Positions 1 to 64,000 of a stretch of DNA of 64,000 nt are shown here, piece by piece (positions within the stretch are counted from its first letter, which is position 1; every line of letters starts with the position of its first letter). The notes under the pieces were generated by a model that saw nothing but the letters and a program-made list of their open reading frames with translations, had not been told where the DNA came from and made no database searches. Location of the stretch: the NCBI GenBank assembly GCA_030524035.1, contig JAUNHG010000002.1, forward strand, positions 124,001-188,000, in the 5' to 3' direction. This DNA is from Kocuria sp. (GTDB taxonomy: Bacteria > Actinomycetota > Actinomycetes > Actinomycetales > Micrococcaceae). The translations under genes were made by a program, and so were the position numbers.

Positions 1-33
1 TCACCAGGCGCGGGTGAAAGGTGAGTCCAGATC

Positions 34-630
34 ATGAGTGGATGGAAGCAAAAGGCAACGGCCCTGCATAAACAATATGGACGTCATATTCGTTTTTTGA
101 TAGTGGGCGGTACTTGTTTTGTACTCACAGTGTTGATGAATTTTGCTTTGAAATGGACTGTGCTCAGTAATAACCCCACAACCTCCATGATCGTGGCGAC
201 CACGACGGCGAGTGTGGTTTCGTACTACCTCAACAAGAAATGGACTTTTTCTGAGCAAGGTAAGCACCGTTCCGGTGTGGAGATGGTGTTGTTCGCTCTG
301 GTGTGTGCTCTAGGAATCGTGATCAATAGCGCCCCGGTATACATCTCCCGTTATGTGATCGGGTTGGAAACTCCGGCCTACAGCCTGCTTGTGCAAGAAA
401 CCGCTGACTTCATCGCAGGCCCCATTCTGGGAACTGCCTTTGCCATGGTGTTCCGTTGGTGGGCCATGGACACTTTCGTTTTCCCCAGGACAGACCGGGA
501 AATTTCCACGGATCGTACAAATTCACATGATCACACACCCCAGATAGCTACCGTGGCGTTGCTGAACACCGCTGGTGTGCCGAGACAGCCTGTGCCGGTG
601 GATACTGGCGTGCAGCGTCTCTCCGCCTAA
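34..630 (+). CDS. GtrA-like membrane protein
   Basis: A 198-residue protein with four predicted membrane helices at about 21-44, 51-67, 82-105 and 125-145, and an NKKWTF motif after helix 2, the layout of the GtrA/DPMS family. Members are thought to move polyprenol-linked sugars across the membrane or assist cell-wall polysaccharide glycosylation; the substrate cannot be read here. The ATG follows a purine-rich AAAGGTGAG. The hydrophilic tail after residue 150 is longer than usual. It is the first gene in the window, so its upstream context is missing. Family call fairly sure, role inferred. Confidence 0.8.
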   Translation: MSGWKQKATALHKQYGRHIRFLIVGGTCFVLTVLMNFALKWTVLSNNPTTSMIVATTTASVVSYYLNKKWTFSEQGKHRSGVEMVLFALVCALGIVINSAPVYISRYVIGLETPAYSLLVQETADFIAGPILGTAFAMVFRWWAMDTFVFPRTDREISTDRTNSHDHTPQIATVALLNTAGVPRQPVPVDTGVQRLSA

Positions 631-741
631 GGTATCCGGGTGCTCAATGCGCCGCTGTGCGCGAAGATTGTTACCCTTATGGCTCGGTGATTCCCACCCT
701 TAGTCAGTTCGCCATAACCCGTACCGCACAGCGAGGAATCC

Positions 742-2364
742 GTGTTCAACTCTCTCTCCGACCGCCTGACAGCCACCTTCAAGAACCTGCGGGGCAAGGG
801 CAAACTTAGTGAGGCAGATGTTGACGCCACGGTGCGTGAAATCCGCCGTGCCCTGCTTGACGCTGATGTCGCTGTTCCCGTGGTCCGGGAGTTCACGGCC
901 GCCGTCAAGGAACGTGCTTTGGGAGCTGAGGTCCATGAAGCCCTGAACCCCGCCCAACAAATCGTCAAGATTGTTAATGAACAGCTCCAGGAAATTCTGG
1001 GAGGGGAGACCCGCCGTATTCAGATGGCCAAGTCCGGGCCGACTGTGATCATGTTGGCTGGCTTGCAGGGTGCGGGTAAGACGACACTGGCGGGCAAACT
1101 TGCCCATTGGTTGAAGTCTCAAGGCCACCGCCCGTTGTTGGTGGCTTCCGACCTCCAGCGCCCTAACGCGGTCACGCAGCTGCAAGTGGTGGGGGACCGT
1201 GCGGGTGTGCCGGTGTGGGCACCCCATCCGGGAACGACCTCTGAATTCGACGATCCGACCGGTGATCCCGTACAGGTGGCGCGCGATGGTGTGGCACACG
1301 CACGCGCCAAACTCTTTGACGTTGTGATTGTTGATACAGCGGGTCGGCTTGGCGTGGACCAGGCCTTGATGGCGCAAGCCCGTGACATCCGTGACGCCGT
1401 CCGGCCGCAGGAAGTCCTGTTTGTTATCGACGCCATGATCGGCCAGGACGCTGTGCAAACGGCACAAGCATTCAACGAAGGCGTGGATTTTACGGGCGTG
1501 GTGTTATCCAAGCTTGACGGTGACGCGCGCGGTGGTGCCGCATTGTCCGTGGCTTCCGTGACGGGTAAGCCCATCATGTTCGCCTCCACGGGTGAAGGCG
1601 TGAAGGACTTTGAACAGTTCCACCCGGATCGTATGGCCAGCCGCATCCTGGACATGGGCGATGTGCTGACTCTCATTGAGCAGGCAGAACAGAACTGGGA
1701 CCGGGCCGAAGCCCAGAAAATGGCCCAGAAATTTGTTGATCAGGAAGACTTTACGTTTGATGACTTCCTGATTCAGATGCAGCAGCTCAAAAAAATGGGC
1801 TCCATGAAAAAACTGCTGGGCATGATGCCTGGTATGGCGGGGATGCGTGAGCAGATTGAGGCATTCGATGAATCCTCCATCGGCCGGATTGAAGCCATTA
1901 TCCGCTCCATGACACCGCATGAACGGGCTGCCCCCAAAATTCTCAACGGCTCCCGACGCGCCCGTATTGCCAAAGGCTCCGGGGCCACAGTTTCTGAGGT
2001 CAACCAGCTCATGGAGCGGTTTATGCAAGCTCAGAAGATGATGAAAAAAATGGCCCAAGGCAAAGGCGTGCCGGGTATGCCTGGTATGGGTGCAGGTATG
2101 CCCGGTATGCCGAGCATGGGACCGGGCGGTACCGCCATGCCAGCCGCAGGTGGTTTGTCGTCACCAGGAGGCAAGGGCAAAGGTAAAAACACCAAAGGTA
2201 AGAAAAAAGGGTCCCGTTCAGGTAACCCTGCTAAACGCGCGCAGGAAAACGCAGCAGCCAATGCCAAGCAGAAGGCCGCTACTGGTTCCGCTTTTGGTGC
2301 TGCGCAAGACCAACAGCCCGATCTGAAAGATCTTCCCAAAGGATTTGAGAAGTTCCTGAAGTAA
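742..2364 (+). CDS. ffh: Signal recognition particle GTPase Ffh
   Basis: SRP54-type GTPase that binds signal sequences of nascent membrane proteins and docks with FtsY. The 540-residue product has an N domain (about 1-90), a G domain with the P loop GLQGAGKTT at 107-115 and DTAGR at 198-202, and a methionine-rich M domain from about 330. The tail (from about 440) is an unusual Gly-Pro-Met run followed by a Lys-rich low-complexity stretch, longer than in most Ffh proteins. The GTG start is preceded by GCGAGGA. It is followed after one base by the NUDIX gene, suggesting co-transcription. Confidence 0.97.
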   Translation: MFNSLSDRLTATFKNLRGKGKLSEADVDATVREIRRALLDADVAVPVVREFTAAVKERALGAEVHEALNPAQQIVKIVNEQLQEILGGETRRIQMAKSGPTVIMLAGLQGAGKTTLAGKLAHWLKSQGHRPLLVASDLQRPNAVTQLQVVGDRAGVPVWAPHPGTTSEFDDPTGDPVQVARDGVAHARAKLFDVVIVDTAGRLGVDQALMAQARDIRDAVRPQEVLFVIDAMIGQDAVQTAQAFNEGVDFTGVVLSKLDGDARGGAALSVASVTGKPIMFASTGEGVKDFEQFHPDRMASRILDMGDVLTLIEQAEQNWDRAEAQKMAQKFVDQEDFTFDDFLIQMQQLKKMGSMKKLLGMMPGMAGMREQIEAFDESSIGRIEAIIRSMTPHERAAPKILNGSRRARIAKGSGATVSEVNQLMERFMQAQKMMKKMAQGKGVPGMPGMGAGMPGMPSMGPGGTAMPAAGGLSSPGGKGKGKNTKGKKKGSRSGNPAKRAQENAAANAKQKAATGSAFGAAQDQQPDLKDLPKGFEKFLK

Positions 2365-2365
2365 C

Positions 2366-2857
2366 GTGGATGCCATGAGCTCCCACTTGCCTGAGGAAGA
2401 ACTGAAGGTTTTTATCGACTCCTTGCCCACGCGCCGCTTGGCGTCTGCTGCGGTGATTCGCGATGACAACGGGCGTGTGTTGGTGGTTGAACCCAATTAC
2501 AAAGACGGGTGGACGTTGCCTGGCGGAACAACAGAAGCGGGGGAGGACCCCCGAACAGGTTGTTTCCGTGAAGTGCTGGAGGAGGTTGGCTTGAATCTGC
2601 CCCCAGGGCGGTTGTTGTTGGTCTCTCACGGGATAGATCAAGGCATCTGGGGAGATTCGGTGTACTTTCTTTACGACGGTGGATGCATTTCGTCCACCAC
2701 CACCGTCACCGTGCAGCAAGAAGAGCTGTTGGGTTATGAATGGGTGGAACCGGAGCGTCTGGATCAGTACCTTCCCGGTCAAGCAGCACAGCGAGTCCGC
2801 GCGGCAATCGCCTGTGCTGCTGACGGCACCACCGCTGAAGTGGGTTTCGTGAACTGA
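2366..2857 (+). CDS. NUDIX hydrolase
   Basis: A 163-residue NUDIX protein that would hydrolyse a nucleoside diphosphate linked to another moiety with divalent metal help. The NUDIX box is complete: G54-x5-E60-x7-R68-E69-x2-E72-E73-x-G75. The substrate cannot be inferred from the box. The GTG start is one base after the ffh stop; an ATG three codons in is an equally possible start. Likely co-transcribed with ffh and the downstream hypothetical gene. Confidence 0.88.
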   Translation: MDAMSSHLPEEELKVFIDSLPTRRLASAAVIRDDNGRVLVVEPNYKDGWTLPGGTTEAGEDPRTGCFREVLEEVGLNLPPGRLLLVSHGIDQGIWGDSVYFLYDGGCISSTTTVTVQQEELLGYEWVEPERLDQYLPGQAAQRVRAAIACAADGTTAEVGFVN

Positions 2858-2875
2858 GGGTTTCACTCAGGTGCC

Positions 2876-4108
2876 ATGGGTACGATATCCCGCATGACCA
2901 TGCCATCTGAAGATCTAGCAGGATGGAATATTCTGCCATTGGCTGTCCGCCTGGGAGGAGTTTCGCCCGCTTCCGGGCCCACTGAGCCGTTGGACACTCC
3001 CGCATCCACTGCGGATTCTGTGCCCACCATCAGGGGCGTACGCCATGTTCTGGGCCACCATAAGGCGGTCGCTGCGTGGGCGGAAGGTCCGTCATACCTG
3101 CAAGTGACGGTCTTAGTGGATGATGCTGGCCGTACGGCTTCCGTGGGAGAAGACGGCAGTGTGATTCCCGGGGAGGCTATCGAAGAACTTGCTGCCACTG
3201 TTCAACGGATGACTGGCCAGCGGCTGGAGCCTGCACACCCGCATTTGCGTCGTGCCCTGGTGTTGCCCGTCGATGCCCCGGAACTTCCCATGCTCGCGGC
3301 AGCATCCAAGACCATGTTTTCAGCGATTTCCCACGAAGGATGGTCCGTGGTGGTGGCTGATGATGACGCAGGGTGGTGGGCTCTGCAATCAGGCCTCACC
3401 GGCCCCGCAATTGTGGTGTCCTCAGATGGGGTTGAGCGGTCCATAGAAGTACGTTTAAGCACCGGGGAAAACGTTGCCGACCCTACGGGTACGGAACCTG
3501 CTGTGTGTCGATTGTTGTGGGGACCCCAGTGGACGGCGGTGTCAGCGCCAGAGGATTCCACGGCAGCGGCCCGGCTGACGCGTGAAGTCGTCGATATGTG
3601 CGATGCCCGCACCAGCCAAGTTCACAGTGAATCCGTGGCATCCATCTTTGACCTTGACCCGGTGGAAACCAAGCGTCTGCTCAACTACGTTCAGGGGGAA
3701 TCCACATCGTTGGTTTTGGAATCCGTGCTGCAGCTGTTGGGGCTGCCCGTGATTGCTGCCAAAGTCGTGGAGGGAACTAAGCCCGTAGAACAGATGGACG
3801 GTGTGACCCGGGTGGAACCGGGGTCCGCTCCGCACGCGTTCCTTCAGGCGCTGACTCAGCGGCCAACCGCTGCGGGAATTGCTCCTGCTGTGCACCGTGC
3901 GGTGCTACGCCATCCGGAGTTGTTATTGGCGGTGGCTGGACTGGAAGCTGCTGCCGGAACGGGATTGGCCGCGTGGGCGCGCCGTAGCGGACGGGCTGCC
4001 CCTGCATTGGGTGCCTTGTCAGCGTTGGCTTTTACGGATGCTGCCGGGTTAACCGCCTGGTACTCAGCCGCAAAGCGTCGTCAAACTCAGGACCCCACAT
4101 CCCGGTGA
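2876..4108 (+). CDS. Conserved-looking protein of unknown function
   Basis: A 410-residue protein I do not recognise. It is acidic and Val/Ala/Asp-rich and shows no clear signal peptide or catalytic motif. Residues about 330-395 are Ala/Leu-rich and could form helices or one or two membrane-associated segments. It sits 18 bases after the NUDIX gene and 4 bases before the histidine kinase gene, so it probably belongs to the same transcript. ATG codons at 2876 and 2894 are both possible starts. Codon use matches the neighbours, so it looks like a native gene. Confidence 0.7.
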   Translation: MGTISRMTMPSEDLAGWNILPLAVRLGGVSPASGPTEPLDTPASTADSVPTIRGVRHVLGHHKAVAAWAEGPSYLQVTVLVDDAGRTASVGEDGSVIPGEAIEELAATVQRMTGQRLEPAHPHLRRALVLPVDAPELPMLAAASKTMFSAISHEGWSVVVADDDAGWWALQSGLTGPAIVVSSDGVERSIEVRLSTGENVADPTGTEPAVCRLLWGPQWTAVSAPEDSTAAARLTREVVDMCDARTSQVHSESVASIFDLDPVETKRLLNYVQGESTSLVLESVLQLLGLPVIAAKVVEGTKPVEQMDGVTRVEPGSAPHAFLQALTQRPTAAGIAPAVHRAVLRHPELLLAVAGLEAAAGTGLAAWARRSGRAAPALGALSALAFTDAAGLTAWYSAAKRRQTQDPTSR

Positions 4109-4112
4109 AGGC

Positions 4113-5477
4113 GTGAAACTGCCCACAGTCAGTACCCTCACGAGCATTCTGAGCGACCCTTCCGCTGAGTACTGGGAGCGCCCCTCGCCTGATGCTGTGG
4201 GGTTCCGTCGTGACGTTATGGCTGCCGTTGCGCTCACGGTAGTGGGCATGGTGTTCCTGGTGTTAGCGGAAAGCTTTGCCGGTGTTTCCGAGGGCAACCT
4301 GGAACAAGGGAACAGCCCACGATGGTGGGGATATGCGTTGGTTGCGGGAGTTATGCTGCCTTTGTGCTTGCGCCGTCGGTACCCCTTACTAGTTTTTGCG
4401 GCGACCACCCTCGTGTTTTTCGGGGGCGCTTACCTGGCTCCTATGGCTATAGCGCAGGTATCAACACAAGTGGGTTACGCCGTGGCGCTCTATACGCTGG
4501 TGGCGTGGGGAAAGAACCGTCATATCGTGGCCGTGGCCCTCATCATTCTGGTGATTGGTGTGGGTCTGTGGCTTGTGGTGGATCTGACGATCTCCGCAAC
4601 ATACCGGGAATACGTCGCTAACCTGGGGGCCTCTGTCGGTCCCTTGGACCCGTATACCGCGTTTGTGCTGTATGCCGCGTTGGTGAGCGTCGGGTCCTTC
4701 GGTGCCATGATTTACGCAGGTCAAGCTTCATGGCGCGGAGCATTACACCGACACCGACTGCGAGAACAAAGTCGCACTATTGAGCATCAGTCCCAAGAAC
4801 TCACCCGCCGGGCGGTGGTGGAAGAACGCCTGCGGATCGCCCGGGAATTGCACGATGTCATTGCCCACCACATCAGTGCAATTGGCATTCAAGCCGGTGC
4901 CGCTCGCACTATCTTGGGGCGTGATCCTGACGGCGCGCAGCAGGCCTTACGCACGGTGGAAGCATCAAGTCGCCAGGCCGTGGCAGAAACTCGGCAGTTG
5001 CTAGGGGTACTCCGGGAGGGAGAATCCAGGGACGTAGGCTCTGGTGAATATGGAGTGGCTGATCTAGAGGATTTGGTGCGTGAATACGCCGCTAGGGGTT
5101 TAACAGTCACGCTCACCTGGGCTGTGGATGAAGCCTCTAGTCTTGAACGGCTTCCGTTGTCTGCAGGATTGGCGATCTACCGGTGTGTTCAAGAGTCTTT
5201 GACCAATGTGCTCCGGCACTCCACGGCGCGACAGGTCTCCGTAGTCGTGCGAACCCTGACTCAAGAAGAGGGCGCCTGCGTGGAATTGGAAGTGTTGGAT
5301 CGAGGGCGTCCGGTTACTGGTCAAGAAGGTGGGGGCTACGGGCTGGTGGGCATCAGGGAGCGGGTGCACATGCATGCTGGCACCTGCGAAATCGGTGCAC
5401 GTTCCCCAGGGCCAGGGTGGCGTGTGCGGGTCACAATTCCCTATGTTCGATCGGTGGAGGCCAAAGTCACCAAGTAA
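4113..5477 (+). CDS. Two-component sensor histidine kinase (NarL-partner type)
   Basis: Membrane sensor kinase of the HisKA_3 class, 454 residues. Several hydrophobic segments fill residues about 35-210, followed by a short coiled linker. The phosphoacceptor is H247 in ARELHDVIAHH. The ATPase domain has the N box around N365 (QESLTNVLRHS) and a glycine box at about 406-415 (GGGYGLVGI). The GTG start lies 4 bases after the preceding stop. The response regulator follows 46 bases downstream, and an ABC exporter pair follows that. This is the usual arrangement for drug or peptide stress sensing in actinobacteria, but the signal is unknown. Confidence 0.93.
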   Translation: MKLPTVSTLTSILSDPSAEYWERPSPDAVGFRRDVMAAVALTVVGMVFLVLAESFAGVSEGNLEQGNSPRWWGYALVAGVMLPLCLRRRYPLLVFAATTLVFFGGAYLAPMAIAQVSTQVGYAVALYTLVAWGKNRHIVAVALIILVIGVGLWLVVDLTISATYREYVANLGASVGPLDPYTAFVLYAALVSVGSFGAMIYAGQASWRGALHRHRLREQSRTIEHQSQELTRRAVVEERLRIARELHDVIAHHISAIGIQAGAARTILGRDPDGAQQALRTVEASSRQAVAETRQLLGVLREGESRDVGSGEYGVADLEDLVREYAARGLTVTLTWAVDEASSLERLPLSAGLAIYRCVQESLTNVLRHSTARQVSVVVRTLTQEEGACVELEVLDRGRPVTGQEGGGYGLVGIRERVHMHAGTCEIGARSPGPGWRVRVTIPYVRSVEAKVTK

Positions 5478-5523
5478 TGCTGCGCGTTATTGTGGCCAGC
5501 TTCGCGTGCAAGAATCGTGAAAC

Positions 5524-6201
5524 ATGATCTCTGTGCTCTTAGCCGATGACCACGCTTTGGTGCGTTCTGGGTTTTCCATGATTTTGTCCGTTGCGGACGA
5601 CATTCAGGTGGTGGCAGAGGCTGCCAACGGGCGTGACGCAGTGCAGATGGCAGCCATTCATGATGTTGATGTTGTGCTGATGGATGTCCAAATGCCTGTC
5701 ATGGACGGTATCGAAGCAACCAAAAATATTGTGGCATCGGGAAACACCCGAGTGATTATTGTGACCACATTCGACCGCGAGGACTATTTATTTTCGGCAC
5801 TGCGCGCGGGAGCCAGCGGATTCTTGTTGAAGAATGCTGACCCGGACGATTTGGTGAACGCGGTACGTGCGGTGGCCAACGGGCACGCGCTGCTATCACC
5901 AGAAGTTACGGTGGCGGTGATCCGTCAATTCACGGAGAAACCCGAACAGCGCGATGAGAGCACAGAAGAGAAACCTGCCCAGCAGCCCAACAGAGAGCTT
6001 GAGTCATTGACTGATCGGGAATTGCAGATTCTTCAGTACATGGCCCGTGGGTTCTCCAACGCCGAAATTGCTCAGGAATTGTTCTTGGGCGCTGCCACGG
6101 TGAAAACCCATGTGTCTAACGTGTTGGCTAAAACAGACAGCCGGGATCGGGTGCAGGCTGTGGTGTTTGCCTATCGCTCCGGTTTGCCCCTGGGCGACTG
6201 A
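5524..6201 (+). CDS. LuxR/NarL-family response regulator
   Basis: A 225-residue regulator with a receiver domain (acidic pocket D8-D9, phosphoacceptor D54 in LMDVQMP) and a C-terminal LuxR-type helix-turn-helix at about 158-215 (LTDRELQILQYMARG, then VKTHVSNVL). It is the partner of the kinase just upstream. The position ahead of an ABC-2 exporter pair suggests that it controls that exporter. The linker (about 136-157) is Glu/Gln-rich. The ATG is the first start after the intergenic gap. Confidence 0.94.
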   Translation: MISVLLADDHALVRSGFSMILSVADDIQVVAEAANGRDAVQMAAIHDVDVVLMDVQMPVMDGIEATKNIVASGNTRVIIVTTFDREDYLFSALRAGASGFLLKNADPDDLVNAVRAVANGHALLSPEVTVAVIRQFTEKPEQRDESTEEKPAQQPNRELESLTDRELQILQYMARGFSNAEIAQELFLGAATVKTHVSNVLAKTDSRDRVQAVVFAYRSGLPLGD

Positions 6202-6443
6202 TTCGGACAACGCATCACAGGGTGAGGATTTCAGCCCGTAGATTCGTTGAGCTGCCTCCGCCCTGAGACGGAGCCGTGATATGCGCTGCAATGTCTGTTA
6301 CCGATGGATTTCCCCCTGTGGAGGGATTCTTTGCCCGCCTGCCCATTCATAGGCTGAAGCCGTTCCGTTGTATGCAGGGTCATGCTGCCACTGCTGTTGC
6401 TCAGGGGCGTTAGCAATAGCGGAAGATGATGAGGAGGTACGGG

Positions 6444-7388
6444 GTGAATAGCGTGAGCGTAGTGCAAAAAACCACGATGTATGCTGCGGGTACACAGGGG
6501 GAGGGGCATCGGATTGAGGTTCAGGACCTCACCCGAAGGTTTGGGCAGATAACAGCCGTTGATCATGTGTCTTTTGCCGTGGAACCCGGGCGGATGACCG
6601 GTTTTGTGGGGGCTAACGGTGCCGGGAAAACCACGACCATGCGCATGATCATGGGAGTGCTGCGTGTTTCATCGGGGCAAGTGTTATGGGACGGAAGCCC
6701 CATAACCCGTGAGCACCGTGCGGCGTGTGGATACATGCCAGAGGAGCGGGGTCTGTATCCCAAACAGAGCATCGTAGATCAACTGGGCTATTTGGGGCAG
6801 CTTAGAGGAATGAGCCGCGCAGGGGCTTTGGTTGAAGCCAACCGTCTTGTGGAACGTTTTCATCTGGCGGATCGCGCCAAGGACAAATTAGAAACGTTGT
6901 CGTTAGGCAACCAGCAGCGAGTGCAGGTTGCTGCGGCGTTGATTCACCGTCCTGCGGCGTTGATTCTGGATGAACCTTTCTCCGGGTTGGATCCCACAGC
7001 CGTAGATTCCATGGTGGATTTATTGCGCGAGCATCTTGATCGCGGAGTTCCCGTGCTTTTTTCATCCCATCAATTGGATTTAGTGGATCGGCTCTGTGAT
7101 TCGATGGTCATTATGCACCAGGGCAAGGTATTGGCTTCTGGGACGGCTGATGAATTACGGGCTTCTCGTACACAACGCCATATTGTGCGATGCACTGAAG
7201 ATGTTGGGTGGATTCGCGGATTACCAGGGGTCGCCGTGGAGGACCTCGACGGAAATTGTGCAACGGTGACCCTTGCGGATGATGCCGCTCGGCACGACCT
7301 CTTGCGTCGTGCCCTGGATCGCGGACTTTGTGAGTTCAGAGATGTGGTTCCTACCCTGTCCGAAATTTACCGTGAGGTGGCCCGATGA
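6444..7388 (+). CDS. ABC transporter ATP-binding protein (drug/DUF4162 type)
   Basis: ATPase subunit of an ABC-2 exporter, 314 residues from the chosen start. Walker A GANGAGKTT is at 56-64, the signature reads LSLGNQQRV, and Walker B is LILDEPFSGLDP. The C-terminal accessory domain is typical of NatA-like exporters. I chose GTG 6444 because a strong GAGGAGGT (6431-6438) lies five bases upstream; ATG 6426 is in frame but has no such site. Its stop overlaps the permease ATG by four bases. Likely regulated by the two-component system upstream. Confidence 0.92.
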   Translation: MNSVSVVQKTTMYAAGTQGEGHRIEVQDLTRRFGQITAVDHVSFAVEPGRMTGFVGANGAGKTTTMRMIMGVLRVSSGQVLWDGSPITREHRAACGYMPEERGLYPKQSIVDQLGYLGQLRGMSRAGALVEANRLVERFHLADRAKDKLETLSLGNQQRVQVAAALIHRPAALILDEPFSGLDPTAVDSMVDLLREHLDRGVPVLFSSHQLDLVDRLCDSMVIMHQGKVLASGTADELRASRTQRHIVRCTEDVGWIRGLPGVAVEDLDGNCATVTLADDAARHDLLRRALDRGLCEFRDVVPTLSEIYREVAR

Positions 7389-8584
7389 CGTCGCATAATT
7401 TCCCCGAAAAGCACACCGCTGAAAATACTGTGACTAAGCCTTGGTTGATTGTGATGCTCCGTGAGATCGCAGTTAAAGTTCGTGACAAGGCTTTTGTTTT
7501 CTCCACCATTTCCACAGTAGTTTTGATTGTGGGAGTGATGGCGTTGAACGCCTTTCTGATGAACCGTTCCCAGGAATTTACGGTGGCCACGGACAGTGAC
7601 GCCGGTGATCACGTGGTGCAGCTTGCCGATGCGGCGCTCACCGGGGATGACACTATGGCTGCTGAGCGGGCCTCCCGGGACGATGCCCGGTCTCTAGTGT
7701 CTAGTGGTGATGCGGACGCCGCTATCTACCAACAGAGTGGTGAATGGGTCATCGTGGTAGATACAGAGCTAGATTCTACTCTCGGTAACACGTTGACCGC
7801 TGCGATCTCCGAGCACACCCTGACCGTGAATAGTCAGAAAAATGGCGTTGATCTGGACGATTTACGGGCGGGGTCTGATCACAGAGTGGAATATATGACA
7901 GGTGGGAATGATCGAGGTTTTGCCACGTACATCCTCAGAATGGTCTTTGCCTTCCTCTTCTATTTCTCTGCCATTGTCTTTGGTATGGCGATTGCCAACT
8001 CGGTTCTTGAGGAAAAACAAAACCGTGTGGTGGAGATTCTGGCTACAGCCATTCCCATTCGGCAGTTGCTCTACGGCAAAGTGTTGGGTAACTGTGGTTT
8101 GGTCTTTGCTCAGATTGGGCTATATGCCTGCGTGGGTCTGCTGGCGGCCAATGTCCTCGGGCTTGCTGCGGACATTGGGTGGGCTTTAACGGCATCTGGA
8201 TGGTTTGTGGTGTTTTTTGTTTTTGGGTTTACGGCCCAAGCCACCATTTGGGCTGCTCTGGGGTCGTTAGCTTCACGGACAGAGGATCTGCAGTCCAACA
8301 CCATGGTGATCAGCACAGTCCTTATGGTGGGGATGTTTTCGGGCATTATTGCCCAGGGGCCGTGGCTCGCCGTAGCGTCGTATATACCGATTGTTTCCTC
8401 CATTGCCATGCCCGTGCGCTTGTTGGAAGGACAAGCGCAGGTGTGGGAGCCGTTTGTATCGCTGACCCTGTGCGTGCTTTTTGGTTGGTTCATGCTCCGT
8501 GTGGGGGAGAAAGTTTACCAGCGCGCGGTGTTCCAAGGGGGGCGTTCCCTCAAGTGGCGTGAGGCGTTAAAGATTGAGCAGTGA
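7385..8584 (+). CDS. ABC-2 type exporter permease
   Basis: Membrane partner of the preceding ATPase, 399 residues. One N-terminal helix (about 35-58) is followed by an extracytoplasmic domain of about 110 residues and then a cluster of five to six helices from about 180 to 370. This is the NatB/YhaP-like layout, in which helix 1 is separated from the rest. The VLEEKQNRVVEIL sequence after helix 2 matches the coupling region of the family. Translation is coupled to the ATPase gene by an ATGA overlap. The substrate is unknown; a peptide or sodium efflux role is possible. Confidence 0.9.
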   Translation: MTSHNFPEKHTAENTVTKPWLIVMLREIAVKVRDKAFVFSTISTVVLIVGVMALNAFLMNRSQEFTVATDSDAGDHVVQLADAALTGDDTMAAERASRDDARSLVSSGDADAAIYQQSGEWVIVVDTELDSTLGNTLTAAISEHTLTVNSQKNGVDLDDLRAGSDHRVEYMTGGNDRGFATYILRMVFAFLFYFSAIVFGMAIANSVLEEKQNRVVEILATAIPIRQLLYGKVLGNCGLVFAQIGLYACVGLLAANVLGLAADIGWALTASGWFVVFFVFGFTAQATIWAALGSLASRTEDLQSNTMVISTVLMVGMFSGIIAQGPWLAVASYIPIVSSIAMPVRLLEGQAQVWEPFVSLTLCVLFGWFMLRVGEKVYQRAVFQGGRSLKWREALKIEQ

Positions 8585-8623
8585 TCTCACCAACATCAAG
8601 GACTCAGTGTCTGCAAGGCACAG

Positions 8624-8652
8624 AGATCTCTGGCACAATGGCCGGGTACTCG
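8624..8652 (+). promoter_or_regulatory. Candidate -10 region of the rpsP operon promoter
   Basis: The sequence CTGGCACAATGGCCGG lies about 130 bases ahead of rpsP. CACAAT can serve as a -10 hexamer. A closely related stretch with CATAAT stands ahead of rplS, which supports a shared promoter type for the two ribosomal protein genes. No good -35 is visible. The roughly 130-base leader holds no ORF that I would support. Confidence 0.4.
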
Positions 8653-8775
8653 ATGCATGCGGACCCTCTCTCCGCACGTATGTCGCGTCCGCAGGGAGCA
8701 GTGTGAACGGCCCGCCCCACGGGAGCGTAAGACCCTGATCCCGACATTTCTCAAGAACCAGGAGAGATTGCACCA

Positions 8776-9258
8776 GTGGCAGTCAAGATTCGTCTCAAGC
8801 GCATGGGTAAGATGCGCGATCCCCGTTACCGCGTTGTTGTCGTTGATTCACGCAAGAAGCGTGATGGCCGCGTGATCGAAGAAGTCGGTGTGTACCAGCC
8901 GACTGAGAACCCTTCATACATCAGCGTGGTGTCTGACCGTGTGCAGTACTGGCTGGGTGTTGGTGCTCAGCCGTCAGAAGCGGTTGCCGCTATTTTGAAG
9001 ATCACCGGTGACTGGCAGAAATTTAAGGGTGAGCCTGGAGCTGAAGGTAGTTACCAGCAGCCTGAAACCAAAGCTGAATTTGTTGCCCCGGATAAGGGCT
9101 CGGTCATCATCCCGGAAGCCATCACCCCCAAAGGTGACGACGTTAAGGAAGACGACTCCGCTGCCGCGGAACCAACAGAAGAAGCCGTATCTGCCGATGC
9201 CGAAGCAACCGAAGATGCTGCTGAGAGTGATTCCGCTGAGGCCGAGAAAGCTGAATGA
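8776..9258 (+). CDS. rpsP: 30S ribosomal protein S16
   Basis: S16 of the small ribosomal subunit. The first 80 residues ([20 protein letters not shown]) are the conserved domain. The 160-residue total is about twice the usual length because of an acidic Ala/Glu/Asp-rich tail from about 115 on, as is common in actinobacteria. The GTG is preceded by AGGAGA at a good distance. It heads rpsP-khpA-rimM-trmD and overlaps khpA by ATGA. Confidence 0.97.
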
Positions 9259-9503
9259 GCATGCTGACTGAAGCCTTGGAACACCTAGTTCGCGGCATCG
9301 TCGATAATCCCGAGGACGTTGACGTTCGCACGAAAAGTGGGCGTCGGGGGGACACTCTGGAGGTTCGCGTGCACCCGGATGATCTCGGTCGTGTGATCGG
9401 TCGTCAGGGTCGAACTGCCAGATCGTTGCGCACGGTGATGTCTGCTTTGGCGGATCAACAGCCTGTGCGCATGGATGTGATCGATACTGATCGTCGCCGC
9501 TAA
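9255..9503 (+). CDS. khpA: KH-domain RNA-binding protein KhpA
   Basis: A single KH domain of 82 residues with the GxxG loop G49-R-Q-G52 in VIGRQGR. KhpA proteins bind RNA broadly and lie between rpsP and rimM in many Gram-positive bacteria, as here. The ATG overlaps the rpsP stop by four bases; a second ATG two codons later is also possible. Confidence 0.93.
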
Positions 9504-9534
9504 GGCAGCACAAGGTTTCACCGGCGTGTGTGTA

Positions 9535-9572
9535 CCGTGGCCCCGTACCTTTTATTGGGTATGGGGCCACGG
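9535..9572 (+). terminator. Strong hairpin between khpA and rimM (terminator or attenuator)
   Basis: Arms at 9535-9549 and 9558-9572 pair over 15 bases with a single G-U wobble and an 8-base loop. A T-rich but interrupted stretch (TTGTTGTATTTGTTG) follows. It lies inside what is otherwise a tight operon, so it may reduce rather than end transcription into rimM-trmD. Confidence 0.7.
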
Positions 9573-9609
9573 TTGTTGTATTTGTTGAGGAAGGAACGCA
9601 CCGCACCGC

Positions 9610-10191
9610 ATGAGGGTCAAGGTTGCAAGAATCGGCAAACCCCACGGGATTCGTGGGGAAGTCACCGTCCAATTGTTCACGGATGAACCACAGTTACGCT
9701 TTGCGCCTGGTTCTCGGTTGTCGGTAGAAACCGCAACCCCGGCTGGCGCTGCCGTGGTGAAAGGTCATGAACTTGAGGTGAGCGGCGCCCGTTGGAACAA
9801 ACAGGTTCTGGTGGTGGGTTTCAACCAGGTCACGGACCGCAACGCGGCAGAAGCTCTGCGCGGCAGCCAGTTATTTGTGGAAGAAGATTCCAGTGGTATG
9901 GATGATGACACCTGGTACGAACACGATCTTATTGAGATGGACGTGGTGGTGGCGGATTGGCAACCGCAGCGGGTTGGACGTGTCACGGGGTTGCGAACAA
10001 TGCCACACCAGGACCTACTACAGGTAACGCTGGATGAAGACGGCCGGGAAATTGACATCCCTTTTGTGCAGGCGATTGTGTCGGAGATCAACGAAGAAGA
10101 CCGGACGGTGGTGCTCACTCCGCCCCCGGGTCTTCTGGAGTTAGGTGCAGACGGCTCTGATAAACAGGAGGGAGCCCCCGATGCATCTTGA
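9610..10191 (+). CDS. rimM: 16S rRNA processing protein RimM
   Basis: Ribosome maturation factor that binds S19 and helps mature the 30S head. The 193-residue product starts with [19 protein letters not shown], the typical RimM N-terminal barrel, and carries the PRC-barrel at about 98-175 ([18 protein letters not shown]). Lies downstream of the khpA hairpin and overlaps trmD by 11 bases. Confidence 0.96.
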
Positions 10192-11038
10192 CGTCATCAG
10201 CATTTTTCCCGAGTACCTGGCGGCCCTTGACGTTTCCTTGATCGGTAAAGCCCGGCGGGACGGTCTGCTGCACGTGAATGTCACGGACCTTCGTGACTAC
10301 ACGAACGATCGGCACCGCACCGTGGATGACACTCCTTACGGCGGGGGCGCGGGGATGGTCATGACTCCGGAGCCCTGGGCGCTGGCTTTGACGGATGTGC
10401 TGCGTCAGACCGGTGACGATTCTGTTGCCGGTCCCACCGCACAGCAACCCATGAACCAACGTCCGGTGTTGATCGTGCCTTCACCCGCGGGGCAGCTGTT
10501 CACGCAGGACATGGCGCAGGAACTCAGCGAGCGACGTCACCTGGTTTTTGCCTGTGGCCGGTACGAAGGAATTGATGAACGGGTGACCCAATGGGCCCGG
10601 GAATCATATGAGGTTCGACTGGTGTCTTTGGGGGATTATGTGCTTAATGGGGGGGAGGCGGCCGTGCTGGCGATGGTGGAGGCCATCGGACGTCTTGTGC
10701 CGGGGGTGATTGGTAACCCCGAATCGTTGGTTGAAGAATCCCATGCCAGTGGTTTGTTGGAATACCCGGTGTACACCAAACCCTCTGTATGGCGGAACCT
10801 GGAGGTTCCGGAGGTTTTGTTGTCTGGTAACCATGCCAGGATTGCGCGGTGGCGGCGCGATGAACAGCTACGCCGGACTGCGTTAAGACGGCCAGAACTG
10901 ATCGCTGCCCTGGAACCTGCCGTTTTGGATGAGCACGACCGTGCTGTGTTGGAACATGAAGGATGGCAGATCACAGACACCCAGGTGCAGGCACCACATC
11001 AGGATGCCCGTCCCCCGTGGTGTTTTCCTACACAATGA
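10181..11038 (+). CDS. trmD: tRNA (guanine-N1)-methyltransferase TrmD
   Basis: Methylates G37 of tRNAs from S-adenosylmethionine, preventing +1 frameshifting. The 285-residue product begins [12 protein letters not shown]. The SPOUT knot region is visible around YEGIDERV and [12 protein letters not shown], with the conserved LVPGVIGN following. I start at ATG 10181 because AGGAGGGA lies just upstream and the family begins exactly here. The C-terminal about 40 residues are less typical. Confidence 0.96.
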
Positions 11039-11074
11039 TGCTCAGCTCCATGCAGTAGGCGCAGCCACGAGAGG

Positions 11075-11100
11075 GCAGAGTGTGGCATAATTGCCGCTTG
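11075..11100 (+). promoter_or_regulatory. Candidate -10 region of the rplS promoter
   Basis: GTGTGGCATAATTGCCG includes a good -10 hexamer (CATAAT, 11086-11091) and resembles the motif ahead of rpsP. It implies an rplS leader of nearly 200 bases, which contains a short GC hairpin near 11116-11131 but no ORF. No convincing -35 is visible. Confidence 0.4.
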
Positions 11101-11288
11101 TGTGTGCTGGGCACGCCCCCGCCGCAGGGGGAAGAGCGACCACACAGTGCATGCCCCGTAAGATTCTCCAGATCGACGGGTGATTGATGCGTAGCGGGCA
11201 CCGAAGACGAACAGGTCCTTCTGATGGACTTTCGGCGCGCCGTCTGACCCACGTGAACGGCCTGCGGCGTTCGCTAGGAGATATACCC

Positions 11289-11648
11289 ATGACCAACATG
11301 ATTGATCAGGTTGACGCTAAGTCTCTGCGTGACGACATCCCTGAATTCCGTCCCGGTGACACACTGAACGTGCATGTGAACATTGTTGAAGGCAACCGTT
11401 CCCGCGTTCAGGTGTTTAAAGGTTTCGTTCTGGGGCGTCAGGGCGATGGTGTGCGGGAAACTTTCACCGTCCGTAAGGTGTCGTTTGGGGTGGGTGTTGA
11501 ACGTACGTTCCCGGTGCACTCGCCGGTGATCGAAAAAATTGAAGTCGTTGCTCGGGGTGACGTACGCCGCGCCAAGCTGTACTACATGCGTAACCGTCAC
11601 GGGAAAGCTGCCCGTATCCGCGAAAAGCGCGGCAGCGAAGCCCAGTGA
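11289..11648 (+). CDS. rplS: 50S ribosomal protein L19
   Basis: Large-subunit protein at the 30S interface. The 119-residue product has the family core ([39 protein letters not shown]). I use ATG 11289, preceded by TAGGAGATATACCC; longer in-frame extension upstream does not look coding. Followed by a strong hairpin terminator. Confidence 0.96.
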
Positions 11649-11693
11649 TTCTGACTGCTGCCGTGATGCCTATGGGATTGGACCAGTAGCACC

Positions 11694-12410
11694 GTGGCTG
11701 ACCGTGCACCTCGGGAGAACCCGGGGGCATCACATCGCGATGGTGCCCCCGGGTTCTTGTCATCTACGCAGCATCCAGAACGCACCGCGCCTCCTAGATG
11801 GCGACGGTGGACACACGGGTGGCGGTTGGTCACAGTTGCTATGGCGCTGGGATTGGTCGGCGTTGTGGTCGTTCGTGCCTGGTTCGTGGATGTTTACTAT
11901 GTGGGATCCCATTCCATGGAGCCGACTTTTCACCCCGGTGACCGCCTGATGGTCACCAAGTGGGTTGATACCGAGCACCTTGACCGGGGACAGTTAGTGG
12001 TATTCGACGGTCGTGGTTCATTTGCCCCGTTGGATGACACCCCACCGGTGTTGCGGGCAGTCCACCACGTGGGTGTGTGGCTGGGCCTGCACCCTACTCA
12101 GGACATTTTTGTGAAGCGAATTATCGGTTTGCCTGGGGACACTGTGTCGTGTTGTGACGAGGGTAAATTGGTGCTCAACGGGCAACCATTGGATGAACCC
12201 TATGTTCACCCTGATGACCTCCCTAGTGAGACGGAGTTTGAGGTGGTTGTCCCGGAAGGCAGGCTCTGGTTGCTGGGAGATCACCGGTCTGTGTCTGTGG
12301 ATTCGCGTTCTTTGTTGGGCGCGCCCGGTGGTGGACTGGTGCGGACGGATAAAGTGGTTGGTGAGCCCGTCGGAATTGTGTGGCCCTTAGGGCGTGAGGA
12401 CCTCAAGTAG
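11694..12410 (+). CDS. lepB: Signal peptidase I (first of three)
   Basis: Membrane serine protease that removes signal peptides outside the cytoplasmic membrane. Catalytic S74 (SHSMEPTF) and K141 (FVKRIIGLPGD) are both present; one membrane helix spans about 47-63. The 238-residue length is normal. The GTG start is uncertain: the rplS terminator lies within codons 8-22, so translation may begin further down, for example at M50 or at TTG codon 45, although either would leave almost no cytoplasmic tail. First gene of a lepB-lepB-lepB-rnhB run. Confidence 0.88.
   Translation: MADRAPRENPGASHRDGAPGFLSSTQHPERTAPPRWRRWTHGWRLVTVAMALGLVGVVVVRAWFVDVYYVGSHSMEPTFHPGDRLMVTKWVDTEHLDRGQLVVFDGRGSFAPLDDTPPVLRAVHHVGVWLGLHPTQDIFVKRIIGLPGDTVSCCDEGKLVLNGQPLDEPYVHPDDLPSETEFEVVVPEGRLWLLGDHRSVSVDSRSLLGAPGGGLVRTDKVVGEPVGIVWPLGREDLK
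11713..11760 (+). terminator. rplS terminator hairpin
   Basis: Perfect 14-base inverted repeat at 11716-11729 and 11744-11757 (AGAACCCGGGGGCA and its complement), extendable by three further pairs, with an 8-base loop. It follows the rplS stop by about 65 bases and overlaps the first codons of the longest possible lepB reading frame. Confidence 0.75.
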
Positions 12411-12496
12411 TTGGGCTGTTGGTTTCTCTCGCGCCGTGGTGCTGGCGTGGTCGTAGCGTTATGTGGTTGTTGTGTTGTTATCCGGAAGGAAAATTC

Positions 12497-13279
12497 GTGA
12501 GCCAGACCCCTACACCAGGACAGGGCCAAAGCCCTCGTGATACTTCCGTGCCCGCCGGGGCCACTGGCCGTCGGCGGAAGGAGACGCAGAAACCCACGAA
12601 AGAGTCACGGGGCGGGGCACTGAAAGAAATTTTGGTCACCGTTCTGGTGGTGCTGCTGATTTCTTTCTTGTTGAAGACTTTTCTGTTCCGGATTTTTTTC
12701 ATCCCGTCGGAGTCCATGGAAAACACGTTGCAGCTTGACGACAGAATCGGGGTCAACGTGGCGCATTCTTGGTATGGCGACATGCAGCACGGGGATATCG
12801 TGGTGTTTGAAGACACCCAGGAGTGGATGGGGCCATCCACTCCTTCGCCCAACCCCGTGCGCAGAACCCTGGAGTTTATTGGTTTGGCACCGGATGCCAG
12901 CACCGGCTACTTGATCAAGCGTGTGATTGGTGTGGGCGGGGATACCGTGGCATGTTGTGATGCCGACGGCCGGGTGACTGTCAACGGCACGGCACTCGAT
13001 GAACCCTATGTGTATGAAGGCGACGATCCTTCGGAGCTTCCGTTTGAAGTCACTGTTCCAGAAGGTCACTATTTTGTCATGGGTGATCACCGTTCTGCAT
13101 CCGGTGATTCTCGCTACCACATTGAAGACGGCACGGCATTTATTAAAGACGAAGACGTGGTGGGCACGGCAGTGAACATCATGTGGCCCATCAATCGCTG
13201 GCAGGGGCTTTCCAGCGAAGATGAAACGTTTAACCGGGTCCGGGATGGGGCAGATGAGGACTCCGGGGCGGGTCAATGA
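12497..13279 (+). CDS. lepB: Signal peptidase I (second of three)
   Basis: A 260-residue type I signal peptidase. A charged cytoplasmic tail (1-40) leads to one helix (about 43-64), then catalytic S73 in IPSESMENTL and K141 in YLIKRVIGVGGD, and the GDHRSASGDSR box. GTG 12497 was chosen because GGAAGGA lies seven bases upstream. Overlaps the third paralog by ATGA, so the two are translationally coupled. Confidence 0.94.
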   Translation: MSQTPTPGQGQSPRDTSVPAGATGRRRKETQKPTKESRGGALKEILVTVLVVLLISFLLKTFLFRIFFIPSESMENTLQLDDRIGVNVAHSWYGDMQHGDIVVFEDTQEWMGPSTPSPNPVRRTLEFIGLAPDASTGYLIKRVIGVGGDTVACCDADGRVTVNGTALDEPYVYEGDDPSELPFEVTVPEGHYFVMGDHRSASGDSRYHIEDGTAFIKDEDVVGTAVNIMWPINRWQGLSSEDETFNRVRDGADEDSGAGQ

Positions 13280-14172
13280 CCCCCGGAAATTCCGTTACTG
13301 GTCCGCTGCAGGGGCCACCACCGCGTCATACGACTGGGATGGGCGCGGACACCTCGGTTGTAGAACAGTGGGAAGACCTAGGGGATGCACCTGCGGTCCG
13401 CGAGGACGGTGTGCCCATGTACCGGCGGCGTTCCGGGCGCCGTGCTCGCGATGATAACCGCCGTACCCGCCCCCAGGGCCGCGCGGTGACCGTGCTGCGA
13501 GAGTTAGCGGTGGTGGTGGCGTGGGCCCTGCTGATTGCATTTGTGGCCAAGCACGTATTGGTGCGAGGGTTTCACATTCCCTCAGATGCCATGGCACCTG
13601 CGCTCAGTTCTGGGGATCGTGTGTTTGTTAACGTCCTGGACACTACGTTACGACCCGCACAGCGTGGAGACGTGATTGTGTTCAATGACGCTCAGGGGTG
13701 GCTGCCACCAGCTGAAGAACCTTCATCATTCGGGGATTGGGTGAATGAAACCATGGCTTTTTTGGGCGTTACGGTGGACAACTCTGACACACACGTGGTG
13801 AAAAGGGTGATTGGGGTTGGCGGGGACCGCGTCAGATGCTGTGACGATGACGGGCGGCTGGTAATCAACGATGTCCCTGTGGATGAGGTTGGTGCCTACC
13901 TAGAAGACGGTGAGAAAGCTTCGGATATGTCATTTGACGTGATTGTTCCGGATAATCACTATTTTGTGCTGGGGGATCGGCGTACCTCGTCCGGAGATTC
14001 TCGTTTCTACTTGCCGGAAAACCGGGCTTTTGTGAACCGTCACGACGTTGTGGGCACAGCCTTTGTGGTGACGTGGCCGCTGGGTCGTACCGGTGCGTTG
14101 AAGGATTACACATCTGTATTTGACGACGTCCCTGACCCACCCGCTACCCACCGATCCCAACGATGGCGGTAA
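13276..14172 (+). CDS. Signal peptidase I-like protein lacking the catalytic serine
   Basis: A 298-residue LepB homolog with one membrane helix (about 72-92). The box that should read SxSM is S103-D104-A105-M106, so the nucleophile is alanine (GCC at 13588-13590). The general-base lysine K176 (VVKRVIGVGGD) and the GDRRTSSGDSR box remain. Staphylococcus SpsA is a known inactive signal peptidase homolog; a similar accessory or regulatory role is an inference. Overlaps the second lepB by four bases and rnhB by ten. Confidence 0.9.
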   Translation: MTPGNSVTGPLQGPPPRHTTGMGADTSVVEQWEDLGDAPAVREDGVPMYRRRSGRRARDDNRRTRPQGRAVTVLRELAVVVAWALLIAFVAKHVLVRGFHIPSDAMAPALSSGDRVFVNVLDTTLRPAQRGDVIVFNDAQGWLPPAEEPSSFGDWVNETMAFLGVTVDNSDTHVVKRVIGVGGDRVRCCDDDGRLVINDVPVDEVGAYLEDGEKASDMSFDVIVPDNHYFVLGDRRTSSGDSRFYLPENRAFVNRHDVVGTAFVVTWPLGRTGALKDYTSVFDDVPDPPATHRSQRWR

Positions 14173-14888
14173 ACCCGGCTCCGACACTTGCGGTCGAACA
14201 CGAGCTGATGGGCCGCAGCACTGAATATTTTGGTGTGCCTCAGGGTGTTGCTCCGCTGATTGCTGGAATGGATGAGGTGGGGCGTGGAGCCCTGGCAGGC
14301 CCAGTGACTGTTGGTGTGGCGGTGGTGGGCCCCGCTACCGGGCAGGTTCCAGCCCGGCTACGGGATTCTAAGCTGCTGACACCCGCCGTACGACTGGCTG
14401 TGATCCCGGAACTGACAACGTGGGTGCGCAGCTGGCGGACAGGATCAGCAACACCGGCAGAAATTGACGCGTTGGGAATCATAGGGGCCTTGCGCTTGGC
14501 AGGCCACCGCGCATTAGCGGCACTACCGGATACCGACCGGCCCCACGTGGTCATTCTGGACGGCGCGCATGACTGGTTAACGCACACCTCACAGGAGGTT
14601 TTCACTACCGTGGAAGGTACTGAGCCTCGTGAATCTGTCATTCCGTATCCGGTGTGGCATGGGCCGGTGCGTACCGTCGTCAAAGGGGATATGCGATGCG
14701 CCTCTGTTGCTGCCGCTTCCGTGGTGGCCAAGGTGGATCGTGATCAGGTCATGGTGCAGCTGCACCAACATTTCCCGGACTATGGTTGGGAGTCCAATAA
14801 AGGGTATGGGTCAACCGTGCACCGGGTTGCCTTAGCGGAACATGGAGCGACGGTTCACCATCGGCGCTCGTGGAATCTTGGGGTGTGA
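14163..14888 (+). CDS. rnhB: Ribonuclease HII
   Basis: Endonuclease that cleaves RNA in RNA-DNA hybrids and removes misincorporated ribonucleotides. The 241-residue product has the DEVGRGALAGPV motif with catalytic D37-E38, and a later KGDMRCASVAAASVVAKV segment typical of RNase HII. The ATG overlaps the upstream gene by ten bases. Confidence 0.95.
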   Translation: MAVNPAPTLAVEHELMGRSTEYFGVPQGVAPLIAGMDEVGRGALAGPVTVGVAVVGPATGQVPARLRDSKLLTPAVRLAVIPELTTWVRSWRTGSATPAEIDALGIIGALRLAGHRALAALPDTDRPHVVILDGAHDWLTHTSQEVFTTVEGTEPRESVIPYPVWHGPVRTVVKGDMRCASVAAASVVAKVDRDQVMVQLHQHFPDYGWESNKGYGSTVHRVALAEHGATVHHRRSWNLGV

Positions 14889-14963
14889 CTGTACGGGATG
14901 TGTTGTCCACAGATCAACGGTGGCGGGCTGCTCCCTGATGTGAGGACGCGTCACGTTGGTGTC

Positions 14964-15353
14964 ATGGGACGAGAAACGCAGGCCTTAGGGCGTTACGGCG
15001 AAGATATCGCAGTGGAATTTTTGGCTAGCCGTGGTGCGCAGATTCTGGAACGTAATTGGAGGGCGCGGCTTTCCGCCCATGGTGTGGCTGGTGAGTTAGA
15101 CGTGGTGGTTGTGGTGGGTGCACACCTGGTGGGGGTTGAGGTCAAAACACGGTCAACCGCAGGATTTGGGCATCCCTTGGAGTCCATTACCACCAATAAA
15201 TTGCGGCGACTGCACTTTTTGTTAGCGGCGTGGGCACGCGAACACGGGTATGCCCATTGGCAACGTCGAGTGGACGCCGTGGCTGTATCTATCACTGGTC
15301 ACCGGGGGCAACACCCCACTGTTGTGGTCGAGCATCGGCCATTTTTGCGCTAG
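14964..15353 (+). CDS. UPF0102 endonuclease-like protein YraN
   Basis: A 129-residue protein with a PD-(D/E)XK-like core: GELDVVVVVGAHLVGVEVKTR. The family starts a few residues before LGRYGEDIAVEFL, so ATG 14964 is preferred over the longer frame. Its function is unproven, but a role in DNA processing is suspected because it lies between rnhB and comM/dprA in many genomes, as here. The next 180 bases to comM hold no gene I can support. Confidence 0.87.
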   Translation: MGRETQALGRYGEDIAVEFLASRGAQILERNWRARLSAHGVAGELDVVVVVGAHLVGVEVKTRSTAGFGHPLESITTNKLRRLHFLLAAWAREHGYAHWQRRVDAVAVSITGHRGQHPTVVVEHRPFLR

Positions 15354-15536
15354 GCAACCGGGCTGTCGACTCCACAAGTGCACGCCATGCTGCGCCGTCC
15401 TGGCAGTTGTCTTCATGGAGTAGTCCGTCATCCAACGCGTGTGTTCTGTGGCGGTCAGGATCAAGGCACACGGTGAATTCGCTCCGTGTTCGGGTGGGCC
15501 GGCGGTCTGCATGATGGATGACAGGGGAGGGGCGTG

Positions 15537-17099
15537 ATGGGTGGTCAACAGTGTGGTCGGGCGTTATCCGTGGCCTTGATTGGGCTACAAGGCACCGTGG
15601 TGGAGGTGGAAACGGATATCGGCTCCCAGCTGCCAGGATTTAGTGTGTTGGGGTTACCGGACCTCTCTGTGCGCGAGTCCAAAGATCGAGTACGTTCCGC
15701 CGCACGTAATTCGGGTGTTCCGTTGAGTCCACGGCAAATTACGGTGAACTTAACTCCTGCCACATTGCCCAAGCGGGGGTCACATTTTGATCTGGCGATC
15801 GCGGCTTCCGTACTACAGGCGCAGGGTGTGATGCTTGGTTCACCGGACACCGTGTATTTGGCGGAGTTGGCACTGGACGGCGCGTTGCGGCCGGTACGTG
15901 GTGTTCTTCCGGCAGTGCTTGCTGCTGTGAACAGTGGGTACCCGAATGTTGTGGTGGCTCAAGCCAATGCTGCGGAAGCTGCTCTAGTTCCGGGGGCGAT
16001 GGTGCAAGGTTTTGAATGTTTGGCGGATGTTGCCGAAACTGCGGGAGCTGACCCCCAAGGTCTGATTCGGCCCACAAAGCGGTCGACCCACACAACAGCT
16101 CGTGACGGTGACGACACCTCCGTGTCAGGGGATGCTGCCGACTTTGTCGATCTGGCCGATGTTGCAGGACAGTATGACGGCCGTGCTGCGGTGGAATTGG
16201 CCGCAGCTGGTGGGCATCACTTGCTCATGTGTGGCCCTCCGGGTGCAGGCAAAACCTTATTGGCCGAACGCTTACCGGGGTTGCTCCCTGAGCTTGATGA
16301 CGCTGCTGCCACCGAAGTCACCGCTGTGCATTCCCTGGAGACCAGGGTGAGTCACAGGGCGGAGTTAATCAGACGTCCTCCGTTTGAAAGTCCACACCAT
16401 TCAGCATCAGCGACAGCTTTATTAGGAGGCGGCAGCGGAATTCCACGCCCCGGCGCGGTTTCCCGCGCCCATCACGGGGTGCTTTTCCTTGATGAGGCTC
16501 CGGAATTTGACCGTGGTGTTCTGGATGCTTTGCGGCAACCGTTGGAAACAGGCAGCGTGCGGATTGATCGTGCTGCTGCTTCCGCTCGTTATCCCGCTAG
16601 GTTTCAGCTGGTGATGGCTGCTAATCCGTGTCCGTGTGGACGGGCTTCTGGTAAAGGGCAGCAGTGTCGGTGCACACCACGGGAGCGCCGATCGTATTTT
16701 GGAAAGTTATCGGGTCCGTTACTGGACCGGGTGGATGTACGGATCAACGTTGCTCCTATGAGTTATGCGGAATTGATGTCGGTTCCTGGCGGAGAAAGCA
16801 CTGCCACGGTGGCTGCTCGGGTAGCTCACGCCCGAGAGCTGCAAAGGGAACGATTAAAGCCTTTTGGGTTGCGGTGTAACGCGGAAATTGGTGCTTCTGT
16901 ACTCATGGGTGAGCTGAAACAACCGCCCCGTGTGACGGCTGCGTTAGAGCGGGAAATGGAGCGTGGCGTGTTGACTGCACGGGGTATGCACAGGGTATTG
17001 CGGGTGGCCTGGACCGTGGCCGATCTGGATGGTCGGTCAGTACCTACGGCTGAGGATGTGGATACCGCGTTGTATTTCCGGGCGCGGGAGCTGGCATGA
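15537..17099 (+). CDS. comM: ComM/YifB AAA+ ATPase (Mg-chelatase-like)
   Basis: Hexameric helicase-like ATPase; ComM promotes branch migration during natural transformation. The 520-residue protein has a Lon-like N-terminal domain (to about 185), Walker A GPPGAGKTLLAERL, Walker B VLFLDEAPEF, and the NPCPCG...CRC cysteine motif. ATG 15537 is chosen because GGAGG (15526-15530) lies six bases upstream; GTG 15534 is possible. Overlaps dprA by ATGA. Confidence 0.94.
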   Translation: MGGQQCGRALSVALIGLQGTVVEVETDIGSQLPGFSVLGLPDLSVRESKDRVRSAARNSGVPLSPRQITVNLTPATLPKRGSHFDLAIAASVLQAQGVMLGSPDTVYLAELALDGALRPVRGVLPAVLAAVNSGYPNVVVAQANAAEAALVPGAMVQGFECLADVAETAGADPQGLIRPTKRSTHTTARDGDDTSVSGDAADFVDLADVAGQYDGRAAVELAAAGGHHLLMCGPPGAGKTLLAERLPGLLPELDDAAATEVTAVHSLETRVSHRAELIRRPPFESPHHSASATALLGGGSGIPRPGAVSRAHHGVLFLDEAPEFDRGVLDALRQPLETGSVRIDRAAASARYPARFQLVMAANPCPCGRASGKGQQCRCTPRERRSYFGKLSGPLLDRVDVRINVAPMSYAELMSVPGGESTATVAARVAHARELQRERLKPFGLRCNAEIGASVLMGELKQPPRVTAALEREMERGVLTARGMHRVLRVAWTVADLDGRSVPTAEDVDTALYFRARELA

Positions 17100-18343
17100 G
17101 CGATCGGGGGCAGATTAATAGCAAACACAGTGACCAACACGCTGTGCGCTTGGCGCGTGTGGGATTATCAGCTGTGCTGGAACCTCGAGATTTTACGGGG
17201 CACGTCATTTTGGAAGCTTTGGGGCCTGTGGCGGCGTGGCAAGTGATATCTGGCGCCCGGGGTGTCAGTGGCTCGGAGCATCAGAAGTTGGAGCACACGG
17301 TTCGTGACATTGGGGCCTCTTTTCCTGCATTGAGCGGGTCTGCTGCCGCGCGCACGACCGAGCGGTGGGCAGTGCGGGCTGCGGCTGTTGACCCTGAACG
17401 GGTCTGGGAACAAGCGATGCGTCGGGGTCTGTGGTTATGTACCCCTGAAGACGCTGATTGGCCTGCCACGTTGCGGGATCTTGGACGCACTGAACCTGTG
17501 TGTCTGTGGGGTCGTGGGGATCGGCGTCGTCTACGGCATGTTGTTGGTTCCAGCGTGGCTATTGTGGGATCGCGCGACTGTAGTGCGTATGGGCGTGCTG
17601 TGACGTTTGATATTGCCGGTGGGTTAGCTTCGCGCGGGTGGAACATTCTTTCCGGTGGTGCTTATGGCGTGGATGCAGTGGCGCATCAGGCCGCGTTAGC
17701 TATGTGTGCGGGGTCATTGCCTACAGTGGCGGTGATGGCTGGGGGAGTGGATCGGCTTTACCCTCGGGGTAATCAGGAGTTGCTGCACCAGATTGTGGAA
17801 GAGGGTGTGGTGATCTCGGAGTCTCTTCCCGGCACTATGCCCGCACGGTTTCGTTTTTTGGATCGGAACCGGTTGATCGCGGCGTTAGGGGTGGCCACTG
17901 TGGTGACGGAATCTCGGTGGCGTTCCGGGGCTCAGAGTACAGCGCATCATGCGGCTGATTTATCCCGGCCTGTGGCTGCGGTGCCGGGTAGTGTCCACTC
18001 GGCGATGTCAGCGGGGTGTCATCGGCTGATTCGGGAGTCAACTGCTGTTTTGGCCACGGATGTGGATGATGTTTTGTCGTTGATCGCCCCGTTGGACGCT
18101 GGTCGTGTTTCTTCTGAAGTTGAGGCTGTGGCAGGGCAGCAGACAGCGATTTTTGATGGATTGGGGGAGGAGGATCGTCGGTTAGCTGAGGCGTTGCCGG
18201 TGGTGCGGGGCGCTACGGTGGATTCGGTGGCTCGTGTGGCGGGGTTACCGGTTCGGCAGGTTTTGGGTGGGTTACGTCGTTTGGAGCGTGTTGGGTTAGC
18301 CGTGGATCGTGGTGGTGTGTGGTTACGTACCCGAGCCCATTAG
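17096..18343 (+). CDS. dprA: DNA processing protein DprA
   Basis: Single-stranded-DNA binding protein that loads RecA during transformation. The 415-residue product has the Rossmann fold ([37 protein letters not shown]) and a C-terminal winged helix (about 350-410). A SAM-like N-terminal part occupies roughly the first 100 residues. Translationally coupled to comM, a pairing found in many genomes whether or not they are naturally competent. Confidence 0.95.
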
Positions 18344-18380
18344 CTACACGAACGTTATGCGGGTAGGAAAGAAGGAACAC

Positions 18381-19331
18381 ATGGTGGGATCAGAGTCTTT
18401 GTCCCCTCATTTCCAGGATCACCTGGAAGCGTTTGCGCAGTACCTGCGACTGGAACGTTCCCGCAGTGTTGCCACGGTCCGCGCCTACACCCGAGACGTG
18501 GGCTCCTTGCTGGCTTTTGCTACGGACCATGATTTACACGTGGAGCTGATTGATCTTGACGTCATCCGATCCTGGATGGCCGAGCAACTCACCACTGGCA
18601 CAAATGCGGCAAGCAGCGCGAGTGCTGCCCGCCGTACATCCGCTATCCGTACCTTCTTTCGGTGGTGCACCAGCACGGGACGAACGCCCCACGACCCCAC
18701 GATGCGGTTGGTTTCCCCCCGTAAAAAGTCACATCTGCCTTCCGTGGTATCCGCTGCGGATCTCACCGCCATCACCCAACGGTTAGCGGAAGCCAGCAAT
18801 AACTCTCACCTCAGTCCACGCGAACAGGCAACTATCGCCAGGGACCGCGTGATCGTGGAATTGCTGTGGGCATCTGGGGTACGTGTATCAGAACTGGCCG
18901 CGTTGGATATTGACGACCTGAACCGCACTCAACGCACCATGGTGGTCACTGGTAAAGGCGACAAACAAAGAACCGTCCCGTTTGGGGGACCAGCGGATAG
19001 TGCTGTTGAACAGTGGCTGCGGCGCCGCAACGAGTTCATGACCGATACTTCCGGCAGGGCGTTGTTGCTGGGGCAGCGCGGCGGGCGGATGGGTGTGCGG
19101 CAGATCCGGGAGGTTGTCAATCGGGAACTCTCCCGCCAGGCTGACGTCACTGCGAGGGGGCCACACGCGTTGCGGCATTCCGCTGCCACTCACCTCTTGG
19201 ATGGTGGAGCAGACCTACGCAGTGTGCAGGAATTGCTCGGACACGAATCGGTATCAACCACACAGATTTACACGCATGTTTCTGTGGATCGGTTGGGCGC
19301 GGCTTTTCAACAAGCCCACCCTCGTGCCTAA
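18381..19331 (+). CDS. xerC: Tyrosine recombinase XerC/XerD
   Basis: Site-specific recombinase for chromosome dimer resolution. The 316-residue product carries the complete active site: R168 (SGVRVSE), K192 (GKGDK), H262 and R265 (HALRH), H288 (LGHES) and Y297 (IYTHV). The N-terminal core-binding domain covers about 12-105. ATG 18381 is preceded by GAAAGAAGGA; a longer frame would overlap dprA. Position after dprA favours xerC over xerD, without proof. Confidence 0.9.
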
Positions 19332-19580
19332 AAATGATCTAGGTTGACTATTGGCGTCAGTATTACGAAAATTGCGATGTCCGTGTATCTGCGACCTCGA
19401 ATCCGCTGATACATGGAAAACATCGTTTATAGAGAAACGTAGACATCGTGGCGGGCCTCGAATCTCATCACGTTGTGTACGCAGGGCAGGGCCAGCTCGC
19501 AGTAGCGGGTTGGTTCTTCCGGGGAGAACCACGTGGAAGGTCGTTGGGGAAGACGCACCTACACGCCGGAGGAACAGGTC

Positions 19581-20084
19581 ATGTCGTCATCCATAACGCG
19601 CGGAACGTTACAGATCCACTCTGCGCCGCAGGCTCTATGTCCCCACGTCGAGTGGGCCCTAGAGTCCCTGGCCCGTGGGCGTACCGGCCTCAACTGGGTT
19701 TCCCAGGAGGCGGCCCCAGGGTCCCTTCGTGCTGAGCTCGAATGGGCAGGACCTGCCGGGACTGGTGCGCTTATTGCCTCCGCGCTGCGCACACTCGGCA
19801 AAATCCGTTTTGAAATTACCGAGGAACCATCCCCGGGAATAGACGGTTCTCGCTGGTCCTTCACCCCTGATCTCGGTGTTTTCCACGCAACCACCGATGC
19901 CGCTGGCAACATAGTGGTCTCCGAAGACCGAATTCGGTACGCCTACACCAACTCCAAGGGCGATCCCGAACTGGTGATCAACGAACTTTCCTTGGCGCTC
20001 GGCGAAGCCTGGGATGAAGAGTTAGAACCCTTCCGCTTGGCCGCTGAAGGCGCGCCGGTGCGTTGGTTGCACCGCGTTTCCTGA
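19581..20084 (+). CDS. DUF3145 family protein
   Basis: A 167-residue actinobacterial protein of unknown function. Residues 8-30 (RGTLQIHSAPQALCPHVEWA) are the family hallmark, and length is as expected. ATG 19581 has CGGAGGA upstream. It is convergent with fabF, a common neighbourhood for this family, but no role is established. The about 250 bases before it include TTGACT (19343) and AT-rich sequence that may hold its promoter. Confidence 0.88.
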   Translation: MSSSITRGTLQIHSAPQALCPHVEWALESLARGRTGLNWVSQEAAPGSLRAELEWAGPAGTGALIASALRTLGKIRFEITEEPSPGIDGSRWSFTPDLGVFHATTDAAGNIVVSEDRIRYAYTNSKGDPELVINELSLALGEAWDEELEPFRLAAEGAPVRWLHRVS

Positions 20085-20142
20085 ACTCTCCGCCATATGC
20101 GGTGCCCGTCGACCCTGCGATAACGGGCACCGCCGCACAGAC

Positions 20143-21402
20143 TCAGTAATCGCGGAAAGCCACCACGGCGTTGTGCCCACCGAACCCAAAGGAGTTCGAT
20201 ACCACCACACCGCCATCCTGCCGAAGCGTACGAGCAGTGGTCACCACATCCAAGTTAATTTGTGGGTCTTGCTGATCCAGATTGATGGTGCATGGTGCGG
20301 TGCGCTCCGTCAGAGCCTTGATGGCAAGAATCGCCTCAACTGCACCGGCACCACCCAACATGTGCCCGGTCATAGATTTAGTGGCAGAAACTGGCACGTT
20401 ATCCACCGCGTCTCCGAAAGCGCGGCGCAGCGCCACCGCCTCCGGCACGTCCCCTTTAGGAGTTGACGTGGCGTGAGCGTTGACGTGAATAACGTCCTCG
20501 GGCGTGTAATTGCCGGATTCCATGGCTTCAGATAACGCACGTAAAGCCCCCGAACCTGAATCATCAGGTGCCGTGATATGGAAAGCATCCGCAGATAATC
20601 CCGCACCGGCCAACTCACAATAAATACGAGCTCCGCGCGCCTTGGCGAATTCCTCCGCCTCTAAGATGACACAACCGGCGCCTTCTGCCATCACAAAGCC
20701 GTCGCGGTCAATGTCGTAGGGGCGGGACGCGCGCTCGGGTTCGTCATTGCGCCGCGACAACGCCTGCATAGCGCCAAACGCTGCAAAATTAACGGGGTGA
20801 TTCGCCGATTCGGCGCCACCCACCACCACGACATCCGCTTTACCACCGCGAATCAATTCCAGGCCTTGATAAAACGATTCGGTGCCGGAAGCACACGCGG
20901 ATACCGCTGTGATAGCGGCCCTGCGGGCCTTCAGTTCCATGCTGACCGTGGCAGCGTTGCCGTTGGGCATCAACATAGGAACGGTCAATGGCATTACCCG
21001 GCGGGGGCCTTTATCGCGGAGGGTGTCCCACGCACTGAGGAGGGTCCATGCTCCACCAATCCCGGTGCCAAAAACCGCAGCGACGCGTTCTGGGTCCACA
21101 CCCTCTGCTTCATCGGCGTTCGGTGCTGAAAAACCGGCGTCAGCCCAGGCTTCACGCGCCGCGATGAGCGACAATTGTCCAGACGGATCCAAACGCTTGG
21201 CTTCAACTTTGCTCAGGACCTGGTCGGCAGGGGTGGAAACAGATCCGGCGATACGTACGGCAATGTCGTAGGTATCTAACCAGTCCTCATCAAACCTGGA
21301 GACACCGGATACGCCCTCTAAGGCGTTTTTCCAAAGTTCAGAGACGGTGCCACCGATAGGGGTGGTTGCGCCCAAACCGGTGACGACTGCTGTGCGGGGC
21401 AT
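20143..21402 (-). CDS. fabF: 3-oxoacyl-ACP synthase II (KAS II)
   Basis: Condenses malonyl-ACP with acyl-ACP in the type II fatty acid synthase. The 419-residue product starts MPRTAVVTGLGATTP. The Cys-His-His triad is visible: Cys in TAVSACASGTE, His in NAHATSTPKGD, and His in KSMTGHMLGGAGA. ATG 21402 is preceded by AGGAAG. Last gene of fabD-fabH-acpP-fabF. Confidence 0.96.
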   Translation of the reverse strand: MPRTAVVTGLGATTPIGGTVSELWKNALEGVSGVSRFDEDWLDTYDIAVRIAGSVSTPADQVLSKVEAKRLDPSGQLSLIAAREAWADAGFSAPNADEAEGVDPERVAAVFGTGIGGAWTLLSAWDTLRDKGPRRVMPLTVPMLMPNGNAATVSMELKARRAAITAVSACASGTESFYQGLELIRGGKADVVVVGGAESANHPVNFAAFGAMQALSRRNDEPERASRPYDIDRDGFVMAEGAGCVILEAEEFAKARGARIYCELAGAGLSADAFHITAPDDSGSGALRALSEAMESGNYTPEDVIHVNAHATSTPKGDVPEAVALRRAFGDAVDNVPVSATKSMTGHMLGGAGAVEAILAIKALTERTAPCTINLDQQDPQINLDVVTTARTLRQDGGVVVSNSFGFGGHNAVVAFRDY

Positions 21403-21566
21403 GTATGCGCTACTTCCTGATATCCGGGGAGAAAGGGCAAGTGACCCGCACGACGCGCGGTGCATGCCATGCACGTGTCGAAAAGCACTAATGCGCTGCT
21501 AACTTCCGAACGTGGGGCTCCACAAGAAGTGGGCACACACCGCCCGTCGAGCGGGTGGGGGATCAA

Positions 21567-21812
21567 TCAGCCCTGGGCGTTGTCGATGAAGTCCACGGCG
21601 TCCTGAACGGTCTTGAGGTTTTTGACCTCTTCATCAGGGATGGTGACTTCAAACTTTTCTTCGCAGTTGACCACGATGGTCATCATGGAAATGGAGTCAA
21701 TGTCCAAGTCTTCGGTGAAGTTCTTGTCCAGCTGAACGGCTTCGGTTTCCAAGCCGGTTTCTTCGTTCACGATTTCGGCCAGTCCGGCCAGGATCTCTTC
21801 CTTGCTCGCCAT
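21567..21812 (-). CDS. acpP: Acyl carrier protein
   Basis: An 81-residue acidic carrier protein. S40 in DLDIDSISMM is the attachment site for 4'-phosphopantetheine. Starts MASKEEILAGL at ATG 21812 with AGGAA upstream. It sits between fabH and fabF and feeds all steps of the pathway. Confidence 0.96.
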   Translation of the reverse strand: MASKEEILAGLAEIVNEETGLETEAVQLDKNFTEDLDIDSISMMTIVVNCEEKFEVTIPDEEVKNLKTVQDAVDFIDNAQG

Positions 21813-22140
21813 CTCGGCATTCCTTTCCTCGCGGCCCGTGATAACACAGACCTGCTGTGGTGTCGGTCGCCGGGTGACGACCGGTGGGCCGTCGGAGCGG
21901 GTGGGAACCCAACCCCGACATGACCAAAGTGCAATGCGGTGCCACTTTACGCCGGGCAGCTGGCCCATGGCGCATGTGACCGGTCCCCGGGCAGTTGCGT
22001 CGGATTGTTGCATATGGGACTTGACGTCCTATTACCTGTGCTGGCATGCATATCCCGCGCAGTTGCTTCGGCCGCAGAACCGTGACCGTTCTGGTCGTTG
22101 CGGTGCCGTGATGCGCACACCGCGATCACCAGGACGGGGA
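21813..22140 (-). other. Long non-coding gap between fabH and acpP
   Basis: This 328-base stretch holds no ORF I would support. A TTGCAC...TCATGT pair on the minus strand could be a weak promoter. The gap suggests acpP has its own promoter or a leader that lets carrier protein be made in excess of the enzymes. I see no recognisable riboswitch. Confidence 0.4.
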
Positions 22141-23208
22141 TCAGGGCAGGATCACCACCTGTGCAGCAAAAACTAGACCGGCGCCAAACCCAATTTGTAG
22201 GGCTGGTGTGCCAGAGAGCTCAGGGTGTTCCTGTAATAAACGATGTGCCGCCAATGGCACGGAAGCAGCGGAGGTATTGCCAGCATCGGCGATATCTCTG
22301 GCGATTACCACGGATTCTGGCAACTCCAGGACTTTGGCCATCTGGTCAATAATCCGCATATTCGCTTGGTGGGGGATAAAGGCCCCTAGATCTTCGGGTC
22401 GCAAACCAGCGGCTTCTAGTGCTTCCGTGACTTTCTTAGCTGCTTCAAAGGAAGCCCACCGAAAGACTGTTTGCCCATCCTGACGCAGCGTAGGCCACAG
22501 CGGAGCGTCGTCCGGCATCTGCCCGGTGTCAGGGTCCACCAAGTCCTTCCGAACGGCCCGGGGCTTACCCGCCTCAACATCACGAATATCGGTCAGTGGG
22601 TGGGTCATCCGAATAGCGTCGTGCTTGGAACCTTCGGAGCCCCACACGGTGGGACCGATTCCTGGGGTGTCCGACGGCCCAACAACAGCCGCTCCGGCGC
22701 CATCGCCCAGCAAGAAGCTTATGGACCGTTCACCGTTGTCGATGACGTCAGAAAGTTTTTCGACACCCACCACCAACACGTAGTCACTCAGGCCTGCGCG
22801 CACTAGGGCGTCTGCCTGACCAATGCCGTAGCAGTAGCCGGCACACGCAGCAGAAATGTCGTAGGCAGCCGCTGTGGAAGCCCCCAATTGGTCAGCGAGA
22901 ACCGCAGCCATTGACGGGGTCAAATACGGGTAGGAAATAGTGGAAACCATGATCGTATCCACCTGCGAGGGCTGGATACCTGCAGCGTCAATCGCTTCTT
23001 GGGCCGCGCCTAATGCCATGTCTAATGCGGAGGTGTTGTCATCGGCGCGGTGGCGGGTCACGATGCCTGTTCGTTGCCGAATCCACTCGTCAGAGGAATC
23101 AATCCACTGGCAGATATCGTCATTCGTTACCACAGTACTGGGGCGGAACGCACCCATTCCCATAATGCGGGAGTGGGCGTGAGGGGTGTGTTGCTTGAGA
23201 GTCACCAC
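22141..23208 (-). CDS. fabH: 3-oxoacyl-ACP synthase III (KAS III)
   Basis: Starts fatty acid synthesis by condensing an acyl-CoA primer with malonyl-ACP. The 355-residue product has Cys in SAACAGYCYG, His in FIPHQANMRI and Asn in DAGNTSAAS. The GTG at 23208 has GGAGCG upstream; the first about 14 residues are extra relative to many FabH proteins, so M16 or M18 could be the true start. Lies 90 bases after fabD. Confidence 0.94.
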   Translation of the reverse strand: MVTLKQHTPHAHSRIMGMGAFRPSTVVTNDDICQWIDSSDEWIRQRTGIVTRHRADDNTSALDMALGAAQEAIDAAGIQPSQVDTIMVSTISYPYLTPSMAAVLADQLGASTAAAYDISAACAGYCYGIGQADALVRAGLSDYVLVVGVEKLSDVIDNGERSISFLLGDGAGAAVVGPSDTPGIGPTVWGSEGSKHDAIRMTHPLTDIRDVEAGKPRAVRKDLVDPDTGQMPDDAPLWPTLRQDGQTVFRWASFEAAKKVTEALEAAGLRPEDLGAFIPHQANMRIIDQMAKVLELPESVVIARDIADAGNTSAASVPLAAHRLLQEHPELSGTPALQIGFGAGLVFAAQVVILP

Positions 23209-23298
23209 GTGGATGAACGCTCCTTAAAACGAAGAGGGCACACCGGTTGCGCACGACGAGCATGCGGCCAGCCGGGTGAACCACCGGAACACGATGGC

Positions 23299-24216
23299 TC
23301 AGATCAAAATGGTACGGGCAGTGTCCAAGTCAGCGGGTGAGTTCACTGCAAGCGTGGCTGTTGACTTCAGCCCGCGTTTGGCCAGACCCACCAAAGTTCC
23401 TGCCGGAGGAAGCTCGATCATATGCTCCACGCCCATGGTGGTCAGCTGTTGCATACAGAGATCCCAACGGACAGGGCGGCATACCTGTTCCACCAAGGAA
23501 TCCAGGTTTGCGGCACCATCGGCCACAGCAGTGCCGTCATAATTCGACAGCAATGGCGCTGACGGTTGCTGTGGCGTGAGCTGGGGTACGAGTTCACGTA
23601 ACGGTTCCAACGCGGGACGCATGTGTTCCGTGTGAAAAGCCCCGGCGACTTTCAAGGGGATGACTCGCGCTTTGGCTGGGGGATTGGCCGCGAATGCCTC
23701 TAATTGTTCCAGGGTGCCTGCTGCCACGATCTGCCCGCTGCCATTGACATTAGCTGGAGTGAGCCCGGCGGCTTCAATAGCTGCGCGGGCTTGATCTTCG
23801 AGTGGACTAAGTACTGCAGACATGCCCGTAGGAGTAGCGGCTGCTGCCTGCGCCATGGCGCGGGCGCGGGTGCGCACAAAAGTCATGGCATCCGACTCAC
23901 TCAGGGCGCCGGAAAGCGCAGAGGCCGTGATTTCACCAACAGAATGACCAGCAAACACCACGTCTGTGCGGTCGGCGAAAGCATCACGCAGCGCTGCCCC
24001 GGCAATCAAGCCGGCGGCCACAATCAACGGCTGAGCAACAGCAGTATCACGGATAGTTTCTTCATCGGCTTCCGTGCCGTAGTGCACCAGATCAAGGTCG
24101 GCGGCTTCGGAAAGAGCATCGAGGTGTTCCCGGACACCCTCAACGTCAAGCCAATCATTAAGCAGTCCTGGTTTCTGGGCACCTTGCCCCGGACAAACAA
24201 TCGCAATCACAGACAC
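23299..24216 (-). CDS. fabD: Malonyl-CoA:ACP transacylase
   Basis: Transfers malonyl groups from CoA to ACP. The 305-residue product has the PGQGAQ oxyanion motif near the N-terminus and the catalytic serine in FAGHSVGEITA. The GTG start is the first in frame. The 173 bases between fasR and fabD are the probable FasR target, though I cannot define the operator. Confidence 0.95.
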   Translation of the reverse strand: MSVIAIVCPGQGAQKPGLLNDWLDVEGVREHLDALSEAADLDLVHYGTEADEETIRDTAVAQPLIVAAGLIAGAALRDAFADRTDVVFAGHSVGEITASALSGALSESDAMTFVRTRARAMAQAAAATPTGMSAVLSPLEDQARAAIEAAGLTPANVNGSGQIVAAGTLEQLEAFAANPPAKARVIPLKVAGAFHTEHMRPALEPLRELVPQLTPQQPSAPLLSNYDGTAVADGAANLDSLVEQVCRPVRWDLCMQQLTTMGVEHMIELPPAGTLVGLAKRGLKSTATLAVNSPADLDTARTILI

Positions 24217-24389
24217 TATTGGACCAACTGTCAGGCTTCTACCGTGCGACGGCGACTGACCAAGCCCCCGGTCAAGGTTTGTGGGGTCCCTACAAATTTA
24301 GTGGTGCTGCAACACGGTCACGGAGTTTTTGGTCACATATGGGCACGTGCGGCGGGGTACCAACAGGGGGTAACAGCGGTCGTGGAGGT

Positions 24390-25697
24390 TTATGGCTGGT
24401 GGCAATCATCCACCAGCCGCCCGGCCACAATCGCACAGTGCAGCACAAATGCGTCCCGGGGAACCAGGGGATCCCACCCCGTGAGATCGGAAATCCGCCG
24501 TAACCGGTAGCGGACCGTATTGGCGTGCACAAAAAGTTCGCGTGCTGTGGCTTCTAAGCTGTGCCCCACGGACACGTACGTGGACAGTGTTTCCGTTAAC
24601 CCAGTCGACGATGCTTCCAACGTCCGATAAATCTGCTCGACTAGCGCGGTGCGTGCCGTAACGTCCCCGGCCAGGAGGCGTTCTGGCCATAGTTCTTCCG
24701 AATTGACTGGACGGGGAGCTTCCGGCCATGCGGCAGCCACCGTTAATGCTGCGTGAGCGGGTTCAGCGGATTCGGCGGCCGCGAATAAGGTGGGGGCTTC
24801 CGGGCCGTGTATCACCGGGCCGGGGCCAAAGAGTCCCACAATGCGCTCCAATGAACGATCCACAGTGTTTAAGCCTGCGAGAATCAACACCAGGCGATTG
24901 CCTTGAATCGACACCAGGGCATCCGTGGTGTGCCGGGCTAAGGTCCGGCGAATGCGTGCAACACCGGCCGGGCTTGTTTGATCCGGTACGTGCCCTACCA
25001 TGACCGTCACTGGCCCGGTGCTAGTCCATCCCAGTGCAGCCACCTGGGAACGTAGGGAATCTGTGTGTTCACCCCGTAACACGCCATCAACCACCAGGGC
25101 TTCAAGCCGGGCATCCCACGACCCACGGTTTTCTGCGGCCCGAGCATAGACGTCCGCAGCGGCAAAGGCGATATCACGGGAGTAGCGTAAAACTTCTTCG
25201 CGCAGCATGGTTTCGTCATGGTTTGTGGCGAGTTCAGGAACTTTGTCCTCGACGACTTCCACCACAACGCGCATAACCTGTAGGGCTTGTTGTAGCGAAA
25301 TCGCACGTGCTAAATCGGTAGGGGCGTCACGGAACAAGCGGTTCAGCGGCAAGTCATCGTCATGATCTTGCTCACACCAGGTTACGAAAGCGGCAATCCC
25401 ACGCTGAGCCACAACACCCAGTTCCGAACGGTCTTTTGGGCGTAATTGACGAAACCAGGGCAGCTCAGACTCCAAGCGCTGAACAGCCACACCGGAGAGC
25501 GCCGATACGTTTCCACGGATGTTTTCCAAGGTTTTCTTGGAGGGGGTGAGGGCGCTTGCCTGAGTTGTACGCTGCCCGGGAGAGCGTGTGGTTCGTCCGC
25601 CAAGAATCCACCGGGGCCCCGAGAGCAGGAAACCGGTGCCCGAACGGTCCTTCCCGGTCCTCTCTGTTTCGGGTTCCGGTGTCGTCTCTTGTGGCAT
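24390..25697 (-). CDS. fasR: PucR/CdaR-type transcriptional regulator FasR
   Basis: A 435-residue regulator with a C-terminal PucR-type helix-turn-helix (about 370-425: SLEATARELFVHANTVRYRLRR, shortened here to its core VHANTVRYRL). In Streptomyces, FasR of this family lies just upstream of fabD and activates the fab operon; the same order is seen here. A GGDEF-like central region occupies about 190-320. The ATG is 7 bases after a TATTGT hexamer, suggesting a leaderless mRNA. Confidence 0.85.
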   Translation of the reverse strand: MPQETTPEPETERTGKDRSGTGFLLSGPRWILGGRTTRSPGQRTTQASALTPSKKTLENIRGNVSALSGVAVQRLESELPWFRQLRPKDRSELGVVAQRGIAAFVTWCEQDHDDDLPLNRLFRDAPTDLARAISLQQALQVMRVVVEVVEDKVPELATNHDETMLREEVLRYSRDIAFAAADVYARAAENRGSWDARLEALVVDGVLRGEHTDSLRSQVAALGWTSTGPVTVMVGHVPDQTSPAGVARIRRTLARHTTDALVSIQGNRLVLILAGLNTVDRSLERIVGLFGPGPVIHGPEAPTLFAAAESAEPAHAALTVAAAWPEAPRPVNSEELWPERLLAGDVTARTALVEQIYRTLEASSTGLTETLSTYVSVGHSLEATARELFVHANTVRYRLRRISDLTGWDPLVPRDAFVLHCAIVAGRLVDDCHQP

Positions 25698-25710
25698 GGG
25701 AAAAACAATA
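25698..25710 (-). promoter_or_regulatory. Candidate leaderless promoter of fasR
   Basis: On the minus strand TATTGT is followed by seven bases and then the fasR ATG. That distance fits a -10 box with transcription starting at the ATG itself. There is no ribosome binding site. The box is also the T-rich tail of the aceE terminator, so the two signals overlap. No clear -35. Confidence 0.45.
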
Positions 25711-25744
25711 CGGCACCGAAGCGTAGCCTCACGCTTCGGTGCCG
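25711..25744 (-). terminator. aceE terminator
   Basis: A perfect 14-base stem (25711-25724 with 25731-25744, core GGCACCGAAGCG) with a 6-base loop, followed on the minus strand by TATTGTTTTT. It lies 45 bases after the aceE stop. A textbook intrinsic terminator for aceE. Confidence 0.85.
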
Positions 25745-25789
25745 TCTGTGTTCACCAGTTCAGATTCTCACCCGTGAATGGGAACGCAA

Positions 25790-28525
25790 TTACGCGTCGC
25801 CACCGGCGTTACCGGAGGTTCCAGCGCACGGATTGAGCAGATCGTATTTCTCGATGGCTTGCTGCGGGGCTGACCAGTCGACATCCCCGCGTTTAGCGAG
25901 CATTTCCAAGGTACGAACCACCATGGATGCCGAGTCAATATGGAACCAACGGCGTGCTCCTGCGCGAGTGTCAGAGAAACCGAAGTCATCAGCACCCAAC
26001 GTTGCGAAATCGTTAGGCACGTACTGGCGGATGAGGTCCGGCAGTTCGGAGACGTAATCCGTGGACGCTACTACTGGCCCGGTCGCCCCTGCCAAGGCTT
26101 GGGTGATGTACGGCGTCCGTGCACCTTCACCCGGGTTGAGGAAAGCTTCCTTTTCGGCAGCTAATGCGTCACGGCGTAATTCCGTCCAGGAAGTGACGGA
26201 CCAGACGTCAGCAGAAACCCCCCAATCGTCCGCCAGCATCTGTTGGGCTTCCAAAGCCCACGGAACAGCGACGCCGGAGGCCAGCAGCTGGGCACGGGGG
26301 CCATCCTTGTCGGATTCCTTCAGCAGGTAAATACCCTTCAGGATGCCGTCCACGTCCACATCGTCCGGTTCAGCGGGTTGCTGGATCGGTTCGTTGTAGA
26401 CCGTGAGGTAGTACATGACGTCGTGGTTTTCGTCCTTGTCGCCATACATTTGTTCGATACCGCGACGGATGATGTGACCAATTTCGTAACCGTAAGCGGG
26501 ATCATAGGTGATTACCGCAGGGTTGGTATTGGCGATCAACGGCGAGTGCCCGTCCGCGTGCTGGGTGCCTTCACCGGTTAGCGTGGTACGCCCAGCCGTA
26601 GCGCCGATGATGAACCCCCGAGCACGCTGGTCAGCGGCAGCCCAAAAGTTATCTCCCGTGCGCTGGAAACCAAACATCGAGTAGAAGATGTAGAACGGGA
26701 TCATGGGTTCGCCATGCGTGGCGTACGACGTGCCAGCCGCGACGAACTGGCTGCTGGCACCGTCTTCGTTGATCCCTGGGTGAAGAACCACACCCTGCTC
26801 GGATTCTTTATAAGAAAGCATGAGCTCACGGTCCACCGACAAATAGTTGTGGCCGTTGGGGTTGTAAATCTTAGCGGTGGGGAAGAAAGAATCCATACCG
26901 AAGGTGCGGGATTCATCCGGAACGATCGGCACAATGCGATGCCCGAAGTCCTTTTCACGCATAAGGTCTTTGAGTACCCGCACCAGGGCCATGGTGGAAG
27001 CTGCCAGCTGCTTGCCGGAGCCCTTCATGGCGGAGGAAAAAGCCTTATCAGACGGAAGCGTGATGGCTTTTTGATCATGACGGCGCTGCGGAACGTACCC
27101 GCCCAGGGCCTTGCGTCGTTCCAGAAGGTATTTGATTTCTGGGGCATCCGGGCCGGGGTGGTAGTACGGAGCGTTGTACTGGTCTTCTAGCTGGGCGTCG
27201 TCAATGGGGATACGCAAAGCGTCACGGAAAGCTTTGAGATCATCGACTGTGAGCTTCTTCATCTGGTGGGTGGCGTTACGGGCCTCAAAATGGGGGCCTA
27301 GACCATACCCCTTCACCCCTTGGGCCAAGATGACCGTGGGTTGACCCTTAAACTCCATGGCTGCCTTGTATGCGGCGTGGATCTTGAAGTAGTCGTGGGC
27401 ACCGCGTTTAAGCTTCCAAATGTCGTCATCGCTCATATCGGCCACGAGCTCTTTGGTCTCGGGGGAACGCCCAAAGAAGTGATCGCGAATAAATCCGCCG
27501 GATTCACCCTTGTAGGTCTGGTAGTCACCGTCCAGGGTTTCGTTCATGATCTTGACCAGATTGCCGGAGGTATCTTTCTCCAGCAGGGCATCCCATTCAC
27601 GGCCCCAGATCACTTTGATGACGTTCCATCCGGCGCCACGGAAGAATGCTTCGAGCTCCTGGATGATTTTGCCGTTACCGCGTACCGGTCCGTCCAGGCG
27701 CTGAAGGTTGCAGTTGACCACAAACGTGAGGTTGTCCAGTTTGTCGTTGGCGGCGGCCTGCAATAAGCCACGCGATTCGGGTTCGTCCATTTCGCCATCG
27801 CCCAGGAAAGCCCAGACATGTTGGTCCGAGGTGTCTTTGATACCCCGGTTATGCAGGTAACGATTGAATTGGGCTTGATAGATCGCGTTCATGGGCCCTA
27901 GGCCCATGGACACGGTAGGGAACTGCCAGAAATCGGGCATCATCCGAGGGTGGGGATAGGAGGATAACCCGTGACCTTCTTTTGTACGCTCTTGGCGAAA
28001 GCCGTCCAGATCCTCCTCTGTCAAACGACCTTCCAGAAAAGCGCGGGCGTAGTTACCGGGGGAAGAATGCCCCTGGAAAAACACCTGGTCCCCACCGCCT
28101 GGGTGATCGGGGCCCCGGAAAAAATGGTTCTGGCCGACTTCATATAGCGTGGCCACACCGGCGAATGACGAGATGTGCCCGCCGACGCTGATATCCGGTT
28201 TCTGTGCCCGCTGAACCATCATGGCAGCGTTCCAGCGCATCAACGCGCGGTAACGGCGCTCGATGTCTTCGTCACCCGGATATTCGGGCTCCTGATCCAC
28301 CGGAATGGTGTTGATGTAGTCAGTGGTGGTCACCATGGGAACACCCACGGATTTGGCGCCGGCGTACTGCAACAGGGCACGCATGATGTACTGGGCGCGT
28401 TCCGTCCCTTGAGTTTCCACCAGGTCCTGGAAGGACTCGATCCACTCCTGGGTTTCCTCCGTGTTGGAGTCCTTGAGGTCGTTGGTTAGACCGCTCAGGA
28501 TGTGGTTGTTGCTTTCAGAAGCCAC
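25790..28525 (-). CDS. aceE: Pyruvate dehydrogenase E1 component (homodimeric)
   Basis: Decarboxylates pyruvate with thiamine diphosphate and passes acetyl groups to the E2 subunit. The 911-residue length is that of the single-chain AceE type used by actinobacteria and Gammaproteobacteria. The cofactor motif runs [10 protein letters not shown] to VVNCNLQ. GTG 28525 is chosen over TTG 28531 because GAGAGG lies six bases before it. Transcribed divergently from the DUF3052 gene. Confidence 0.96.
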
Positions 28526-28787
28526 GTTCAACCTCTCTTCGTCGAGTTCCGCGGCAGTTGCGCGTTAAAGCGTTGGTCAAGACTTGCCACCCATCATCCA
28601 ACATTCGGGCGGAACTGCGCACACTGTAGTGAGTAGGTTCTCACGTTTCACATGCCCCGGGGGCAACTATGTGGTGCGCGCTACGGAAGGTCATGAGTTG
28701 CAGATTTCCTGCCAGCTTGGTTGCACCTGGCTCCAATCCGGTGTTTTCTGGACCGTGAACGGCATGCACACGGTTAGGAGTACACAA

Positions 28788-29204
28788 GTGAGCGAGGCCA
28801 AGGCCACCGCTGACGGATCAATCAGCGAGCTCGGACTCACGGAGGATTCGATCGTCCAAGAATTCGGATACGACGACGACGTCGACTTTGAGCTACGCGA
28901 ACGCATTGAGGAGCTCACCGGGGAAGAAATCCTGGATGAGGACGATCAAGAGGTCGTGGACGCGGCGCTGCTGTGGTGGCGCGACGGCGATGGCGACCTT
29001 GTGGATGCGTTGGTGGATACTCAGTCTCAACTGGACGACGGTGGCGTGGTGTGGTTACTCACACCCAAGTCCGGTCGCGAAGGTTACGTGAGTCCGGCGG
29101 ACGTGGAATCTGCTGCATCCACCGCTGGTTTACACCGGACCACCACGGCGGGAGTGAGTGAGGACTGGTCTGCGGTCCGGCTGGCACCCAAAAGGAATTT
29201 CTGA
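28788..29204 (+). CDS. DUF3052 family protein
   Basis: A 138-residue acidic protein with EFGYDDDVD and the ALLWWRDGDGDLVDALVD core typical of DUF3052. The role is unknown. GTG 28788 is preceded by TAGGAG. It is divergent from aceE, its usual neighbour in actinobacteria, and followed by a peroxiredoxin 19 bases later. Confidence 0.9.
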   Translation: MSEAKATADGSISELGLTEDSIVQEFGYDDDVDFELRERIEELTGEEILDEDDQEVVDAALLWWRDGDGDLVDALVDTQSQLDDGGVVWLLTPKSGREGYVSPADVESAASTAGLHRTTTAGVSEDWSAVRLAPKRNF

Positions 29205-29223
29205 GCCGCCGAGAGGGTAAGTA

Positions 29224-29682
29224 ATGCTTGAAGTCGGCCAGTTCGCGCCAGATTTTACGTTGATGAATCAGTATGGGGAAGAAGTCCAGTTGTCGGAGCA
29301 TCGTGGACGTCCTGTGGTGTTGGTGTTTTATCCGTCCGCGTTTTCGTCGGTATGCACCGGGGAAATGTGTCAGCTGCAGGACATGCTGGAAGAGGTCCAG
29401 GAAGCCGATGCTTTGTTACTGGCAGTTTCCACGGACACCACACACGTGCTGAAGGCTTTTGCGCATCAGGAATCTCTGGAGTTCGATCTGCTCTCTGATT
29501 TTTGGCCTCATGGTCACGTAGCTCAGGATTATGGGGTGCTGGACCGAGAAAATGGTGTGCCCAGCCGGACCACTTTTTTAATTGACGGCGATGGTCTGAT
29601 TGTTGATCGGTTTACGTCCGCTCAGCTTGACGTGCCGCGGCGGTCGGATTCGTACCGGCAGGCTTTGAGTAAGCTGACGTGA
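29224..29682 (+). CDS. Peroxiredoxin (AhpE/Bcp type)
   Basis: Thiol peroxidase of 152 residues. The peroxidatic cysteine is C44 in FYPSAFSSVCTGE and a second cysteine C49 lies five residues later, the Bcp spacing. Reduces hydroperoxides using thioredoxin or mycothiol-linked partners. Its stop overlaps the sirtuin GTG by four bases, linking the two genes. Confidence 0.92.
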   Translation: MLEVGQFAPDFTLMNQYGEEVQLSEHRGRPVVLVFYPSAFSSVCTGEMCQLQDMLEEVQEADALLLAVSTDTTHVLKAFAHQESLEFDLLSDFWPHGHVAQDYGVLDRENGVPSRTTFLIDGDGLIVDRFTSAQLDVPRRSDSYRQALSKLT

Positions 29683-30518
29683 CGTTCACACATGATGTGG
29701 AGGCCGCAGGCGAGATATTGCGCTTGGGGTCCGTTGCTGTACTGACTGGCGCGGGTGTTTCCACTGATTCGGGGATCCCCGATTACCGTGGTCCGAATGC
29801 CGTTGCGCGCGAACCTATGACGTATCAGGAGTTTTTGGCTGGATCTGCCCACCGCAGCCGCTATTGGGCCCGTAACCAGGTGGGATGGCATCATCTGCTG
29901 CGAGCGGTTCCGAACGCTTCCCATTGTGTTCTTGCCAGAGTTGAAGCAGCGGGCAAGATCCGGGGAATCATCACGCAGAACATTGATCGGCTCCACCAGC
30001 GGGCTGGGTCCTTTAGCGTGGTGGATTTGCATGGGCGATATGACCAGGTGTTGTGCATGCAGTGCCGGAGCCTGATTCCCCGTAGTACGTGGGGGCAGCT
30101 GCTGGACCAGGCTAATCCAGATTTTGTGTGGCGCTCTGAAGACCCTGCAGATATTGATTTTGCGCCAGATGCTGACGCTGACATTCAGTACGACGGTGAT
30201 TATGTGGTTCCTGACTGCCCTGTGTGTGGGGGAGTGGTGAAACCCAACGTAGTGTTCTTCGGGGAATCGGCGGGGCCGGACGACGTCGCCCACGCTGCGG
30301 CTGTGGTTGATGCATCCCGGGCAGTGTTGGTGCTGGGCTCTTCTTTAACGGTGTATTCCGGGCGGCGTTTCGTGCGGCGTGCGTTGCGACACAACAAGCC
30401 CGTGGTGATCGTCAACCGTGGGCAAACCCGGTCAGATACTGATGCCAGCATCAAGATCGATGCCGGTGTCGCTGAATTTTTAGGGGCCGTTGAACCGCTG
30501 TGGAGCCATGGGATGTGA
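29679..30518 (+). CDS. NAD-dependent protein deacylase (sirtuin)
   Basis: Sir2-family enzyme of 279 residues. The NAD-binding motif LTGAGVSTDSGIPDYRG, the catalytic stretch TQNIDRLHQRAG, HG, four zinc cysteines (CMQC and CPVC) and GSSLTV are all present. It removes acyl groups from lysines with NAD use. Coupled to the peroxiredoxin by GTGA. Confidence 0.94.
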   Translation: MTFTHDVEAAGEILRLGSVAVLTGAGVSTDSGIPDYRGPNAVAREPMTYQEFLAGSAHRSRYWARNQVGWHHLLRAVPNASHCVLARVEAAGKIRGIITQNIDRLHQRAGSFSVVDLHGRYDQVLCMQCRSLIPRSTWGQLLDQANPDFVWRSEDPADIDFAPDADADIQYDGDYVVPDCPVCGGVVKPNVVFFGESAGPDDVAHAAAVVDASRAVLVLGSSLTVYSGRRFVRRALRHNKPVVIVNRGQTRSDTDASIKIDAGVAEFLGAVEPLWSHGM

Positions 30519-30551
30519 GCAAATTCATCTCAGCGGCGGGGCCGTCAGGAA

Positions 30552-30572
30552 CACTCCTTGCACAAGGGAGTG
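30552..30572 (+). terminator. Weak hairpin after the sirtuin gene
   Basis: CACTCCTT and AAGGGAGTG pair with one bulged G around GCAC. It lies 34 bases after the sirtuin stop and before tRNA-Val. No T run follows, so its function as a terminator is uncertain. Confidence 0.35.
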
Positions 30573-30652
30573 GCAATAGCGGGTACGCTAGTGTCTTAAG
30601 CACTGGGTGTTGGCGTCTGCGCAAGTCGTCCACCCGGTGCGCCCACACCCCA

Positions 30653-30728
30653 GGGCCTTTAGCTCAGCTGGTAGAGCACTGCGTTTACACCGCAGGTGTC
30701 ATCGGTTCGATCCCGGTAGGGCCCACCA
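30653..30728 (+). tRNA. tRNA-Val (anticodon TAC)
   Basis: 76 bases including an encoded CCA end. The acceptor stem GGGCCTT pairs with AGGGCCC (one G-U), the D arm is AGCTCAGCTGGTAGAGC, the anticodon stem CTGCG/CGCAG holds TTTACAC with anticodon TAC, and the T arm contains GGTTCGATCC. Reads GUA valine codons. Confidence 0.97.
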
Positions 30729-30850
30729 CATAATTGCTGCAGCGCTGCCTTTGTGAAACTCCGGTCAAGGTTGACGTTCGTGACGTAGTTTGTGTTAGCC
30801 CACGGGGTGCTTTGACCAACGTCATGAAGATCCGAGGATAGGCTGGCACC

Positions 30851-32305
30851 ATGGCTGACGAGAAAAAAGCGCACATTGGTGTCACCGGCCTTGCGGTGAT
30901 GGGAGCCAATCTGGCTCGCAACCTTGCCCGTCACGGTTACACCGTGGCGTTACATAACCGTTCCGTGGATAAAACGGATGCTTTGCTGGCCGAACACGGC
31001 GCTGATGGTGATTTCATCCGCACAGAAACCATGCAGCAATTGGTGGATTCTCTGGAAAAGCCCCGCAAAATCTTAGTCATGGTCAAAGCCGGTGCCCCGG
31101 TTGATGCCGTGATAGATCAGCTCCTTCCCCTGCTGGATCCCGGGGACATCATCATTGATGGTGGTAATTCGCACTACCCTGACACCATCCGCCGGGAAGC
31201 AGATTTGGCAGCCAAAGACATCCACTTTGTGGGGGTTGGTGTTTCCGGTGGCGAAGAAGGCGCACTGCATGGGCCATCAATCATGCCCGGTGGTTCGGCC
31301 GTATCGTACGAATCATTAGGCCCCCTTTTGGAAGATATCTCGGCCAAAGCAGATGATGGTACTCCGTGCTGCGCATGGATTGGCACCGATGGATCCGGGC
31401 ACTTCGTGAAAATGGTGCACAATGGCATCGAATACGCGGACATGCAGGTCATCGGCGAAGCCTATGAGCTCCTGCGCGACGTTGCTGGGCAGGAACCGGG
31501 TCAGCAAGCGGATACTTTTGCGGCTTGGAATCAGACCGAATTATCGTCTTACCTGATCGAAATCACCTCTGAGGTGTTGAAGCAAGTTGATGCCAAGACC
31601 GGCAAACCGCTGGTGGACGTCATCGTGGATGCCGCTGGTATGAAAGGCACCGGCACCTGGACGGTTATGGCTGCTCTGGAACTGGGGTCCCCTGTGACCG
31701 CTATCGCCGAATCCGTGTTTTCCCGTGCCTTATCTTCTACTGAACGGCAAACACGGTTGGAAGCACAAAAAACCTTGGCTGCTGGTGTTCGCGAATCATC
31801 AACAGTGGGGGACGACAAATTCATCGAGGACGTCCGTCGGGCGCTCTACTGCTCCAAACTTGTGGCATACGCGCAAGGTCTGGAAATGCTCTCCACCGCG
31901 TCTACTGCCCACAACTGGGACCTCAAACTGGGAACCATTGCTTCCCTGTGGCGGGCCGGATGCATTATTCGCGCGGAGCTACTACAAGACATCATGGCTG
32001 CCTACGACGATGGAGCCCATCCGCGTAATCTGCTTTTCGCTCCCGTTTTCCGTGATGTCATCGAGGAGTATTTGCCGTCCTGGCGGCGTGTGGTGGTCGA
32101 AGCCACAGAACGTGGCATTCCCGCGCCGGTGTTTTCGTCATCCCTAGCGTATTACGACGGTTTACGGCGTCCGCGATTGAATGCGGCGCTGACCCAGGGA
32201 CTGCGGGATTACTTTGGTGCTCATACCTACGCCCGTGTTGATGCTGAAGGAACCTTCCACACATTGTGGAGTGGCGATCATTCTGAGGTGCAAATCTCCA
32301 AGTAG
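30851..32305 (+). CDS. gnd: 6-phosphogluconate dehydrogenase (decarboxylating)
   Basis: Oxidises 6-phosphogluconate to ribulose 5-phosphate with release of carbon dioxide and NADPH. The 484-residue length and the motifs GLAVMGANLA (cofactor), the catalytic lysine K187 in KMVHNGIEY and the preceding GVGVSGGEEGA are those of the long decarboxylating form. A TTGACG (30771-30776) with GTTAGC 17 bases on may be its promoter. Confidence 0.97.
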   Translation: MADEKKAHIGVTGLAVMGANLARNLARHGYTVALHNRSVDKTDALLAEHGADGDFIRTETMQQLVDSLEKPRKILVMVKAGAPVDAVIDQLLPLLDPGDIIIDGGNSHYPDTIRREADLAAKDIHFVGVGVSGGEEGALHGPSIMPGGSAVSYESLGPLLEDISAKADDGTPCCAWIGTDGSGHFVKMVHNGIEYADMQVIGEAYELLRDVAGQEPGQQADTFAAWNQTELSSYLIEITSEVLKQVDAKTGKPLVDVIVDAAGMKGTGTWTVMAALELGSPVTAIAESVFSRALSSTERQTRLEAQKTLAAGVRESSTVGDDKFIEDVRRALYCSKLVAYAQGLEMLSTASTAHNWDLKLGTIASLWRAGCIIRAELLQDIMAAYDDGAHPRNLLFAPVFRDVIEEYLPSWRRVVVEATERGIPAPVFSSSLAYYDGLRRPRLNAALTQGLRDYFGAHTYARVDAEGTFHTLWSGDHSEVQISK

Positions 32306-32329
32306 TTCATCGTGGGGTGAGAAAATCAC

Positions 32330-32372
32330 AGAAGCGCGGGGGCGGATCTGGAAGACCTACCCCCGCGCTTCT
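32330..32372 (+). terminator. gnd terminator
   Basis: Thirteen-base perfect stem (32330-32342 with 32360-32372, AGAAGCGCGGGGG and complement) with a 17-base loop. It lies 25 bases after gnd and just downstream of the convergent cysE, so it may act in both directions. Confidence 0.75.
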
Positions 32373-32400
32373 TAGCCTGTGGTATTTCTGGCCAGGTTTT

Positions 32401-32985
32401 TTAGATCCACATTGCGGGATCAATGTAGGCTGCGGGGTCTACCAGCGGCTTTTGTTTATCGGGGGTGCGGGGGCGGGCTTTGCCAGGTATTCCCGTTACC
32501 ACAGAATTCTGCGGGACGTCTTTGACCACCACGGCATTAGCGCCTACAGCGGATCCGGCACCAATGTGGATATCGCCTAAGACTTTAGCCCCGGCACCAA
32601 TAGTCACTCCATTGTCAACAGTGGGATGGCGTTTGACGTGTTCCAGAGACGTACCCCCCAAGGTCACACCTTGGTAGAGCATGACATCATCACCGATTTC
32701 TGCGGTTTCTCCAATCACCACACCCATGCCATGGTCGATAAAAAAACGTCGCCCAATCTGCGCTCCTGGGTGAATTTCCACGCCGGTCAAAAAACGCCCT
32801 ATCTGGGATACCGTGCGTGCGGCCCCGCGGGTGTTATCCCGCTGCCATAAACGATGGCTGAGACGATGCAACCAGATGGCGTGCATCCCCGAATAATTCA
32901 GCGCCACCTCAAGGTTCGTGCGTGCTGCGGGATCATGGTTGCGCGCTGTCTCTAGGTCTTCGCGCAATCTGGCGAGGAAACTCAC
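32401..32985 (-). CDS. cysE: Serine O-acetyltransferase
   Basis: Makes O-acetylserine from serine and acetyl-CoA, the first step of cysteine synthesis. The 194-residue protein has the left-handed beta-helix repeats of the hexapeptide family ([30 protein letters not shown]). GTG 32985 is preceded by TTAGGAG and matches the family start FLARLREDL. Follows cysK on the same strand. Confidence 0.95.
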
Positions 32986-33005
32986 AAGACTCCTAAATTG
33001 ACAGG

Positions 33006-33034
33006 CTCCTGGCCCCACGGCATGGGGCCAGGAG
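33006..33034 (-). terminator. Hairpin between cysK and cysE
   Basis: A perfect 12-base stem (CTCCTGGCCCCA at 33006-33017 with 33023-33034) around a 5-base loop. It lies 16 bases after the cysK stop and 21 bases before the cysE start. It may lower cysE expression relative to cysK; only a short T stretch follows. Confidence 0.65.
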
Positions 33035-33049
33035 TATATGGAACGGGCA

Positions 33050-33985
33050 TCAGCCCCGAATATCGTCGTAAAGAATGGTGGAGATATAACGCTCACCAAA
33101 GTCACATACGACAGCGACGATCAGCTTGTCCCGGTTTTCTTCCTTTTTGGCTTCTTCCAGTGCAGCCCACACGATGGCACCCGAAGAAATACCGCCTAGC
33201 ACGCCTTCCTGGGTGCCGAGTTCGCGAGCCACCCGGACTGAATCGTCGATGGTGACGTCGTAGACATCGTCGTAGATTTCCTGGTTCAAAATGCCGGGTA
33301 CAAAGTTTGCGCCCAAGCCCTGAATTTTATGCGGACCAGCTTTGCCTTCGGTCAACAGCGGAGAATCGGCGGGTTCCACAGCTACCAGACGAATATCTGG
33401 CTTCTGTTCCTTCAAATACCGGCCAGCACCAGTGATGGTGCCGCCCGTGCCAATTCCGGCCACAAAGATGTCCACCGCACCGTCGCTGTCTTCCCAGATT
33501 TCCGGGCCCGTGGTGTTGTAGTGCACTGTCGGATTGGCTTCATTTTCAAACTGACGAGCCAAAATAGCGTTTTCTGTGGTCTCGACGATTTCCCGCGCAC
33601 GGTCCACGGCGCCGCGCATGCCTTCAGCCCCTGGGGTGAGGACAATCTGAGCGCCATAAGCACGCAAAATAGCCCGACGTTCGGTGGACATGGTTTCTGG
33701 CATGGTCAGGATGACTTTGTATCCCCGGGCCGCGCCCACCATAGCCAAAGCGATTCCTGTGTTGCCGGAGGTGCCTTCCACAATGGTTCCACCTGGCTGA
33801 AGCTCACCAGCAGCTTCCGCCGCGTCGATGATCGCCTTGCCGATGCGGTCTTTCACGGAGTTGGCTGGGTTGTAAAACTCCAGTTTGACAGCCACGTTAC
33901 CCGGTAAATCCTTATCGAGTTCGTGGAGACGAACCAAGGGAGTGCCGCCGACGAGTTCCGTGACGTTGTTGTACATCTTGCCCAT
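33050..33985 (-). CDS. cysK: Cysteine synthase A
   Basis: PLP enzyme converting O-acetylserine and sulfide to cysteine. The 311-residue product has the PLP lysine K45 in [10 protein letters not shown], the [10 protein letters not shown] substrate loop and GTGGTITG phosphate loop. ATG 33985; a second ATG three codons on is possible. Upstream gene of the cysK-cysE pair, so the two cysteine steps are co-expressed. Confidence 0.96.
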
Positions 33986-34063
33986 GCTGTTTTCCTTTCA
34001 CGCAGAGTTAACGATGCCAGATCAATGGTGTGAGACAGTCGCCTTTAGGGTATCGAGATATTG

Positions 34064-34603
34064 TTAGTCAGCCCCAGCGGTAGTTGGCCGCAGCAATGCT
34101 GCGTAATGTTGCCGAACCTTGGCCAATTTGGGGTTGATAACTACCTGACAGTACCCATTAAACGGTTGTTTGCCATAGAAGTCCTGGTGATAAGACTCCG
34201 CAGGATAAACGGTCCCCAAAGGTTCAATGCTGGTGACGATGGGGTCCTCAAACAAAGGTTGCGCCCGGTCAATTGCTGCGCGGAATAGCTGATGCTGTTG
34301 ATCATCTGCAGGGAACATGGCCGAACGATACTGCGTACCAACGTCGTGGCCTTGCCTATTGAGTGTGGTGGGGTCGTGGCTGGTAAAGAAAATGTCTAAC
34401 ACAACCTCCGGCGACAACACGTCGGCATCAAACGTCACCGCAACAGCTTCTGCATGCCCTGTGGTTCCAGAGCACACGCTGTGGTAGTCGGGATGGTCCG
34501 TGTGACCACCGGTATACACGGATTCCACCTGTAGCACACCGTTGGTGATGCGGTAGACGGCATCCAGGCACCAAAAACAGCCACCTGCCAACACAAAAGT
34601 CAT
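34064..34603 (-). CDS. msrA: Peptide methionine sulfoxide reductase MsrA
   Basis: Repairs methionine-S-sulfoxide in proteins. From ATG 34603 the product is 179 residues, with the catalytic cysteine C9 in AGGCFWC near the N-terminus. GHAEAVAV and the YHQDFYGKQP segment are conserved. A longer frame starting upstream would overlap the Nif3-family gene promoter and is not preferred. Confidence 0.94.
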   Translation of the reverse strand: MTFVLAGGCFWCLDAVYRITNGVLQVESVYTGGHTDHPDYHSVCSGTTGHAEAVAVTFDADVLSPEVVLDIFFTSHDPTTLNRQGHDVGTQYRSAMFPADDQQHQLFRAAIDRAQPLFEDPIVTSIEPLGTVYPAESYHQDFYGKQPFNGYCQVVINPKLAKVRQHYAALLRPTTAGAD

Positions 34604-34679
34604 GGGTATCACGTGGTTGACCAACACCATGCGAACTATGGCTATTCCGCCTATCTGCATTCCTCTTACACTGAGGCTC

Positions 34680-35591
34680 ATGGCATCCGTGGAACACAAC
34701 ACATCACCCCAGCACAGAGCAGCGCCAACGGTGGCAGAGGTGGTTGCCGTTGCCGACTCACTATGGCCTTTTGCCACCCAGGAGTCATGGGATGCGTCTG
34801 AACTGGTCATTGGGCGTCCGCAGGCTCAAGTACGTCGTATTCTGGTGGCGGTGGACCCCGTGAGTTCCGTGGTCACAGAAGCCGTCCGGGAACACGCCGA
34901 TCTGTTGTTGGTGCACCATCCTTTGATGTTGGGCGGTCAATCCTCGGTGGCCGCTGACACGTATAAGGGACGCTTGGTGCACGAGATGATCGAAAACCGC
35001 GTCGCTTTGTTGGCCTGTCACACCAATGCGGACAGCGCACATGACGGGGTGTCGGATGCCTTGATCCGTGCCTGTGGAGTATCAACCGCGCAGCCGCTTC
35101 AGCCGCTCGATGGTAACCCTGACGTTGGGCTGGGGCGTATTGGTCCTCTGGACCAGCCGGTAGCGCTCCGGGAATTATCCGAACGCCTGGCAGCCCAGAT
35201 ACCCCCGACGGCGCAGGGGTTGCGGGTGGCAGGGCCTGCGGAGCGGATGATCCACACCGTGGCCGTGTGTGGCGGCGCTGGGGGTTCGTTGATTCAGGAC
35301 GTTGCCGCCACGGACGCTGATGTTTACGTGACGGCTGACTTGCGGCATCACCTGGTGTCCGAAGCCCGTGAAGCTGCCATGCACAACGATCCAGACGGTG
35401 GACTGTGTTTCATTGATGTATCCCATGCCGCCAGTGAATGGCTATGGACTCCGGTGGCCGCTCGGGCGTTGGAAGCCGCGTTAGAGAAAGCGGGCTATGG
35501 GGTAGAGGTCAGTGTTTCCACTCACCGCACTGACCCATGGGATTTTCAGATCCCCAGCCCTCACGACCAGCCGCAAGATCGATGGACATGA
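34680..35591 (+). CDS. Nif3-like dinuclear metal centre protein
   Basis: A 303-residue Nif3/YbgI family protein. Metal ligands are seen in LLLVHHPLM, ACHTNADSAHDG and DVSHAASEW. Family members form toroidal hexamers; a GTP cyclohydrolase I type 2 role has been claimed for some, but function is generally unsettled. ATG 34680 is chosen; frame extension upstream overlaps msrA. Divergent from msrA over a 76-base gap. Confidence 0.88.
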   Translation: MASVEHNTSPQHRAAPTVAEVVAVADSLWPFATQESWDASELVIGRPQAQVRRILVAVDPVSSVVTEAVREHADLLLVHHPLMLGGQSSVAADTYKGRLVHEMIENRVALLACHTNADSAHDGVSDALIRACGVSTAQPLQPLDGNPDVGLGRIGPLDQPVALRELSERLAAQIPPTAQGLRVAGPAERMIHTVAVCGGAGGSLIQDVAATDADVYVTADLRHHLVSEAREAAMHNDPDGGLCFIDVSHAASEWLWTPVAARALEAALEKAGYGVEVSVSTHRTDPWDFQIPSPHDQPQDRWT

Positions 35592-35617
35592 GCATTGGTA
35601 CGGCCTGATGTGCGCGG

Positions 35618-36012
35618 GGACAGGACGGCCGTAAGCCGGGTTCTGTGCACGCGCCCGGTTGCCCGCGACGCCTACGGTGACCATCCATCTAGGCCCATCG
35701 TTACCGGTGGGCTCAAGCAGCCTACCCGGACACTCGGGCGAGCAGCCCTCATGCGCGTCCTGTCTGGCCTTGCTCCGGACGGGGTTTACCGAGCCACACC
35801 GGTCACCCGGTGTGCTGGTGGGCTCTTACCCCACCTTTTCACCCTGACCTACACGAACCCACAGGGCCCGCGTAGGCGGTCTGTTTTCTGTGGCACTGTC
35901 CTGCGGGTTACCCCGAGTGGGTGTTACCCACCGTCCTGCTCTGCGGAGCCCGGACTTTCCTCGTCATCCCACTTTTTTGACTGAGCTGACGCGATCACCA
36001 AGCCGTCCTATC
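35618..36012 (-). ncRNA. rnpB: RNase P RNA (bacterial type A)
   Basis: Read on the minus strand, the sequence has the GAGGAAAGTCCGGGCTCC and CAGGACGGTG signature near its 5' end and ACAGAACCCGGCTTACGGCC near its 3' end. Its termini pair as P1 (GGACGGC with GCCGTCC). This is the catalytic RNA that cuts tRNA 5' leaders. Ends are placed to within about 10 bases. A TAGACT about 14 bases upstream of the start may be the -10. Confidence 0.93.
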
Positions 36013-36065
36013 CCGCAGATGCAAGTCTAACGGTCCGGGTAGCCACTGGTAGATAAGATCACGAA

Positions 36066-36854
36066 GTGCTGATTTTGCTACCCCCATCTGAAACAAAATC
36101 TGTGCCACTCACCGGGCACCCTCTGGAACTCTCTGACCTCTCATGGCCAGAACTCACGGCTGCTCGCCAACGGATGATGCAAGCGCTCATGAAGGTCAGC
36201 GCCCAGAAGAACGCACTGGAAGCGTTAGGAGTGGGCCCCTCCTTGGCGCAGGAAGTAGCGGCCAATCTGCAGTTGGAGCATGCCCCAGCTACCGCGGCGT
36301 TGGACGTTTACACCGGTGTGCTCTTTGATGCCCTTGCACACCATGACCTCACGGATCAGCAGCGTCAAGTAGCGCAAGATTGTGTGGTGGTGATTTCCGC
36401 ATTGTGGGGAGCAGTGCGTGCCACGGATCGTATTACTCCCTATCGGTTATCAGGCGATACTAAGCTGCGGGGGTTGGGCAAGGTTGGAAGTTTGAAGGCT
36501 TCCACATACTGGCGTCCCCACCTGGACGCAGTATTAGGGCCGGAAGCAATCCAGCAGGTAGTGGTGGACTGCCGTTCTGCCACATACGCTGCAGCATTTC
36601 GTCCGCCAGCTGTCAATACGGTGGGCATCACCGTGGTGCAAGAGGTTAAAGGGCGGCGTGTAGTGGTTTCTCACAACGCAAAACACACTCGTGGGTTAGT
36701 CGCTAGGCACCTGATCGAACAGACCGCCGACGGCGTACACCCCCACACTATCGACGAGGTCGTCGATGTAGTGAGGCAGCGTTGGGATGTTGAGGTGGCA
36801 GCACCCACCACCACAAAACCTGGTCAGCTCACAGTTGTGGTCGCGCCCAGTTGA
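36066..36854 (+). CDS. yaaA: YaaA family peroxide stress protein
   Basis: A 262-residue DUF328/UPF0246 protein. The N-terminal LILLPPSETKS and the later YRLSGDTKL and ATYAAAF segments are family hallmarks. Escherichia coli YaaA limits free iron during peroxide stress. Starts with GTG 36066. Convergent with def, with an 10-base gap. Confidence 0.88.
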   Translation: MLILLPPSETKSVPLTGHPLELSDLSWPELTAARQRMMQALMKVSAQKNALEALGVGPSLAQEVAANLQLEHAPATAALDVYTGVLFDALAHHDLTDQQRQVAQDCVVVISALWGAVRATDRITPYRLSGDTKLRGLGKVGSLKASTYWRPHLDAVLGPEAIQQVVVDCRSATYAAAFRPPAVNTVGITVVQEVKGRRVVVSHNAKHTRGLVARHLIEQTADGVHPHTIDEVVDVVRQRWDVEVAAPTTTKPGQLTVVVAPS

Positions 36855-36864
36855 GGTCACTGAC

Positions 36865-37446
36865 TCAACCTTCATTGTGGCCGAAAGGGTCAACATCCAC
36901 ACCAGGTTCCCAGCTGCGGCCGGGTTGGCCCCACCCTTCTGCCCGGATGGCTTTTTTGGCTTTTTTCGCCCAAGAGGCATTGAGTCGATCCACATACAGC
37001 TTGCCATCCAGATGGTCGTACTCATGTTGCATCACCCTGGCAAACCAGCCGGTGGCTTCCCAGCCAATGGGGTTTCCTTGTGCGTCCTGCCCGGCAATGC
37101 TGACCCAATCAGCACGTTTGAGGGGGTAACTCAATCCAGGCACGGATAAACAGCCTTCCGATTCGTCGTCCGGATTGGGATCTTTTCCGGAGACCTTGCC
37201 CACTGTTAACACGGGGTTGATGATTTCCCCGCGATCTGGTGCGTCGTCGTCATTGGGGTAAACAAACGTGAAAATTCGCAGACCCACGCCAATCTGCGGG
37301 GCAGCCAAACCCACACCATGGGCGGCATCCATGGTGTCGTGCATATCCACCAACAGGGCGTGTAGCTGATCGTCAAATGCTGTGACTTTTGCTGCTGGGG
37401 TGTGCAACACGGGGTTGCCGGTGATGACCACGGGACGGATGGGCAT
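36865..37446 (-). CDS. def: Peptide deformylase
   Basis: Removes the formyl group from new proteins. All three boxes are present in the 193-residue product: GVGLAAPQIG (44-53), EGCLSVP with metal ligand C99, and QHEYDH with H141 and H145. A slightly longer charged tail than most. ATG 37446. Confidence 0.95.
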   Translation of the reverse strand: MPIRPVVITGNPVLHTPAAKVTAFDDQLHALLVDMHDTMDAAHGVGLAAPQIGVGLRIFTFVYPNDDDAPDRGEIINPVLTVGKVSGKDPNPDDESEGCLSVPGLSYPLKRADWVSIAGQDAQGNPIGWEATGWFARVMQHEYDHLDGKLYVDRLNASWAKKAKKAIRAEGWGQPGRSWEPGVDVDPFGHNEG

Positions 37447-37545
37447 ACGGGCAGCTCCTGATGGCGTAGGTTGTGGGATAAACGTAAGCGGCAGCTGATT
37501 TTACTGGATGAGTAAACACTAGGAGGGGTGGCATGCTCGGGGTTT

Positions 37546-38196
37546 TCAGTGCGATACCGAGTGGAGCACTAAAAAGGTTGCTCCTACAAAACACGTGCCC
37601 ACCGGCAGAAGACCTGAGATTTTCGTACTCCAGCTCCTCCGGTGTTGATGCTGCTGGCGGTTGTGTATTGCAGGCAGTAGGCCCGGTACGACTGTGGCAA
37701 GCAGGATGGGCAGCCACGCCGGTAACAGGGTGATGGCAGCCACCACCACGACGCTGAGCAGCACAGACCAGGCAGGCCAGCCAGAAGCTCCTATGTGCTG
37801 TGAAGCAGCCAAGACAAGGGGAATAGACGTGAAATTAGTACCCATGGTCATCATCCCCCGCACAAAATTATTGGACTCTGGCGCGGTGCGGGATCCGGTT
37901 CTGGCGTCCTGCCGGAGTAAAAAGATGCCGTAACACAATAGAGCAGCCGCAAGCACCGTATCCACACCAGCGGACACCACTTCTCGCTCCACAAATGTCG
38001 TGAACGCGGCCCCTAATAATCCCGCGCCTAGTACACAGAGGGCGGCCACGATGACCGCATTGCCCGCAACATAACGCCAGGCGCCCTGCACGCCGTCACG
38101 CAGTTCTATGGTGGTCGAATTGACGAACACCATAGGGCTAACGGCAGATAACAATGCCAAGGGGACAACGGTGGCAATCACGTCGAGGACATGCAC
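37546..38196 (-). CDS. LysE/GAP-like multi-pass membrane protein
   Basis: A 216-residue protein with six probable helices (about 5-24, 38-62, 75-95, 118-135, 140-165, 195-213) and an N-terminal PLALLSAVSPMVFVN, reminiscent of LysE/GAP family exporters. Basic loop between helices 5 and 6 contains QQHQHRR. The substrate is unknown. Divergent from the aroE-like gene, 48 bases away. Confidence 0.65.
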   Translation of the reverse strand: MHVLDVIATVVPLALLSAVSPMVFVNSTTIELRDGVQGAWRYVAGNAVIVAALCVLGAGLLGAAFTTFVEREVVSAGVDTVLAAALLCYGIFLLRQDARTGSRTAPESNNFVRGMMTMGTNFTSIPLVLAASQHIGASGWPAWSVLLSVVVVAAITLLPAWLPILLATVVPGLLPAIHNRQQHQHRRSWSTKISGLLPVGTCFVGATFLVLHSVSH

Positions 38197-38244
38197 CGTG
38201 ACATTCTGGCATCCTAGCCAGCCAGGGTCACTACTCTGGGCCTC

Positions 38245-39057
38245 ATGCGTAACATCAATAAAGATACCCAGCTGTGCATTTCCCTGTCAGCTCGCCCCAC
38301 CAACATCGGAACGCGCTTTCACAACCACCTCTATCAGGTGATGGACCTGGATTATGTGTATAAAGCCTTCACCACAAAGGATATTACCCAGGCAATCGCC
38401 GGTGTTCGGGGTCTTGGTATCCGGGGATGTTCCGTATCGATGCCCTGGAAAGAAGACGTGATTGACCTGGTGGACGAGATGGCGCAATCTGCCGCAGCTA
38501 TCCAGTCCGTCAACACGATCGTGAATGACAACGGTTATCTGACGGCTTACAACACCGACTACCAAGCGATCTGTAATCTTCTGGATATTCACCACGTTGT
38601 CCCCGGTCCTTTTGCCGTTCTGGGGTCTGGCGGAATGGCAAAAGCTGCGGTAGCAGCGTTGACGAATTCAGGCTTTGGCCCCGGAACCATCGTGGCTCGT
38701 AACGAACGGACTGGGAAAGCTTTGGCAGCCCAGTACGGGCATACCTGGGTGCCCGATATCAATGGTGTGGAGGCAGACCTCGTTCTCAATGCAACCCCGG
38801 TGGGGATGGCAGGTGGACTTGCGGCGGATGAGGTGGCGGTGCCGCATCAGGTCATTACCCGGGCATCCACAATTTTTGACGTGGTGGCTTTTCCTTCTGA
38901 AACTCCTCTGGTGCTAGCTGCTCGTGCTGCCGGTAAGCCGGTGGTGACCGGGGCGGAGGTCATTGCGCTGCAAGCCGCAGAACAGTTCTTGCTGTACACA
39001 GGTGTTCGTCCTACTGAGGATCAGGTGGCAGAGGCATCTCGGATCTCTCGATCTTGA
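38245..39057 (+). CDS. Shikimate dehydrogenase-like oxidoreductase
   Basis: A 270-residue AroE-family protein with the substrate domain motif SLSARPTNIGTRFHN and SMPWKEDV, and the NADP(H) fold beginning VLGSGGMAKAA. The N-terminal INKDTQLCISLS matches the SdhL/HI0607 branch rather than canonical AroE; members of that branch show weak or different activity. It is not in an aro operon here, so an exact role is open. Confidence 0.82.
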   Translation: MRNINKDTQLCISLSARPTNIGTRFHNHLYQVMDLDYVYKAFTTKDITQAIAGVRGLGIRGCSVSMPWKEDVIDLVDEMAQSAAAIQSVNTIVNDNGYLTAYNTDYQAICNLLDIHHVVPGPFAVLGSGGMAKAAVAALTNSGFGPGTIVARNERTGKALAAQYGHTWVPDINGVEADLVLNATPVGMAGGLAADEVAVPHQVITRASTIFDVVAFPSETPLVLAARAAGKPVVTGAEVIALQAAEQFLLYTGVRPTEDQVAEASRISRS

Positions 39058-39239
39058 TGGACTTCTGGTTCCCCATATCACTGAGTATCTATGTATAGCA
39101 ACTACTCATGAGGGGACTTTTTTCTGAAAAATTCCTAAAAATTTACTGTAGCGTCAATAGGTGCGCGGAGTTTCCCCATGTTATCTGGAGCTAAAGGGCG
39201 TGCTCTGTGTGATCGGGGAACTATGCATTAGGGGACAAA
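39058..39239. other. AT-rich intergenic stretch
   Basis: A 180-base gap that holds no gene. The part around 39115-39150 is strikingly A/T-rich for this window (TTTTTTCTGAAAAATTCC and AAAAATTTACTG) and may include the promoter for the next gene. No structured RNA is recognised. Confidence 0.4.
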
Positions 39240-40010
39240 ATGAGTTATCGCACTTTATTGCCGAAAGGCTCGACAACGGAAGCAGGGGACGTAGCGACCC
39301 CGCGAGCCTCATACCGCGATACTCCTGTGGCAGCTTTGCCGCCCAAAACCATGGTGTGGCTGTGCTTGCTGATTGTGCTGTGCATTGATGTGCTTTTTCT
39401 CATAGCTAATGTGGCGCATCGTTTGGGCGATGGTGCGGAAGAAGGTGCACTGGGAGTTTTTGCTCCCGACGCTTGGGAGGGAGACCATGATGGTTCCCAC
39501 GTAGAAATTTGGGGACACATTCAGCTTTTTGCTGCTTCTGTGCTTTTGGTCGTCTTAGCGCGGGTTCATCGCAGTATGTTGCTAGGAGCCTGGGGCTTTG
39601 CGCTGTTGGTCATCGTTATAGATGATTTGCTTCAGCTGCATGAAGAGCTGGGGGAGTATCTGGCAGAGACCCTGAGACTCCCAATGGTCATGGGGTTGCG
39701 TGCTGTTGACCTTGGTGAACTCATCACATGGGTGCTTCTCGCCGGGGTAATTTTACCGCCACTGGTCGTGGGGTATCTCAGAGCAAATGCGTGGGAACGT
39801 CGGCAGTCCTGGGTTTTTGTGGGCATTCTGGTTGTCTTGGTGATCTTTGCGTTCGGACTAGATATGGCCGCCATCATTGTGAAAGACCATGTGCCGGGGC
39901 CAGCCATGGCAGGTCTTGCATTACTCGAAACTTTCGGAGAAATCGTTCCGATGTCCTTATTTTTCGCCTTCGTGGTGAAATTAGCGTTATCCCCTGAACG
40001 AATTAAGTAA
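39240..40010 (+). CDS. Multi-pass membrane protein of unknown function
   Basis: A 256-residue protein that I do not recognise. A polar N-terminal tail (1-36) precedes six probable helices at about 38-58, 92-110, 113-130, 160-180, 192-213 and 225-248. An acidic-histidine stretch IDDLLQLHEELGEYL follows helix 3 and could bind metal or be functional. No ribosome site of note before ATG 39240. Neighbours give no clue. Confidence 0.65.
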   Translation: MSYRTLLPKGSTTEAGDVATPRASYRDTPVAALPPKTMVWLCLLIVLCIDVLFLIANVAHRLGDGAEEGALGVFAPDAWEGDHDGSHVEIWGHIQLFAASVLLVVLARVHRSMLLGAWGFALLVIVIDDLLQLHEELGEYLAETLRLPMVMGLRAVDLGELITWVLLAGVILPPLVVGYLRANAWERRQSWVFVGILVVLVIFAFGLDMAAIIVKDHVPGPAMAGLALLETFGEIVPMSLFFAFVVKLALSPERIK

Positions 40011-40090
40011 CACAACGTGTACGTTACATGCCGCCTGTACGGGCCTTTTGACCTGGGGGTACTCTGACGCCAACTAGGTCAGGGGGGGGC

Positions 40091-40576
40091 ATGGGTGCCA
40101 ACGTGATGCTCGTTGTCGAGCGTAAGTTTAATTATCCACAGTCCACGGTTTTTGCGGCGTGGACTGATCCTCGGCAAATGTCTTGTTGGCGGGGGAGTCC
40201 TGGATGGCATGTGGAAGAAAACAGTGTGAGCTCTCAGTTGGAAGTCGGCGGTCGCCATCACCATGTCAAGGTGCGTGATGATGACCCTTCGACCCGAGTA
40301 ACCACAGAAGCCGTTTTTACTGAGTTTTTTGAACCGGATGTTTTTGTGGCGCATCAACGTATTACCGGAGATGACGGTATCGACCCAGAGACCCCAATGG
40401 AGCTGAGGGTGGAGTTCACCCGGTACGGACGTGGAGACTCTGGCACATTGGTGCGGATTGTTCAGGGGCCGTACGAACCCAACCAAGCGGCCTCACATTC
40501 CACGGGATGGGAGGCCGAATTGGACCGCCTGGAGAACTTTTTGTCTGGTCGCAGTAGGGAGGCGGATCAAGCATGA
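40091..40576 (+). CDS. SRPBCC/AHSA1-like ligand-binding protein
   Basis: A 161-residue START-like fold protein: RKFNYPQSTVFAAWTDPRQMSCW, a central beta sheet, and the C-terminal HSTGWEAELDRLENFL helix typical of the AHSA1 subfamily. No ligand known. Overlaps the MFS transporter by ATGA, so the two are co-translated. Confidence 0.82.
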   Translation: MGANVMLVVERKFNYPQSTVFAAWTDPRQMSCWRGSPGWHVEENSVSSQLEVGGRHHHVKVRDDDPSTRVTTEAVFTEFFEPDVFVAHQRITGDDGIDPETPMELRVEFTRYGRGDSGTLVRIVQGPYEPNQAASHSTGWEAELDRLENFLSGRSREADQA

Positions 40577-41928
40577 GCACCACCGTTGTGCGACAGAAGC
40601 CAATGATGACAATGCCTCAAGTTTTGTTGATGAACTTTGGGTTTTTTGGCATCCAGTATTCGTTTGGTATGCAGCAGACCGCTGTTACTCCTATCTACAA
40701 TTTTTTAGGGGCTGACCCTGAAGAAATTCCCATCCTAAACCTGGCCGGTCCTGTCACTGGTTTACTGGTCCAGCCGCTCATCGGCGCGTTTTCCGACAAG
40801 ACGTGGGTTCCCAAGTGGGGTCGACGTCGCCCATTTTTGCTGGCCGGAGCGATCGGGTGCTCTGTGTGTTTGTTCCTGTTCCCCTTTGCTGCGGCAGTAT
40901 GGATGGCGGTGCTGTTGCTGTGGTTGCTAGATGCTTCCAATAACACGGCGATGGAACCGTATCGTGCGTTCATTGCCGACAAGCTTCCCCCCTCGCAGCT
41001 GGCAAAAGGGTTCCTTGCCCAGTCATTCTTTACGGGGTTTGGCATAACTTTAGCTAATGTCAGTTTGTTTATCTTCAAACAGGTTTTTGATGGTGCTATG
41101 GGGAACGGTATCCCGTATTGGGTGCTGGCATCTTTCATGCTGGGCGCTGTGGCCTCTATTGCAACGGTTCTGGTGTCTATTCTGAGCACTCAGGAAATTC
41201 CGCCATCAGATGAGGAACTGGCTACTTTGCGTGCTGAAAAGCGCGGGTTGGTTCCCGCGTTAAAAGAAATTGGCCAGGCCATTGTGGAGATGCCCGTGCA
41301 GCTGCGGAAATTAGCTGTGGTTTACTTTTTTCAGTGGTATGCCATGAATATCTATTGGCAGTTTGTGGCTTTAACCGTGGCAGCTGCGGCTTTTGGCACA
41401 AGCTCACTATCCTCAGCAGCTGGCGAGGATGCTGTTGCGTGGACTGGGCTGATTAACGGTTGGTACAACATCGTGACTTTCTGTGTCGCGTTCTTCTTAG
41501 TAGCGCTGGCTAAACGTCATGGTGCCAAGTTTGTTCATATGGCGTGCTTACTATTGGCTGCGGTGGGTTTGATGATTTTCCCGCATGTGACAAACCAATA
41601 CCTGATGTTCGTGCCCATTATTGGATTGGGTATTGCGTGGGCATCCATTATGGGGGTCCCGTACATCATGGCGGTGCGTATGATTCCGTCGTCGCGCTAC
41701 GGAGTGTACATGGGAATTATCAACATGATGATTGTGGTTCCCATGCTGATTCAGACTTTAACTTTTGGATGGGTTTATCAGCTGATTGGTGGAACTCCCG
41801 GAAACGCCATCACTTTTGCTGCTGTGTTCTTGGGGATTGCTGCACTATTGATGCTATGGATTAAGGAACCCCCGATTGTGCGGGACGTGGATGATCTTTC
41901 CACATCCACTGTGGCGCCAGGTCATTAA
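40573..41928 (+). CDS. MFS sugar transporter (SLC45/sucrose type)
   Basis: A 451-residue permease with about twelve helices. Between helices 2 and 3 is GAFSDKTWVPKWGRRRPF, matching the DxxxxxxGRRRP loop of SLC45/sucrose-proton symporters, and DASNNTAMEPYRAFIADKLP follows in helix 4-5. Probable disaccharide or glucoside uptake; the substrate is not fixed by sequence. Co-translated with the SRPBCC gene. Confidence 0.85.
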   Translation: MSTTVVRQKPMMTMPQVLLMNFGFFGIQYSFGMQQTAVTPIYNFLGADPEEIPILNLAGPVTGLLVQPLIGAFSDKTWVPKWGRRRPFLLAGAIGCSVCLFLFPFAAAVWMAVLLLWLLDASNNTAMEPYRAFIADKLPPSQLAKGFLAQSFFTGFGITLANVSLFIFKQVFDGAMGNGIPYWVLASFMLGAVASIATVLVSILSTQEIPPSDEELATLRAEKRGLVPALKEIGQAIVEMPVQLRKLAVVYFFQWYAMNIYWQFVALTVAAAAFGTSSLSSAAGEDAVAWTGLINGWYNIVTFCVAFFLVALAKRHGAKFVHMACLLLAAVGLMIFPHVTNQYLMFVPIIGLGIAWASIMGVPYIMAVRMIPSSRYGVYMGIINMMIVVPMLIQTLTFGWVYQLIGGTPGNAITFAAVFLGIAALLMLWIKEPPIVRDVDDLSTSTVAPGH

Positions 41929-41974
41929 CGCTCTCGAACCTTGACCGACCACCAGGATTCACAAGGAGAATTGC

Positions 41975-42454
41975 ATGATGCAGGGTGTTTACAAGACGAT
42001 TGTGGTCGGTACGGATGGTTCTGAGTTAGCTGAAACCACGGTGCGTCGAGCTTCGTGGGTTGCCCTACAGGAAAATGCTGAATTAATTATTGTGTGTGCC
42101 TATAAGGACATGAGTTTTCGCGTGGGAGCTAAAGCGCGTCATAAAGGTTCCGCAGCGCAAGCTGGTCAGGTGTATGGCAAGAAAGCTGCTCGTGCGGCAA
42201 TGAATATGGCTATAGACAGTGCCCGCGAAACCGGTGCGGTGATCGCCGGTGCTTTACTGATTGATGGCGATGCCGCCGAGTCTTTACTAGAAACGGCTGA
42301 ATCGCGGGAAGCCGATCTGATGGTTATCGGTGGCCTTCGGGACCGTTGGATTGGTGGTCGGCTCCTGGGTGATGTGGCGGGTGATGTGCTGCGCCGGGCA
42401 AATTGCGACGTTCTGATGGTGGTTCACCCCACGGAGGTGACAGCTGAGCATTGA
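41975..42454 (+). CDS. Universal stress protein
   Basis: A 159-residue UspA-domain protein. The start YKTIVVGTDGSELAETTV and the C-terminal nucleotide motif GGLRDRWIGGRLLGDVAGDVLRR (shortened: GG then GRLLGDVAGDV) indicate the ATP-binding class. AAGGAG precedes the ATG. It is the last gene with core-like composition before the accessory island. Confidence 0.9.
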   Translation: MMQGVYKTIVVGTDGSELAETTVRRASWVALQENAELIIVCAYKDMSFRVGAKARHKGSAAQAGQVYGKKAARAAMNMAIDSARETGAVIAGALLIDGDAAESLLETAESREADLMVIGGLRDRWIGGRLLGDVAGDVLRRANCDVLMVVHPTEVTAEH

Positions 42455-42535
42455 TTACCTCAAAGTCACGCGGTATGACGCGGGGGCCAGGCAAAAATTC
42501 CGTTAAGGAAGTGCCCTCAACAAAAGTTCATATCT

Positions 42536-42551
42536 GACCCCGTATGGGGTC
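42536..42551. repeat. Short perfect hairpin near the island edge
   Basis: GACCCC and GGGGTC flank GTAT. It lies 80 bases after the universal stress gene. It could be a terminator remnant or part of a recombination site; no T run follows, and I see no second copy at the other end of the window. Confidence 0.4.
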
Positions 42552-43065
42552 CCTGAGGCTTCTGTTCACAAACCTTACCCCTGGGCAGAATGCCCTGATC
42601 AAGCGATGGAAGCGCGGCGTCTACCGCACCTCGCAGAGAGGGTCGGAGCCCCCGACCAGCGACGTTCGCGGGCCCGTCGTGGGGACGATTGCAACTGTTC
42701 AAACCTTTCTCACCCCTGCTCAGGTCGATCAGCTGGTCGACGATTACCTCGGCGGCGCAACGGTCATGGAGCTAGCCGTCAAGTACGAGGTGCACCGCAC
42801 CACCGTCTCTCGTCATCTCACCGACAACGGAGTCGTCCGCCGTTCACCCGGGCTCCACGGATGGGAGGCTGCCGAAGCTGTTCGACTGTTCCGACAGGGC
42901 GAATCGCTTCGAGGGATCTCCCGCACGATCGGAGCCAGCCGGGACTCGGTGCGGAAGACGTTGGAGCGCTACAGGGAGATCCCGCAGCTCGCGTGCCGCC
43001 GCCAGCCCGGCCCAGTTGAGCAGGCTCCAGCTGACGGGCTTGCCGTCGCCACGAGTGCGCGTTAG
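42544..43065 (+). CDS. HTH protein, probable remnant of a recombinase C-terminus
   Basis: A 173-residue frame in which only the part from about residue 50 looks like protein: FLTPAQVDQLVDDYLGGATV, then a helix-turn-helix (ELAVKYEVHRTTVSRHL) and a second HTH-like unit (SLRGISRTIGASRDSVRKTL). Such tandem HTH tails occur at the C-terminus of actinobacterial serine recombinases and as stand-alone downstream ORFs. The start may be GTG 42679 instead. No catalytic domain is present, so it is probably a remnant or an accessory DNA-binding protein. Confidence 0.5.
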   Translation: MGSLRLLFTNLTPGQNALIKRWKRGVYRTSQRGSEPPTSDVRGPVVGTIATVQTFLTPAQVDQLVDDYLGGATVMELAVKYEVHRTTVSRHLTDNGVVRRSPGLHGWEAAEAVRLFRQGESLRGISRTIGASRDSVRKTLERYREIPQLACRRQPGPVEQAPADGLAVATSAR

Positions 43066-43772
43066 TTGAACTGGAACGTCCGGTAGGAGGAGCGTACGTT
43101 GAAGCGCTTGCCCTCCTTGCGCTTCTGGAGAAAGCCCGCGACCGTGTCGACATCGTTGGGCCGCATCCCCAATGCTCGGCACTTGGATCGCACTTGCTCA
43201 ACGGTGACATCCCGCCAGCGATCGGGACGGTTCATCATGTCGGCCCGGAGTTTGTCCTCCTCGTTCCATTTCAAGCCGGAATCGTAGCCAGCAGCCAGCG
43301 AGGCAATGTGCTCCAGAATGCCGTCGATTCCATTCGGCAGTGGTTCTGCGCTCGCGTCTGGCTCCGTCGGCTCCGCTGCGATCTCCGCTCCTGGTACCAA
43401 GAGGGTGGCGTTCGAGTCTTCGATCCACTCCGCCGTTTCCTGCTCGTTCCATTCAATGACCACGAGAGCGTCAGCGCCTGCATCCCAGAGATCGTTCAAG
43501 TGCTTCCGGTCAGGCCAAGCGACCAGTGCGCGAGTGCCGTGAAGAGATCCCATCGAGAATCCCTTCCAGCTGTGATGGTGAACACGAGGATGTGCAACGA
43601 GCTTCTTCAACGAAGCTCCCTCGAATTCCTTCCGCGGCGTCACTACAACGACCGGCCCGCCGTCCTGGGCCAGGAGCCACTTGATGGCCCTCACGTTCTG
43701 AGGCTCCCGTGAGCCCTCGTCGGGCCCGAGCTTTGAGATCGCGACCGGGTACGAGTATCCGCCTGTTGACAT
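43062..43772 (-). CDS. Accessory protein of unknown function
   Basis: A 236-residue protein that I do not recognise. ATG 43772 has GAAAGGAG upstream. The first half (about 25-115) alternates beta strand and helix (PVVVVTPRKEFEG, RALVAWPDRKHLNDL, ADALVVIEW), suggesting a Rossmann-like or nuclease-like fold, but no catalytic motif is clear. The C-terminal half is basic and helical. It precedes nothing on its strand; the interrupted gene lies just upstream and may form an operon with it. Confidence 0.6.
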   Translation of the reverse strand: MSTGGYSYPVAISKLGPDEGSREPQNVRAIKWLLAQDGGPVVVVTPRKEFEGASLKKLVAHPRVHHHSWKGFSMGSLHGTRALVAWPDRKHLNDLWDAGADALVVIEWNEQETAEWIEDSNATLLVPGAEIAAEPTEPDASAEPLPNGIDGILEHIASLAAGYDSGLKWNEEDKLRADMMNRPDRWRDVTVEQVRSKCRALGMRPNDVDTVAGFLQKRKEGKRFNVRSSYRTFQFN

Positions 43773-43886
43773 GGGGTGCTCCTTTCGCCGAACCATGTGA
43801 GAGTCACCGTACGGGTGACCACTGACATTTGAAGCGTCGTCCCTCTTGGTACGAAGCATTCCGCTAGGCGAAGGATTCCATTTCGG

Positions 43887-44269
43887 TTAGGGCTGGTTCT
43901 CTGCAGAGGTCAGCTCTAGATCCGGCTTGGATGCGTCCTCTGGCGCTGGCAGTGCTTGCCTAGACCGAGTGTCGTTCGCGTTGCGATCGATAACCTCCGA
44001 CAGTGAGTCGATCTCGCCGGTATCCGCGTCTTCGGGGAACATCCACCGGACATTGCGGTGCGCGGTGATCACGTCGATTGTCGGTCGAACAGCGTTGCTC
44101 TGCTTGTTCTGAGGACGAACGAACTCGACTTCCTCGAGGGGAATCGAGTTCCGAATCTCTCCCTGCGTGATCAAAGCACGCGGGGAGGCATCGATGATCC
44201 GTCGATCAGTGATCGCAACGAGCGTGGGCGAAGCAAGCTTGTCGATGACCGCGGCACGTTTAGTCGTAT
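43887..44269 (-). pseudogene. C-terminal part of a gene split by an IS3 element (PH-like domain)
   Basis: Open reading frame running into the left end of the insertion sequence. It encodes KLASPTLVAITDRRIID followed by SIPLEEVEFVRPQ, the strand pattern of a bacterial pleckstrin-homology domain, and an acidic tail. Removing the IS and one TAT copy joins it in frame to the part at 45584-46934 (LD then TTKRAAV), giving an uninterrupted 576-residue protein. TTG 44174 could let the fragment be translated alone, but this is doubtful. Confidence 0.8.
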
Positions 44270-44317
44270 TGAATCGGCCTGGGTTTCGTTCCGTTCTTGA
44301 AGCAAGGATGGAACGCG

Positions 44318-44629
44318 ATGAACCAGAAGTACTCTCCCGAGATGCGCGAGCGCGCGCTGCGGATGCTCGATGAGGCCAAGGCCTCCGGTGAGCACTCGAA
44401 TCTGATGTCCGCGGTGCGGCATGTGGCCGGTCTCCTCGGCATGAGCGCGGAGACGCTGCGGGTGTGGCATCGTCGTCGGGAGGTCGACGCGGGCGCGAAG
44501 CCCGGTGTCCCGAGCGATGTCGCGGAGGAGAACAAGCGCCTGCGCCGCGAGGTGGCCGAGCTGCGGAAAGCGAATGAGATCCTCAAAGCCGCGAGCGTGT
44601 TTTTCGCGAAGGAGCTCGACCGGCCCTGA
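44318..44629 (+). CDS. IS3-family transposase OrfA
   Basis: A 103-residue helix-turn-helix protein (YSPEMRERALRML, then ETLRVWHRRREVDAG) with a leucine-zipper-like C-terminus (VAEENKRLRREVAELRK). It binds the IS ends. Near the stop the sequence GTGTTTTTCGCGAAG allows a -1 shift into the orfB frame (VFREGARPALTEM), which would make the OrfAB transposase. ATG 44318 preferred over the TTG upstream. Confidence 0.92.
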   Translation: MNQKYSPEMRERALRMLDEAKASGEHSNLMSAVRHVAGLLGMSAETLRVWHRRREVDAGAKPGVPSDVAEENKRLRREVAELRKANEILKAASVFFAKELDRP

Positions 44630-44634
44630 CCGAG

Positions 44635-45561
44635 ATGATCCGCTTCATCGACGAATATCGAGAGCGGTTCGGGGTCGAGCTCATCTGCCGGACGCTGCGC
44701 CCGGCAGTGCAGGGTTTCATCACGTCCCGCGGGTATCGCGCCGCGAAGACCCGCATCGTCTCCGCCCGGCAGCTGCGGGACGAGCTGCTGGTGCCCGAGG
44801 TTGCCCGGCTGCATGCGGAGAACTACGGCGTCTACGGGCGGCGGAAGATGCATGCCCTCCTGAAACGTCAGGGATGGGACATCGGCCGAGACCAGACCGA
44901 ACGCCTCATGCGCCTCGCGGGAGTGCGTGGGGTTCGCAAGTCGAAGAAGGCGTTCACGACCAGGCCCGACAAGGCGCAATCCCTGCCGCGGGACCTCGTC
45001 CAACGACGGTTCCGCGCAGACGCGCCGCGCAGGCTCTGGGTCGCGGACATCACGTATGTGGCCACCTGGGCGGGGTTCGCGTATGTGGCGTTCGTCACCG
45101 ACGTGTACTCGCGCAAGATCGTGGGCTGGAACGTCGCCTCGACGCTGCGCGCGGAGGTCCTGCCCCTACAAGCGCTGGACATGGCCGCCTGGGGCGCGGA
45201 CGGCCCGCTCGACGGGCTGATCCATCACGCCGACCACGGCTCGAACTACATGTCGATGGTTTACACCGACCGCGTCGTCGAACTTGGCGCGACCCCGTCG
45301 ACAGGCACTGTCGGGGACTCGTATGACAATGCCCTCGCCGAGGCGATCAACAACCTCTACAAGACCGAGCTGATCCGCCAGCGCGGGCCCTGGAGGACGG
45401 TCGAGCAGGTCGAGCTTGCGACGCTCGAATGGGTGTGGTGGTGGAACCACCAACGCCTCCATGGCGAGCTCGGCATGCGCACCCCGGCCGAGGTCGAGGA
45501 CGCGTACTACGCTGACCTCGGATCAGCCTCCCCGGCGACCGCCGGACAGGGAAACCGATAG
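44635..45561 (+). CDS. IS3-family transposase OrfB (DDE integrase core)
   Basis: A 308-residue rve-type catalytic subunit. An HTH_21-like region (about 45-95: LHAENYGVYGRRKMHALLKR) precedes the DDE core: D in WVADITYV, D in IHHADHGSNY, and E in SYDNALAEAINNLYK. The stop codon lies at the first base of the right inverted repeat. Complete and apparently functional. Confidence 0.94.
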   Translation: MIRFIDEYRERFGVELICRTLRPAVQGFITSRGYRAAKTRIVSARQLRDELLVPEVARLHAENYGVYGRRKMHALLKRQGWDIGRDQTERLMRLAGVRGVRKSKKAFTTRPDKAQSLPRDLVQRRFRADAPRRLWVADITYVATWAGFAYVAFVTDVYSRKIVGWNVASTLRAEVLPLQALDMAAWGADGPLDGLIHHADHGSNYMSMVYTDRVVELGATPSTGTVGDSYDNALAEAINNLYKTELIRQRGPWRTVEQVELATLEWVWWWNHQRLHGELGMRTPAEVEDAYYADLGSASPATAGQGNR

Positions 45562-45583
45562 GAACGAAACCCAGGCCGATTCA

Positions 45584-46934
45584 TATCGAGCGTCGCCCAT
45601 GTCGCGTCCACGCGCGCTCCAAGCACCGCTGGAACGACACCAACCAGGTTGTGCTGACCCGGCTCGTAAGGAAACGCGATCGCGCTGAGCGACTCGTCAT
45701 CTTCGATGAACCAGCGAAGCACACGAAGATACTTTTCTAGGTCCGTGTCGGCGGGCATGCACGCCACGTCGGGAATCTGTAGCGGCTCAACCGGCGGGTT
45801 GAGAGCATCTGCCAGCGGCTCAATCGCATCCAGGAGCTGCTGACACGTGAGTCGTGAGACCTTCGATGCACTTCTCTTTTTGGACAGTGGCATCGTTACA
45901 CGTCCTGGGAGCTCGGCGATGATTCGAAGTTCCCTGGTGAGGTCCTTCACGAGCGCCGCGGCTTGCGCCATTGAGGCTTCGAACTGTTGACGGGTATCAG
46001 CCTTGATCTCCTCGACGAGCCTAGCCTCGTGTTCGTTGGTCTCGCCATTGGCTCGTGCACGCGCGGCGCGGAGTGCCTGATATCCGGTTTGAGCTTTCAA
46101 CGACACGATCAGCGCATTGGCGTCAAAGAGGATCGCTTCAGCGTTGTTTTCTAGGTACTGCCGTCGGGCTGTTCCGCGGACACGTGCGAGTTGCTTGATG
46201 TGGTTTCCAACGTTCTGCCGGTACAGATCCAGTTGTTTGTCGAGCTTGTCGCTGCTGCCGGAAACTGACTCCCAGATGGTGGGCGACACGGCTTGCACCT
46301 TGGTAGCTTCGCTGATCGCGCGGTCCATGGACTTGGCAAGACCGGTGAGCTCTGCCCACTGGTCGCGGCGAATCGACTCAAGCGTCTGCGAGGTCAACGC
46401 GATGTTCGCCTGCACCAGGCTCGACACTTCACTCAGCTGCATCTGCAACGCCAACATGGCAACCGCAGGCCCAATGGCAGCGACCGCAGTGCCGACGGTC
46501 ATTGATGCCGGAATGAATCGGGCCTGTGCAACCATCTTGCCGTTCTGGAAAATAGCTCCCAGTTTGGCTCCATCTTTGGTGGCCATCTCCGCTCCGCCCT
46601 TCAAGAGGGCGAGAGTGGCCTCGTTGACGCGGAATAACCCTTGTGCGCCTGCCGCTACTTCCGTAAGGTTCCCTGCGATGGTGGCGATGTTGCCGACAGA
46701 CCCGAGTGCTTTATCCAGCTGCAGTCGATCGATCGAAGACACGAGGCCAAAATCGATGAGCTCCAGCCCATCTGGGACCTCGCCCAGGACAACGGCCATA
46801 CCGGGAGCGACCTCAACAATCGCTGTTTTCGACTTCTCCAGTTCTCCAGACGCGCCGTCGTCGGAAGCACGTTCGTCAGTCGTGTCGACCTGCTCGTCGA
46901 CCTGCTCGTCGGGCTGTTCGTGCTCGTCTGTCAT
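45584..46934 (-). pseudogene. N-terminal part of a gene split by an IS3 element
   Basis: The first about 450 residues of the interrupted protein. An acidic, Asp/Glu/Gln-rich N-terminus (1-45) leads to a hydrophobic stretch (about 150-175, MTVGTAVAAIGPAVAMLALQM) that could cross or associate with a membrane, and long helical segments (about 200-330) suited to coiled coils. ATG 46934 is preferred over the longer frame. The reading frame continues into IS sequence (to 45507) and would yield a truncated chimera. Function unknown; the PH-like end lies at 43887-44269. Confidence 0.8.
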
Positions 46935-47197
46935 GCGCCTCACTCCTCGGTGTGGTGTCGCCGAGGTAGGTTCCCAGCGCGTGCTTGCCAATTATCTCAA
47001 GCACCACTGACGTTATGAGCGACTCGCGCCCTCGTTGTCTTCGATACGGGTCTTCCGTACGGCATCGCTGGGGCGTACCCTCGAAGTAGGCGACCTCTAC
47101 CTGCTACGCCATCACTCGTCGTGATGGCACGACGTGCGGCTCCGGTCGAACGGTCCTTCTACTACCTGTCGCCTCCCGACAGGAGAGGACTGTTCCC
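46935..47197. other. Divergent intergenic region in the island
   Basis: About 260 bases between the interrupted gene (minus strand) and a small membrane protein gene (plus). It contains CTGTCGCCTCCCGACAGG (47167-47184), an inverted repeat just before the downstream start, which may be an operator or part of the leader. No gene is seen in it. Confidence 0.4.
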
Positions 47198-47566
47198 ATG
47201 CTTCGCACCATCTGGATCGCCAGCCTTTACATTCGCGCGTTCATGCGCCGGTTCATGCCGACGAACATCGTGCTCGACAAGCTCCGCACCCGCCGCGGCC
47301 TCAAGTGGGGCGTCCCGGTGATGTTCCTCGGGGTCGTCTACTTCTACCTCGCCGCACTCATGAGCGTCCTCGTCGATGGCGGTGCGTCGAAGTGGCTCTA
47401 CATCGTGATGCTCGTGTGCATCTGGAACACGTTCAAGTTCCTGTTCTTCGGTCCGGTCTCACTGCTTCGCCTCATTCGCCTTCGCTCAATTGAGAGGAAA
47501 ACCGCGATGAAGGCGGAATCGTCTCATTTAAGCGTCGAGCAGGTCTTATCACGAGGCCTCGGTTAA
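47198..47566 (+). CDS. Small basic membrane protein
   Basis: A 122-residue protein with two probable helices (about 40-60 and 66-86), an arginine-rich N-terminus (LYIRAFMRRFMPTN) and a basic stretch after helix 2 (LLRLIRLRSIERK). Similar small proteins appear in actinobacterial mobile regions, sometimes labelled sulfate permease without evidence. GAGAGGA precedes ATG 47198. Its 3' end overlaps the convergent AAA ATPase gene by 18 bases. Confidence 0.65.
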   Translation: MLRTIWIASLYIRAFMRRFMPTNIVLDKLRTRRGLKWGVPVMFLGVVYFYLAALMSVLVDGGASKWLYIVMLVCIWNTFKFLFFGPVSLLRLIRLRSIERKTAMKAESSHLSVEQVLSRGLG

Positions 47567-49885
47567 TACGGAGGTGTCGTCCCTCTCGATCCAGGGCGCG
47601 AAAACTTCACCTTGCATTGCCAGTTCTTCACCGTTGCTCGCACTAAGCATCATGTCGAAGTGCGCAGAGTGTCCTTGCAGGTCGAAGTAGCGGCGAAAGA
47701 GCCGAAGGAACTGTTGAGTTCCACCAACATCGATAGTTTGGTCCATGTCGTCGGCGATGGTGTGTGAGCCAGAGCTCGCCCACATATGGAACATCAGGAT
47801 CACGCGCTCCTCGAATACGGCGAGCCCTCCTGGCATTTGGTAATCCGAGACCTGCCCAATGGTCTTGAAGTAGCCTTCGATAATGCGGCGAACGATGTTG
47901 AACACTCCGACACGGACGAGGTTCGATTCGTCCTCGCTTCTGGCGGCTTCGACTACCGAGTCCCAGAGCAGAGGATAGCTGCCTCGGATCTTAGAGACAT
48001 GGCCATCATCTTTTGCGATAGTTATGCCCTGGACTTGTTTCAACAGGCGGAAATAGCGGCGATGAGGGCGACTTGAGCGATCAATTTCATAGGCCGCCTC
48101 GTGGTGGAACTGCGTGTTGTGTGTCAGGACAATGAGTTGCTTTAGATTATTTTGGCCAGAGATTGCCCATCCTGCAGCTTGTCGAACATGTGCAGCAACA
48201 AGAAAAAGCGTCTCGCTGTCTAGGCTAGAGATGGGGTCATCGATTACCGCGACTACGTCTTCGGGTTCGGCACCTGATTCTGAGGTTCCGAAGAGAGATT
48301 CCCAGAAGTACACGAAGCAAAGGAATGTCCTTTCGCCCTCGGAGAGCGATTCATGGGCAAAGCTACCGTCTGCCCTTACAATCCGGTATCCGCCAGAGAC
48401 ACCGCTTTCGGCCTGAATATGGAACCGATGGAATCCCATCGCGTTCACCGTTCCGTTAATCCGATCAGCAACTTCTTGTGTATTGGAGACCTGTTCGCGA
48501 AGCGCAAGAAGTTCGACTTCATCGGCGGTGTCCAAGTCTTCGCTGTCCGCGATCAGCTGCTCGAGTTCAGAAATGTTTTTATTCTTGAGGGTGGTAACAC
48601 GCTGATATCTAGAAAGCGCTCCTTTTACTGCCCTGTCAGACAAGAAGACTCGCCACCCGTCTTCAACGATCTTCTTTCGCTCCTCCTGCGCATTGGACAC
48701 AACAGCGTTGTGCTGTTTCACTTCCTCGTTGAAGGAAGAGATCAGAAACTGCAGTGCGTCCACCGCAGAAGTGACGTCGTCCACACTTACAGCGGTCGTC
48801 GGGTGCGCGACCTTGTCGCTCAGGCGTGATTCGATAATTGTGCACTCAGACTCCACGCGTTGAATATTTGTGATGAATGGCGTCTGGTCGGCTAATGTCT
48901 CGCCTTCGACGAACTTGCGCACTGCACTAATTTCGACCTTCAGGTTGTTCAACCTGCCGGACACCAGGCGCTTGATGTCATGTGCTCGCTGCAGCTGTGC
49001 GTCAAACCCTGAGGCGAAGTGGTCCTCCAACCGTTGCAGGAAGTTCGGCGGCACTGGCTGCTGGCAAAAAGGGCAGCAAGTGTTTTCCTCGTTGAGATAC
49101 TTGCGGCCTTCACTTACCCAGTCTTCGTTGGCAAGCTGATGAATTAGTGAGGACAGTGAACTCCCCGATGTTGTTGGTTTTGTAGCGTTCAGATCCTGCA
49201 ACTCGGAGGCTTCAAGTACGGAGCGAGTGCTCAGCGAGGGCATTTTGCGCCTCGGGGCCGAATCTCCTGAAATTGTCGCTGCGCGCGGCTTGAGTGAGTC
49301 CCATGTAGAAGTTGGATCGCCGGTTAGCGGCAGCGCATTCCGACGTAACGTCTCGTCAAGGATCTTTACTCGATTGCGATTAAAGCCTTTGAATACAATA
49401 TCTGCGACAATCGAGTCCTTGTCGCGATATTCGTTGTAAATCCGGTAAACCTCGTCTTTAGCGACGCTCTCCTCGCGCTCGATCTCAGCGTACAAACCAG
49501 TTGGTTCGGCACCTTTCGAACCAATAGTGGTTTCCCAATCCTGGCGCTCACGTTTCCGGTGCTGTCGTTCGGACTCGAGCTCTGCGATCCGATCGACCAC
49601 AGTGCCCGCAGCGGCCCCCATCGTGAAAATGCCGTCGACACGTTCCTGGAGGACGTGTTCCCGGTAGCGTTCATTGAACACCCGAATCGGAAGTGGCGTT
49701 GCAGCCGTCGTCCAAGCAACGCGGGCGGGAGCGTCGGAAGGCTGACCCGCGAGCGTATTGGAGATTGTGGTCTTCCCGGAACCGTTCTGCGCGAAGATGA
49801 AGTTGACCTTGCTGAGATTCTCGAGGACAAGCGGTTGTGTCCCAAAGCAGTAATCTGCCGTTACAGAGATCTTCTTGATGCTCAA
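47549..49885 (-). CDS. AAA_13 ATPase with zinc-hook-like motif; RloC/PrrC-like candidate
   Basis: A 778-residue SMC-like ATPase. Walker A QNGSGKTT is at 33-40, an ABC-type signature LSEGERTF lies near 510-520, and Walker B is AVIDDPISSLDS with D549-D550. Two coiled-coil arms (about 80-230 and 285-480) flank C270-C271-P-F-C274, a CxxC suited to a zinc hook. The C-terminal region has NIVRRIIEGYF (R666, E670) and downstream H700/H708, resembling the Arg-Glu-His site of PrrC/RloC anticodon nucleases. Such proteins shut down translation during phage infection. The start is TTG; no ATG or GTG is in frame upstream. Family sure, nuclease role inferred. Confidence 0.75.
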   Translation of the reverse strand: MSIKKISVTADYCFGTQPLVLENLSKVNFIFAQNGSGKTTISNTLAGQPSDAPARVAWTTAATPLPIRVFNERYREHVLQERVDGIFTMGAAAGTVVDRIAELESERQHRKRERQDWETTIGSKGAEPTGLYAEIEREESVAKDEVYRIYNEYRDKDSIVADIVFKGFNRNRVKILDETLRRNALPLTGDPTSTWDSLKPRAATISGDSAPRRKMPSLSTRSVLEASELQDLNATKPTTSGSSLSSLIHQLANEDWVSEGRKYLNEENTCCPFCQQPVPPNFLQRLEDHFASGFDAQLQRAHDIKRLVSGRLNNLKVEISAVRKFVEGETLADQTPFITNIQRVESECTIIESRLSDKVAHPTTAVSVDDVTSAVDALQFLISSFNEEVKQHNAVVSNAQEERKKIVEDGWRVFLSDRAVKGALSRYQRVTTLKNKNISELEQLIADSEDLDTADEVELLALREQVSNTQEVADRINGTVNAMGFHRFHIQAESGVSGGYRIVRADGSFAHESLSEGERTFLCFVYFWESLFGTSESGAEPEDVVAVIDDPISSLDSETLFLVAAHVRQAAGWAISGQNNLKQLIVLTHNTQFHHEAAYEIDRSSRPHRRYFRLLKQVQGITIAKDDGHVSKIRGSYPLLWDSVVEAARSEDESNLVRVGVFNIVRRIIEGYFKTIGQVSDYQMPGGLAVFEERVILMFHMWASSGSHTIADDMDQTIDVGGTQQFLRLFRRYFDLQGHSAHFDMMLSASNGEELAMQGEVFAPWIERDDTSVLTEAS

Positions 49886-50048
49886 CTGAAGTCCGATCCT
49901 GGATGCGCCATTGGAACCGATACGGGACGACTCATCTGGGTCATCCAGCCATTAGTAATGAGTTTAACTGTCACCGCATCGACCGCTTGGTCTGCTCATC
50001 ACAGGTGTGGAGGGTTTCTTGGCGCTGAGGCACAGGAAGGGGTGCAGA

Positions 50049-51085
50049 TCACGCCGCAGCCACGAGCAACTCGTCCCAGTTCGTCAGACACCTTGGTGAG
50101 AGGAGCTCGCGCTTCATCTCCCAGCCCGGCGGAGTCTTCATCCCGCCGAGCCCGACACCGACTGTGGTCGTGACGAACTTGCGGTTGATCTCATCGAGCG
50201 CGTGTCCGACGCCGCGACCTTCGAACTCGGGGCGGAACAGGTTGAGCGGCTGCACCCGTCGGCCTGCCGGAGATCGGTGAGGACGACTCCGGCGCGGGCA
50301 TAGCGGATGCCAGGCACCGGGAACAGCTTCGGCAATAGCGCCCGGGCGGCTTTAGTGAGCGTGATCGGATCGTCCGTCGGCGTCGGTAGCGCGACCGTCG
50401 CCTGCGCGCTGTGGCTGACCGTGCCTTCATCGGCCCAGCCTGTCGCCGCCCACGCGGACAGATGATGCGCGACCGATCCTTGCGCACGGAGCCTCGCGGA
50501 GACGCGCTGTGCGTAGAGCGAGACCACCTGCTCCATCTCGGGTTCGGTGGTGATCTTCTTCGCGAACGAGCGAGAGAAGATGAGCTGGTCCTTTGCCGCG
50601 GGCGGCACCATCTCCAGCGGGATGCACGGTACTCCGCGGAGTTCGAGGACGATGCGTTCCATGTTCACGTTGAAGCGCTTGCGAGCCCACTTCGGGTCCA
50701 TGTCCCGCAACCCACGGGCGGTGTGCACGTTGATCACCGCGAGCCGCTTCCCGGAGCGCTCGGCCACGCCCCAGAGGTCGGTGACGGGAATGCTGTCGAG
50801 GATGCGGTCCATCTGCTCGTCGGTGTAGCGGGCCAGGTGCAAGACGCCGATGTCAGCGAAGGACTTCTTGATGCCGATCGCCGCGACCTTCGCCAAGGAC
50901 TTCGTCGCCCCGATCGCGACACGGACGGGGACCCCGGTGAGCTGTCGGACGGTGCGGCGGATCTCGCGGCCGATGTCCTCGAGCTCAGCAGGTGTGCCGC
51001 GGAGTCCGACGAAGGATTCGTCGACGGAGTAGACCTCTTGCCAGGCGGAGTAGCGGGAGATGATCTCTACTGGTAGGTCCGATTG
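50049..51085 (-). pseudogene. umuC: Decayed umuC (Y-family DNA polymerase V subunit)
   Basis: The readable part contains YSAWQEVYSVDESFVGLRG (palm active site), GVPVRVAIGATKSLAKVA, the HhH thumb and little-finger regions. The N-terminal catalytic section (the DCNNFYASCE part, about 90 residues) is missing, replaced by unrelated sequence at about 51065-51085. Near 50250 the frame changes by one base: ADG then VQPLNLFRPEFEGRG, continuing to a genuine C-terminus (MKRELLSPR...WDELLVAAA, 50049). A deleted G in GACGGGTGCAG explains it. Not functional as written. Confidence 0.85.
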
Positions 51086-51214
51086 TTGATGAGTGCACTT
51101 TTCGCGCACGGTTTGTCGACGATATAGAGGTTCGCGCTCGGAGGGCATTGGCGGCCCCTGCCAGAGCGGGGTGGGTGAACATTCGGTGACGAAGCCGGCT
51201 TGGACTCGCGGATT

Positions 51215-51250
51215 GATTCGATAGATGTCAATATAGATGCATGTCGAATC
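51215..51250. promoter_or_regulatory. Operator-like inverted repeat over the trxB start
   Basis: GATTCGA (51215-51221) and TCGAATC (51244-51250) form a 7-base inverted repeat that spans the trxB start codon. Inside is TCGATAGATGTCAATA (51218-51233), nearly the same as a sequence ahead of the second arsR. ArsR-family repressors bind such imperfect repeats. There is no ribosome binding site, so the trxB mRNA may be leaderless. Confidence 0.6.
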
Positions 51251-52215
51251 AAGAGGTGGAACTGGTCATCGTCGGGTCAGGTCCCGCCGGATACACTGCG
51301 GCTGTCTACGCAGCACGTGCGGGTCTCGCGCCGGTCGTGATCGCCGGCTCGGTGACGGCGGGCGGTGCGTTGATGACGACGACCGAGGTGGAGAACTTCC
51401 CGGGCTTCGTCGATGGCGTGCAGGGGCCGGAGCTGATGGAGTCGATGCGGGCGCAGGCCGAGCGGTTCGGCGCGCAGATCGTCTACGACGACGCGATCCG
51501 CCTTGATCTCGACGGCGACGTGAAGACCGTTGAGACCGGTGCTGGCGAGACGTACCTGGCGCGGGCGGTGGTCCTGACGATGGGATCCGCGTATCGCAAG
51601 CTCGGCCTTCCTGAGGAGGAGCGCTTGTCCGGGCACGGAGTGTCTTGGTGCGCGACGTGCGACGGGTTCTTCTTCCGCGACAAGGAGATCTCCGTGATCG
51701 GCGGCGGGGACTCGGCGATGGAAGAGGCTCTGTTCCTCACTCGGTTCGCGTCGAAGGTGACCATAGTGCACCGCCGGGACGAGTTCCGGGCGTCGAGGAT
51801 CATGGCGCAGCGCGTGCTGGAGGATCCGAAGATCGAGGTCGCCTGGAACAGCGAGGTCGCCGCGATCCTCGGCGACGAGCAGGTCACCGGGCTCGTGCTG
51901 CGCGACACCGTCACCGGGGCCGAGCGCACGCTCGACGCGACGGGGGTGTTCGTCGCGATCGGGCACGATCCTCGCTCCGAGCTCGTCGCGGGCCAGGTAG
52001 ACACCGACGCGGACGGCTACGTTCGTGTCGCGCACCCGTCCACGCGGACGAACCTGGCCGGGGTGTTCGCGGCCGGGGATCTCGTCGATCACACGTACCG
52101 GCAGGCGATCACCGCCGCGGGCACCGGCTGCGCGGCCGCGCAGGACGCCCAGCACTACCTGTCGAACCTCGCACCCGCCACCCTGCCCGAGCCCGTCCTG
52201 GAGGTCTCCGCATGA
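51241..52215 (+). CDS. trxB: Thioredoxin reductase
   Basis: NADPH-dependent flavoenzyme of 324 residues. FAD motif [17 protein letters not shown], redox centre WCATCDG, NADPH motif [10 protein letters not shown] and the C-terminal FAD box GVFAAGDL are all present. It recharges the adjacent thioredoxin, which supplies electrons to the arsenate reductases downstream. First gene of trxB-trxA-acr3-arsRC, each overlapping by ATGA. Confidence 0.94.
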
Positions 52216-52538
52216 GCACCGTCACCCCCGTCACCGACGCCACTTTCCAGGCTGAAGTGCTCGAATCCGAGCTGCCCGTCGTGGTCGATATCTGGGCGAC
52301 CTGGTGCGGGCCGTGCAAGGCGATCGCCCCGATCCTGGACCAGCTCGCCGGCGAGTACGCGGGCCGGGTGAAGATCGTGAAGCTCGACGCCGACCAGAAT
52401 CCCGAGACTGTGGCCGCGGCCCGCGTGACCTCGATCCCGACCCTCGGCTTCTACCGGGACGGGGAACGCGTCGACACGCTGATCGGCGCGCACCCGAAGC
52501 CCGTCTACCTCGCGAAGATCGAGGAGCTGCTCGCATGA
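52212..52538 (+). CDS. trxA: Thioredoxin
   Basis: A 108-residue thioredoxin with active site W31-C-G-P-C35 and the cis-proline IPTLGFY. ATG 52212 overlaps the trxB stop by four bases. Within the arsenic operon it probably serves the LMW-phosphatase-type ArsC proteins. The longer frame upstream is spurious. Confidence 0.94.
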
Positions 52539-53623
52539 CCGACGCTTTGACCCGTACCGCCCCGAAGAGGCTCTCCACCCTAGACAAGTGGCTGCCGCTG
52601 TGGATCGGCCTCGCCATGGTCGCGGGCCTGCTGCTCGGACGTTTCGTGCCGGCTCTTTCGGGGCTGTTGGCGAAGCTCGAGGTCGGCGGGATCTCGATCC
52701 CCATCGGCCTGGGCCTGCTGGTGATGATGTACCCGGTCCTGGCGAAGGTCCGCTACGACAAGGTCGCCGCCGTCACCGGGGACAAGAAACTGCTGGTCTC
52801 GTCGCTGGTGCTGAACTGGCTGGCCGGCCCAGCCGTGATGTTCGCCCTGGCCTGGTTGTTCCTGCCGGACCTGCCGGAGTACCGTACGGGGCTCATCATC
52901 GTCGGGCTGGCGCGGTGCATCGCGATGGTCGTGATCTGGAACGATCTGGCCTGCGGCGACCGCGAGGCGACGGCGGTGCTCGTCGCGATCAACTCGGTCT
53001 TCCAGGTCGTGATGTTCTCGGTGCTGGGCTGGTTCTATCTCACGGTGCTGCCCGGCTGGCTGGGCCTGGACGCGCAGGGCCTGGAGGTCTCCGTCTGGCA
53101 GATCGCGCTGAACGTTCTCGTCTTCCTCGGCGTGCCGCTGGTGGCGGGCTTCGCGTCGCGATGGATCGGCGAGAAGCGCCATGGCCGCGCCTGGTACGAG
53201 GAGAAGTTCCTGCCCGCGGTCGGCCCATGGGCGCTGTACGGGCTGCTGTTCACGATCGTGCTGCTGTTCGCGCTGCAGGACGATGCGGTGCTGGCGAAGC
53301 CCCTCGACGTGGCGCGGATCGCGCTGCCGCTGCTGGTCTACTTCGGCCTGATGTGGTTCGCGGGGCTGCTGCTCGGCAAGGGCCTCGGCCTCGGCTACGC
53401 ACGGTCGACGACGCTCGCGTTCACCGCGGCGGGCAACAACTTCGAGCTAGCGATCGCGGTCGCGATCGGCACCTTCGGCGCGGCCTCCGGACAGGCCCTC
53501 GCCGGAGTCGTCGGCCCCCTGATCGAGGTGCCTGTGCTCGTGGGCCTCGTCTACGTCTCGCTCTGGGCCGCCCGGGCCTGGTTCCGCACCGACCCCTACG
53601 CCGTCGAATCGAGGACGTCATGA
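52535..53623 (+). CDS. acr3: Arsenite efflux permease Acr3
   Basis: A 362-residue Acr3-family (BASS fold) antiporter with about ten helices. Begins near LDKWLPLWIGLAMVAGLLLG and has WNDLACGDREATAVLVA, IALPLLVYFGLMW and FTAAGNNFELAIAVAI, the conserved helix 4 and 9 motifs. It exports arsenite made by the reductases. ATG 52535 overlaps trxA. Sometimes labelled arsB, but the fold is not the ArsB one. Confidence 0.93.
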   Translation: MTDALTRTAPKRLSTLDKWLPLWIGLAMVAGLLLGRFVPALSGLLAKLEVGGISIPIGLGLLVMMYPVLAKVRYDKVAAVTGDKKLLVSSLVLNWLAGPAVMFALAWLFLPDLPEYRTGLIIVGLARCIAMVVIWNDLACGDREATAVLVAINSVFQVVMFSVLGWFYLTVLPGWLGLDAQGLEVSVWQIALNVLVFLGVPLVAGFASRWIGEKRHGRAWYEEKFLPAVGPWALYGLLFTIVLLFALQDDAVLAKPLDVARIALPLLVYFGLMWFAGLLLGKGLGLGYARSTTLAFTAAGNNFELAIAVAIGTFGAASGQALAGVVGPLIEVPVLVGLVYVSLWAARAWFRTDPYAVESRTS

Positions 53624-54624
53624 CCGATACCGCCGTCATCTCCAACACGGAGGCGTGCGCGCCGTCCGCGACGCATGCCATCGGCACCGAGGCCGCGACC
53701 ACCGTGGCCGGCGCGCTCAAGGCGCTCGCTGATCCGCTGCGTCTGCGGATGCTCTCCGCGATCGCGATCGACCCTCGCGGAGAGTCCTGCGTGTGCGACC
53801 TCGCCGAGCTCGCCGAGGTGTCGCAGCCGACGGTCTCCCACCATCTGAAGGTGCTGAAGGAGACGGGGATGCTGCTGTCCGAGCGGCGGGGTACCTGGGT
53901 GTACTACCGCATCGCGCCAGGCAAGCAGCGCGCCGTCGCGGCTCTCCTTGACGCGTTCGCTCCCGCCGCAGCCGCCATGGACGAGCCCGAAGACACCGCA
54001 GCACGGGCCGAGGCCTTGCAGCAGATGGACACCCGCGTGACCCGCCTCGCCGAAGAGCTCGCGGACGAGCTGACCGGGCTGAACCGTGATCTCGTGGTCG
54101 CGATCGTGCGCGAGTCCTACGCGGGCCTGGTGCGCTCGGCCAAGCTGACGGCGCACATGATCCCGCTGACCGAACGCTTCGCCCGGCAGCGCCTCACCGA
54201 CCTGACGCGGGACCGCTCGGCCGGGGTGCCGCAGGTGCTGTTCGTGTGCGTGCAGAACGCGGGCCGCTCCCAGCTCGCCGCCGCGATCGTCAACCAGCTC
54301 GCCGACGGCCGCGTGGTCGCACGCTCCGCCGGTTCCACCCCGGCGTCGGACGTGCACCCGCACGTGCGCTCGCTGCTCACCGAGATCGAGGGCGCGCAGG
54401 AGGCCGAGACGGCGTTCCCGAAGCCCCTCACCGACGACGCCGTGCGCGCGGCCGACGTGGTGGTCGCCATGGGCTGCGGCGACGTCTGCCCGATCATCCC
54501 CGGGGTCCGGTACGAGGACTGGGCCGTCGGCGACCCGGCCCTCGCTTCCCCGGAAGGGGTCGACGCGATCCGCCACGACATCGAGGCCCGCGTCCGCGAC
54601 CTCCTCGCCACCCTCACCGACTGA
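53620..54624 (+). CDS. ArsR-ArsC fusion (repressor plus arsenate reductase)
   Basis: A 334-residue two-enzyme protein. Residues about 25-115 are an ArsR winged helix with the As(III) site C57-V-C59-DL and SQPTVSHHLKVL. A three-helix spacer (about 125-190, ELTGLNRDLVVAIVRES) matches the N-terminal domain of actinobacterial tyrosine phosphatase-like proteins. From about 205 is an LMW-phosphatase ArsC domain with C210-V-Q-N-A-G-R-S217 and further Cys in MGCGDVCP. Overlaps acr3 by ATGA. Confidence 0.9.
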   Translation: MTDTAVISNTEACAPSATHAIGTEAATTVAGALKALADPLRLRMLSAIAIDPRGESCVCDLAELAEVSQPTVSHHLKVLKETGMLLSERRGTWVYYRIAPGKQRAVAALLDAFAPAAAAMDEPEDTAARAEALQQMDTRVTRLAEELADELTGLNRDLVVAIVRESYAGLVRSAKLTAHMIPLTERFARQRLTDLTRDRSAGVPQVLFVCVQNAGRSQLAAAIVNQLADGRVVARSAGSTPASDVHPHVRSLLTEIEGAQEAETAFPKPLTDDAVRAADVVVAMGCGDVCPIIPGVRYEDWAVGDPALASPEGVDAIRHDIEARVRDLLATLTD

Positions 54625-54638
54625 AAGTTGCGAAAACC

Positions 54639-55043
54639 ATGACCGACCAGAAGCCCTCCGTCCTCTTCGTTTGCGTCCACAACGCCGGCCGCTCCCAGAT
54701 GGCCGCCGGCTGGCTCCGCCACCTCGCGGCAGGACGCGTCGAGGTCCGATCCGCCGGGTCCATGCCCGCTGACCAGATCAACCCCGTCGCCGTCGAGGCG
54801 ATGCGTGAGGTGGGCATCGACATCACTGCGGAGCAGCCAAAAGTGCTCACCACCGAAGCGGTGCAAGACTCCGATGTCGTGATCACGATGGGCTGCGGCG
54901 ACGCCTGCCCGTTCTTCCCGGGCAAGCGGTATGAGGACTGGAAGCTCGACGACCCCGCCGGGCAGGGCATCGAGGCGGTTCGTCCCATCCGCGACGAGAT
55001 CAAGGGCCGCGTCGAGACCCTTCTCGCCGACCTCCTGGGCTGA
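54639..55043 (+). CDS. arsC: Arsenate reductase (thioredoxin/mycothiol-linked, LMW-PTP type)
   Basis: A 134-residue stand-alone reductase whose P loop starts at C12 (CVHNAGRSQM), with later cysteines in MGCGDACPFFPG that relay the disulfide. It reduces arsenate to arsenite for export. It lies 14 bases after the fused copy, so the operon has two reductase domains. ATG 54639. Confidence 0.93.
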   Translation: MTDQKPSVLFVCVHNAGRSQMAAGWLRHLAAGRVEVRSAGSMPADQINPVAVEAMREVGIDITAEQPKVLTTEAVQDSDVVITMGCGDACPFFPGKRYEDWKLDDPAGQGIEAVRPIRDEIKGRVETLLADLLG

Positions 55044-55060
55044 GCAGTACCGCACGTGCG

Positions 55061-55092
55061 AAGGGGCAGGAACCGTCTGGTTCCTGCCCCTT
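55061..55092. terminator. Bidirectional terminator between arsC and the FAD gene
   Basis: A perfect 14-base stem (AAGGGGCAGGAACC at 55061-55074 with 55079-55092) and a 4-base loop, between convergent genes ending at 55043 and 55108. It probably serves both. Confidence 0.8.
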
Positions 55093-55107
55093 CCTGTTGT
55101 CCGCGAT

Positions 55108-56442
55108 TCAGCGGCCAGCTGGTGCCGTGCCGAGCTGGATGAGCTGGGGGCTCGACGCGCAGCACGACCCGGCGGAAGACTCCTGGTCGGGAGCGTCGAA
55201 CAGGCCGGAGCCGCCGCACACACCCGTGTCCGGCAGAACGAGCTCCACGCGCTCGGCTGCCTCGCGGTCCCCGGCGATCGCGGCGACGACGCTGCGGACC
55301 TGCTCGAACCCGGTCAGGGCGAGGAAGGTCGGCGCGCGTCCGTAGGACTTCGCTCCCACGATGTAGAACCCTGGCTCGGGCTGCTCGAGGTCGGCCGCGC
55401 CGGTGGCCCGGACGGAACCGCACGAGTGGACGTTCGGGTCGACCTCCGCGGCAATCTTCGATGGGGCCTGCAGGCGCATGTCGAGGTCGAGACGGATCTC
55501 GGAGAGGAAGGACAGGTCGGGACGGAAGCCGGTGGCGACGAACACCCGCGCCGCAGGCTCGAGGCGTCGGCCGTCCTCTGCCACGAGCGCCGCTTGGCCG
55601 CCGTCGATGACGACCCGCTCGGTGCGGAACCCGGTCACGAGATCGACGAGCCCGTCTTCGACGGCCTTCTTCGCCCGCTGGCCCAGCGCGCCGCGCTCGG
55701 GCAGCTCGTCGGCGCTGCCGCCGCCGAAGGTGTTGCCGACCGCGCCGCGGCGCAGCACCCAGGTGATCCGCGTCCCCGGCTCGCGCTTGGCCACCCTGGA
55801 CAGGATCCCGATCGTCGTCGCCGCGGAGTGCCCGTTGCCGACCACCACGACGTGCTGGCCCGCCAGGGGGCTGGCGTCCTCGATCGCGGGCATGCGGTGC
55901 TCCAGGAGCCCAGCTTCGACCGCTGCCCTCTCACCGAGGGCGGGAAGACCGTCAGCGCCGGCGGGGCTGGGTGTCCGCCAGGTGCCGGAAGCGTCGATCA
56001 CGGCACTCGCTTCGATCCGCTCCTCGGTGCCGTCGGCGCGCGCGACGTGGACGACGAAGGGCTGCTCGGCGCGGCCCGCGTCGACGGAGAGGTCCCGGCC
56101 CTTGCGGCCGACGCCGACCACGCGAGCTCCGTAGCGTACGCGGTCACCGAGGGCGTCGGCGAGGGGCGCGAGGTACTGATCGATCCACTGCGCGCCGGTC
56201 GGGTAGCCCTGAGTCGGGGCCGACCACCCGGTGGGCTCCAGCAGGCGTCGCGACGCGGCGTCGGTGAGCTCGGTCCACGGAGAGAACAGGCGGACGTGGC
56301 CCCACTCGGCCACCGCGGAGGCAGCCGTGTCGCCGGATTCCAGGACGATCGGGTCGAGCCCGCGCTCGAGCAGGTGAGCGGCGGCGGCCAGTCCCTGCGG
56401 ACCGGCCCCGATGACGACGACAGGATTCACTGCGACCTCCAT
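55108..56442 (-). CDS. FAD-dependent NAD(P)-binding oxidoreductase (ArsO-like)
   Basis: A 444-residue flavoprotein with the FAD motif GAGPQGLAAAAHL near the start, a second dinucleotide motif VVVGNGHSAATT, and FVATGFRPD, the layout of flavin monooxygenase-like enzymes. Cysteine-rich end (SAGSCCASS). Similar genes occur in actinobacterial ars clusters under the name ArsO; the substrate is not known. ATG 56442 is preferred. Divergent from the second arsR, sharing its control region. Confidence 0.8.
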   Translation of the reverse strand: MEVAVNPVVVIGAGPQGLAAAAHLLERGLDPIVLESGDTAASAVAEWGHVRLFSPWTELTDAASRRLLEPTGWSAPTQGYPTGAQWIDQYLAPLADALGDRVRYGARVVGVGRKGRDLSVDAGRAEQPFVVHVARADGTEERIEASAVIDASGTWRTPSPAGADGLPALGERAAVEAGLLEHRMPAIEDASPLAGQHVVVVGNGHSAATTIGILSRVAKREPGTRITWVLRRGAVGNTFGGGSADELPERGALGQRAKKAVEDGLVDLVTGFRTERVVIDGGQAALVAEDGRRLEPAARVFVATGFRPDLSFLSEIRLDLDMRLQAPSKIAAEVDPNVHSCGSVRATGAADLEQPEPGFYIVGAKSYGRAPTFLALTGFEQVRSVVAAIAGDREAAERVELVLPDTGVCGGSGLFDAPDQESSAGSCCASSPQLIQLGTAPAGR

Positions 56443-56463
56443 GCATTGACGTTCTTCGATGCG

Positions 56464-56510
56464 TTGACAGGAACGATCCTGTCCTTCATATCGACAGATG
56501 TCAATACGTC
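56464..56510. promoter_or_regulatory. Shared control region of the FAD gene and arsR
   Basis: TTGACA at 56464-56469 with CATATC 17 bases on points to the right; on the other strand TTGACA (56499-56504) with CAGGAT 17 bases on points left. The motif TCGACAGATGTCAATA (56491-56506) overlaps both and nearly repeats the one before trxB. CAGGA/TCCTG (56468-56481) forms a second small repeat. This suggests one ArsR repressor controlling both directions. Confidence 0.6.
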
Positions 56511-56525
56511 GGGCAGAATGGAGCC

Positions 56526-56867
56526 ATGAACGCACTGCCCGCCACCATCGCCTCTTCCGCTGGGGCGTGCTGCGCCCCCGGCCAGGCGATGGACGACGGC
56601 ACGGCCCACGACCTCGCGAAGGTCTTCAAGGCCCTCGGCGACCCGACGCGGGTGAAGCTGCTCTCGATGATCGTCGGCAGCAGCGCCGGCGAGATGTGCG
56701 TCTGCGACCTCACGGACCCCGTGGGCCTGTCGCAGCCGACCGTCTCGCACCACATGAAGCTGCTCGTCGAGGCGGAACTGGTCACCAGGGAGCAGCGCGG
56801 GAAGTGGGCCTACTACCGGCCTACCACCGGCACGCTCGCCGATGCGGCGAAGGCGCTGCTGGGCTGA
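56526..56867 (+). CDS. arsR: ArsR-family repressor
   Basis: A 113-residue winged-helix repressor with the As(III) ligand pair C58-V-C60-DL, and LSQPTVSHHMKLL as recognition helix. An additional CC pair near the N-terminus (GACCAPG) may add a ligand. It likely binds the operator just upstream and probably also the trxB operator. Overlaps the GNAT gene by one base. Confidence 0.93.
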   Translation: MNALPATIASSAGACCAPGQAMDDGTAHDLAKVFKALGDPTRVKLLSMIVGSSAGEMCVCDLTDPVGLSQPTVSHHMKLLVEAELVTREQRGKWAYYRPTTGTLADAAKALLG

Positions 56868-57424
56868 TGGGAGCGGTCGGGCTCCGGCCGATGGTCGAGA
56901 CGGACTGGCCCGCGGTCGAGAAGATCTACCGCGCCGGGATCGCGACCGGCCACGCGACGTTCGAATCCGAGCCGCCGCCCTCCTGGGACGTGTTCGCAGC
57001 GGGCAAGCAGCCCGGTCTCATGCTCGTCGCGGCGGATGGACCGACGGTCGTCGGCTGGGCGGCCGCAGGCCCCGTCTCCGCCCGCGCCGTGTACCGCGGC
57101 GTGGTCGAGCACTCCGTCTACGTCGCGCCGCAGTCGTCGGGCAGAGGCGTCGGGCGTCTCCTGCTGGAGGGGCTGATCAGCGCCGCCGAGCACACGGGCA
57201 TCTGGACCATCCAGTCCTCGGTATTCCCCGAGAACACGGCCAGCCTCCGCCTCCACGAGCGAGCGGGGTTCCGCCAGGTCGGCCGGCGCGAGCGGATAGC
57301 GCTCATGGAGCACGGCCCGCTCGCAGGCCAGTGGCGCGACACCATCCTGCTCGAACGACGCGCGGACGTGACGAGTGTAGGTGCACCTGTTCATAAGCCG
57401 GGGGCCGAGCGGAGCCCTGGATAG
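56867..57424 (+). CDS. GNAT acetyltransferase, ArsN-like
   Basis: A 185-residue N-acetyltransferase of the phosphinothricin acetyltransferase branch: RAGIATGHATFESEPP, HSVYVAPQSSGRGVGRLLL (acetyl-CoA loop QSSGRGVG) and NTASLRLHERAGF. ArsN proteins of this type acetylate arsinothricin, an organoarsenical antibiotic. Placement directly after arsR supports that role, but phosphinothricin-like substrates are also possible. ATG 56867. Confidence 0.82.
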   Translation: MGAVGLRPMVETDWPAVEKIYRAGIATGHATFESEPPPSWDVFAAGKQPGLMLVAADGPTVVGWAAAGPVSARAVYRGVVEHSVYVAPQSSGRGVGRLLLEGLISAAEHTGIWTIQSSVFPENTASLRLHERAGFRQVGRRERIALMEHGPLAGQWRDTILLERRADVTSVGAPVHKPGAERSPG

Positions 57425-57702
57425 TCCGTCCAATCGCCGCTGGCGAGACGCGACCATGCGGCTGCGGAGGCGGGGGTGATGCCGAGCAGGTCGGAGACGA
57501 TCCGCGGGTGCATCCGACGGGTGAGATCGATCAAGGCCGTGGTCCGGGCGCTTCCTGAGCGAAGCCCCTGTTCGCGGAGACGTCGACTGAGCGGGCCGGG
57601 TGTGAGATGGAGCCCGGGGTTCCGTGGATCACCACGGACCTCGGATACTCGCAGGCCCCCGTCGTCGTTGTCGACGAGCAGGATCACTGGTCCGGGTTCC
57701 AA
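57391..57702 (-). pseudogene. Fragment of a degenerate tyrosine-recombinase-like protein
   Basis: Residues 30-103 (LTPGPLSRRLREQG, SARTTALIDL, HPRIVSDLLGITPASAAAWSRL) match the C-terminal part of the 221-residue protein at 61572-62237. The N-terminal 110 or so residues of that protein are missing; the in-frame sequence upstream (KPLNTQLNNSRRYQYDLV) is unrelated. The residue matching the catalytic tyrosine appears to be Trp. Overlaps the end of the GNAT gene by 34 bases. Probably a relic. Confidence 0.65.
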
Positions 57703-57786
57703 ACCGACGAGATCATACTGGTAGCGCCGACTGTTGTTGAGTTGCGTATTCAGCGGCTTCCGACTCTTCTCCCAATGAATGGTGGG

Positions 57787-57833
57787 GAACTGATCACCAA
57801 TGATTGATCAGCGCTTGCTGTATCGTTCAGTAC
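57787..57833 (+). promoter_or_regulatory. cmtR control region, probably leaderless
   Basis: TATCGT (57821-57826) lies seven bases before the cmtR ATG, the spacing of a -10 box in leaderless actinobacterial transcripts, and there is no ribosome site. Two TGATCA copies (57791-57796 and 57805-57810) stand upstream and may form part of the CmtR operator. Confidence 0.5.
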
Positions 57834-58193
57834 ATGCTGACTATTGCTTCGCGCCTCGACGTCATGAACCGGCTCGGCCGGGCCATGGCGGACCCGACGC
57901 GCTCCCGGATCCTGATGACTCTGCTGAACGCCCCGAGCTATCCAGCCGTGCTCTCGCGCGAGCTGGAGCTGACCCGCTCGAACGTCTCGAACCACCTGAC
58001 GTGCCTGCGTGACTGCGGGATCGTGGTCGCCGAGCCTGAGGGTCGCCAGACGCGCTACGAGATCGCTGACCCGCATCTTGCGGCTGCGCTCGTCGCGCTC
58101 GTGGATGTGACGCTGGCGGTCGATGAGCACGCGCCGTGTGTGGACTCGTCGTGCACGGTGCCGGGCTGCTGCGGTACAGGGGCGGACGCGTGA
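57834..58193 (+). CDS. cmtR: CmtR-type cadmium/lead-sensing repressor
   Basis: A 119-residue ArsR/SmtB repressor. C57 and C61 (HLTCLRDCG) and C102 fall at exactly the positions of the Cd(II)/Pb(II) ligands in Mycobacterium tuberculosis CmtR; the tail has three more Cys (CTVPGCC). ATG 57834 fits the family start; the upstream in-frame GTG/ATG does not. Its stop overlaps the P-type ATPase GTG (GTGA). Confidence 0.93.
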   Translation: MLTIASRLDVMNRLGRAMADPTRSRILMTLLNAPSYPAVLSRELELTRSNVSNHLTCLRDCGIVVAEPEGRQTRYEIADPHLAAALVALVDVTLAVDEHAPCVDSSCTVPGCCGTGADA

Positions 58194-60106
58194 GCGCGGC
58201 GTGTAGCTGCGAGCACGAGCCTGCCACTGCGGCGGAGGATGAGACCGAAGAGGTGGAGCGGCCCTGGTGGAGGGACCGTGGGATCATGGTGCCGGTCTTC
58301 TCCGGTGTCGCGTTCCTGGCTGGTCTGATCCTTGAATGGTCCGGGCTCGAGATCCCGGCGCTCGTACTGTTCTGGATCGGCCTGCTGCTGGGCGCGTCGA
58401 CGTTCACTCCTGGCGCGATTCGGAAGCTGTTCAAGGGCAAGCTCGGGATCGGGCTGCTGATGACGATCAGCGCGATCGGCGCGGTCATCCTCGGCTATGT
58501 GGAGGAGGCCGCTGCTCTGGCGTTCTTGTACTCGATTGCTGAGGCGCTTGAGGACAAGGCGATGGACCGTGCCCGTGGCGGCCTGCGGGCGCTGCTGAAG
58601 CTCGTGCCGGAGACGGCGACCGTGCTGCAGAGCGGCGTCTCTGCGCAGGTGCCGGCGAGGGAGTTGACGGTCGGCCAGGTCATGGTGGTCCGCCCGGGCG
58701 AACGGATCGCAACCGACGGGATCGTCCGCTCTGGCCGCTCAAGCCTGGACACCTCGGCGATCACCGGGGAGTCGATCCCCGTCGAGGTCGAGCCCGGGGA
58801 CGCGGTGTCGGCCGGCGCGATTAACAGCTCCGGCGTGCTGGAGGTCGAGGCGACCGCGGCCGGTACCGATAACTCGCTTACGACGATCGTGGAGTTGGTC
58901 GAGAAAGCGCAGACGGAGAAGGGCGAGCGTGCGCGTCTCGCGGACCGGATCGCCCGCCCGCTCGTACCCGGTGTGCTGATTCTCGCAGCGCTCGTCGCGA
59001 TCATTGGGTCACTGCTGGGCGACCCGGAGGTATGGATCACTCGTGCGCTCGTCGTGCTGGTAGCGGCCTCTCCGTGCGCGCTGGCGATCTCGGTGCCGTT
59101 GACGGTCGTTGCCGCGATCGGCGCGGCGAGCAAGTTCGGCGTGATCATCAAGTCCGGCGCGGTCTTCGAGCGCTTCGGCACGGTCCGGCACGTCGCGGTC
59201 GACAAGACCGGCACCCTGACCCGTAACGAGCCCGCGGTCACCGCGGTCCTCACTGCGAACGGCATTGCCGAGGAGCAGGCGCTGGCTTGGGCGGCGGCTC
59301 TGGAGCAGCACAGCACGCATCCCCTTGCGGCGGCGATCACCGCTGCAGCCCCGGGTGTTCCCGTGGCCGCGGATGTGACCGAGCAGGCCGGGCACGGCAT
59401 CGACGGCACCGTCGATGGCGCTCGTATCACGGTCGGCAGCCCCCGCTGGCTCGACGCCGGCGAGCTCGGCGACCGGGTTGCAGGGCTTGAGGAGCAGGGC
59501 ATGACTGTCGTGATCGTGCACCGCGACGAGGCACCGGTCGCGGCGATCGGCGTCCGCGACGAGCTGCGTCCGGAAGTCCCCGAGGTGGTCCGCACGCTTG
59601 CGGATCAGGGCGTCGGCATGACGATGCTCACCGGGGACAACGCCCGCACCGCTCGTGCGCTGGCTGCGCAGGCCGGGATCGCTGATGTGCGCGCGGAGCT
59701 GCGCCCTGAGGACAAGGCGACCGCGATCGGCGAGTTGTCGAAGGCGGGATCGGTCGCGATGATCGGTGACGGCATCAACGACGCCCCGGCCCTGGCGTCC
59801 GCGGACATCGGCATCGCGATGGGAGCGACCGGCTCCGATGCGGCGATCGAGTCTGCGGACGTGGCCTTCACGGGTCATGATCTGCGGCTCATCCCGCGGG
59901 CGTTCGATCACGCGCGGCGGGGCCGGCGGATCATCAACCAGAACATCATCCTGTCCCTGCTGATCATCACCGCACTGCTCCCGCTCGCGCTCTTCGGGGT
60001 CCTGGGGCTCGCGGCTGTCGTCCTGGTCCACGAGGTCGCGGAGGTCATCGTGATCCTCAACGGCCTGCGCGCCGCACGCACCCGCACACCACGAATGGAA
60101 AGCTGA
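58190..60106 (+). CDS. P1B-type heavy-metal efflux ATPase (SPC type)
   Basis: A 638-residue P-type ATPase. It has TGES, phosphorylation site D338 in DKTGTLT, the HP box (THPLAAA) and GDGINDAPAL. The membrane metal motif is S294-P-C296 rather than CPC, which places it in the P1B-4 group (cobalt, zinc, cadmium or iron), and the short N-terminus with only a CSC motif fits. About six to eight helices. Under cmtR control; cadmium is the likely ligand. Overlaps the cadD ATG by one base. Confidence 0.92.
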   Translation: MSAACSCEHEPATAAEDETEEVERPWWRDRGIMVPVFSGVAFLAGLILEWSGLEIPALVLFWIGLLLGASTFTPGAIRKLFKGKLGIGLLMTISAIGAVILGYVEEAAALAFLYSIAEALEDKAMDRARGGLRALLKLVPETATVLQSGVSAQVPARELTVGQVMVVRPGERIATDGIVRSGRSSLDTSAITGESIPVEVEPGDAVSAGAINSSGVLEVEATAAGTDNSLTTIVELVEKAQTEKGERARLADRIARPLVPGVLILAALVAIIGSLLGDPEVWITRALVVLVAASPCALAISVPLTVVAAIGAASKFGVIIKSGAVFERFGTVRHVAVDKTGTLTRNEPAVTAVLTANGIAEEQALAWAAALEQHSTHPLAAAITAAAPGVPVAADVTEQAGHGIDGTVDGARITVGSPRWLDAGELGDRVAGLEEQGMTVVIVHRDEAPVAAIGVRDELRPEVPEVVRTLADQGVGMTMLTGDNARTARALAAQAGIADVRAELRPEDKATAIGELSKAGSVAMIGDGINDAPALASADIGIAMGATGSDAAIESADVAFTGHDLRLIPRAFDHARRGRRIINQNIILSLLIITALLPLALFGVLGLAAVVLVHEVAEVIVILNGLRAARTRTPRMES

Positions 60107-60715
60107 TGCTCGCAACCATCGGGTCGGCGATCGGCCTGTTCGCGGCGACCAACATCGACGACATCGTCGTGCTCACCGTGCTGTTCCTCGCCTCCAGCCG
60201 GGGAAAGCCGCGACCGTGGCAGATCGTCGCAGGCCAGTACCTCGGGTTCATCACACTCGTCGTGATCAGCGTGATCGCCGCGCTCGGTCTCACGATCGTC
60301 CCGGACGAATGGGTCGGCTTCCTGGGTCTGATCCCGCTCGGCATCGGCATCTGGACGCTCATTCGCGGCCTGCGCCGTAACGGCGACGACGATGATGACG
60401 ACTCCAAGATCACCGCGGTCGGACTATGGGGGGGTCGCCGGGATCACGATCGCCAACGGGGCCGACAACATCTCCCTCTACACGCCGATCTTCCGCACCA
60501 GCTCGCCCGGCGACGTCGCGGTCATGATCGTCGTGTTCCTGATCCTCGTCGCCGTCTGGTGCGCTGCCGGGCGACTGATCGGCACCCACAAGGCCGTCAC
60601 CGAAACGCTCGAACGTGTCGAGCACTGGCTCGTCCCCGTCGTGTTCATCGGCCTGGGCCTGTTCATCCTCATTGAATCCGGCGTTATCGTCCGTCTCTTC
60701 GAGGCCCTCGCATGA
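60106..60715 (+). pseudogene. cadD: CadD cadmium resistance transporter, frameshifted in a G run
   Basis: Two frames make one CadD protein: residues 1-110 (NIDDIVVLTVLFLAS, VAGQYLGF, acidic DDDDDD loop) and then VAGITIANGADNISLYTPIF to the end at 60715. They join at GGGGGGG (60428-60434): with six Gs the frame is continuous (LWGVAGITI). As written the reading frame runs out of frame to 60675. CadD exports cadmium, or related metals. It may be a real mutation, a read error, or a switchable tract. Confidence 0.85.
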
Positions 60716-61242
60716 CCCCGGACACGAATACCGACGTTGAGTCGGCATCGGCGTCGGGAGAGCGTCCGCAGAGAGGACGCTGGCGGCTCACTGCCTGGGC
60801 GCTTCTGATCGCCGTGGTCGTCGTCGTGATCGATCAGGGAACGAAAGTGTGGGCCGAGGCCACCCTGTCGGAGCACGAGCGCATCCCGCTGATCGGCGAC
60901 CTGTTGGGCCTGCAGCTCGCGTACAACCCCGGCGCGGCGTTCTCCTTCGGGGAGAGCTTCACCTGGGTGTTCGCTCTCATCGCCGTCGCGGCCACGGCCA
61001 CCGCGATCGTGTTCGCGTTCCGGGTCCGACGCCCCGGGTGGGCGATCGTGATCGGTGCGCTCGGCGGGGCCGCTGCTTCGCACGCCGGCGACCGGCTTTT
61101 CCGCCAACCAGGATTCGCCCGGGGGCACGTCGTCGACTTCCTCGCCTACGGCAACTGGTTCATCGGGAACCTCGCCGACATCGTGATCGTCACCGCTACG
61201 ATTGCCGGAGCGCTCCTGATGCTCCGCGGCACCGAGAACTGA
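60712..61242 (+). CDS. lspA: Lipoprotein signal peptidase (type II)
   Basis: A 176-residue aspartic signal peptidase with four helices. Catalytic aspartates lie in GHVVDFLAY and NLADIVI, with NPGAAFSFGES and GDRLFRQ conserved. It is usually a housekeeping gene; here it is the fourth gene of a metal operon, a recurring arrangement in Gram-positive cad clusters. The N-terminus is extended by about 20 polar residues. Overlaps cadD by ATGA. Confidence 0.92.
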   Translation: MTPDTNTDVESASASGERPQRGRWRLTAWALLIAVVVVVIDQGTKVWAEATLSEHERIPLIGDLLGLQLAYNPGAAFSFGESFTWVFALIAVAATATAIVFAFRVRRPGWAIVIGALGGAAASHAGDRLFRQPGFARGHVVDFLAYGNWFIGNLADIVIVTATIAGALLMLRGTEN

Positions 61243-61253
61243 GAGGGCCAACC

Positions 61254-61571
61254 ATGGAGATCACCCTGCAGTACTTCGACGGCTGCCCGAACTGGGAAGT
61301 ACTCGACCGCCGGCTTGCTGAGCTGTTCGACGGTCGATCAGATATCCGCGTCACACGACAGTTGGTCGAGACCGCCGAGGACGCCGAGCGCCTCGGATTC
61401 CACGGGTCACCGACCGTCCTCGTCGACGGCGTCGATCCCTTCGCCGACGAGCACACGCCGGTCGGGCTCACCTGCCGGGTGTTCCGTACCCCTGCCGGGC
61501 TGGGAGGCTCTCCGACCGTCGAGCAACTGCGCGAAGCGATTTCCGGCCCGGCTCTGACGGGTGATGCTTGA
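61254..61571 (+). CDS. Thioredoxin-fold protein of the metal operon
   Basis: A 105-residue protein starting with a beta strand and CPNW (YFDGCPNWEVL), followed by the cis-proline-like SPTVLVDG, so a thioredoxin fold with a single active-site cysteine. Related proteins occur beside alkylmercury lyase and cadmium genes. Possible role in metal binding or handling. GAGAGGGCC precedes ATG 61254. Confidence 0.7.
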   Translation: MEITLQYFDGCPNWEVLDRRLAELFDGRSDIRVTRQLVETAEDAERLGFHGSPTVLVDGVDPFADEHTPVGLTCRVFRTPAGLGGSPTVEQLREAISGPALTGDA

Positions 61572-62237
61572 TCAGGGGTGGGTGGAGCGGAGAGCCGGGT
61601 AATCGGACCACTCGCCACCGGCGAGACGCGACCATGAGGCAGCGGATGCCGTCGTGATGCCGAGGAGATCCGAGACGATCCGGGGATGCAGTTGCCGGGT
61701 GAGCTCGATGAGCGCTGTCGTGCGGGCGCTCCCGGCAAGCAGGCCTTCGGCGCGAAGGCGACGGCTGAGCGGCCCCGGGGTGAGGTGACGGCCCGGGTTC
61801 CGGCCGGGGAACAACCACCCTTCAGGATGGCCCTTTGTGGCATCGACGAGCTCGACGATGGCGTCGCCGAGGATCGCGGGGACCTCGATCGGCTCGGCCC
61901 CGACGGTGAGCGTCACGGGCCGCGAGCTCGTGTCGACCTGTGCCCGGGTGATCGTGACGATGCGGGTCAGCTGGATCCCGTAGAGCAGCACGAGGAGACC
62001 CGCGGCCCGGGTCTTCGGGTCCATGTCGGCATCGGATAGGAACCTGCGGGCCATCTGCCATCGGTGATCAGAGGCGTAGTCTCGCCCCTCGAGGCGATGG
62101 GCTCGAAACTCGACCCGAAGGGTGCTCAGCCGGTGTTTTCGCAGCCAGCGAGTGAACGGTGCCAGCGCGTCGCGTTGGCTAGGCGAATCGGTCAGATACG
62201 CGTCGAGTAGGCGCTGCGGGAACGTCGCCCTGCTCAC
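61572..62237 (-). CDS. Tyrosine-recombinase-like protein, probably inactive
   Basis: A 221-residue protein whose C-terminal 150 residues follow a tyrosine recombinase fold: RAAGLLVLLYGIQLTRIVTITRAQV, LTPGPLSRRLR, then HPRIVSDLLGITTASAASWSRL where LGH...Y would be. The active-site His and Tyr are not evident (Trp in place of Tyr). GTG 62237 is the first start, but the protein looks N-terminally cut at a junction near 62230, with no ribosome site upstream. A second, shorter relative lies at 57391-57702. Confidence 0.6.
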   Translation of the reverse strand: MSRATFPQRLLDAYLTDSPSQRDALAPFTRWLRKHRLSTLRVEFRAHRLEGRDYASDHRWQMARRFLSDADMDPKTRAAGLLVLLYGIQLTRIVTITRAQVDTSSRPVTLTVGAEPIEVPAILGDAIVELVDATKGHPEGWLFPGRNPGRHLTPGPLSRRLRAEGLLAGSARTTALIELTRQLHPRIVSDLLGITTASAASWSRLAGGEWSDYPALRSTHP

Positions 62238-62259
62238 GGCTCACGATCTCGAACAGGAG

Positions 62260-62697
62260 ATGCTGGAGCTGAATCGGTGGGTCAACTGGCTTCGGATCGA
62301 GTACGGACTGCCGGCCTCGGAGATCCCGCCGTACTGGCACCGGCATCCGGAGCTGCTCTGGGAACTCTCAGCGCTGCACCTGCACTGGCTCTGTGCCTAT
62401 GACCCTGACCAGGATGGCTCAGCGCCGTTCGGCTGGCACCGCGACTTCGCGGATGCGCGCGGGCGACTCCGCGATTGGGTTGCCGCCTGCGGTACCAAAC
62501 GGGATCGCGACCGGCCTACCAGGCAGACGCCGTGGCCGGGCGAGAACCGCGACCAGGAGATCGTCGAAGAAGTCATCACCGACCGTGACGCTGACTTCGT
62601 GAAGTTCGTGCTCGACGCGGTCTCGGCCCGACAAGCGGCTGAAGATGCGTTCTTCGCCCACGCTGACCCCAGCACGGGCGAGGTGCAGGAATCGTGA
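62260..62697 (+). CDS. Conjugative-element-associated protein, probably 5'-truncated
   Basis: A protein of about 145 residues from ATG 62260: WVNWLRIEYGLPASEIPPYWHRH, then LWELSALHLHWLCAYDPDQDG and FGWHRDFADARGRL. Such proteins occur beside relaxase and transfer genes in actinobacterial integrative elements. The frame is open further back to 62122, but that part is the antisense of the recombinase-like gene, so the native N-terminus seems lost at about 62230. Overlaps the next gene by GTGA. Confidence 0.55.
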   Translation: MLELNRWVNWLRIEYGLPASEIPPYWHRHPELLWELSALHLHWLCAYDPDQDGSAPFGWHRDFADARGRLRDWVAACGTKRDRDRPTRQTPWPGENRDQEIVEEVITDRDADFVKFVLDAVSARQAAEDAFFAHADPSTGEVQES

Positions 62698-62897
62698 GCG
62701 GGCACTACGAAAAGCAGACTGACCGTCGGAGCCGCGAGGAGCGCCGTCTGAGCATTCGTGCGGTTCACCGCGAGCAGCCGGATCTGAACCTGCTGACTGA
62801 ACTCATGATCCGCTTCGCCCTACAGGACCTCGGCGAGCGTCGCGCGGCAGAGTCGGGCGACAAGATTTTCGATGCGAGCAGAGAGGGGCAAGCGTAG
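62694..62897 (+). CDS. Small accessory protein
   Basis: A 67-residue charged helical protein: REERRLSIRAVHREQPDLNLL, then ELMIRFALQDLGERR. Its GTG overlaps the upstream stop by four bases. No function assigned; small ORFs at this place are common in integrative elements. Confidence 0.55.
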   Translation: MSGHYEKQTDRRSREERRLSIRAVHREQPDLNLLTELMIRFALQDLGERRAAESGDKIFDASREGQA

Positions 62898-62900
62898 AAT

Positions 62901-63008
62901 GCAACCGTCCGCCGTAGCAGCGGATGTTGTGGTTCTTAAACCCCCGAGCTTCGGCACGGGGCACGTAAACGTGGTCCTTCTGGACCTAGGCCTACAGCCT
63001 TCGGGCTC
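62901..63008 (+). ncRNA. Candidate structured RNA upstream of the recombinase
   Basis: At least four hairpins in tandem: CCCCG/CGGGG with inner GC pairs and a TTCG loop (62942-62961), CACG/CGTG (62962-62973), GGTCC/GGACC with TTCT (62973-62986), and AGCC/GGCT with TTCG (62996-63007). A fifth, TCCGC/GCGGA, sits at 62908-62924. There is no ORF. I cannot match it to a known RNA class; it could be a leader of the recombinase gene or a recombination site. Confidence 0.5.
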
Positions 63009-63077
63009 TTCTCACGATCAACATTCGCAGTTGACGATTCCGCGGCGGGCGCTGTCAAGCACACGCGGAGAAGAGCC

Positions 63078-64000
63078 ATGACCACGAACACCACAGCCGT
63101 ATCCCCATCGAGCGGGTTGATCCATCCTGCTTATGCGACCGGCGGTCCGGTCGCCGTCATGTACCTGCGTGTCTCCACGAAGGAGCAGGCGGAGAAGGGC
63201 GGCACCGACGAGGGATATTCGATCCCAGCGCAGCGCGAGGCGAACCTGCGTAAGGCGGAGTCGCTCGGGGCGACGGTGATCGAGGAGTTCGTCGACGCGG
63301 GCGAATCAGCCAGGAAAGCTGACCGGCCGCAGTTGATGAAGATGATCGAGTACGTCACCGCGCATCAGGTGAACTACTGCATCGTCCACAAAGTCGACCG
63401 CCTTGCCCGCAACCGTGCCGACGATGTCGCGATCCACCTGGCGCTGCGTGACGCGGGCGTCACCCTTGTGTCGGCGAGCGAGAACATCGACGAAACCCCG
63501 TCTGGCATGCTGCTGCACGGCATCATGTCGTCGATCGCTGAGTTCTACTCCCGCAACCTCGCGACTGAGACGGTGAAGGGTCTGTCGCAGAAGGCGGCGC
63601 AGGGTGGGACGACGAACCGTGCACCGATCGGTTATCTGAACGTCGGTGTGCGCGATGAGCGGGGCCGTGAGAATCGGACGGTCGTGCTGGATGAGGAGCG
63701 TGCCCCGTTGGTGCGGTGGGCGTTCGAGCAGTTCGCATCGGGCAGGTGGACGCTGTCGCAGATGCAACGCGAGCTCGAAGCCCGAGGCCTGACGACTCCG
63801 CCGACGCCGAAGCGCGCATCGAAGCCGCTCGGAAAGACGAGCGTCCAAAGGATGCTCACGAACCCGTACTACCGGGGCATGGTGCGCTTCAAAGGCGCGG
63901 TGTATCCGGGGTCGCATGAAGCACTGGTGCCGAAGGAGGTCTGGTACCAGGTGCAGAACGTCCTCGAGTCGCATGTCTCGGCAGCGGACGCCACCCAGCT
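63078..64000 (+). CDS. Large serine recombinase (partial, runs off the window)
   Basis: The first 307 residues of a site-specific recombinase. The resolvase domain has catalytic S33 in YLRVSTKEQ, then IVHKVDRLARNRAD and the EFYSRNLATET long helix; a recombinase domain follows (RAPIGYL, LVRWAFEQFASG, LTNPYYRG). AGAAGAG precedes ATG 63078. It is presumably the integrase of the element whose right part lies past 64000. Confidence 0.93.
   Translation, partial: MTTNTTAVSPSSGLIHPAYATGGPVAVMYLRVSTKEQAEKGGTDEGYSIPAQREANLRKAESLGATVIEEFVDAGESARKADRPQLMKMIEYVTAHQVNYCIVHKVDRLARNRADDVAIHLALRDAGVTLVSASENIDETPSGMLLHGIMSSIAEFYSRNLATETVKGLSQKAAQGGTTNRAPIGYLNVGVRDERGRENRTVVLDEERAPLVRWAFEQFASGRWTLSQMQRELEARGLTTPPTPKRASKPLGKTSVQRMLTNPYYRGMVRFKGAVYPGSHEALVPKEVWYQVQNVLESHVSAADATQ

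Follow-up and report, generated by a model that had tools for sequence, protein, structure and literature searches.

A complete RloC-type gene in a Kocuria genome and variation of the putative active-site histidine within its family

In the 64,000-nucleotide stretch of Kocuria sp. DNA analysed here (the window), the minus-strand gene at 47549..49885 very probably encodes a complete RloC orthologue, that is, a tRNA cutter triggered by damage or phage attack. RloC proteins cleave tRNAs in the anticodon and excise the wobble nucleotide, an activity regulated by their ATPase, by DNA and by a zinc hook. The anatomy of the predicted protein and the conservation of its residues were observed directly, and on these sequence grounds an RloC-type rather than a PrrC-type assignment is supported. 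DNA sensing, nuclease activity, the tRNA target and a role in defence are what we infer for it by analogy with RloC of Geobacillus kaustophilus and of Acinetobacter baylyi. The protein is another member of the known RloC family and not a new kind of system. A preliminary description had named it an RloC/PrrC-like candidate; the RloC part of this proposal is supported, while the PrrC part is contradicted by the length of 778 residues, the zinc hook and HsdM and HSDR_N results below cut-off.

The open reading frame is uninterrupted and coincides exactly with the one claimed in the preliminary description. Since an in-frame TAA lies 22 codons upstream (49952-49954), the TTG at 49883..49885 is the earliest possible and thus the first usable start codon, and its position agrees with the first start of the relative L006. 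The use of TTG fits the low expression that was predicted for RloC (PMC2610378). The intact state of the gene contrasts with that of some relatives, two of which are in pieces (L009 and L021) while a third is split by a transposase gene (L030).

Profile searches place the protein in the AAA_13 family of ATPases (Pfam PF13166), as had been proposed, with a match over residues 19-734 (E 3e-112; 377 bits against a cut-off of 36). PDC-S06 was the best match in the PADLOC defence library (E 1.2e-149, residues 3-751), and other, weaker model matches included Lamassu LmuB (E 3.9e-17). A comparison with PrrC profiles had been suggested earlier: the PADLOC PrrC model does match, weakly (E 4.3e-10), residues 545-670, from just before Walker B to E670, and the end of the match at E670 is in keeping with the RloC assignment. 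No NCBIfam model scored above cut-off with the 778-residue protein. PHROGs returned a family of unknown function (E 5.9e-62) and, more weakly, a phage SbcC-like family (E 5.1e-10). A single-sequence phmmer search of the PDB gave no match below E 0.7, all six rows being at E 0.7 or worse. A profile search of the PDB yielded weak sequence matches to Rad50/SMC heads; among the 60 of 129 matches listed, the best stretches lay within profile positions 2-468 and the C-terminal domain was unmatched.

The weak similarities to Rad50/SMC heads, to the SbcC-like family and to LmuB would also be expected of a Rad50/SbcC-like repair or DNA-tethering ATPase with no nuclease of its own, the C-terminal domain of which would serve partner binding only. 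However, the AAA_13 match takes in the C-terminal part, the family as a whole conserves R666 and E670, and the clade of the window protein conserves a Ser-His pair as well. Moreover, Rad50, SbcC and gp46 are described as lacking an equivalent of the RloC C-region (PMC2610378), and no SbcD/Mre11-type Pfam match was found in the seven neighbouring proteins scanned. We thus regard a repair ATPase as very improbable and the RloC assignment as the better one.

Relatives were found in five named genomes. Zhihengliuella salsuginis, Arthrobacter wenxiniae, Salinibacterium sp. SWN248 and Arthrobacter koreensis each carry one full-length open reading frame with 45-49% identity, and the relative in Arthrobacter sp. 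NIO-1057 consists of two partial ones. Counting the Kocuria genome itself in each case, matches were obtained in 13 of 396 genomes of the order at E 1e-20 and in 2 of 396 genomes across the phylum at E 1e-30. A search for PrrC homologues in 296 sampled genomes of the phylum, again including the Kocuria genome, yielded none at E 1e-15.

To assess residue conservation, an alignment of 78 rows was used, consisting of the window protein, proteins from 23 other loci and 54 proteins from viral contigs. The latter go back to the best 80 of 148 viral relatives, 74 of which had an open reading frame of at least 650 amino acids, four a shorter one and two none; 54 of the 74 were kept once near-copies had been removed. 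Outside the 78 rows stand the broken copies L009, L021 and L030 and the frameshifted L002, and L012 and L013, which show the same identities as L006 and L010, were not counted separately from these.

RloC was defined by PrrC-like ABC motifs in an ATPase that is split by an insert bearing a CxxC hook (Davidov and Kaufmann, 2008; PMC2610378), and all ABC-ATPase motifs common to RloC and PrrC are present in the window protein. As the preliminary description had stated, there is a Walker A/B pair, formed by AQNGSGKT (residues 32-39; 49769..49792) and by VIDDP, which includes the D-loop (residues 547-551; 48233..48247); the ABC signature reads LSEG (residues 514-517; 48335..48346). H589 in LTHN (48119..48121) is taken as the switch ('linchpin') histidine, an assignment made in the present analysis; a linchpin-type motif is named in the legend of Fig. 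1 of PMC2610378. The mid-protein CxxC noted earlier is the zinc hook CPFC (residues 271-274; 49064..49075), and it lies between Walker A and the signature and Walker B region (514-551). Invariant in all 78 rows are N34, G35, G37 and K38 of Walker A, both hook cysteines (C271 and C274), L514, S515 and G517 of the signature, D549 and D550 of Walker B, H589, and H742 and M746 of a C-terminal H-x3-M motif (H742 at 47660..47662), which lies outside the published triad. The length of 778 residues falls within the published range of 658-897 (PMC2610378). When the window protein was compared with four close relatives, the two stretches flanking the hook (155 and 190 residues), which would correspond to the coiled-coil arms expected of RloC, varied freely and were 15% invariant as against 37% in the hook stretch; the two parts of the ATPase head reached 47% and 54%, and residues 646-746 reached 44%.

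The published triad rule for RloC is R-x3-E-x36-52-H, the histidine often being preceded by a serine, and in Geobacillus RloC alanine at any triad residue abolishes activity, while hook mutations alter it (PMC2610378). In the window protein the rule applies as R666-x3-E670-x37-H708 with S707 before the histidine; the putative triad thus consists of R666-R-I-I-E670 (47876..47890) and S707-H708 (47762..47767), which begins 37 residues past E670. The RRxxE motif and the histidines 34 (H700) and 42 (H708) residues past R666 had all been located correctly in the preliminary description, which was also right that the histidine spacing is unlike that of PrrC; with H708 the spacing is the one published for RloC. 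Of the 78 rows, the window included, 75 keep R666, and E670 is a glutamate in 72 (Asp in five, Asn in one). Close by, Y672 is found in 77 rows and N663 in 72. Around H708, 44 rows have a Ser-His pair, which in 43 of them stands at the published spacing from the aligned R and E. In a set of 25 rows that includes L002, the three positions are R in 25, E in 24 and H in 23.

The motif by itself is not rare: when the last 178 residues were shuffled 20,000 times, R-x3-E-x36-52-SH arose in 3.6% of the shuffles and, with any histidine allowed, in 27.6%. Without the serine, the published rule fits four places in the protein, starting at R68, R343, R649 and R666, and R649-E653-H700 is one such alternative fit. 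It is the conservation across the aligned rows that marks the triad as more than a chance occurrence.

H708, and not H700, is the likely triad histidine, as judged from the alignment. The pair H700/H708 had been put forward together, and H708 is retained. As a catalytic residue H700 is disfavoured on conservation alone, being a histidine in 4 of 78 rows, namely the window protein and three close relatives. Two features point to H700. The domain has been placed in the HEPN superfamily with its Rx4-6H motif (PMC3710099), which R694-x5-H700 fits literally in the window protein, L006, L007 and L008; L010, from the same five-member clade, has an isoleucine at this position and keeps Ser-His. In addition, the spacing E670-x29-H700 is nearer to the E-x31-H of PrrC than that of H708. 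The HEPN arginine is missing before H708, positions H-7 to H-5 being M701, W702 and A703, and this holds for 37 of the 44 Ser-His rows. In the seven rows that have the arginine, the Ser-His histidine is also the histidine of Rx4-6H, in support of H708 as the histidine of the HEPN site. If the 37 proteins are active, the arginine should be dispensable or replaced in them.

This departure of the H708 neighbourhood from Rx4-6H would suit a toxin with this ABC-HEPN architecture whose substrate is some other RNA (mRNA, rRNA or tRNA outside the anticodon) and which would be RloC-like without being an anticodon nuclease. The known RloC proteins themselves differ in substrate, since Geobacillus RloC expressed in E. 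coli targets tRNA-Lys (PMC2610378) and the targets of Acinetobacter RloC are tRNA-Glu and tRNA-Gln (PMC3874168). Against such a toxin, triad and spacing are as published for the anticodon nuclease (PMC2610378), and both described RloC proteins are anticodon nucleases. A different RNA target therefore appears unlikely, and anticodon cleavage is the preferred reading for the window protein.

In a tree of the 78 rows, made by a quick method that gave long-branch warnings, the window protein groups with four proteins from Micrococcaceae and Microbacteriaceae (support 100), and this group lies among the rows with Ser-His. All 34 rows without Ser-His fall on one side of a single branch (support 100). 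Viral contigs account for 33 of these 34 rows and for 54 of the 78 overall. The clade without Ser-His mostly retains R and E/D. Ten of its members have a histidine at R+45, 16 have none from R+40 to R+56, and 14 pass the loose published rule by way of some other histidine. The published residue spacings of the G. kaustophilus protein match no clade clearly. A Streptococcus phage Javan105 protein that is annotated as RloC and stands outside the 78-row tree has no Ser-His and carries Asp in place of Glu.

Some phage genes with an RloC annotation seem to belong to the clade without Ser-His, and the alignment suggests that 'RloC' as a label for every AAA_13 protein lumps together proteins that have the published triad histidine and proteins that lack it. 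Given a R-E-SH arrangement that lacks the HEPN arginine, the loss of Ser-His in 34 rows and the presence of H742 in all 78, H742 may be a common catalytic or tRNA-binding residue. We put forward, as a speculation that we ourselves consider rather doubtful, that the proteins called RloC do not have one common active site, that H742 takes part in catalysis or tRNA binding and that the clade without Ser-His might form an effector class of its own, directed at a different target. Among the matches listed in a literature search on RloC and its triad, no title beyond the RloC papers dealt with such a difference between clades. While the window gene is ordinary within its family, these family-wide differences in the active site are the more interesting lead.

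The Kocuria genome (2.3 Mb in seven contigs, 99.75% complete) was scanned for restriction-modification (R-M) genes with three models, HsdM (N6_Mtase), HSDR_N and N6_N4_Mtase. Throughout the genome HsdM stayed below cut-off, with a best score of 19 bits against 20.4, and HSDR_N gave no match; N6_N4_Mtase had one partial match above cut-off elsewhere on the contig. Among 14 control genomes, the HsdM model passed its cut-off in 13 and HSDR_N in nine. This result makes a PrrC-style R-M partner unlikely and agrees with the usual lack of R-M linkage in RloC, eight of 73 RloC genes having been described as R-M-linked (PMC2610378). A PrrC acting together with type I R-M would be compatible with the weak PADLOC PrrC match and with E670-x29-H700 lying close to the PrrC spacing. 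However, the window protein has double the length of PrrC and a zinc hook, its H700 is a histidine in four of the 78 rows, and neither HsdM nor HSDR_N exceeded its cut-off, which leaves this explanation next to no probability.

For the RloC-type protein, self-control by ATPase and hook is a better model than an R-M partner. Klaiman et al. (2013; PMC3874168) reported that double-strand breaks activate RloC in cells lacking R-M as well, and the HsdM and HSDR_N result fits a self-contained RloC and activation in such an R-M-deficient host. In a 2025 Streptococcus thermophilus defence study (PMC12322248), RloC and PrrC are among the systems given as untested against phages. RloC is described there as acting upon loss of type I R-M, at variance with the 2013 result; a trigger of this kind would not fit the window genome. 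An uninterrupted RloC gene in a bacterium with a small genome and with HsdM and HSDR_N below cut-off offers a natural setting in which to examine if RloC can protect cells unaided.

Downstream of rloC and tail to tail with it lies a plus-strand gene for a small membrane protein of 122 amino acids (47198..47566), the 3' end of which overlaps that of rloC by 18 bases. The genome holds three copies of this gene, in the window and at two further loci (L118 and L117). The L118 copy adjoins a second AAA_13 gene that is frameshifted within the C-terminal domain; its open frame leaves the family ahead of Ser-His, which is encoded in another frame. The L117 copy adjoins a DprA-like gene, has a Gabija-like GajB/GajA pair within 1.4 kb (PADLOC 1.7e-48 and 2.6e-24, GajA being without a Pfam match) and a TrwC-type relaxase further along. 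Membrane-protein loci in other genomes were compared at 18 of 26 places in 198 genomes of the order, in stretches of 10-17 kb. Homologues of the TraA/TrwC-type relaxase were found in 15 of the 18 loci, of the DprA-like protein in eight and of a window HTH protein (42544..43065, plus strand) in six. Five matching plasmid records annotate the protein as 'sulfate permease' (two) or 'hypothetical protein' (three). A role as RloC partner is less likely, given the relaxase in 15 of 18 loci and the copy beside the Gabija-like pair; judging by these gene neighbourhoods, the membrane protein is likely a marker of relaxase-bearing actinobacterial elements that belongs with the host element and not with RloC.

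In the window, relics are all that is left of a mobile element. They comprise the HTH gene, which has HTH Pfam matches and whose homologue stands next to the second AAA_13 gene in this genome, a transposase pair with rve and HTH_Tnp_1 matches (44297-45561) that we take to be IS3, a gene for 265 amino acids (43062-43859) to which one of the 18 loci has a homologue of 62.6% identity, and a Y-family polymerase gene lacking its N-terminal part (50138-51148). A homologue of the L117-type relaxase was looked for in the window and not found; the sole DprA-like match there is far off (17111-18094). When window open reading frames starting between 38,000 and 52,500 were compared by blastp with the loci of close relatives, including 6 kb flanks where the contig allowed, no shared operon partner was found; matches were limited to RloC, to other frames of its gene and to a transposase. 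The mobile-element setting fits a defence gene.

Taken together, these features are consistent with a self-contained sensor and effector. The N-terminal ABC-ATPase halves, joined via the two arms and the CxxC zinc hook, would sense DNA ends or damage in the manner of Rad50, and the ATPase part would keep the C-terminal nuclease domain off in the resting state. Detection of DNA damage or of an attacking phage, together with ATP hydrolysis, would lead the R666-E670-H708 site to cut tRNA anticodon loops. Translation would then stop, and infection would be aborted or the cell would wait out the damage.

Of the known systems, the RloC proteins of G. kaustophilus (GkaRloC) and A. baylyi (AbaRloC) appear closest, by published description rather than by sequence comparison. 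Common to them and the window protein are the length range, Walker A and B, the signature, the switch histidine, the CxxC hook, the R-x3-E-x36-52-(S)H triad, a rare start codon and a setting with no type I R-M model over cut-off. In GkaRloC (C288, R692, E696, H737; PMC2610378) the arginine lies 404 residues past the hook cysteine and the histidine 45 past the arginine, compared with 395 and 42 in the window protein. PDC-S06, the best library match, is a label without a description and also covers the frameshifted second AAA_13 protein of the genome; the main text of a defence survey (PMC10482375) makes no mention of PrrC, PDC-S06 or Gabija. PrrC likewise has an ABC-ATPase followed by R-x3-E and a histidine, but it is a hookless protein of 341-416 amino acids with E-x31-H that is silenced by its linked type I R-M system (PMC2610378), traits that are absent from the window protein. 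Rad50 and SbcC share the split ABC ATPase with an arm-and-CxxC-hook insert and differ from the window protein in having no C-terminal nuclease-like region (PMC2610378).

Three copies of a small membrane protein gene, labelled 'sulfate permease' by some annotation, are present in this Kocuria genome (G000), one in the window (47198-47566) and the others in loci L117 (10791-11156; G000:C5) and L118 (10809-11276; G000:C4). For each of the three copies, a defence-type gene is found no more than 1.4 kb away, and TraA/TrwC-type relaxase homologues accompany the protein in 15 of the 18 other loci examined.

At L117, a Gabija-like GajB/GajA pair was identified (12488-15849). ORFs of a Microbacterium plasmid (L165) are 89-91% identical to the GajA and GajB pieces, which suggests recent transfer. 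The third small membrane protein copy lies near this pair, as do a DprA-like gene and a relaxase of the TrwC type.

In the window, a 494-aa protein (45507-46991) gave no match in Pfam, NCBIfam, PADLOC or PHROGs at E 0.001. Matches were found in four plasmid records, with homologues 55-57% identical in three of them (two Rhodococcus, one Arthrobacter), where no feature is annotated at the matched stretch. The RloC-type AAA_13 gene (rloC) is adjoined by what appears to be a truncated gene (50138-51148) for a Y-family (UmuC-like) polymerase, of which the N-terminal part is missing. From translations read by eye only, region 51241-58193 appears to encode a thioredoxin reductase, a thioredoxin, a transporter of the arsenite-efflux type, proteins resembling ArsR and ArsC, and a further ArsR/CadC-like regulator, and looks like a metal-resistance cluster adjoining mobile relics.

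A second AAA_13 gene matching the PADLOC candidate model PDC-S06 is located in L118 (8151-10652; G000:C4, minus strand) and is frameshifted within the C-terminal domain, with R-x3-E in the open frame and Ser-His plus an H-x3-M in another frame. Among the 78 aligned AAA_13 rows, the Ser-His of the RloC triad is absent from one clade of 34, 33 of them from viral contigs; this clade takes in L022 and viral-contig loci between L065 and L111. A Streptococcus phage protein (L168), left out of this tree and annotated as 'translation-disabling ACNase RloC', likewise lacks the triad Ser-His.
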